A stretch of DNA of 26,827 nucleotides from a virus. Numbering within the stretch: the stretch's first letter is position 1; the number at the start of each line of letters is the position of its first letter. Shown in pieces: positions 1 through 26,827 of the stretch. Under the pieces are notes generated by a model. That model was not told where the DNA came from. It saw nothing but the letters and a program-made list of their open reading frames with translations, and made no database searches. The stretch is from the IMG/VR virus record IMGVR_UViG_3300049919_000087, positions 1 to 26,827 of that record; one strand, written 5' to 3'. Made by a program: the position numbers and the translations under genes.

Positions 1-264
1 GGTGGTCTTAATTTTTGTGTCTAATTTTGGCGAACCTAACAGCGCAAATAGGAATATTTAAAAGAATGAAAGACGAGAAATACGTTAATCATTCTTTTTC
101 TTTTTCTAACACGACCCTATAATCCTCCAAATTGACTACAAAACTTAACTATATCTAGCCAATAATATTTTTTCCATTTCTTTTGGCGTAATCCAAAATA
201 GAAATTGAATCCGTCCATATAAAAAATAATTCTTTGCTTTTTATCCGTCTATTTATTAAAAAGA
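1..264. other. AT-rich left flank without a gene
   Basis: No reading frame here has a credible start, length and composition. The longest start-to-stop frames are 18 codons on the + strand (ATG at 66) and about 33 codons on the - strand, and neither looks protein-like. I see no promoter that I would defend. This stretch may be the 3' side of leftward transcription, because the terminator at 265-287 is oriented for the - strand. Confidence 0.5.
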
Positions 265-287
265 AAGCCCTCTGCTATTGAGGGCTT
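265..287 (-). terminator. Intrinsic terminator, leftward
   Basis: A perfect 8-bp stem (AAGCCCTC at 265-272 and GAGGGCTT at 280-287) encloses a 7-base loop. Read on the - strand it is followed by TCTTTTT, so it would stop leftward transcription. On the + strand no T-run follows. It implies a leftward transcript arriving from the right, although I see no leftward protein gene there. Confidence 0.65.
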
Positions 288-289
288 AA

Positions 290-331
290 CCTAAGAATTT
301 CTCATCTTAGGGGGGTAAGGAAGTAAACTTC
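290..331. other. Two further tandem hairpins
   Basis: CCTAAGA (290-296) pairs with TCTTAGG (305-311) around an 8-base loop. GGAAG (319-323) can pair with CTTCT (328-332) around a 4-base loop, allowing an end G-T pair. With the adjacent terminator they form three hairpins in under 70 bases, which suggests a structured transcript end. Function unknown. Confidence 0.35.
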
Positions 332-525
332 TAGTGGTACAAAACTACAAAAAAATATAACTATATGTATAAATGAAAAGTTAAAAATTAAATTAATTTC
401 TTTTTATAGTCGTGTTAATAATTACTTTTTATATTATTTGTTTCTTTTGTACATTTGTATCAGATTTTAAATAGAAATCAACTATTAATTCGGTAGTAGG
501 TAAAGAAACTGATTGGGGCAACCCC

Positions 526-582
526 AAAAAAAACAGAAAAGCCCGTAAAATGCCGAATAATTTTTTGGGCTTTCTGTTTTTT
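526..582. terminator. Strong bidirectional terminator
   Basis: A-rich sequence plus CAGAAAAGCCC at about 526-543 pairs with GGGCTTT-CTG-TTTTTT at about 567-582, giving a long stem with one bulge. T-runs lie on both sides: eight Ts when read leftward and six when read rightward. It can insulate the late operon from leftward transcription, or end an RNA made from the 590-790 segment. A compact GGGG-CAA-CCCC hairpin (515-525) lies next to its left side. Confidence 0.75.
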
Positions 583-790
583 AATAAATCAAATGTGGAC
601 GCAGATAATAAGGGCAGTAGCGCATTTGAAAGTAAACCCCCTACTACGGGACTGCAAAGGGGGGCATCGGCACTAAGCAATGAGATGCGCAGGAGTTGGG
701 TACACAACTTTAAGTTGATTGCAAGTTACTACCGTACTAGGAGAGTAATCACGAAACGAAGGGAACGACACTAAAGCAAAACTTTTTTGT
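526..790 (-). ncRNA. Candidate structured RNA, unidentified
   Basis: Consecutive short inverted repeats suggest a folded RNA rather than protein: AAATGTG/CGCATTT (591-597/621-627, one G-T), CCCCC/GGGGG (637-641/659-663), GCATC/GATGC (664-668/684-688), AGTTG/CAACT (694-698/705-709) and GTTACT/AGTAAT (725-730/743-748, one G-T). The segment is richer in G+C than its surroundings. Read leftward it would end at the strong terminator at 526-582, giving a transcript of roughly 200-260 nt. I see no - strand TAnnTTTG box at its expected start, so both strand and 5' end are guesses. I do not recognise a known RNA family. Both strands are open across part of it, but the predicted peptides look like translated non-coding sequence. 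Confidence 0.35.
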
Positions 791-802
791 TATTTTTAAT
801 TC

Positions 803-851
803 GCATAGTGAGTGCCAAAAGATGTAAAAGTCTTTAAGGAACTCACTATGC
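803..851. repeat. Inverted repeat upstream of the first late promoter
   Basis: GCATAGTGAGTGCC (803-816) and GGAACTCACTATGC (838-851) are inverted copies, 13 of 14 positions matching, separated by 21 bases. The outer 11 bp are perfect. It lies about 105 bases upstream of the TAnnTTTG box at 957. It could be an operator or recombinase site, or a hairpin in RNA. No T-run follows on either side, so it is not an ordinary terminator. Confidence 0.6.
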
Positions 852-956
852 ACTTTACTCAGCTAAACTTCTCCACAGCAAGACACCCATTCTCAACTAC
901 ATTTATAATTTATTGTTAAACAAAAAAAATGGAAAATTTTAAACAAATAAATTACT

Positions 957-964
957 TACTTTTG
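957..964 (+). promoter_or_regulatory. Bacteroidetes-type promoter -7 box
   Basis: TACTTTTG matches the Bacteroidetes -7 consensus TAnnTTTG and lies 21 bases before the ATG at 986. No clear TTTG -33 box is present at the usual spacing. The A-rich leader that follows contains CCAACACA, and similar leaders recur before the genes at 2924 and 4224. It probably drives the genes from 986 onward. Confidence 0.6.
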
Positions 965-985
965 TAAAAACCAACACACAACATT

Positions 986-2233
986 ATGAGCCACAAAGCG
1001 GAATGGACTAAAAAAGCTGAAATACTTTTATTAACCGACAAGCCTGCTGATGTGGCTGAATATCTATACCCTAGTAGTGGATATACTTCTTTCAGAGCCT
1101 TTAGAAATAAGGTTTATGCACTAGCTTTACTAATAAGAAAAAAAGAGGATTTAAAAGTTGAGTACGCTAAAACTTCAGGTGAACTTGTAAAGATAACTGG
1201 CGATTACAAAGAAACGAGGTTGCCCGATGGGACAACTACCATAGTTGATGTAGTCGATAAAAAACTAAGCGATGCTGAATTGTTTGATAGGTACGGAAGA
1301 AGTATGCAAGAGTGGCGAATTTCGATGGTTTGGTTTAAGGATAGGTCTGTGGGTTATCTTCTTTCTTGTTGTTTTATTCCTATTCAAAAAACAGCCGATA
1401 ATACATTAAAGATAAATAATGATTTTTTAAAGGATATAAAAAAAATATCTTCGGTTAAAGTAAAAAAACAGCCAACAACAAAAAAGCCAAAAGCATTACT
1501 ATTAATAGCAAAGCAGGATGCACATTTAAACAAATACGACATAGGAGGCAACAATAACATTGAGGATAGATTTGATTCGTTGTTTGATAAATTACAAGAC
1601 CAGTTAGACAAAGCGATTTCTTTAAATAATTTAGACGAGATAATTTATGTTGTAGGTTCAGATGAATTTAATTCTGAATGGACAGGTCAAACAACTAAGG
1701 GAACACCGCAAAAAAACATATTAACCCATCAACAAGCCTTTGAAAAGATAACTGGCTTTAACATAAGAATAATAAAACACCTATTAACTTATTCAAGTAA
1801 GGTTAAGGTAGTTCTTTTGAATGGAAACCATGACCATAATGTAGGATGGCATTTAGCGAATGTTTTAAAGCACGTTTTCACACAGTTAAATGTGGATGAT
1901 TCGTTAAACAACACTAAGGTGTTAAGTTGGAATAGGAATTTAATTTTAATCAATCATGGTGATGAGTTAAAGCCTAAAGATTTAGCTGTTAAATTTCCTG
2001 TTATAGCTAATGATAAATGGAGTTCACATGATTCTTACTTTGTTATTACAGGCGACAAGCACCATGAGGTAGCACATGATTTCAATGGAATACTAACTTA
2101 TCAATTACCTCAGTTAAGCAAAGCAAGAAGCGATTGGGATGATAAAAAAGTTCACATCACAAGTAAAGCGGAATTAGTTACATTTTTATTTGAAGTTGAC
2201 GGAATGAGTACTATTTTAAAATCAAGAATGTAA
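986..2233 (+). CDS. Calcineurin-like metallophosphoesterase
   Basis: A 415-residue protein with the motif set of calcineurin-like (MPP/SbcD-type) metallophosphoesterases: D-x-H at 178-180, G-S-D-E at 224-227, G-N-H-D at 280-283, H-G-D at 324-326 and G-D-K-H-H at 356-360. Such residues bind two metal ions and cleave phosphodiester or phosphomonoester bonds. The N-terminal ~160 residues carry no motif I know; they are rich in charged residues and may bind DNA. Phage enzymes of this type are usually annotated as putative nucleases or phosphatases of unknown substrate. Its place at the head of the late operon, before terminase, fits a role in DNA processing, but that is inference. The start at 986 follows a promoter and an A-rich leader. 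Confidence 0.8.
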   Translation: MSHKAEWTKKAEILLLTDKPADVAEYLYPSSGYTSFRAFRNKVYALALLIRKKEDLKVEYAKTSGELVKITGDYKETRLPDGTTTIVDVVDKKLSDAELFDRYGRSMQEWRISMVWFKDRSVGYLLSCCFIPIQKTADNTLKINNDFLKDIKKISSVKVKKQPTTKKPKALLLIAKQDAHLNKYDIGGNNNIEDRFDSLFDKLQDQLDKAISLNNLDEIIYVVGSDEFNSEWTGQTTKGTPQKNILTHQQAFEKITGFNIRIIKHLLTYSSKVKVVLLNGNHDHNVGWHLANVLKHVFTQLNVDDSLNNTKVLSWNRNLILINHGDELKPKDLAVKFPVIANDKWSSHDSYFVITGDKHHEVAHDFNGILTYQLPQLSKARSDWDDKKVHITSKAELVTFLFEVDGMSTILKSRM

Positions 2234-2236
2234 AAA

Positions 2237-2590
2237 ATGTCAGAAGAATTAATAATACCTAAAAACCCCTTTTTATTTATTGACTTCCTTAGCCCTGTTT
2301 ATAAGCAAGAGTTTGATAAAGAAGAGTTAAAGTATATTGAAGTTCCAACAGATGAATATATTGATGAGGTATTTGTTTTTGATGTAAAAGAGGTAAGAAT
2401 AAAATACTTTTGCAATCACAAAATAAAAATCAAAACAGGAAAGAAAACAGAAACAATAGACACCACATTAATAACATTTACAGACGATACTGAGCTATTA
2501 ACGAGAGCCACGATTAAAGAACTATTTGAAGATTTCTTAACTGATTATCTTTTAAAAATAAAAACCTATTATCCAGAAGACGAAAATTGA
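2237..2590 (+). CDS. Hypothetical protein, acidic
   Basis: I do not recognise this 117-residue protein. It is rich in Asp, Glu and Lys, has no signal peptide or membrane segment, and shows alternating beta-like and charged stretches. It starts 3 bases after the metallophosphoesterase stop codon, so the two are co-transcribed and probably translationally coupled. Its stop codon overlaps a TTG that is the likely start of the next gene. Confidence 0.7.
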   Translation: MSEELIIPKNPFLFIDFLSPVYKQEFDKEELKYIEVPTDEYIDEVFVFDVKEVRIKYFCNHKIKIKTGKKTETIDTTLITFTDDTELLTRATIKELFEDFLTDYLLKIKTYYPEDEN

Positions 2591-2772
2591 ATAATCCATA
2601 CGAAGAAATGACCTATACAACTATCCAAAATAACGAAACAAAACTAGCAGATGGCACATATCGATTAACAAAATCGGGAATAACCTCGCCAGCTTTAGTC
2701 AGAAATGGAATGGTATTATTTTTAACCAAAGGGGTAATTCTTGATGGTAAAACACAATACAAAAAATTTTAA
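2587..2772 (+). CDS. Small hypothetical protein, probable TTG start
   Basis: A 61-residue protein of unknown function, without cysteines or membrane segments; its C-terminal half alternates hydrophobic and polar residues like a small beta domain. The longest frame begins at a TTG that overlaps the previous stop as TTGA. An internal ATG at 2608 would give a 54-residue product and cannot be excluded. The TTGA arrangement recurs at 24822, which favours the TTG start. It is the last gene before a new promoter at 2782-2814. Confidence 0.6.
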   Translation: MNNPYEEMTYTTIQNNETKLADGTYRLTKSGITSPALVRNGMVLFLTKGVILDGKTQYKKF

Positions 2773-2781
2773 CAAAATTAT

Positions 2782-2814
2782 TTTGTTTTATTAAAAAAGT
2801 ATTATGTACTTTTG
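2782..2814 (+). promoter_or_regulatory. Bacteroidetes-type promoter, both boxes
   Basis: TTTG at 2782-2785 and TACTTTTG at 2807-2814 are separated by 21 bases, matching the -33/-7 consensus with the preferred 19-21 spacing. It lies in the gap after the gene ending at 2772 and before the gene at 2924, leaving an A-rich leader of roughly 100 bases. Confidence 0.75.
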
Positions 2815-2923
2815 TAAAGTGTTTTCATAGATGGTCGAAGAAAGGGGGAGGATAAAACCAATCCCTTTCTTTATTCACCACAAAACACACAGACCAACAC
2901 AAGGATTCCTAAAAACACAAATA

Positions 2924-3412
2924 ATGAAAACAACCGCAGAAGAATTACTGAAAAAGAAACTTGACGAGTTAAGTCAGCATTCTAATTATCAGCCATATAA
3001 ATATTGGGAATCAATACTTAAAGAAACAATTATCGAGGCAATGGAAGAGCTTGCTTCCTTAAAAGAAGATAAGCCCGAATATTACGACCTAAAAAAGTTA
3101 TACGACTGGATAAGGGACGATAAGCCTAAACCTGCTTTAACAGCATTTACAAGCGGAATAGCAAGGAATATAGCATCTGAAATTGAGTATCAGCGGAGCT
3201 TAAAAGAAGATAAGTGGATAGGTGTGGAAACACCGCCCGAAAAAGCAGGAAGTTTTATAGTGTCGGATAATGGCAAGTCTAAACAAGCATTTTATAGCTT
3301 TGGCTTTAAAAGGTGGTATGTAAAAAGTACAGCGCCTTTAGAAGTAGCAGATATGGAAATAAATCCTACCCATTGGACGCCTTTACCTTCGCCCCATAAA
3401 ACAGAGAAGTAA
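2924..3412 (+). CDS. DUF551-like phage protein
   Basis: A 162-residue protein when started at the ATG at 2924. The N-terminal ~95 residues are helical and charged. The C-terminal part runs from W98-I-G through V-S-D-N-G (about 113-117) to T149-H-W-T-P-L-P (149-155), the layout of the DUF551 domain found in many phage and prophage proteins and whose function is unknown. An in-frame ATG at 2831 would add 31 residues. I prefer 2924 because the extra residues look like translated leader and the A-rich stretch before 2924 resembles other leaders here. Its stop overlaps the next start as TAATG. Confidence 0.7.
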   Translation: MKTTAEELLKKKLDELSQHSNYQPYKYWESILKETIIEAMEELASLKEDKPEYYDLKKLYDWIRDDKPKPALTAFTSGIARNIASEIEYQRSLKEDKWIGVETPPEKAGSFIVSDNGKSKQAFYSFGFKRWYVKSTAPLEVADMEINPTHWTPLPSPHKTEK

Positions 3413-3609
3413 TGAGCGAAGAAAAGAAAAAAGCAGAGGCGATTGTGGAAATGTTTAAAACAATAGAGTGCGCTAAACTACACGTAAAAAAGTTAATTGA
3501 AAAACTTGAAGAGATTTCACTTAGATATACTTATGACTTATCTAAACCAAGTTTAATCGCCGAAATAACAATCGAGAAAGCAGTACTAACAGAACTAAAT
3601 AAAATGTAA
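3412..3609 (+). CDS. Small helical hypothetical protein
   Basis: A 65-residue, Lys/Glu-rich protein that should be almost entirely alpha-helical and possibly coiled-coil. I recognise no family. It overlaps both neighbours by one base (TAATG), which indicates coupled translation within a tight block of small accessory genes. Confidence 0.65.
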   Translation: MSEEKKKAEAIVEMFKTIECAKLHVKKLIEKLEEISLRYTYDLSKPSLIAEITIEKAVLTELNKM

Positions 3610-3782
3610 TGGACAGAGAATTAACAGATTTTGAAAAGAATACAAAGCTATTGGCAGAGAAAAAAAATCCATACGACAAAGACTGTCCGAATAGACATCT
3701 TTATAATGAAGGTTTTAAAATAGGTTTTGAAACAGCTATTAAAATCGCAGAAGAATTACAGAGAATTACAAACAAACTATAA
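3609..3782 (+). CDS. Very small hypothetical protein
   Basis: A 57-codon frame starting with ATG inside the previous stop (TAATG) and ending in TAA. It reads as an ordinary soluble peptide with an amphipathic helical end (residues about 35-57) and a central C-P-N-R-H segment. The one-base overlap matches the preceding junction, and codon use is similar, so I accept it as real. Function unknown. Confidence 0.6.
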   Translation: MDRELTDFEKNTKLLAEKKNPYDKDCPNRHLYNEGFKIGFETAIKIAEELQRITNKL

Positions 3783-3788
3783 ACAATT

Positions 3789-3808
3789 ACTAATTTTCAC
3801 TAATTAGT
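3789..3808. repeat. Small palindromic intergenic element
   Basis: ACTAATT occurs at 3789-3795 and again at 3799-3805, and the second copy is part of the perfect palindrome ACTAATTAGT (3799-3808). It lies in the 44-base gap before the gene at 3827. It could be a minor operator or chance in AT-rich DNA. Confidence 0.25.
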
Positions 3809-3826
3809 AGATAATCTTAAAACACA

Positions 3827-4168
3827 ATGGAAAATAAAACAGAATTTAAAGTAGGTCAAAGAGTAATGATGGTGGGAACTGTCGAATTGCTTGACAAAAA
3901 TGGAAATATCGAGTCCATAGATTGGGGTAACGGTATTGGTGTAATCCAACCCTACACCGAGCCATTCAGAGAAAGGGAGATGATGGTGAGTGATGATAAA
4001 ACAGGTTGGTGTAAAAAAACCGTTATATCTAACATTAATGGACAATGGCAATCTAAGGCGGTAAATAGTTTTGGTGTTGCTAGAAATTACAAATACGCCA
4101 AAGAAATAGAAGAACCCAAGACCGAAGAAAAGTACACAGTAGAAGAAATCATTGATAAACTGAAATAA
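3827..4168 (+). CDS. Hypothetical protein
   Basis: A 113-residue protein that I do not recognise. The first ~80 residues (F-K-V-G-Q-R-V-M-M-V-G-T..., then W-G-N-G-I-G-V-I) look like a small beta-barrel, as in proteins that describe a 'valid value or layout' fold. The last 30 residues are charged and helical. No cysteine pair or membrane segment is present. It follows an A-rich leader and precedes the membrane protein pair. Confidence 0.6.
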   Translation: MENKTEFKVGQRVMMVGTVELLDKNGNIESIDWGNGIGVIQPYTEPFREREMMVSDDKTGWCKKTVISNINGQWQSKAVNSFGVARNYKYAKEIEEPKTEEKYTVEEIIDKLK

Positions 4169-4223
4169 CTATTAAAATAACCAACAACAAAATCAAAGTA
4201 CTAACAATTAAAACTAAATAAAC

Positions 4224-4418
4224 ATGAAATTCTTTAAATACCTACTTACATCGCCAGACAAAAAAATATGGTTCTGGGCTGTATTAATAGTATCTCTTAT
4301 TGTCGGAATAGGGGCAATATCGCAAGGAGCAGTTATATTCGGAGTACTAACAATACTTATAATGAACTCAGCTTTCATTTACGGAAGCTATCAAAACTTC
4401 AAAGGGAAAGAATGGTAG
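4224..4418 (+). CDS. Small two-helix membrane protein
   Basis: A 64-residue protein with two hydrophobic segments (about 15-34 and 37-55) and charged ends. Size and topology would allow a holin-like role, but no lysis enzyme is nearby, so I leave the function open. The ATG follows a leader containing CCAACAAC like other leaders here. It overlaps the next gene by 7 bases in a different frame. Confidence 0.6.
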   Translation: MKFFKYLLTSPDKKIWFWAVLIVSLIVGIGAISQGAVIFGVLTILIMNSAFIYGSYQNFKGKEW

Positions 4419-4885
4419 AACTAATAATATACATAGCATTCACCGCATTAATGGTGCTATCAGTAAGCGCAACACTCGCTGAAATAGAAAGACACATCGA
4501 CCTTAGAATAATAAGAGGTAAAATAATAAACCAAACTTTCATAAAACATAAACACCTATTCTACTCAATACCCAGAATACCCTTTTTTGTCCTATTCTTA
4601 GCAATCGCAAGAAACGAACCATCAATAGGAATAACAATCGGAATCACTAACGCAACAGCACTAGCTTTCCTTTTTAGATTCATGCACGATAGCTATTACC
4701 ACTACTACGTTAAACTAACCGAAACCCAAATAGGAAAAGGATTTAAACAAGACAAAATAACCAATAACTACTTAGGCACATCCATAATAGATAAATTCTT
4801 TGCCGACACTTGGAAAAATAGAAAAATCTGCCTAGCAATTTGGGCTTTGATTTCCATAACAGAAATACTATCTTTGTGGTTGTAA
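4412..4885 (+). CDS. Four-helix membrane protein
   Basis: A 157-residue integral membrane protein with hydrophobic segments at about 3-22, 53-66, 71-90 and 139-157, and positively charged loops. I do not recognise the family. The frame is open back to 4268, but that part reads as the out-of-frame shadow of the preceding gene; ATG 4412, overlapping the previous stop by 7 bases, is the natural start. The overlap suggests the two membrane proteins are made together. A promoter follows immediately, so this gene ends the early block. Confidence 0.6.
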   Translation: MVELIIYIAFTALMVLSVSATLAEIERHIDLRIIRGKIINQTFIKHKHLFYSIPRIPFFVLFLAIARNEPSIGITIGITNATALAFLFRFMHDSYYHYYVKLTETQIGKGFKQDKITNNYLGTSIIDKFFADTWKNRKICLAIWALISITEILSLWL

Positions 4886-4904
4886 GTAATTTATATTACT
4901 TTTG
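4873..4904 (+). promoter_or_regulatory. Promoter for the packaging genes
   Basis: TTTG (4873-4876) and TACTTTTG (4897-4904) are 20 bases apart, an excellent match to the Bacteroidetes -33/-7 pattern. The -33 box lies inside the end of the preceding gene. The leader to the ATG at 4944 is about 35 bases. Confidence 0.8.
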
Positions 4905-4943
4905 TGATGCTATTTAGAATGAATCTAAATTAGATAAGATTAG

Positions 4944-5201
4944 ATGAAAGGTAAAAAAACAGGCGGTAGAGTATTGGGTAAGCCAAACAAAACAACTTCC
5001 AAAGCAAGGGAGTTGATTCTTACCGCTATTGACAATAATAGCTTGTTATTTAATCAAACAATGGTTCAACTACAAAAGGACGAGCCAAAGGAATGGGCTA
5101 GAATAATGGTTAAGCTAATGGACTTTGTTTTGCCTAAGAAGATAGATGTAACTACTGATGGCGAAAAAATACCTACCCCAATAATCGAATTATCTAAGTA
5201 A
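4944..5201 (+). CDS. terS: Terminase small subunit-like protein
   Basis: An 85-residue basic protein immediately ahead of the packaging ATPase gene. Residues 8-25 contain G-R-V-L-G-K-P-N-K-T-T followed by a helix, the 'GRPKGSPNKTT'-like opening common in small-terminase and DUF5681-type proteins of Bacteroidetes phages. The rest (L-x-K-D-E-P-K-E-W-A-R-I-M, then V-L-P-K-K) also fits. It should bind the packaging site and recruit the large subunit. It has its own promoter and overlaps the next gene by one base. It is shorter than many classical TerS proteins, so some recognition could rest with the next gene's product. Confidence 0.65.
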   Translation: MKGKKTGGRVLGKPNKTTSKARELILTAIDNNSLLFNQTMVQLQKDEPKEWARIMVKLMDFVLPKKIDVTTDGEKIPTPIIELSK

Positions 5202-5539
5202 TGACAATAAAACAAACAATTTATTTTGTTTGCAATACATTAAATTTAAACGTAGATACATTGGTCTGCTGTAATAAGTGTCCTCAAACGCAAGATTATT
5301 CAGAGGCTAGAATGATAATCACTTACTTACTTAGGAAACAAAACAAGCCAGTTTACTACGAGCGCATCGCATTTTATTTATGTAGGGGCATAAAGGGTAA
5401 CAAAGGGAATCATGTAATAACTTGGAGGTACTATAACGTGGCGAATGATTTGATTCAAACTAAAGACCCGATATTTACAAAGAAATTGCAGTTAGTTTTA
5501 GATGGCTTAAATAGTTTCGTCGATGGAAACACGAATTAA
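5201..5539 (+). CDS. DnaA domain IV-like DNA-binding protein
   Basis: A 112-residue protein. Residues about 34-104 resemble the DNA-binding domain IV of DnaA: A36-R-M-I-I-T-Y-L-L-R at the start, a middle helix with I56-A, then N70-H-V-I-T-W-R-Y at the place of the D-H-S/T-T-V signature, and a final helix ending F-T-K-K-L-Q. No AAA+ ATPase domain is present, so it is not a replication initiator. An N-terminal C-C-N-K-C run (23-27) is of unknown use. Position between terS and terL, with one-base coupling to terS, suggests a part in recognising the packaging site. An alternative is a transcription regulator. Confidence 0.5.
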   Translation: MTIKQTIYFVCNTLNLNVDTLVCCNKCPQTQDYSEARMIITYLLRKQNKPVYYERIAFYLCRGIKGNKGNHVITWRYYNVANDLIQTKDPIFTKKLQLVLDGLNSFVDGNTN

Positions 5540-5562
5540 AATACATTAAAACGCCACGTTAT
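5433..5562. repeat. 11-bp inverted repeat flanking the terS-terL junction
   Basis: ATAACGTGGCG at 5433-5443 is matched perfectly, inverted, by CGCCACGTTAT at 5552-5562. The pair encloses the end of the DnaA-IV-like gene and sits just before terL. It may be a binding site for that protein or for TerS, or a packaging signal. Confidence 0.5.
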
Positions 5563-5580
5563 TAAAAATTCGTCGATGGA
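5516..5580 (+). repeat. Direct repeat ending at the terL start
   Basis: TTCGTCGATGGA occurs at 5516-5527 and 5569-5580, 53 bases apart, and both copies are followed within about 10 bases by GAATTAAA. The second copy includes the terL ATG. This could be a duplicated start region or repeated binding sites. Confidence 0.55.
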
Positions 5581-6925
5581 TTCGCCAAGAATTAAACTTT
5601 CAAAGAAACAAACTATTGCTTGGGAGTATTTGGAGGACAAAACAACTACTGAGCTATTCTATGGTGGTGCTGCTGGTGGTGGCAAATCTTATCTAGGTTG
5701 TATTTGGCACATTTACAGGCGAATGACTTACGCAGGGTCAAGAGGCTTAATAGGTAGAGCAAAGATAGCAAACTTAGAGCAATCAACTTTAGTAACCCTG
5801 TTTAAAGTAGCTAACATAATGGGCTACAAACAAGGGGTTCATTATAACTACAACTCTCAAAAGCACACAATTAATTGGAGCAACGGAAGCCAAACAATTC
5901 TTAAAGACCTGTTTCAATACCCAAGCGATCCCGATTTTATTTCATTAGGTTCAACAGAGTACACAGATGCGTTCATTGATGAGATTCCAGAAATATCATT
6001 AAAGGCTCTTGAAATAGTTTCAACAAGAATTAGGTGGATGATTAATGAATTTGATTTAGTTCCAAAGTTATTAGGCACAGGAAACCCAAGCGAAGGATTT
6101 ATTAAAGAAAGGTACATCAGTAAAAACGATTCGCCAGTTGAGTTACTTCCGCATCAAAAGTTTGTTCAAAGTTTAGTTAGTGAGAATCCTGATGAAGATT
6201 TCAAAAGATTGTATATTCAGCAGCTTGAAAGGTTGAGTTCTGAATACGATAAAGAGCGTTTGTTATTTGGTAATTGGGATGCCACTAGAGATGTTACTAA
6301 TCCATTTGCGTATCAATGGGATAATCAAAAACACATTTCAACCTCTGCGGTTTACGACTTTAAAAAACAGTTGGTTATATCGGTTGACTTTAACTTAATA
6401 CCTTTTTGTGTAACCTTTCGGCACTATTGGAAGGATGCGCAAGGCGACCATTACCATGTAATAGATGAAGCAGAAATTCAAAGGGGTTCAATCGATGAAA
6501 TGATTGAAAGGATAAGGGGTATCTATATGGTTAGTTTACCTTTTGCAATACTAACAGGTGATGCTATGGGGAATAGGGGTGATATAAGTCAAAGAGATAA
6601 CGCAAGCCTTTACATTCAGCTAATGCGTGGACTAGGGATGAAAGAAAGCCAGTTAAGGGTAAGAAACAACCCAACACACGACAATAGTAGAGTTGAGGTA
6701 AATTATACGTTAAGCCATTTTCCTGATTACAAAGTTCACCCAAAATGCAAGGGGTTGATTCGAGATTTTAATAATGTGCAGGTTGACGCATCGGGGTCAA
6801 TCGTAAAAGGGAAGCGAAGCGATATAAATCAACGTGCCGATTATATTGATACGGAAAGATACGCAATACACAATGTTTTAAAAGGATGGATTGACAACCA
6901 CCAACAAGTAAATAGATATATTTAA
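5576..6925 (+). CDS. terL: Terminase large subunit
   Basis: A 449-residue packaging motor. The ATPase half shows Walker A G-G-A-A-G-G-G-K-S at 30-38, Walker B with the catalytic acid in D-A-F-I-D-E at 131-136, and a T-G-N coupling motif at 168-170. G-N-W-D at 232-235 marks the junction to the nuclease half. That half has an RNase H-like fold with acidic sites in V-I-S-V-D-F-N (D271), G-D-A-M-G-N (328-333) and D-Y-I-D (422-425). It drives DNA into the prohead and cuts the concatemer. Length is typical of the family. The start ATG lies in one copy of a direct repeat (see findings). No internal break is visible, so it should be functional. Confidence 0.95.
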   Translation: MDSPRIKLSKKQTIAWEYLEDKTTTELFYGGAAGGGKSYLGCIWHIYRRMTYAGSRGLIGRAKIANLEQSTLVTLFKVANIMGYKQGVHYNYNSQKHTINWSNGSQTILKDLFQYPSDPDFISLGSTEYTDAFIDEIPEISLKALEIVSTRIRWMINEFDLVPKLLGTGNPSEGFIKERYISKNDSPVELLPHQKFVQSLVSENPDEDFKRLYIQQLERLSSEYDKERLLFGNWDATRDVTNPFAYQWDNQKHISTSAVYDFKKQLVISVDFNLIPFCVTFRHYWKDAQGDHYHVIDEAEIQRGSIDEMIERIRGIYMVSLPFAILTGDAMGNRGDISQRDNASLYIQLMRGLGMKESQLRVRNNPTHDNSRVEVNYTLSHFPDYKVHPKCKGLIRDFNNVQVDASGSIVKGKRSDINQRADYIDTERYAIHNVLKGWIDNHQQVNRYI

Positions 6926-6953
6926 CATATTAAAAACAAACTAATTAAATACT

Positions 6954-6961
6954 TAAATTTG
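6954..6961 (+). promoter_or_regulatory. TAnnTTTG box placed for a leaderless mRNA
   Basis: TAAATTTG ends four bases before the ATG at 6966. With the usual distance from -7 box to transcription start, RNA would begin at or next to the ATG. No good TTTG -33 box is seen. Confidence 0.55.
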
Positions 6962-6965
6962 CCTT

Positions 6966-8135
6966 ATGAGTTTCTGCGCACCTTGCACTAATATTGGACT
7001 GCTATACATCTGTTATGATGAATTGGAAATAGGGACGGTTGACAATGCCGATACCCTTTATTATATTTACTTTATGTCCCTTGCTAATGGGTTTGTTGTT
7101 AAGTACTCGGCTACTTCTGACAGTAACGGATTACTAACACTTGAATCAGCAGGCGGTTTTGTTTTATCAGAGAATACAGGTTATGAAATTTGGGTAAATC
7201 AAACAGACGACCAAAGCGACAAGGAGGAGTTTCAAATTAACGGAATATCAAACGAATGTTTTATGACAAATTTTAAAAGAGGCGTTAAGCCAACACCTAC
7301 ATCAACTGTTCAGAGAAATATCTATGTATCTTTAACAGGAATTTTAGGAAGCGCAACACCGACAACTAATTTAAAGAATTGGTTAGTATCAAAAGGAATA
7401 ACAAATCCTATTTTTTATCTTGCTGCGTTACTCGATAACGGAACAAATAGAACATCGATGCGCACATTGAATACAGAGTTAAATACGCTAGGAATAACAA
7501 AGCGAAGCGCAAATGTAACGCAGTCAACAAATGCTATTAATGAAGCGGATGCAGGTACACCAGCAGCTTACAATGTAGGTTGTGCAACAGCAGCAGAAAA
7601 ATTCACAAATTTTAGCCAAGAGTGGGAGTTTTGGAAATCAAACCCTTACGGAGATTTTGATACATTTAAAACCAACGATTTGGCTATTTATAATTGGTGT
7701 TTAGCAAACAATGTAAAATACGATATTTATGTAGCACGTTGTAAAGATGTTGCAGGGGTAAGCACACCTGAACAAGTTGCAAGTTGGCTAGTAACGTATC
7801 ACGATACTATTTATTTAGTTGACTATGTAAGTACTGAAAAATTTAATACCTATTCAGGATTAAGCGATGGAATTAAAACGCAAATTCAGCTATTTGCTAA
7901 TGCTGCTAAATTAGCTGGTAAGACACAGAAAATGCAAATTCTTTGGGCTAGTGAAGGGAATGTTGTTAGCGGAGTACCAACTAATATGTACACTTATTTT
8001 GTAGCAAACCCGACATTAATACCAGCATATAATACATTTAAAGCAGCTTACGATGCTTGGATATTTACAAATAAAACAAGTATTAATTTCTTAGGACAAA
8101 ATATTTACGCTTATGACAGCATTAAATCTTTATAA
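6966..8135 (+). CDS. Putative tail structural protein, TIM-barrel-like
   Basis: A 389-residue protein. The first ~108 residues, beginning M-S-F-C-A-P-C, look like a beta-sandwich virion domain (repeated short strands, Y-Y-I-Y-F, Y-E-I-W-V-N). From about 115 to the end, strands (N-I-Y-V-S-L, I-F-Y-L-A-A-L-L, Y-D-I-Y-V-A-R, I-Y-L-V-D-Y-V, M-Q-I-L-W-A-S-E-G) alternate with helices in the pattern of a TIM barrel such as a glycoside hydrolase. Two glutamates, in Q-E-W-E-F-W and W-A-S-E-G, are plausible active-site residues, but I cannot assign a family. It could be a surface or tail enzyme acting on host glycans. It may be translated from a leaderless mRNA and overlaps the next gene by 23 bases. 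Confidence 0.5.
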   Translation: MSFCAPCTNIGLLYICYDELEIGTVDNADTLYYIYFMSLANGFVVKYSATSDSNGLLTLESAGGFVLSENTGYEIWVNQTDDQSDKEEFQINGISNECFMTNFKRGVKPTPTSTVQRNIYVSLTGILGSATPTTNLKNWLVSKGITNPIFYLAALLDNGTNRTSMRTLNTELNTLGITKRSANVTQSTNAINEADAGTPAAYNVGCATAAEKFTNFSQEWEFWKSNPYGDFDTFKTNDLAIYNWCLANNVKYDIYVARCKDVAGVSTPEQVASWLVTYHDTIYLVDYVSTEKFNTYSGLSDGIKTQIQLFANAAKLAGKTQKMQILWASEGNVVSGVPTNMYTYFVANPTLIPAYNTFKAAYDAWIFTNKTSINFLGQNIYAYDSIKSL

Positions 8136-8436
8136 CTCAATAGCTTTAACTGTTGCCTTTTGTTTAGGATGGCGAACAGTAACATCAGAAGGACAACTAC
8201 TATACTTTATTAGGAAGTTCTTTGAAGATAGAATAGACAATAAAGCATTTGAGTTTATTGGCAAGCCATTTGTTCTTTGCATTACCTGCATGGCTTCAAT
8301 TTGGGGAGTAATTATTTACACATTACTAAATGAATTTTCATTAGTAGAGTGTATTGTTAGCTGTGTAAGTTCATCGTTCATTCAAACCTATATTTATAAA
8401 AAGTATGTTAAACTGGATAGAGAAAATAACGCTTAG
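8113..8436 (+). CDS. Membrane protein with CxxC motif
   Basis: A 107-residue protein with a hydrophobic N-terminus (about 5-20), then a charged stretch, then K-P-F-V-L-C-I-T-C-M-A-S-I-W-G at about 52-66 leading into a second membrane segment, and a basic tail. The C-x-x-C-M-A-S-x-W-G pattern is one I associate with small unnamed proteins in Flavobacteria phage tail operons, but I cannot give a function. It overlaps both neighbours (23 bases upstream, 32 downstream). Extra cysteines follow in C-I-V-S-C. Confidence 0.6.
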   Translation: MTALNLYNSIALTVAFCLGWRTVTSEGQLLYFIRKFFEDRIDNKAFEFIGKPFVLCITCMASIWGVIIYTLLNEFSLVECIVSCVSSSFIQTYIYKKYVKLDRENNA

Positions 8437-9010
8437 ACGAATCAATAAGAAGATGGGAGTTAAGGTTACGAAAGATAACCTTGTCTTGGCTTTTAACGAT
8501 GACGATGGGAATGGTTACTATAAATTTCCTAGTAACTTAGAAATGCCTTTATCAAGGCTTGCTAAAGTTAAGGAATATATAATGTGGTTAAGTCGAGGTG
8601 TAAGTAAAGAAGAATACCTAAAAGCAATTAATGCTGCAAAGCAGGGTTTGGAAGGTGGAATAAAGGATGGCAAAGGATTAGCTAAGATTGCTTTTGTGTT
8701 GCAGGAGTTGGAGAACAGGTGCGAAATGGTTATCCACGATGAACTATTTTACAACATAATTGCTTGTCAATTAGTGAGGCAAGATGAGAGCACGACAGAG
8801 TTTAATAATGAAATTCAGATGCAAAAGGTAGAGGCATTTAGGGATTTGGATAAAAAAAACGATACTTTTTTTTTGCACATACAAGAGTTTCTAGCGTTAT
8901 TCAATTTGTCGAATATTACGAAAACAAAATACGACACCTTAATGAAGGGGTCACAGTTAAGCAGGCAGGCAAAGGAAAAGATGCTGATATCTATATCAAA
9001 AAAACAATAG
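8405..9010 (+). CDS. Tail assembly chaperone, short form
   Basis: A 201-residue soluble helical protein directly upstream of the tape measure gene, the standard position of tail assembly chaperones (lambda gpG type). Its last codons run TCA-AAA-AAA-CAA-TAG: an A_AAA_AAA heptamer (8998-9004) followed by one codon and the stop. Ribosomes that slip by -1 here would continue to 9177 and make a longer form. Chaperones of this class coat the tape measure protein and recruit tail tube subunits, with short and long forms in a fixed ratio. Sequence alone would not identify it; the call rests on position and the frameshift site. Confidence 0.75.
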   Translation: MLNWIEKITLRRINKKMGVKVTKDNLVLAFNDDDGNGYYKFPSNLEMPLSRLAKVKEYIMWLSRGVSKEEYLKAINAAKQGLEGGIKDGKGLAKIAFVLQELENRCEMVIHDELFYNIIACQLVRQDESTTEFNNEIQMQKVEAFRDLDKKNDTFFLHIQEFLALFNLSNITKTKYDTLMKGSQLSRQAKEKMLISISKKQ

Positions 9011-9177
9011 CTAAGATGCGAAACGATTTAAAAGAATCGGTTTTAATAATAGCAGGTGGTAACACGCAAGAGTATGACAATATAATGAAAGGGAGTGTGG
9101 ATGATTTTTTAGTTAGGTACAAGTTATTTATTGAAGAAACAGAAAGAAAATGGCAACAACAACAGAGGAAATATTAG
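8405..9177 (+). CDS. Tail assembly chaperone, -1 frameshift product
   Basis: The long form expected from -1 slippage at A_AAA_AAA (8998-9004): 200 residues of the short form are joined to 57 residues from the -1 frame, which stops at TAG 9175-9177, giving 257 residues in total. The -1 frame runs on through ACA-ATA-GCT-AAG-ATG without a stop. In the gpGT model the T part touches tail tube subunits. The coding sequence overlaps the tape measure start (9150) by 28 bases. A weak hairpin (about 9021-9043, AAACGATT with AATCG-G-TTT) lies 17 bases after the slip site, farther than usual for a stimulator. Confidence 0.65.
8998..9004 (+). promoter_or_regulatory. -1 programmed frameshift slippery site
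   Basis: Seven As read A_AAA_AAA in the zero frame, followed by CAA and TAG. Both tRNAs can re-pair fully after slipping back one base. The frame they enter is open to 9177. See the chaperone entries. Confidence 0.75.
9016..9177 (+). CDS. T-like extension frame
   Basis: This open frame has an ATG at 9016 and 53 codons before TAG. Alone it would encode a small acidic/helical peptide ending W-Q-Q-Q-Q-R-K-Y. I interpret it as the downstream half of the chaperone fusion, because it lies exactly in the -1 frame of the preceding gene and is open back through the slip site. Independent initiation at 9016 is possible but less likely. Confidence 0.5.
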   Translation: MRNDLKESVLIIAGGNTQEYDNIMKGSVDDFLVRYKLFIEETERKWQQQQRKY

Positions 9178-11222
9178 TTGTTTATAAAGTAGAAGGGGCT
9201 AATCTAAAGGCAGGCTTACAGGAGATGCAAGCCGAGATGAAGAAAACTGAAGCTGCTGGGGTTTCTGCTGCTAAAGGTACGGAGGATGCTTTTCATAAAA
9301 CAGAAACTGCGACTAAATCATTAAGGACACAATTAAAAGAATTAAAATCACAGTTAGCAGAAGCAACTGACCCGAAGGAAGTAGAGAGATTAGCAAAGGC
9401 AGCAGGTACATTAAAAGATAAGTTGGACGATGCAACAGATGCAGCTAAAGTATTTGCATCTGAATCAAAGTTTGAACAGGTTGGTAATGCCTTAGGAAGC
9501 ATAGCAGGTAAATTAAGAAACCTAGACTTTAAAGGAGCAGCCGACCAAAGTAAGCTATTGTTAAATGTTGTAAAGTCAATTACATTTAAAGAAGCACTAA
9601 CAGGATTAAAAGACTTAGGTACAACTCTTTTAAATATAGGGAAGTCTTTAATTACAAATCCTTTATTTGTTGTTGGTGCAGCTATAGTTGGAATTGGTGT
9701 TGCGGTTGATAAAGTTGTAACATCGTTTAAAGACTTAGAACAACAATCAAAGACATTAACAGATGCTATTGATGCTCAAAACGAGGCATTGCTTACATAT
9801 AATCAAAGAGTTGAAGAATCTAACATAAAGCTGCGAGAATCTTTAGGTATTATTTCAAAATCGCAAGCAGAAGAACTAAGGAAGCAGGGTGATAATAATA
9901 AAGAAAGGTTAGAGCTTCAAAAAAGATTTAGCAAACAAATAGTTGATTTGGCTGTTGAAACCCAACAAGATTTAAGCAAATCAACAAAAGGTTATTTTAG
10001 TGAATCCTATACGGGTGATATAGAGGATTTAAATAGAAAGAAAAAGTTTAATCGAGACAGGTCTTTATTAGAGGCTGCTTTCACAAAGGAGTATATTCAA
10101 TTAATTAAGACGCAAAGAATTGAGGCAATAAACGCTAGAGTTGTATCAGGCGAAGAAGAAAGAAAAAAGGTTGTTGATATAGCTAAGAAAACCCATTCAG
10201 AAATAAAGAAAATTGAAACAGACAACACCGAGCAAGTAATAAAAGACCTTTACGACACAAGGGATATTGATGAATCGGTTTGGGCTGATAGGGTTAAGCG
10301 ATGGGAAGAAGGCGTTAAGGAATGGAGAGATGCAGAAGCAGAGATAAACGCAATAACAGAGCAATCAACTGAGAAGTATAAAAAGGAATTAGATGAACGT
10401 TTAGCTGCTGATATGCAAAGGGCTAAAAATAGAGAGGATTTAGAAAAAGAATCATTAAATACTGTTTTTTCTCTTTATAATTCAATAAATCAAATAAATA
10501 TAAACCGTATAGATGAACAAATCGCTAAATCAAATGAGCTTGCTGATTCTGAAATAGCAAACCTAGATAGACAATTAGATGCTAGACAAATAAGTCAAAA
10601 ACAATATGACGAAAAGAGATTAGCAATCGAAAAGAAGAAAGCCCAAGAAGAAGCAGATTTAAAAAAGAAACAATTTCAAATTGAAAAGGATGCGGCATTA
10701 GTTACAGCAACCATTAATACAGCGCAGGCGGTAACAAAAGCCTATGCACAAGGAGGGGCGTTTGGTGCAGCATTTGCAGCACTCGCATTAGCTGCTGGAC
10801 TAGCTGAAATAGCTGTTATCCAAAGTCAACCGACACCAAAGTTTGAAAAAGGTGGAAAGGTTAAAGGCAAAAGACATTACGCAGGTGGTACGATTATAGA
10901 AGCTGAAAAGGATGAGTTTGTGGTAAATAGAATCGATGCAATAAAGAACGAAAGTTTATTGGAAGCAATTAATAAAGGCAAGGCAAACCAACATATAGCC
11001 CAATACTATACAGCTCCTATATTAAAAGAGCAAGTTCAAAGAATGAATGATGAAAAGGATAAATCCTTTGCTCGTAACATAGCAAATTCGATTTTGTTAA
11101 ATCAATCTTTGAATGATAAGAATATATTAGAAAGTTTAAAGAGGTCAAGAAAAAACGACCAAGAGATTGCACATTTTTTAGTTAAGGAATTAGCTCCAAA
11201 AAACAATAAATATAATTGGTGA
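9150..11222 (+). CDS. Tail tape measure protein
   Basis: A 690-residue protein dominated by long coiled-coil segments rich in Ala, Glu, Lys and Gln (about 20-110, 195-480 and 460-530). Hydrophobic stretches occur at about 170-190 and 534-556. The C-terminal part has the classic end of Bacteroidetes tape measure proteins: A-V-I-Q-S-Q-P-T-P-K-F-E-K-G-G, then A-G-G-T-I-I-E-A-E-K-D-E-F-V-V-N (about 553-600). It sets tail length and leaves the tail with the DNA at infection. At the usual ~1.5 angstrom per residue the tail would be about 100 nm, a medium siphovirus tail. The ATG lies inside the chaperone extension frame, and its TGA overlaps the next ATG by one base. Confidence 0.93.
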   Translation: MATTTEEILVVYKVEGANLKAGLQEMQAEMKKTEAAGVSAAKGTEDAFHKTETATKSLRTQLKELKSQLAEATDPKEVERLAKAAGTLKDKLDDATDAAKVFASESKFEQVGNALGSIAGKLRNLDFKGAADQSKLLLNVVKSITFKEALTGLKDLGTTLLNIGKSLITNPLFVVGAAIVGIGVAVDKVVTSFKDLEQQSKTLTDAIDAQNEALLTYNQRVEESNIKLRESLGIISKSQAEELRKQGDNNKERLELQKRFSKQIVDLAVETQQDLSKSTKGYFSESYTGDIEDLNRKKKFNRDRSLLEAAFTKEYIQLIKTQRIEAINARVVSGEEERKKVVDIAKKTHSEIKKIETDNTEQVIKDLYDTRDIDESVWADRVKRWEEGVKEWRDAEAEINAITEQSTEKYKKELDERLAADMQRAKNREDLEKESLNTVFSLYNSINQININRIDEQIAKSNELADSEIANLDRQLDARQISQKQYDEKRLAIEKKKAQEEADLKKKQFQIEKDAALVTATINTAQAVTKAYAQGGAFGAAFAALALAAGLAEIAVIQSQPTPKFEKGGKVKGKRHYAGGTIIEAEKDEFVVNRIDAIKNESLLEAINKGKANQHIAQYYTAPILKEQVQRMNDEKDKSFARNIANSILLNQSLNDKNILESLKRSRKNDQEIAHFLVKELAPKNNKYNW

Positions 11223-13243
11223 TGTTTAGATTCTATTTGAATGATACTTTAGTTAGCGACCCAATTAATTGGGCTGATTTTACGGAAACGATAGAACGAC
11301 AAGCCGATATAAAAGGATTATTGCCTAAATATGAGCTTCAAATGTCTTTTACTTCTTCTGGGTATCAATTATTGTCAGAATTAAAACAATCAGAAGGATT
11401 TTGTACGCTAGTTAATCTAAGAATTGAACAGGCTTGCGATGGCGATAATTGGAGTACGATATTAAAAGGCTATATTATTATTTCACGCTGTATATTTCAT
11501 TTGAATAAATGTATAGTTGATTGCGATGTTGTTGATGATAACTATGGAGCTTTGATATTCAACAATAAATCTATTAAGACTTCTTTGGCTTCAGATAAGA
11601 GTAAGATGGGGATTGATATAACACCAGCTACATCTTCATTATTAAGGCTTTTTAATCCAGCAACAGGCACATATACTATACCAGCAGATGCAAGGGAGAG
11701 TTATAATGTTTATGAAGCATTTAAGTATCTTATTTCTTTTATGACTGATGGAAAGGTGGGGTTTGAAAGTGATTTTTTAACCACCTATGGAGTTCAGTTG
11801 TATCTTTTAACAGGAAAGAAACTAAGAACAAACGATTCAGGAAACTACCCAATTATATCTTTTACAGATTTGTTCCAAGAGGTTAATAAAAAGTTTAATA
11901 TTGGTTTTACGGTAATACAGTCGGGTGGTATTCCAACCATTAAGATAGAAAATATTGAATACTTTTATTCTTCAAACGATGTTCTAACATTACAAGATAT
12001 AGCTGATTTGCAAGAAAGTTTTAACCCTGAACTTTTGTATTCGGGTGTTAAGCTAGGAGGAACAACAGCTATCTACGACCCAACAATTCATTCTATTGTA
12101 CCCAGACAGTTTCAGGGATTCTTATTAGAGGAGTACTTCTTTCAAAATCAATGTAATTTAGATTCTCAATTAGATTTATCGGCTACTTATATCTTTGATA
12201 CAAATATTATCGAGGAATTAGCTTACACAAACCAAACGAATGAGAACTACGATGAAAATATATTTGTAATCGATGGACAACTTGTAGGACTTGATTTGTA
12301 TGCAACACAAACACTTGTTACAGGGGTTTCGCCAGCTTATACCTACAACTCATTTTTAACAAATGAGTATGCTAGTAGAAGATTTCAGTTTTTCGGTAAC
12401 ACAGCTTTGTATGAAGGACTAAACACTAGCGGATTCTTAGCAGAGCGCACAAACTACGATGATACAGGAAACTTAGCAACTGCGATTAATGGATGGAACA
12501 ATCCAGACTTTTATCAAGGTGATTTATTTGGGCTACCTGCTTGTGCGTTACAAACCTCTGCTGTATTAACAACTATTTTTGATGATGATTCAACAGCCCC
12601 TAACTACGATTCAGGTGGTAACTATGATAACGTAACAGGTAAGTACACAGCACCGATTGAGGGGTCTTACTTCTTTGAGTATAATGCACACTTTAAGATA
12701 TTAGCAGACCCACCATTAACAATAAGGAATAGAGCTTGTCGTTTTACTGTATATTTAAGAAGGTATAATTCTTTAAATGTGTTGCAAGAAGAATTTACAG
12801 AAGTTACACCAAGCGCATCTACATACGCAGATTTGCCAGCAGGTATTTATATAAGAACTATAAAAGAGTATTTTTATTGTGCTGCTGGTGATTATGTTAT
12901 AGCTGCTGCAAGGCTAGAAAGTGTGTGTGCTAATCCGCTACTTAATAATTCTGCTTTATTTGTAAACGTAACAAACGGTAGTACATTTACAGCACTTGGA
13001 ACAGCTAGCGGTGGAGGTGTTTTTCAAGAAGGAGCAAACGATGCAACATTTATAAGTAAGCTGCAATTTACTTATCCTGTTTCAAGGGAAAGCTATGACT
13101 TAATAAAGTCAGATTTAACAAAGGGGATTTTAGCAGGCATTGACGGCAATACAACTAAACGAGGATGGTTAAGAAAGACTGAAAGAAATTTAAGCACAGG
13201 ATTTATGAAGATTGAATTAATATCAAATAAACTTAATACATAA
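11222..13243 (+). CDS. Tail tip / baseplate protein with C1q-like domain
   Basis: A 673-residue protein immediately after the tape measure, where distal tail and hub proteins are encoded. The first ~130 residues look like a distal-tail-type beta domain (short strands, I-I-I-S-R). Residues about 440-590 resemble a C1q/TNF-like jelly roll: G-K-Y-T-A-P-I-E-G-S-Y-F-F at about 470-482, followed by C-R-F-T-V-Y-L-R-R and a late Y-F-Y-C-A-A-G-D-Y-V strand. Such domains often bind ligands as trimers. The frame is open to a TTG at 11216, but ATG 11222, overlapping the previous stop as TGATG, is the better start. The stop overlaps the next ATG (TAATG). Confidence 0.65.
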   Translation: MFRFYLNDTLVSDPINWADFTETIERQADIKGLLPKYELQMSFTSSGYQLLSELKQSEGFCTLVNLRIEQACDGDNWSTILKGYIIISRCIFHLNKCIVDCDVVDDNYGALIFNNKSIKTSLASDKSKMGIDITPATSSLLRLFNPATGTYTIPADARESYNVYEAFKYLISFMTDGKVGFESDFLTTYGVQLYLLTGKKLRTNDSGNYPIISFTDLFQEVNKKFNIGFTVIQSGGIPTIKIENIEYFYSSNDVLTLQDIADLQESFNPELLYSGVKLGGTTAIYDPTIHSIVPRQFQGFLLEEYFFQNQCNLDSQLDLSATYIFDTNIIEELAYTNQTNENYDENIFVIDGQLVGLDLYATQTLVTGVSPAYTYNSFLTNEYASRRFQFFGNTALYEGLNTSGFLAERTNYDDTGNLATAINGWNNPDFYQGDLFGLPACALQTSAVLTTIFDDDSTAPNYDSGGNYDNVTGKYTAPIEGSYFFEYNAHFKILADPPLTIRNRACRFTVYLRRYNSLNVLQEEFTEVTPSASTYADLPAGIYIRTIKEYFYCAAGDYVIAAARLESVCANPLLNNSALFVNVTNGSTFTALGTASGGGVFQEGANDATFISKLQFTYPVSRESYDLIKSDLTKGILAGIDGNTTKRGWLRKTERNLSTGFMKIELISNKLNT

Positions 13244-14397
13244 TGGAATACATACCAAACCAACCTGTGTCGCTTAGTGTCGATACAAGTTACTTTAACG
13301 GAGTAGTTAATTGTTCATCAGATGAAGTCCCCTATGTTCAGATAGTTGACAACACAGATGTAACACAATTTCAAGTGTCGATAGACCCCTGTCCTGATGC
13401 GATAGAGGTATTAGAAAACCCCGACTTTGCAACTGCGGATGGATGGGACTTACAGGCTAATTGGGCTTTTGGTACTAACAGCCTTTGTGCAACAGAGGCA
13501 ACAGCATTGGTTGAAAGCACAGATATACTAGCACAGGGCTATTATAAATTTACTGTTGTGGTAACTTCTTTTTCAGGCGATGGTATTGATTTTGATTTCG
13601 ATGGGGTTACTTTAGCTACAATAACAGCAGTAGGCACTTATGAGCTTTATGGATTCGCAGGTGTTGCAGGTGCAACGATAGAGTTGATTCCAACAGGAAC
13701 TACAAGTATTTGCTTTAGTCAAATATCAGGCTTTGAAATTAATACTGATGTAGAGATTTTTGTAATGGATGAAAACCAAGTAGAAATAATCAATATCGAC
13801 AATGTTTCAAATCCTGAATACTTCACTATTGTTAAAAATACAGTAACAGTTGAAATTGCTTGGGCTTCGCTAGGAATAGCTAATCAATGCGCATACTTAA
13901 TTGTAATTAATCCATGTAACGGTTTTCAGCTTATATCAAATATGTTCAGCATTGGCGATTATGCCGATAAGTGTACGATACTAATTAACGCTTGTAACAA
14001 CAATGATTCTTTAGGATTTATTTTTACTGATAGTGGTTTTTCTCCAAGAATAAGACTAGAGGCAAAGTTAAGACAGTCGAGCTACACGAACGAGAAAACA
14101 GTTTACGAAACTTCACTAGGTCAAACTCAGGTTTACAATTTTAAGCGTAAGAAATTTAAAACATTAGCTATTGATTTGCAGCCTGAATATGTGCATGATT
14201 TTTTAAGTACCTTATCAGGTTATGATAATCTTTATTTATCTAATATAGCTTACTATGTAGAGGATTCAGAATACAATGTTATTTATAGTTCATCGTCTGA
14301 TAACTTCGGAACTGTGAATATAACAGTAGGTTTAAAAACTCAAAATGTTAAAAATATTCTATGCTCAAATAACGAGAATAGCTGTAATTTAGCATAA
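13243..14397 (+). CDS. Tail tip accessory protein, carbohydrate-binding-like
   Basis: A 384-residue beta-rich protein. Residues about 57-165 read like a carbohydrate-binding jelly roll: E-N-P-D-F-A-T-A-D-G-W-D-L at 58-70, followed by strands and F-D-F-D-G-V. A second beta region (about 170-240) and a cysteine-containing C-terminal part follow, with paired cysteines in V-N-C and I-D-P-C. It is a virion protein by context, sandwiched between tail tip and tail tube genes, and may contribute to receptor binding. I do not recognise an exact family. It is coupled to the previous gene by a one-base overlap. Confidence 0.55.
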   Translation: MEYIPNQPVSLSVDTSYFNGVVNCSSDEVPYVQIVDNTDVTQFQVSIDPCPDAIEVLENPDFATADGWDLQANWAFGTNSLCATEATALVESTDILAQGYYKFTVVVTSFSGDGIDFDFDGVTLATITAVGTYELYGFAGVAGATIELIPTGTTSICFSQISGFEINTDVEIFVMDENQVEIINIDNVSNPEYFTIVKNTVTVEIAWASLGIANQCAYLIVINPCNGFQLISNMFSIGDYADKCTILINACNNNDSLGFIFTDSGFSPRIRLEAKLRQSSYTNEKTVYETSLGQTQVYNFKRKKFKTLAIDLQPEYVHDFLSTLSGYDNLYLSNIAYYVEDSEYNVIYSSSSDNFGTVNITVGLKTQNVKNILCSNNENSCNLA

Positions 14398-14473
14398 TAA
14401 TTTATTGATTCCAAAAGAGGTGGTATTGTGATTCAGCCATAAAAAGGATTACAACAGAATAAAAATTATAAAC
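14398..14473 (+). promoter_or_regulatory. Leader of the tail tube gene
   Basis: A 76-base leader separates this gene from the previous one in an otherwise tightly packed operon. It contains GAGGT (14417-14421), TCAGCC (14433-14438) and ATAAAAAGG (14439-14447), all three of which also occur in the leader of the major capsid gene (22621-22667) in a different order. No TAnnTTTG box is visible. It may regulate translation or stabilise the mRNA. Confidence 0.35.
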
Positions 14474-15034
14474 ATGGCAAATTGTATAAATTACGACTGT
14501 CAAGACGATTTAGGAACGCACACCAACAATGACTGCGGTGAGGAATTACTGGCAGGTATTAGCGGAGTAGTGTTGCTAGAATGTAGTACACAGTTAACAG
14601 ACCCATCGAGTGCTTCTCAAATCAATGCAGAAATAGCAGCAGGTAGAGCGACATTGATTGATGGTATTAAAGTCGGTTTTGATGCACCAAGCCCTGTTGA
14701 AGTTGAAAGCAATACAGTAGGAGCAACTCAAAAATTGACCACATATAACAGACAAGGCACATTGATAGACGGTAATGTAAGCGTAGCTAACAATACTTTC
14801 TACAATAAATTGTTTGGTGGCAGGACTTTTGGAGGTGCTATTTTCTACATTAAAGGTACAGAAGAAAGCACAGGAGGCGCAATGATTGCGTTTGTTGATG
14901 CAGCAATTAACTTCACAGGTGGATTGCCAGTTAAGAATAACAATGATGAGAATATGACTTATCAAGGTTCTTTTAAATGGCGAAAAAAGGATATGCCAAC
15001 ATTGGCAGCAGCCCCGACAGGAATATTTAGTTAA
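14474..15034 (+). CDS. Probable major tail tube protein
   Basis: A 186-residue protein with repeated beta segments and a Gly-rich centre (F-G-G-R-T-F-G-G-A-I-F-Y), ending in K-W-R-K-K-D-M-P. Size and fold type suit a tail tube subunit. Its own leader and a strong terminator directly after it suggest a separate, abundant mRNA, as expected for a tube protein. There is no recognisable signature, so the call rests on position and regulation. An N-terminal cysteine cluster (C4, C9, C21) is uncommon for this role. An alternative is a tail terminator or decoration protein. Confidence 0.55.
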   Translation: MANCINYDCQDDLGTHTNNDCGEELLAGISGVVLLECSTQLTDPSSASQINAEIAAGRATLIDGIKVGFDAPSPVEVESNTVGATQKLTTYNRQGTLIDGNVSVANNTFYNKLFGGRTFGGAIFYIKGTEESTGGAMIAFVDAAINFTGGLPVKNNNDENMTYQGSFKWRKKDMPTLAAAPTGIFS

Positions 15035-15038
15035 ACAG

Positions 15039-15072
15039 AAAGCCCTAACCAAAATTGGGGCTTTTGTTTTTT
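15039..15072 (+). terminator. Terminator after the tail module
   Basis: AAAGCCC (15039-15045) pairs with GGGCTTT (15058-15064), with extra CAA/TTG pairing inside, followed by a T-run to about 15074. It closes the tail operon and lies immediately before the promoter of the glycosyltransferase cassette. Confidence 0.75.
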
Positions 15073-15076
15073 TTAT

Positions 15077-15084
15077 TATCTTTG
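15077..15084 (+). promoter_or_regulatory. Promoter of the glycosyltransferase cassette, leaderless
   Basis: TATCTTTG ends five bases before the ATG at 15090. A TTG at 15055-15057, within the terminator, is 19 bases upstream and can act as the -33 box. Predicted transcription starts at or beside the ATG. Confidence 0.6.
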
Positions 15085-15089
15085 TGCAA

Positions 15090-15884
15090 ATGAACAAAGG
15101 CATTATTATTCTTTGCATGAGGAAACCGCAGTACGCTTGTGCTGCTTTTAATTTAGCCTTATCGATAAAACACTATACCCCAAACATTCATATTACATTA
15201 CTATCAGATGGTATTCACAACAAAGCATTAAGACCTGAACACTTAGGGGTTTTTAATGAAGTGAAGCTAATAAAAGAAGATTCGGTTTGTGAAGCAAAGA
15301 TTAGTGTAGGCGATTATGTTAACTACAAGCAAGCATTATTTATTGATGCTGATTCTATATGTGTAGCCGATTTAACACCTTTATTTGATAAGCTAAAAGG
15401 CTCTTTTAAATCAAATGTAATAGATGGTTACACGAATTGGACTAGCGTAGAAAACTTTAGAAAGTACTTTAAAACAGAACCACATCAAACAATTAATTCA
15501 AGTTGGTTTTACTTTGAAAACAACAAGGTGTTAAATCAGGCTAAGTTATACTACAAACGTGGCTTCGACAGGCTTAATTTAAGCGAGAAATGGGGAGGGC
15601 ATTTGCCTGATGAAATGTTTTTAAACGCTGCTTTGTCAAAGCTAGAAATGGACGCAAGAATAGATTTTAATTTAATGTTTTTTGATGAAAAAAAGAACGT
15701 GGCTATTTCAAAGATAACTGAAGATTATTACTTTGCTACATTTTACGGCAATAGAAAAAACAGCAGAGTTGATTTACAGGAGTGGTACGATAAAATGATG
15801 TTTAAGATTTGTTCAGCTATTGGGATTGAGCATAGGTTTAAACTAGGTGAGATTTTGGCGCATAAATTAGTAAATGAAAAATGA
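15090..15884 (+). CDS. Glycosyltransferase 1, GT-A type
   Basis: A 264-residue protein with the layout of GT8-like nucleotide-sugar transferases: an N-terminal strand-helix repeat (G-I-I-I-L-C, I-H-I-T-L-L-S-D), then Y-K-Q-A-L-F-I-D-A-D-S-I with the metal-binding D-A-D at 86-88, then an acceptor region (S-S-W-F-Y-F, about residues 139-144; H-L-P-D-E-M-F further on). It should transfer a sugar in the cytoplasm. First of three glycosyltransferases; its stop overlaps the next gene as ATGA. A GTG at 15084 could extend it by two residues, but ATG 15090 fits the promoter. The acceptor may be a virion protein or a host glycan. Confidence 0.75.
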   Translation: MNKGIIILCMRKPQYACAAFNLALSIKHYTPNIHITLLSDGIHNKALRPEHLGVFNEVKLIKEDSVCEAKISVGDYVNYKQALFIDADSICVADLTPLFDKLKGSFKSNVIDGYTNWTSVENFRKYFKTEPHQTINSSWFYFENNKVLNQAKLYYKRGFDRLNLSEKWGGHLPDEMFLNAALSKLEMDARIDFNLMFFDEKKNVAISKITEDYYFATFYGNRKNSRVDLQEWYDKMMFKICSAIGIEHRFKLGEILAHKLVNEK

Positions 15885-16102
15885 TAGTAGATGCATACGG
15901 TAATGATATAAGCGGACAAGTAGCAGAAAAAATAAATACTGTAAAAGAAGCTGATGTAAAAAACCTAAAAGAGGTCTGTTTATTAATTGAGAAAACTGCT
16001 TTATGGTATGACTATGAAAATTTTTTTATCAATGAAACAATTTTAGAAGAGATTTTAAAAAAATGCAATAACCTTTTAAATGATCGCAATAACAAGTATT
16101 AG
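15881..16102 (+). CDS. Small hypothetical protein in the glycosyltransferase cassette
   Basis: A 73-residue acidic, mostly helical protein that I do not recognise. It starts with M-I-V-D-A-Y-G-N-D and contains a helix with V-K-N-L-K-E-V-C. Both ends overlap glycosyltransferase genes (4 bases upstream, 23 bases downstream), so it is made with them, perhaps as a partner protein. Confidence 0.6.
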   Translation: MIVDAYGNDISGQVAEKINTVKEADVKNLKEVCLLIEKTALWYDYENFFINETILEEILKKCNNLLNDRNNKY

Positions 16103-16793
16103 CCCAACACATATAAATGCTGATATTCAAGGAAAGGCTGTTGCTGGATGGATTGAATTAGGGATGAAAGTAGTATCAGTTAACTCTAAAGCTGAGTGCG
16201 ACTTATTAAAATCAAAGTACAAAGATGTTCAGTTTTATTCAACCGAAAGAACGCTAGAAATGACCTATGGAAAGCCTTATGTCCAAATTTCTGCAATATT
16301 TGACATTTGCAAATCTTTAGAAGAAGATAATTTTTGCTTAATTAACTCCGATATTGAATTAAAAAGCGATGTAGCTACGATTGGAAAGATAGAGTTGTTA
16401 ATGGCAAATGAGCTGCTAATGTGCAATAGAATAAACCATAATGGGGATTATAAGGGCGCAAAGTATTTAGCTGGTATTGATGTTTTCTTTATTCATAAAA
16501 GATTTTTACGTTTGTTTCCACAGACGATGCACGCAATAGGTATGACTTTTGTTGATTACTTCATTCCTTACACAGCTTTAAATTCAGGAATTCAAACTAC
16601 ATTTATTGAACAAGAAATTGCATACCATTTAAACCACGCAGCGCAATATTCAAGAGATAATTGGTTAAAGTCTGGCAGGTTCTTTCTTTGGGAGAGCAAC
16701 TTGTATCAATTTTCTGATACTCATGGAGTAGGTAAAATGAGCGAATTTGTAAAGAACTTTATTTATAACGCATCTAAAACTAAAAAAGTATGA
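16080..16793 (+). CDS. Glycosyltransferase 2, GT-A-like
   Basis: A 237-residue protein. Residues about 83-94 (D-N-F-C-L-I-N-S-D-I-E-L) place an N-S-D-I motif at the end of a buried strand, as the DxD-type metal site of GT-A transferases with Ser between. The surroundings fit: A-G-W-I-E-L-G-M-K-V-V-S-V-N at the N-terminus, and K-Y-L-A-G-I-D-V-F-F-I-H after the motif. The acceptor region is Tyr/His-rich. The exact family is uncertain and the classic D-x-D is not fully met, so activity is inferred. It overlaps the lipoprotein gene by 4 bases (ATGA). Confidence 0.6.
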   Translation: MIAITSISPTHINADIQGKAVAGWIELGMKVVSVNSKAECDLLKSKYKDVQFYSTERTLEMTYGKPYVQISAIFDICKSLEEDNFCLINSDIELKSDVATIGKIELLMANELLMCNRINHNGDYKGAKYLAGIDVFFIHKRFLRLFPQTMHAIGMTFVDYFIPYTALNSGIQTTFIEQEIAYHLNHAAQYSRDNWLKSGRFFLWESNLYQFSDTHGVGKMSEFVKNFIYNASKTKKV

Positions 16794-16987
16794 AAACAAT
16801 ACTTGTTTTTCTATTATCATTTAGCCTTTATTCTTGTAAGAAATGCACCGAATGTGTACTGTATAATTATTCAGATGCTTCAAAACCACAAGGAAACATA
16901 TCGCTATTTGAATTTTGTGGTACATCAAAAGAAATAAAGAGTCTAGAGAAGAGTAGTAATTCACTACAAGAAATAAAATGTAAATGA
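16790..16987 (+). CDS. Small lipoprotein
   Basis: A 65-residue secreted lipoprotein: basic start M-K-T, hydrophobic core I-L-V-F-L-L-S-F-S-L, and lipobox L-Y-S-C with the lipidated Cys at 16. The mature part begins C-K-K-C-T-E-C, and two more cysteines lie near the end (C43, C64), so disulfides are likely in the periplasm or at the surface. Phage lipoproteins often change the host receptor or block superinfection, which would fit a glycan-modifying neighbourhood. It overlaps both glycosyltransferase genes by 4 bases, so it belongs to the cassette. Confidence 0.75.
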   Translation: MKTILVFLLSFSLYSCKKCTECVLYNYSDASKPQGNISLFEFCGTSKEIKSLEKSSNSLQEIKCK

Positions 16988-17661
16988 CTTCTATATTTAT
17001 AAAGAGTTACCCAAAGGATTTCAAGTGGCTTAACTACTGCCTTAAATCTATCTGTAAATATATTACAGGTTATTCAGATATTGTTTTAATGCTTGATGAA
17101 GGTAGCAACACATCTTTATTTGAACTTACTGAGCTACCTAATAAGATAAAAATTGAATGGGTTAAAAAAGAAGGCGATGGTTATATTTTTCAGCAGTATT
17201 GTAAACTAACAGCACATCATTATACACAAGCTGACAAAATATTATTTATTGATTCTGATTGTGTTTTTACATCTCCTTTAGACTTATCTAAACTACCTGA
17301 ACTTCCTGAAATGCTTTACACTCCGTATGAGTTAGTGGGCGATGCGATATGTTGGAAAGAATGCACAGAAAAGGTAATTAAGCAATCTGTTGAGTTTGAA
17401 TTTATGAGGCGAAATGGATTAATATACCATCGTTCAACATTAGAAAACTTTGAGAGTTTTGTTGGTGATTTACAAACCTATGTATTAAGCCAAAACAGGT
17501 TTTCAGAGTTTAACGCTTTAGGTGCTTATGCTTGGTTTAATGAAAGAGAAAAATACAAATGGGTAAACACATCAATAGATTATTTTGGAGAGCCTATAGT
17601 TAAACAAATGTGGTCGCACGGTGAATTTAATAGTAAAGAAATTGAAAAATTAATAAACTAA
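16984..17661 (+). CDS. Glycosyltransferase 3, GT-A-like (DUF6492-like)
   Basis: A 225-residue protein with A-D-K-I-L-F-I-D-S-D-C-V-F at about 83-95: the metal-binding D-S-D (90-92) ends a hydrophobic strand, the hallmark of GT-A enzymes. The N-terminus (K-S-Y-P-K-D-F-K-W-L and I-V-L-M-L-D-E-G) and the acceptor loop with W-F-N-E-R-E-K-Y-K-W fit DUF6492-type transferases. It probably acts with the two other transferases in one pathway. It is the last transferase before the methyltransferase, with a 3-base gap. Confidence 0.7.
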   Translation: MTSIFIKSYPKDFKWLNYCLKSICKYITGYSDIVLMLDEGSNTSLFELTELPNKIKIEWVKKEGDGYIFQQYCKLTAHHYTQADKILFIDSDCVFTSPLDLSKLPELPEMLYTPYELVGDAICWKECTEKVIKQSVEFEFMRRNGLIYHRSTLENFESFVGDLQTYVLSQNRFSEFNALGAYAWFNEREKYKWVNTSIDYFGEPIVKQMWSHGEFNSKEIEKLIN

Positions 17662-17664
17662 ATA

Positions 17665-18327
17665 ATGGACAGTTTTGATATAACAAAAGAGGGTTACGCA
17701 GTAATCCCAAACGATACCCATATTTCTAAATGGGTAAAAGAAAACCAAAGGTTAGATTTCGACCAAAACGCATTGCCTTTTATATTAGAACATATCAATA
17801 AAAATGATTTTGTAATTGATTGCGGAGCTAATATTGGGGCTTACTCTTTTGCCTTTCTTAATAAAGGAGCTTTTGTACTTTCATTTGAGCCTAATAAAGA
17901 AGCGTTTGATTGCTTAAAATACAATCTAAAAGACTATCCAAATTCGCACATTTTTAACTATGCTGTTGGTGCTTTTTCAGGCAAAGTAAATGTAATTAAA
18001 TCGCCGAATGCAGGGGCTTCTATTTGTGAAAGGTCAAAGGATGGTGATATTGAATTAAGGGCTATTGATAGCTTTAATTTAGAAAGGGTTGACTTTATTA
18101 AAATCGATGTAGAGGGGTTTGAATTAGATGTACTAAGGGGTGCGGTAAAGACAATTCAAAAGTTCAAACCTAAGTTATACATTGAAATAAACGAGGGAAC
18201 ACTTGCAAAGATGGGTGTTACACCAAAAAATGTATTTGATTTTTTAGACTTATTCAAATACGAGTATTCAAACATTTACAAAGAGCAAAAGATGGAAGGT
18301 TTGCAGTATGATATTATTTGCTGGTAA
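17665..18327 (+). CDS. FkbM family methyltransferase
   Basis: A 220-residue SAM-dependent methyltransferase. Motif I is F-V-I-D-C-G-A-N-I-G-A-Y at 49-60, F-E-P-N at 74-77 binds SAM, and V-D-F-I-K-I-D-V-E-G-F-E at about 142-153 is the typical FkbM end motif. FkbM enzymes methylate O- or N-atoms of sugars and other small molecules. With three glycosyltransferases beside it, the likely substrate is the glycan they build. Stop at 18327; the micropeptide promoter follows. Confidence 0.85.
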   Translation: MDSFDITKEGYAVIPNDTHISKWVKENQRLDFDQNALPFILEHINKNDFVIDCGANIGAYSFAFLNKGAFVLSFEPNKEAFDCLKYNLKDYPNSHIFNYAVGAFSGKVNVIKSPNAGASICERSKDGDIELRAIDSFNLERVDFIKIDVEGFELDVLRGAVKTIQKFKPKLYIEINEGTLAKMGVTPKNVFDFLDLFKYEYSNIYKEQKMEGLQYDIICW

Positions 18328-18363
18328 ATATTTAACATTTAGGGTATTAATCTTTTTTAAAAG

Positions 18364-18371
18364 TAAATTTG
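18364..18371 (+). promoter_or_regulatory. Leaderless-type promoter for the micropeptide
   Basis: TAAATTTG ends four bases before ATG 18376. A TTTA at 18338-18341 is about 22 bases upstream and could be a weak -33 box. Transcription would begin at or next to the ATG and could also carry the portal operon. Confidence 0.5.
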
Positions 18372-18375
18372 TATT

Positions 18376-18477
18376 ATGGAAATAGTAAAGAATTGTGGAG
18401 GCAAAAAAAGCAAGGGTTCTTGTGGAACTTGGGCTGGTGCAACACAGGGTCAAACGACTATAAAAATAGCTGCATAA
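18376..18477 (+). CDS. 33-residue cysteine micropeptide
   Basis: A complete frame of 33 codons. It begins M-E-I-V-K-N-C-G-G-K-K-S, continues K-G-S-C-G-T-W-A-G-A-T-Q-G-Q and ends T-T-I-K-I-A-A. Two cysteines (7 and 16) flank a basic Lys-rich stretch. It has a well-placed TAnnTTTG box, and its TAA is followed directly, with no gap, by the portal ATG, so translation of the two should be coupled. It is Gly/Lys/Ser-rich and has no membrane segment. Function unknown: it could be a structural micropeptide, a regulator, or only a translated leader for the portal gene. Confidence 0.55.
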   Translation: MEIVKNCGGKKSKGSCGTWAGATQGQTTIKIAA

Positions 18478-20310
18478 ATGACAAACGAGGAAATTCTTTC
18501 ACTTGCTGAAAAAATAATACTATCAGTAAGTAAAAATGCGTATCAGGGTAAAGATAAAAAGATTGTAGGTGTTCACGACCTTTATAAACAGTCGGTTGAA
18601 ATGGCAACACATATCCGATACCACGCAGTAAAAGGGGAGTTTCCTGATTTGTTATTTTCTAACAGAAGTCCAAATCAAACCGAAGCTGAAGCGAAGTATA
18701 TAAAAGCTAATTACAAACAATATACATTACCTGAATTTGTTGACTATGTAAATACAATTACAAGACCTTTTGGCGATGGGAATTGGGCTATTGACTACAA
18801 AGAAGATAAAGAGATTTACAAGACTTCTGAGAATACATTTCAGTCTTATGTAGAAAAAGAACTGCCTATTTATGGGAGTTTAGAATCGTTTGTCAAGACA
18901 ATACTGCCAACAATAAAATCAATCGATGCAAATGGATTTATAGCAGTTAGACCAAAAGAAATTGACTATATAGATAGTGAAGATGGGGCTATTGTTGACG
19001 AAAGCCAATTATACAAACCTACTATATTTTATTATAAGAGTGAGAATGTAATTGACTATAAACACAACGAATATTACTTATTTTTAAGCAGCGAAAAGAG
19101 CTTAATACAGCATGGTGATAAGCAAGTAAGAGATGGGTTAATATTTGAGTTATACACCAAAGATGGTGTTTATTTCTTTAAGCAGATAGGTAAAAAAGCG
19201 GATAATAAATTTCAGCAGGTTTTATTTTATGAGTTCAATGGGGTTTGTCCTGTTGAGCAATTAAAAGGAATACCAGCGATTGAAGAAGATGAAATTCTTT
19301 GGATGTCGCCTTTTATCTTTGGTGTTGACTTGCTAGATTTAGTTGCAGTTAATTCTAATTGGTTACAGTTTTCGGTTAATAAATGTGTGTTCCCAATGGC
19401 TGTTATGTATGGTAGTCCTTGCGAGTTTAAAGATGAGAATGGAGGAAGTTGTTATAACGGAACAATAAACGGATTCATAAACGATTTACCATACCAAAAA
19501 AGTTGTCCTAGTTGTCATGGTTCAGGGCTAAAAGGTAGATTAAGTCCACTAGGAACGCTTTTAATTAAGCCAACAACAGCAACAGCAGAAGGTGAAACAA
19601 ATTCATCACAAGCCCCATTGTCTTATGTTAGCCCTGAAACAACTACTTTAGAATTTATTGAAAAGAAGATTGATAAGGACACGATTAAAGCAAGGCAAAT
19701 TTTAAAGCTACGAAATAGAAATAGCATTGTTAATGGTCAGCCAATAACAGCCACCGAAGTGTTTGATGATAGTAAGGGAATGACAGCTTTTATAAAGCCT
19801 ATTGCAGACCAAACATTTAATTTATATGAGTTTGCTATAAAACACATTGGGGAGCAGCGTTATGGGGAAAACTTTGAAATGCCTAACTTAACTTACCCTA
19901 AATCTTATGACTTTAAAAATGCAGAAGATTATTTAATTGACTTAACGACATCGATTGAAAAAGGTCTTGATATTTCATTTATTAAGATGTTGATGTTACA
20001 GTATGTAAATGCTTACTATGGAGATAGTGAAAAGACATCGAATATATTTAAGTTGGTTTTAAAGGCAAATCGATTATTCGGATTAAGGCAAGACGAAATT
20101 AATTTAAAGTTAGCTAATGGAACTGTGGCGAAGTGGGAATCTGTTTTAAATGATTCCATTTTAAACTTTATTTCTGATTTAATTAATGAAAGTGAGGAGT
20201 TTCTAAATACGGAAATTGAAACGCAAGTTAAATCGGTGCAAGACAAAGCTAAAGAGGTGGCGACTGCTATTGGTGCTGGTGTTGTTGATGATATTTATAA
20301 AACAGTTTAA
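18478..20310 (+). CDS. Portal protein
   Basis: A 610-residue protein at the head of the morphogenesis block. The N-terminal half has the helical/beta pattern of portals (W-L-Q-F-S-V-N-K, F-G-V-D-L-L-D), and a long helical C-terminal half ends near K-D-K-A-K-E-V-A-T. The ring of 12 copies forms the DNA channel and the terminase docking site. A cysteine set, C315, C325, C343 and C346 (the last within C-P-S-C-H-G-S-G), looks like a zinc ribbon inside the wing region, as seen in other Bacteroidetes phage portals. The call depends on order (portal-MuF-scaffold-capsid) as well as sequence. No frameshift is visible. Confidence 0.8.
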   Translation: MTNEEILSLAEKIILSVSKNAYQGKDKKIVGVHDLYKQSVEMATHIRYHAVKGEFPDLLFSNRSPNQTEAEAKYIKANYKQYTLPEFVDYVNTITRPFGDGNWAIDYKEDKEIYKTSENTFQSYVEKELPIYGSLESFVKTILPTIKSIDANGFIAVRPKEIDYIDSEDGAIVDESQLYKPTIFYYKSENVIDYKHNEYYLFLSSEKSLIQHGDKQVRDGLIFELYTKDGVYFFKQIGKKADNKFQQVLFYEFNGVCPVEQLKGIPAIEEDEILWMSPFIFGVDLLDLVAVNSNWLQFSVNKCVFPMAVMYGSPCEFKDENGGSCYNGTINGFINDLPYQKSCPSCHGSGLKGRLSPLGTLLIKPTTATAEGETNSSQAPLSYVSPETTTLEFIEKKIDKDTIKARQILKLRNRNSIVNGQPITATEVFDDSKGMTAFIKPIADQTFNLYEFAIKHIGEQRYGENFEMPNLTYPKSYDFKNAEDYLIDLTTSIEKGLDISFIKMLMLQYVNAYYGDSEKTSNIFKLVLKANRLFGLRQDEINLKLANGTVAKWESVLNDSILNFISDLINESEEFLNTEIETQVKSVQDKAKEVATAIGAGVVDDIYKTV

Positions 20311-21212
20311 TGACCTTTGCTGAAATATTAAAAGAGAAAAACGACAGGTTAAAGTCTGTTCCTTTGGCTATGCAGACCGCATTAGAGAAACAGCAATCAA
20401 AGATATTAAGTCAGTTAACATCGGATTTATCTAGCCTTACAACTGTTAATGGTAAGATAGAAATAACGGCATCGAATCTAAATCAAATTGCAAAGATTTC
20501 AGACGATTTAAAAAAGATTTTTTTATCAAAGGATTATGTTAACGCTGTCAGGGAGTTTGCAAGGGAGTTTAACAATCAGGCAACAATTAATACAAAATTA
20601 ATTGAATCGGGGTTTGGTGCAATTGAAACACCAATAGCAAGCAAAGCGTATATCGAAATTGCGAAGCGTTCAGCAATAGAAAGTTTAGTAGGCGCACCGA
20701 TTGACAAAGAATTTATTAAGCCAATTCAAGGTTTGTTAGAAAACGCTGTTGTTAATGGTGCTACGTTTGCAGAAACAGTTGAATCGATAGGGCAGTTTGT
20801 AAATGGAACGAGTGAAGATGTTTCAAGAATAGCAAAGTATGCAAGACAGATTACAAATGATTCCTTTAGTATTGCGGACAGGTCTTTTACATCGATTGTT
20901 TCGGATGCTTTAGATAATGATTGGTACTACTTTTCTGGAACTGAAAAAGATAGCACAAGATGCTTTTGCGCTGCAAGGGTGGGGAATTATTATCATTACA
21001 AAGAGATTGAATCGTGGGGTGATGGTAAGAATTTAGATGATTGTGATTTAGGTGGTGGTGAATGGGCTGGGGAGATAGCAGGAACTAACTCAATAACTAT
21101 TTATTCTTACTTAGGTGGTTATAATTGTTTGCATTCATTAATACCTGTTAGTGAATTTGGCGTACCTGATTCAGATATTGACAGAGCGAAAAGGTTAGGA
21201 TTTATAAAATAA
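20310..21212 (+). CDS. Minor head protein, MuF/SPP1 gp7-like
   Basis: A 300-residue protein. It overlaps the portal stop by one base (TAATG), as in SPP1- and Mu-type head operons. The N-terminal ~200 residues are helical. The C-terminal ~90 residues show the MuF-type arrangement: a S-T-R-C-F-C pair (about 216-221), W-A-G-E-I-A-G-T-N, then G-G-Y-N-C-L-H-S-L (about 270-278) and a final D-I-D-R-A-K-R helix. The protein enters the prohead with the portal and may be injected or help early head assembly. Cys/His clusters may bind metal. Confidence 0.75.
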   Translation: MTFAEILKEKNDRLKSVPLAMQTALEKQQSKILSQLTSDLSSLTTVNGKIEITASNLNQIAKISDDLKKIFLSKDYVNAVREFAREFNNQATINTKLIESGFGAIETPIASKAYIEIAKRSAIESLVGAPIDKEFIKPIQGLLENAVVNGATFAETVESIGQFVNGTSEDVSRIAKYARQITNDSFSIADRSFTSIVSDALDNDWYYFSGTEKDSTRCFCAARVGNYYHYKEIESWGDGKNLDDCDLGGGEWAGEIAGTNSITIYSYLGGYNCLHSLIPVSEFGVPDSDIDRAKRLGFIK

Positions 21213-21216
21213 ATAG

Positions 21217-21224
21217 TATCTTTG
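21217..21224 (+). promoter_or_regulatory. Leaderless-type promoter in the head module
   Basis: TATCTTTG ends four bases before the ATG at 21229, in the 16-base gap after the minor head gene. No good -33 box is visible, but TTAG at 21195-21198 is 18 bases upstream. Confidence 0.45.
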
Positions 21225-21228
21225 TTGT

Positions 21229-21420
21229 ATGCTTGAAAAAATATTAACTGCATTCTTCTCACAAGAATACAGCAGTAAAAAAGAAATGCTATTAGCGTAT
21301 TCTCTTTATAATAAAAAGTGGACAAGACACGCTAGAAAAAACAAACTTAACGAAAAGGAGTTTGAGGAAAAATCAAAACAAGTATTAACCAAAGTAAAAC
21401 AAAATGAGGATAACAAATGA
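21229..21420 (+). CDS. Small basic hypothetical protein
   Basis: A 63-residue Lys-rich helical protein. I recognise no family. It may be translated from a leaderless mRNA, and its end overlaps the next gene by 17 bases. Its position between minor head protein and scaffold suggests a head-assembly role, as inference. Confidence 0.55.
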   Translation: MLEKILTAFFSQEYSSKKEMLLAYSLYNKKWTRHARKNKLNEKEFEEKSKQVLTKVKQNEDNK

Positions 21421-21703
21421 AACTGGCGACATTAAATGCCTGACCGAAAAAGGAGAAGTAAGATGGTTTTCGCCTTACATAGTAAATAGCACAAATGTTC
21501 TTAGAGATAATAAGATTAAAGTCTTTGAAGCTGTTGAAGAACTAAAACCTTTGATTAAAGACGATTTAGTCCCTAAAGAACTAACTATTGATGATTACAC
21601 AAAAGCAAAACTAGCAGAGCTTTTAACAGAAGCGAAAATAGAATTTAACCAACTTGATAAAAAGGAAGTGCTATACAATTTATATATTAACCAAAACAAC
21701 TAA
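21404..21703 (+). CDS. Hypothetical protein with SAP/HeH-like C-terminus
   Basis: A 99-residue protein. The N-terminal half is a small beta region (M-R-I-T-N-E-T-G-D-I-K-C, then W-F-S-P-Y-I-V). The C-terminal ~35 residues, L-T-I-D-D-Y-T-K-A-K-L-A-E-L-L followed by D-K-K-E-V-L-Y-N-L-Y, resemble the helix-extended loop-helix (HeH/LEM/SAP) motif that phages use in short DNA- or protein-binding tails. It precedes the scaffold gene by 2 bases and may be a head accessory protein. The domain call is tentative. Confidence 0.55.
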   Translation: MRITNETGDIKCLTEKGEVRWFSPYIVNSTNVLRDNKIKVFEAVEELKPLIKDDLVPKELTIDDYTKAKLAELLTEAKIEFNQLDKKEVLYNLYINQNN

Positions 21704-21705
21704 AA

Positions 21706-22539
21706 ATGCCAATAGAATTAAAACAAGTAATAGAGTTCTTGGGTTATAAGCCTGAAGAAATTAAAGAGTTAGACGATTTGAAAGGAAAGTTTGAAGCAGA
21801 GTTTGTTAGAACTTCTGCGATCAATGAAGAATTTGAACCTGTAAAGAAACTAATCGGTCAAGCCTATGGTAGCTTTGATTCTGATTTAGTTAAAGTTGGG
21901 AAAGCCAACGACATCGCAGTAACAGAAATTGAAGGATGGAAAGAAGCGAAGATTAAGGATAAGTTAAAGTTACTCACTTCGGAGCTTGTTAAATCAAAAG
22001 AGGCGATTATTAAAGACTTAACTGTTAAGGCTTCACAGAATAACGATGAAAAGCTAAATGAAATTACCGCAGCATTAGAAAAAGAAAAGCAAAAAAGAAA
22101 GGACACAGAGGGGCTTTTGCAGAATGTATCTAAGGAGTTTGACGAATCGAAAGCAGGTTATGAAGGTAAGCTAAAGAATATTAAATTAGATACTTTAAGA
22201 TCAAATGCCTTAAGTCAAATTAAATGGATTGATGGCGTTAGTGAGCTTCAAACAAAAGGGTTTAATTCGATTATAAATGAGAAGTATAAATTTGATTTAG
22301 ATGAAGCTGGTAATAAATTAGTTGTTACTGACGCAGAAGGTAAGCAAATTCAAAACCCTAAAGTTACAGGTACATTCAAATCAGCCGAAGAGGTGCTAGT
22401 TGAAGAAGCTGTAAAACTTAGCCTATATAAGCTAAACGGTGATGGTGGTAAACCAAAGCCAACAGAAAAGAAAGTAACAGATTCGGGTGATGCTAAACCA
22501 TTGAGAGAGGTAGCTAAAAGATTTAATATGGGACAGTAG
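21706..22539 (+). CDS. Scaffolding protein
   Basis: A 277-residue charged protein with long heptad-like helices (about 80-175, with K-E-K-Q-K-R-K-D and many Glu/Lys), directly upstream of the major capsid gene, like the phage GP20-type minor structural/scaffold family. It forms the core on which capsid proteins assemble and is then lost. The C-terminal tail (after about residue 240) is disordered, Lys-rich, and ends R-E-V-A-K-R-F-N-M-G-Q, a plausible capsid-binding helix. No protease domain is present in this protein or its neighbours. A strong terminator follows. Confidence 0.75.
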   Translation: MPIELKQVIEFLGYKPEEIKELDDLKGKFEAEFVRTSAINEEFEPVKKLIGQAYGSFDSDLVKVGKANDIAVTEIEGWKEAKIKDKLKLLTSELVKSKEAIIKDLTVKASQNNDEKLNEITAALEKEKQKRKDTEGLLQNVSKEFDESKAGYEGKLKNIKLDTLRSNALSQIKWIDGVSELQTKGFNSIINEKYKFDLDEAGNKLVVTDAEGKQIQNPKVTGTFKSAEEVLVEEAVKLSLYKLNGDGGKPKPTEKKVTDSGDAKPLREVAKRFNMGQ

Positions 22540-22553
22540 CTACTAATATAATT

Positions 22554-22595
22554 AAAGCCGACTAAAAATTTAACATATGGTTTTTAGTCGGCTTT
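22554..22595 (+). terminator. Terminator between scaffold and capsid
   Basis: A perfect 15-bp stem, AAAGCCGACTAAAAA (22554-22568) with TTTTTAGTCGGCTTT (22581-22595), has a 12-base loop and a following T-rich tract. It lies just upstream of a TAnnTTTG box, so the scaffold and capsid transcripts can be set at different levels. Confidence 0.85.
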
Positions 22596-22601
22596 TGTAT
22601 T

Positions 22602-22609
22602 TATATTTG
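22602..22609 (+). promoter_or_regulatory. Capsid gene promoter -7 box
   Basis: TATATTTG fits the -7 consensus and lies directly behind the terminator. There is no clear -33 TTTG at 19-21 bases upstream, but TTTTT at 22581-22585 is 16 bases away. It would give a leader of about 95 bases before the capsid ATG. Confidence 0.5.
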
Positions 22610-22709
22610 TATTGGAATTAATAAAAAGGTGTCGCACCCGACATAAAAGGGAAGGAGGTACTCAGCCTTGAATACGAGAAACCAAATTTAACTTTTAAAA
22701 TTTTTTATT
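22610..22709 (+). promoter_or_regulatory. Capsid gene leader
   Basis: About 100 bases without a gene. It holds a small hairpin, GTCG-CACC-CGAC (22631-22642), and the motifs ATAAAAAGG (22621-22629), GAGGT (22655-22659) and TCAGCC (22662-22667), all shared with the tail tube leader. An A/T-only tract precedes the ATG. No riboswitch class is recognisable. Confidence 0.4.
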
Positions 22710-23753
22710 ATGAGCTATTTAAGTTCCGAATACATACAATGCGAAACCATCCAGACAATGTTGGATGAAAATTTCGTAACGTGTCCAACTCCTCAGGAGA
22801 ATATGCCAGCCCTTTCTTACATTTTACAATCTCAATTAGCAAACGGAATACAACAAAAAGTTTCTGATGGGAATGGTAAGGTTAAAAATGTAAAAGTAGT
22901 TTACGAACAACGCTTACTTGAATCTGCTGTAACAGAAGGAAGTGGAGCAAGGTCTTGTACTACATCAAACGAAACATTTGATAACTATGCTAACTACACT
23001 ATCGACCCTAATGTTTGGTTGAGTGCAGGTGAGAAGTTTACCACAGCAGACTTAGCAACAGTATGTACTACTGATGTTCAAGGTATGCTTTCTAAAAAGA
23101 TTATGAAAGTAATCGATGCAATCGAGCGCAAAATTGCTACTAAGGTATCTACCGAGCTAGTTGCTCTTTATGGCAAATATGGTTCTAATGTTGCAGGTGT
23201 AACAAACGATGAGCTTGTAGTATCTACCTTTATTGGTTCTGCTGCAAACAAAGTTCTTGACTACACAGCGCTGAGCGATATTTCAATGGCTGCTATGCAG
23301 ACTGGATATTGCGCTCCTAAAATCATAGTAGGAGGTTCAGCCCTTTACAAATACGGTCAAAACATCGAAGTAGGTTGCTGCTCAGATACAGGGGTTAATA
23401 TCCTTGATGCTGCAAACAAATTCGGTCAAGCGTTTATGTATGATAAGCGAGTTGTAGCTGCTTTAGGAAGTGAAAACAAATCTATTATGTTCCAAGCTGG
23501 AGCGGTAGCATTGATTACTTACAACGAAGCAAGCCAAATCGCAAATTTAGGCGCAAACTACGCTAAATTTATTATGTTCTCTCCACGTACGGGATTACCT
23601 ATTGACATCGTATTAAAAGACGATTGCGGTACTATTTCTGTTGTTGGTTACGCTAACACGAAGCTAGTAGGACTACCGACTGATATGTTTGCTTCTGGTG
23701 ATGAATACAGAGGTGTTACATTTGTAAACAAACTTTTGGTTACAAATTCATAA
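22710..23753 (+). CDS. Major capsid protein
   Basis: A 347-residue protein in the standard place after the scaffold, with its own promoter and leader and a strong terminator after it, which fits a highly expressed product. It is rich in Ala, Gly and Val, with an N-terminal arm and a centre of helix-strand repeats consistent with an HK97-like shell protein, although no diagnostic residues are visible by eye. Cysteines in G-C-C-S-D and elsewhere are noteworthy for a capsid. There is no N-terminal prohead-protease cleavage signature that I can point to. Hundreds of copies form the head. Confidence 0.8.
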   Translation: MSYLSSEYIQCETIQTMLDENFVTCPTPQENMPALSYILQSQLANGIQQKVSDGNGKVKNVKVVYEQRLLESAVTEGSGARSCTTSNETFDNYANYTIDPNVWLSAGEKFTTADLATVCTTDVQGMLSKKIMKVIDAIERKIATKVSTELVALYGKYGSNVAGVTNDELVVSTFIGSAANKVLDYTALSDISMAAMQTGYCAPKIIVGGSALYKYGQNIEVGCCSDTGVNILDAANKFGQAFMYDKRVVAALGSENKSIMFQAGAVALITYNEASQIANLGANYAKFIMFSPRTGLPIDIVLKDDCGTISVVGYANTKLVGLPTDMFASGDEYRGVTFVNKLLVTNS

Positions 23754-23774
23754 TTGTTTTTAGTTGTTTAATTC

Positions 23775-23810
23775 AAAGGGGGATGGGTGAAAATTCATCC
23801 CCTTTTTTAA
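23775..23810 (+). terminator. Terminator after the capsid gene
   Basis: AAAGGGGGATG (23775-23785) pairs with CATCCCCTTTT (23796-23806), with one G-T pair and a 10-base loop, followed by Ts. It is a strong intrinsic terminator that isolates the capsid transcript. Confidence 0.85.
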
Positions 23811-23820
23811 TAAGTAAAAA

Positions 23821-24825
23821 ATGGGGTGCTTAGATAATTTAATAGGGATTAAAACGTGCGATATAACAACAGGCTCTAGCCCTTATTATATCGAAGATAT
23901 TGGAATAACAGTAACCGAAGCAGACCAATACATAAACAATAACTACGCATCGGGGCAGGAGTTCTTAGAAGATAAAATTCGATATGCAACACAGCTTGTT
24001 AGGGATTTAATTACAAATCATTTCTCGTCTAGTATTGTAACGAAGTCGCTTATTAGTTCACAGGTATTAGGTAACTATCAAGATTCATTACAATTAAAGT
24101 CAGGAGTAGTTAATACTTTAGGTGGTATTGCACTTACTTTAAACAATCCAAATTCATATTTTAATGTATTTGTAAACTCAATTAGCTTACAATTAAGCAC
24201 AACAGAAAATGTTGATGTATTGGTTTACGATTTAGTTTCAGGAACTCTTTTAGATACTATTGTTGTTGAGTGCGTAGCTAATACAATAAGCACTACTGTT
24301 GTAAATAAGACTTATTCAAGTCCTAAAAGGAAATTAGATTTAATTTTTGTTTACGATACTGAAGGTCTTAATTCAAACACTACACAATTATCTTATTCAG
24401 ATTGCGGTTCTTGCACAGGATGGACAAGTAAAAACTATTATGTAAGCGCAACGCCTATATCTCTTTTAGATTCGGCAACAAAGATTAGAAGTTCTTTAAC
24501 ATCGAGTTCACACACCTTTGGGCTTTCTGTTAACTACTCAATTCAATGTGCTTTTGATAATTGGATTTGCGAGATAGCTAATTTAATGGCTTTGCCAGTT
24601 CTTTATAAAACAGGAATGGAGGTAATGGAGTACGCTGCTAATTATTCTAATCGTCAAACATCAACCATTAATATTGACTATGAAAGAAACCAGCGTAGGA
24701 TGGAATCTTACACAGCTAAATTTAATGATAGCTTACAGGCAACGGTTCAAAACATTGTTTTGCCTCAATATGATAAATGTTTTGTTTGCAATGATTCTGT
24801 TATGCTTAAAATTGCACTACCTTGA
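23821..24825 (+). CDS. Head-tail connector-like structural protein
   Basis: A 334-residue protein just downstream of the capsid terminator, where head completion and connector genes lie. The first ~70 residues (I-T-V-T-E-A-D-Q-Y-I-N-N, then A-T-Q-L-V-R-D-L) and the last ~100 (I-C-E-I-A-N-L-M-A-L-P-V-L-Y-K, then Y-E-R-N-Q-R-R-M) are helical, as in gp6-like connector folds. The middle (about 85-220) is an inserted beta domain, possibly surface-exposed. It starts M-G-C-L-D-N-L-I-G. Family unrecognised; role from context. The stop overlaps a TTG start of the next gene (TTGA). Confidence 0.55.
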   Translation: MGCLDNLIGIKTCDITTGSSPYYIEDIGITVTEADQYINNNYASGQEFLEDKIRYATQLVRDLITNHFSSSIVTKSLISSQVLGNYQDSLQLKSGVVNTLGGIALTLNNPNSYFNVFVNSISLQLSTTENVDVLVYDLVSGTLLDTIVVECVANTISTTVVNKTYSSPKRKLDLIFVYDTEGLNSNTTQLSYSDCGSCTGWTSKNYYVSATPISLLDSATKIRSSLTSSSHTFGLSVNYSIQCAFDNWICEIANLMALPVLYKTGMEVMEYAANYSNRQTSTINIDYERNQRRMESYTAKFNDSLQATVQNIVLPQYDKCFVCNDSVMLKIALP

Positions 24826-25388
24826 CAACAGACGAATTTATAAAAAAACAAAATGCTAAACTTGCTGTGATTCTTGAAAAGAATATCCCTTTGCAATTAG
24901 CTGTTCGTTCAGTAATGGCGATGCAGTCTAAGCGTATATTCTTAGAGGGTAAAAACTCAAAGGGTTCTCTAATAGGAAACTATGGTAATTATCCATTATA
25001 CGTTTCTGAAAAGTATCGAAAAAGCACAAATTTACCTTCCTTCCCTTTAAAGGGCAAAACAGGCGAAACAAAATTTAAAAACGGTAATACGCATAAGTCT
25101 GGTTACTTTGGTAACTACTTAGCGTTTAAAATAGCTGTTAAATTAAATAAGAGGGTTAATACTGTTGATTTGTTTTTAACTGGAACATTACACCGTCATT
25201 GGGCTAATGGCGATGTAGTTGGAAAGGCAGAAGCAAGAAAGGTAAGTGTAAATGAATATTATGTTGGAATAAGCAATGATGATGCTAAAAAAATTGATAG
25301 GTATAATAATGTATTTAATTTATCTTTGCAAGAGAAGGAAACCTTTTTTAAGGTTATTAGGGGAGAGTTAAAAAAGGCTTTGTTATGA
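24822..25388 (+). CDS. Head-tail joining / neck protein (gp10-like), TTG start
   Basis: A 188-residue basic protein resembling the HK97-gp10-type tail-completion family in size and position. It begins with a TTG overlapping the previous stop as TTGA; the next in-frame Met is residue 32, inside a predicted helix, so TTG is the most likely start. A Lys/Gly-rich loop (S-F-P-L-K-G-K-T-G-E, about 79-88) and a T-L-H-R-H-W segment follow. It should help fasten the tail to the head. Its stop overlaps the next start as ATGA. Confidence 0.6.
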   Translation: MTTDEFIKKQNAKLAVILEKNIPLQLAVRSVMAMQSKRIFLEGKNSKGSLIGNYGNYPLYVSEKYRKSTNLPSFPLKGKTGETKFKNGNTHKSGYFGNYLAFKIAVKLNKRVNTVDLFLTGTLHRHWANGDVVGKAEARKVSVNEYYVGISNDDAKKIDRYNNVFNLSLQEKETFFKVIRGELKKALL

Positions 25389-26212
25389 TAGAAACTATTG
25401 TTACATATTTGAATTTAAAATTAACCGATTCAGGTTATATAAATGATGTGTTGACATTAGCGAAGCGTATTGAAAAAGCCGAGCAAGTTTACCCTGCAAT
25501 TTATACTAACAATGGCGAGTATGCTCAAATAAATTTAGATTCGCAGGGTTCTTTATCTTATTGGCGATTAACTTCTGATATTGTTTATTCGGAGCAAGCA
25601 AGCACAGCAAAGATAGGAATGGAATACAACACAACTATCCCTTTACGGTTGGTTGTTTTTGCAAAAAAAGAAGGTGATTTGAATACAGCTTACTTTGAAG
25701 AAAGGCTAGTTGCTGATTTAGTAAAGCGGTTATCTTCTGAAAGTGCTTATTTAAAACCTTTACTACAAGCTAAACGAGTTTTAATAGTAGCGAAAAAGAA
25801 TAATATTGATGGACGAATACTAGCACAGGAAGAATACGAAAAGGTTGGCTTTGAGCCTCGTTATGATTGGGCTTACTGTTCGATAGATTTTGAGGTGTCT
25901 GTTATTAGTACTCAAAGTTGTATGATTGATTTGTGTGATAGTGTTCCTTCTCTTCATTGTGGTTCGGTAAGAATAGTTGACGAGAATGGGGCATTAATAG
26001 CAACGGTTGAATGTGGTGATACTTATGTTTGTTCTAGTGCTGGTGGTACTGTTGATGTTCACAATTCAGATGATACATTTCAGCAAACTGTTACCTGTGG
26101 GGATGAATTAGAATTAGAAGATATTGATTTTGTTATTAATGTAAATGGGGTTTTAAATCAAAGTTTTTCTCAACCGTCAATGGTTGATTTAACTATTAAT
26201 ATAAGTAATTAG
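25385..26212 (+). CDS. Tail completion protein with C-terminal repeats
   Basis: A 275-residue protein. The first ~175 residues have the alpha/beta arrangement of tail terminator/completion proteins encoded just after neck genes (I-V-T-Y-L-N-L-K-L..., I-P-L-R-L-V-V-F-A-K-K). The remaining ~100 residues contain two related beta units around T-V-E-C-G-D-T-Y-V-C and T-V-T-C-G-D-E-L-E-L, with V-R-I-V-D-E-N-G before them, like short repeat modules added to structural proteins. It overlaps the previous gene by 4 bases. The extension may be surface-exposed. Confidence 0.55.
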   Translation: MIETIVTYLNLKLTDSGYINDVLTLAKRIEKAEQVYPAIYTNNGEYAQINLDSQGSLSYWRLTSDIVYSEQASTAKIGMEYNTTIPLRLVVFAKKEGDLNTAYFEERLVADLVKRLSSESAYLKPLLQAKRVLIVAKKNNIDGRILAQEEYEKVGFEPRYDWAYCSIDFEVSVISTQSCMIDLCDSVPSLHCGSVRIVDENGALIATVECGDTYVCSSAGGTVDVHNSDDTFQQTVTCGDELELEDIDFVINVNGVLNQSFSQPSMVDLTINISN

Positions 26213-26214
26213 CG

Positions 26215-26827
26215 ATGCCAACTACAAATATAAATTTAAACATAGATGCTATTACGGGTGTAGGAAGTGTTGATAGACTAACTAAGATAGTTACTTTAGT
26301 TGGTGCGGATGGAACGGCTATTGTAACGATTGGGGATAGTGATATTTACGATGGCGTTGGTGGATTTTGGCAAAAAACAGCTTCTGGTGGAGGGGATATT
26401 AATATATCATTTACAGATTCTGCTAATGGGGATTATGCAGCATTGGGGCTGAGTGTTGTGGCTGGCAATAATCTAAATTGGGCTAATACAATAACAAATG
26501 TTATTCAAAATATTCAAAATGTAGCAACTGGAATTGTGTTGTCTGTATTAGATAAAACAACGTCTAATACCTACTCCCGTCTTGTTTTAGGTTCAAGTGA
26601 AATTTACTTAGAGGGTGTGAATATTCCTTTGGGGACTGCAGGGAAAATTGCTATTAATAGTAGCGGTTATCTTTATACAGATACTTCAGGCGGTGGCGGA
26701 GGCACAACAACCAATCCATTAACAATAGGAACAGGATTGCTAGGTACTTCTTTTGACGGAAGCGCAGCAGTAACGATTGAAATTGATTCAACTGTGGTTA
26801 CTTTAACAGGGGTTCAGGCATTAACGG
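26215..26827 (+). CDS. Tail fibre-like protein, cut by window edge
   Basis: The frame starts at ATG 26215, two bases after the previous stop, and is open to the last base (about 204 codons seen). It begins M-P-T-T-N-I-N-L-N-I-D-A. Beta-rich repeats (I-V-T-L-V-G-A-D-G-T-A-I-V, then N-P-L-T-I-G-T-G-L-L-G-T-S-F-D-G-S-A-A-V-T-I) follow the short 'L-T-I-G-T-G-L-x-G-T-S-x-x-G-S-A-A-V-T-I' form common in phage tail fibres. Gly-rich linkers S-G-G-G-G-G occur. It probably takes part in host recognition. The rest of the gene lies outside the window. Confidence 0.7.
   Translation, partial: MPTTNINLNIDAITGVGSVDRLTKIVTLVGADGTAIVTIGDSDIYDGVGGFWQKTASGGGDINISFTDSANGDYAALGLSVVAGNNLNWANTITNVIQNIQNVATGIVLSVLDKTTSNTYSRLVLGSSEIYLEGVNIPLGTAGKIAINSSGYLYTDTSGGGGGTTTNPLTIGTGLLGTSFDGSAAVTIEIDSTVVTLTGVQALT

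Follow-up and report, generated by a model that had tools for sequence, protein, structure and literature searches.

Few recoding events of tailed phages are as widely conserved as the frameshift of the tail assembly chaperone gene. The locus described here raises the question of whether a gene lying just before a tape measure protein (TMP) gene is read in two frames and, if so, where the frame changes and what slips there. The DNA analysed, hereafter the window, is the linear IMG/VR record IMGVR_UViG_3300049919_000087, an AT-rich stretch of 26,827 bases. Because its terminase resembles those of Flavobacterium, Cellulophaga, Bacteroides and Polaribacter phages, the host of this uncultured phage is probably a Bacteroidota bacterium. 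An earlier note on this DNA had named the gene a tail assembly chaperone gene and placed a programmed -1 frameshift at a run of seven As (A7) near the end of its zero frame.

A relative was found by searching with the 347-aa protein encoded at 22710–23753, which retrieved IMG/VR contig 3300020044_007102 (85% identity). The first 600 bases of this contig encode the homologous protein from its residue 58, at 66% identity, and a second contig from the same sample covers residues 1–140 only. When viral contigs were scanned with protein queries, with alignments and with one DNA pattern, this single relative covering the overlap of the two frames came up, and every conservation figure given below refers to this one pair of genomes.

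Two reading frames before the tape measure gene

The features of the locus are as follows.

8113–8436, plus strand: small CxxC-containing protein of 107 aa whose gene overlaps the 5' end of gene 8405–9010; its position resembles that of DUF1360 genes in other Bacteroidota phages
8405–9010, plus strand: zero-frame ORF of 201 aa, the putative gpG-like short product; 66% identical to the relative over residues 58–200, with constraint persisting after T9
8851–8853, plus strand: last -1 frame stop (TAA) before the extension, the upstream limit of the frame change
8866–8874, plus strand: run of nine Ts (T9), the proposed slip site; T_TTT_TTT (8866–8872) and T_TTT_TTG (8869–8875) are both in phase
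8872–9177, plus strand: putative gpT-like -1 frame extension of 101 codons plus TAG; free of stops and conserved in the stretch starting at T9, with 45% identity to the relative across 103 alignment columns
8998–9004, plus strand: A7 heptamer named in the earlier note, in the correct X_XXY_YYZ phase; absent from the relative
9016–9018, plus strand: ATG in the -1 frame, also present in the relative, from which a 53-aa product may start independently
9150–11222, plus strand: TMP gene, 690 aa; its product matches PHROG tape-measure families with E values down to 4e-8 and shares 40% identity with that of the relative

On re-reading, the coordinates and frames given for the end of the zero frame proved correct: its last codons are TCA (8996) AAA AAA CAA TAG (9008–9010), with A7 ending one codon before the stop. 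The location just before the TMP gene, likened in the earlier note to lambda G/GT, also held, as the TMP ORF starts at ATG 9150 and overlaps the end of the -1 extension by 28 nt.

If only the zero frame is coding, then the -1 frame within it is expected to be interrupted as it is in other genes. Within zero-frame genes elsewhere, -1 stops occur at a density of 12% per codon, and when 25 other genes of the window were scanned in 6115 segments of 52 codons, every segment contained at least one. In gene 8405–9010, the -1 frame holds 21 stops between 8434 and 8851 and then none until 9175; it is thus open over 8854–9174, and in the relative it is open from 8806 (window coordinates). From just after the TAA at 8851–8853, 52 codons upstream of A7 and inside the zero-frame ORF are stop-free. 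Under simple substitution models and for the single genome pair, on which the recoding and descent figures depend, synonymous recodings that kept the zero-frame protein left the -1 frame open over the overlap in 0.23% of cases for the window and 0.09% for the relative, and simulated descent with only the zero frame coding produced an open -1 frame with the observed similarity in 0.5% of runs. The zero frame after T9, for its part, is more open and conserved than a lone coding -1 frame would give (P 0.00025, or 0.025%).

The comparison of the two genomes points the same way. The -1 extension is kept in the relative (KMRNDLKESVLIIA...SVDDFLVRYKLFIEE versus KMRSDLKESLMIIA...SVEDFLIKYKLFIDE), and the -1 frame segment upstream of A7 is similar as well (RYFFFAHTRVSSVIQFVEYYENKIRHLNEG in the window, RYFFFEHSRIFGSIQLVEYFQKRVRNLNDR in the relative); -1 frame similarity jumps at codon 8854. 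Differences at the three codon positions show a third-position bias upstream (0.24/0.15/0.54), are flattened in the overlap (0.24/0.33/0.39) and shift to the -1 pattern downstream (0.23/0.49/0.33), although the flattening by itself is not significant (Fisher P 0.10). Since the openness and similarity of the -1 frame and the openness and conservation of the zero frame each exceed the single-frame expectation, the overlap 8875–9007 appears to code in both frames. On these comparisons, gene 8405 very likely has a -1 frame extension before the TMP gene, with two predicted products of 201 and 257 aa.

The proposed slip site and the agent of the shift

The frame change is bounded by the TAA at 8851–8853 and the zero-frame stop, and the constraint puts its position near the start of this interval. 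Between the stop at 8851 and the ATG at 9016, the -1 frame contains no ATG, GTG or TTG, and none was seen in the relative either; a frame change is therefore needed at or beside T9. This run, in the zero-frame context ACT TTT TTT TTG, sits where the stop-free -1 stretch starts, ~130 bases upstream of A7, and is both the longest T run of the window and its sole T run of nine. It is exact in the relative, within an identical block of 18 nt (AACGATACTTTTTTTTTG), an identity that is not unique in the alignment, which has another block of 17 nt upstream. A slip at T_TTT_TTT would give 156 + 101 = 257 aa, and a slip at A7 would give a protein of equal length with a different middle. The earlier note had the -1 reading open to the TAG at 9175–9177, with 57 added residues; the openness and the stop stand, whereas the extension comes to about 101 residues, because the conserved slippery run is T9 at 8866–8874. 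We consider it likely that T9 is the slip site and that products of 201 and 257 aa result, a judgement that leaves aside whether ribosome or polymerase slips. The recoding event is of an ordinary kind and in all likelihood real; compared with the earlier note, its site lies about 130 bases farther upstream and its extension grows from 57 residues to about 101.

Another in-phase heptamer, A_AAA_AAC at 8854–8860 (site 8852–8860), directly follows the last -1 stop, a few bases ahead of T9, and is absent from the relative. The window phage thus has three homopolymer slip candidates within about 150 nt, T9 alone being common to the relative.

Standard translation of gene 8405 would yield the short form of 201 aa. 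In a minority of expression events, reading would step one base back at T9 (8866–8874), most likely through ribosomes slipping on U_UUU_UUU, whereupon the -1 frame would be read to the TAG at 9175–9177 to give the protein of 257 aa. If the parallel with lambda gpG/gpGT holds, TMP binding would fall to the short form and recruitment of the tail tube protein to the extension. We infer the slipping itself, the ribosome as its agent and the ratio of the products.

That the ribosome rather than the polymerase slips on T9 is only slightly more likely. UUY codons and all-pyrimidine heptamers are prone to frameshifting in E. coli (PMC4066793), and a ribosomal -1 slip on U_UUU_UUU fits this shiftiness as well as the direction of the shift and the gene class. 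Downstream of T9, RNA structure was not significant in either genome (z -0.3 and -1.4), and a comparison of the window with the relative revealed no shared SD-like element upstream of the run. A stimulatory element is not strictly required for frameshifting.

Alternatively, the slip at T9 could be made by RNA polymerase, which would insert one extra U, and a fraction of mRNAs would then code the 257-aa protein in one frame. The site and the products would be identical to those of the ribosomal reading, while the step would be transcriptional. We regard this as possible, though not probable. The run is a homopolymer conserved in both genomes, and its length of nine is that at which selection against slippage at A or T runs has been seen in many bacterial genomes (PMC1088944). 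Shigella mxiE, which uses a U run for transcriptional slippage, and Thermus dnaX, with nine As, likewise have a homopolymer in an expressed gene and two products (PMC1088944), but they are not phage tail genes, and at T9 such slippage is only a candidate process. The two-ORF chaperones of Flavobacterium phage 11b and Cellulophaga phages phi10:1, phi17:1 and phi18:1 also show a long homopolymer where G and T meet, ahead of the TMP gene; they differ in having A runs of 8 to 10 with varying frame sign and proteins not detectably related to those here (hhalign of the -1 domain against 11b-like T domains, P 0.055, not significant). The junctions in these and a further phage are listed below.

Phage 11b (L003), 18173–18181: A9, second frame -1
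phi10:1 (L004), 28234–28241: A8, second frame +1
phi17:1 (L143), 883–892: A10, second frame -1
phi18:1 (L144), 884–892: A9, second frame +1
phi12:1: A9, second frame +1

Since the second frame lies at -1 in some of these Flavobacteriia phages and at +1 in others, one ribosomal mechanism would not explain their A8 to A10 junctions, which are compatible with polymerase slippage, or with error or instability in run length. In phi10:1 and phi18:1 the second ORF has its own ATG before the run, and phi17:1, otherwise almost identical to phi18:1, has one more A at the junction. In Croceibacter phage P2559S, the chaperone is split at A8 (L150, 14747–14754), and in relatives (P2559Y, PDS1, FpV9 and others) this VKKK lies within an uninterrupted ORF; the split is possibly an indel or slippage. 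Given these single-ORF relatives, sequencing or replication indels may explain part of the A-run pattern, which weakens the case for the polymerase. It is weakened further by the direction of the shift at T9, -1 as is usual when tail chaperone genes frameshift, and by the fact that T7 would suffice for the ribosome. A literature search found no study of the chaperone frameshift in Bacteroidota phages.

Alternatives to a shift at T9

If no frameshift takes place, then the 53-aa ORF from ATG 9016 would be a separate small gene, on which ribosomes reinitiate once they have terminated on the 201-aa gene. The ATG, which lies 5 nt past that stop in the window and 8 nt past it in the relative, is conserved along with its reading frame. 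Left unexplained, however, is the open and similar -1 frame that extends over ~45 codons upstream of the ATG in both genomes without a usual start codon. We judge reinitiation improbable as a substitute for the frameshift at T9; in addition to it, reinitiation at ATG 9016 may occur.

Still less probable is the reading of the earlier note, a programmed -1 slip at A_AAA_AAA (8998–9004) with 57 added residues. The heptamer is in phase, one codon ahead of the stop, and some local folding is found 3' of it in the window (z -2.1). In the relative, however, this fold is absent and the position reads TCC GAA AAA TAA (GAAAAAT); the -1 extension is thus kept and A7 is lost, the latter an outcome that the earlier note had itself set against its reading. 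As a shift at A7 leaves the -1 constraint, which begins ~45 codons upstream in both genomes, unexplained, A7 as the programmed site is not supported. Runs of at least seven As are common in the AT-rich window (about 18 separate ones), and the heptamer alone is therefore weak evidence. It is possible that A7 serves as a minor second slip site, in the window phage only.

A single ORF of about 257 aa, its apparent split being due to one base miscounted in the T run during sequencing or assembly, is hardly credible: one extra T would join the frames, and ten other Bacteroidota phages have single ORFs of 235–258 aa at the equivalent place, but T9 and the frame relation are identical in the window and the relative (66% protein identity, separate contigs), the zero frame after T9 is open and conserved (the P of 0.00025 above, for a coding -1 frame alone), and the stops of the two zero frames nearly coincide.

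Putative chaperone identity and gene neighbourhood

We infer that gene 8405 is tail-assembly-chaperone-like from its position before the TMP gene, its two-product layout and its full length of 257 aa. Position and layout agree with the identity proposed in the earlier note; homology to known chaperones was tested and not found, and the role is argued by analogy for this reason. Neither product matched known chaperones, Pfam, PHROG or PDB, and a tblastn search of phages and plasmids with the 201-aa protein gave no match. GTDB protein and pattern scans, with 802 whole-genome searches (including the order and phylum of a Flavobacterium genome), gave no convincing homologue. Similarity to the pre-TMP proteins of Arctus_1 and P12002L was not significant, and a phage sequence with a related TMP (L142) is without such a gene before it. 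The AF2 model of the 201-aa protein was unusable (pLDDT 40), that of the -1 frame was all helical (pLDDT 65), and the models were too poor to compare folds.

With lambda G/GT (PMC5009743; Xu, Hendrix and Duda 2004 cited there), the locus shares overlapping frames right before the TMP gene, the second at -1, and a short and an extended product. It differs in its slip site, T9 (T_TTT_TTT) as against GGGAAAG in lambda, in its overlap of about 45 codons and in having no detectable sequence relation, and the layout here is read from sequence alone. The single-ORF Bacteroidota chaperones (PDS1 gp56, FpV9, TCUEAP2) have full lengths of 235–258 aa, against 257 aa here; in some Bacteroidota phages the chaperone gene follows a small DUF1360-type gene, and PDS1 gp56 has the equivalent place, between such a gene and the TMP gene; they differ in being one continuous ORF with no frame change, and their sequence relation to the products here is not significant. 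Neither is the similarity of the 107-aa protein at 8113–8436 to DUF1360 proteins.

The structural gene order (5576–23753) is unusual, running from the terminase through the TMP block to a methyltransferase (17665), a portal-like protein (18478) and a probable major capsid protein (22710). The last of these, the 347-aa protein at 22710–23753, is so assigned without a confirming family match. The protein after the TMP (11216–13243) has a PHROG virion structural match and a C1q-like stretch at residues 464–494 (Pfam 24.1 bits, cutoff 23.7). Rfam and tRNA scans found nothing.

The case shows that a heptamer may look canonical and lie close to a stop, and yet be misleading if a better site, a conserved run, is present farther upstream. 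It is a rather doubtful but conceivable prospect that the ratio of short to extended chaperone would be set by polymerase slippage at a nine-base homopolymer, and that this would be common among Flavobacteriia phages. The T9 run permits a clear test of whether the ribosome or RNA polymerase is the agent of the shift.
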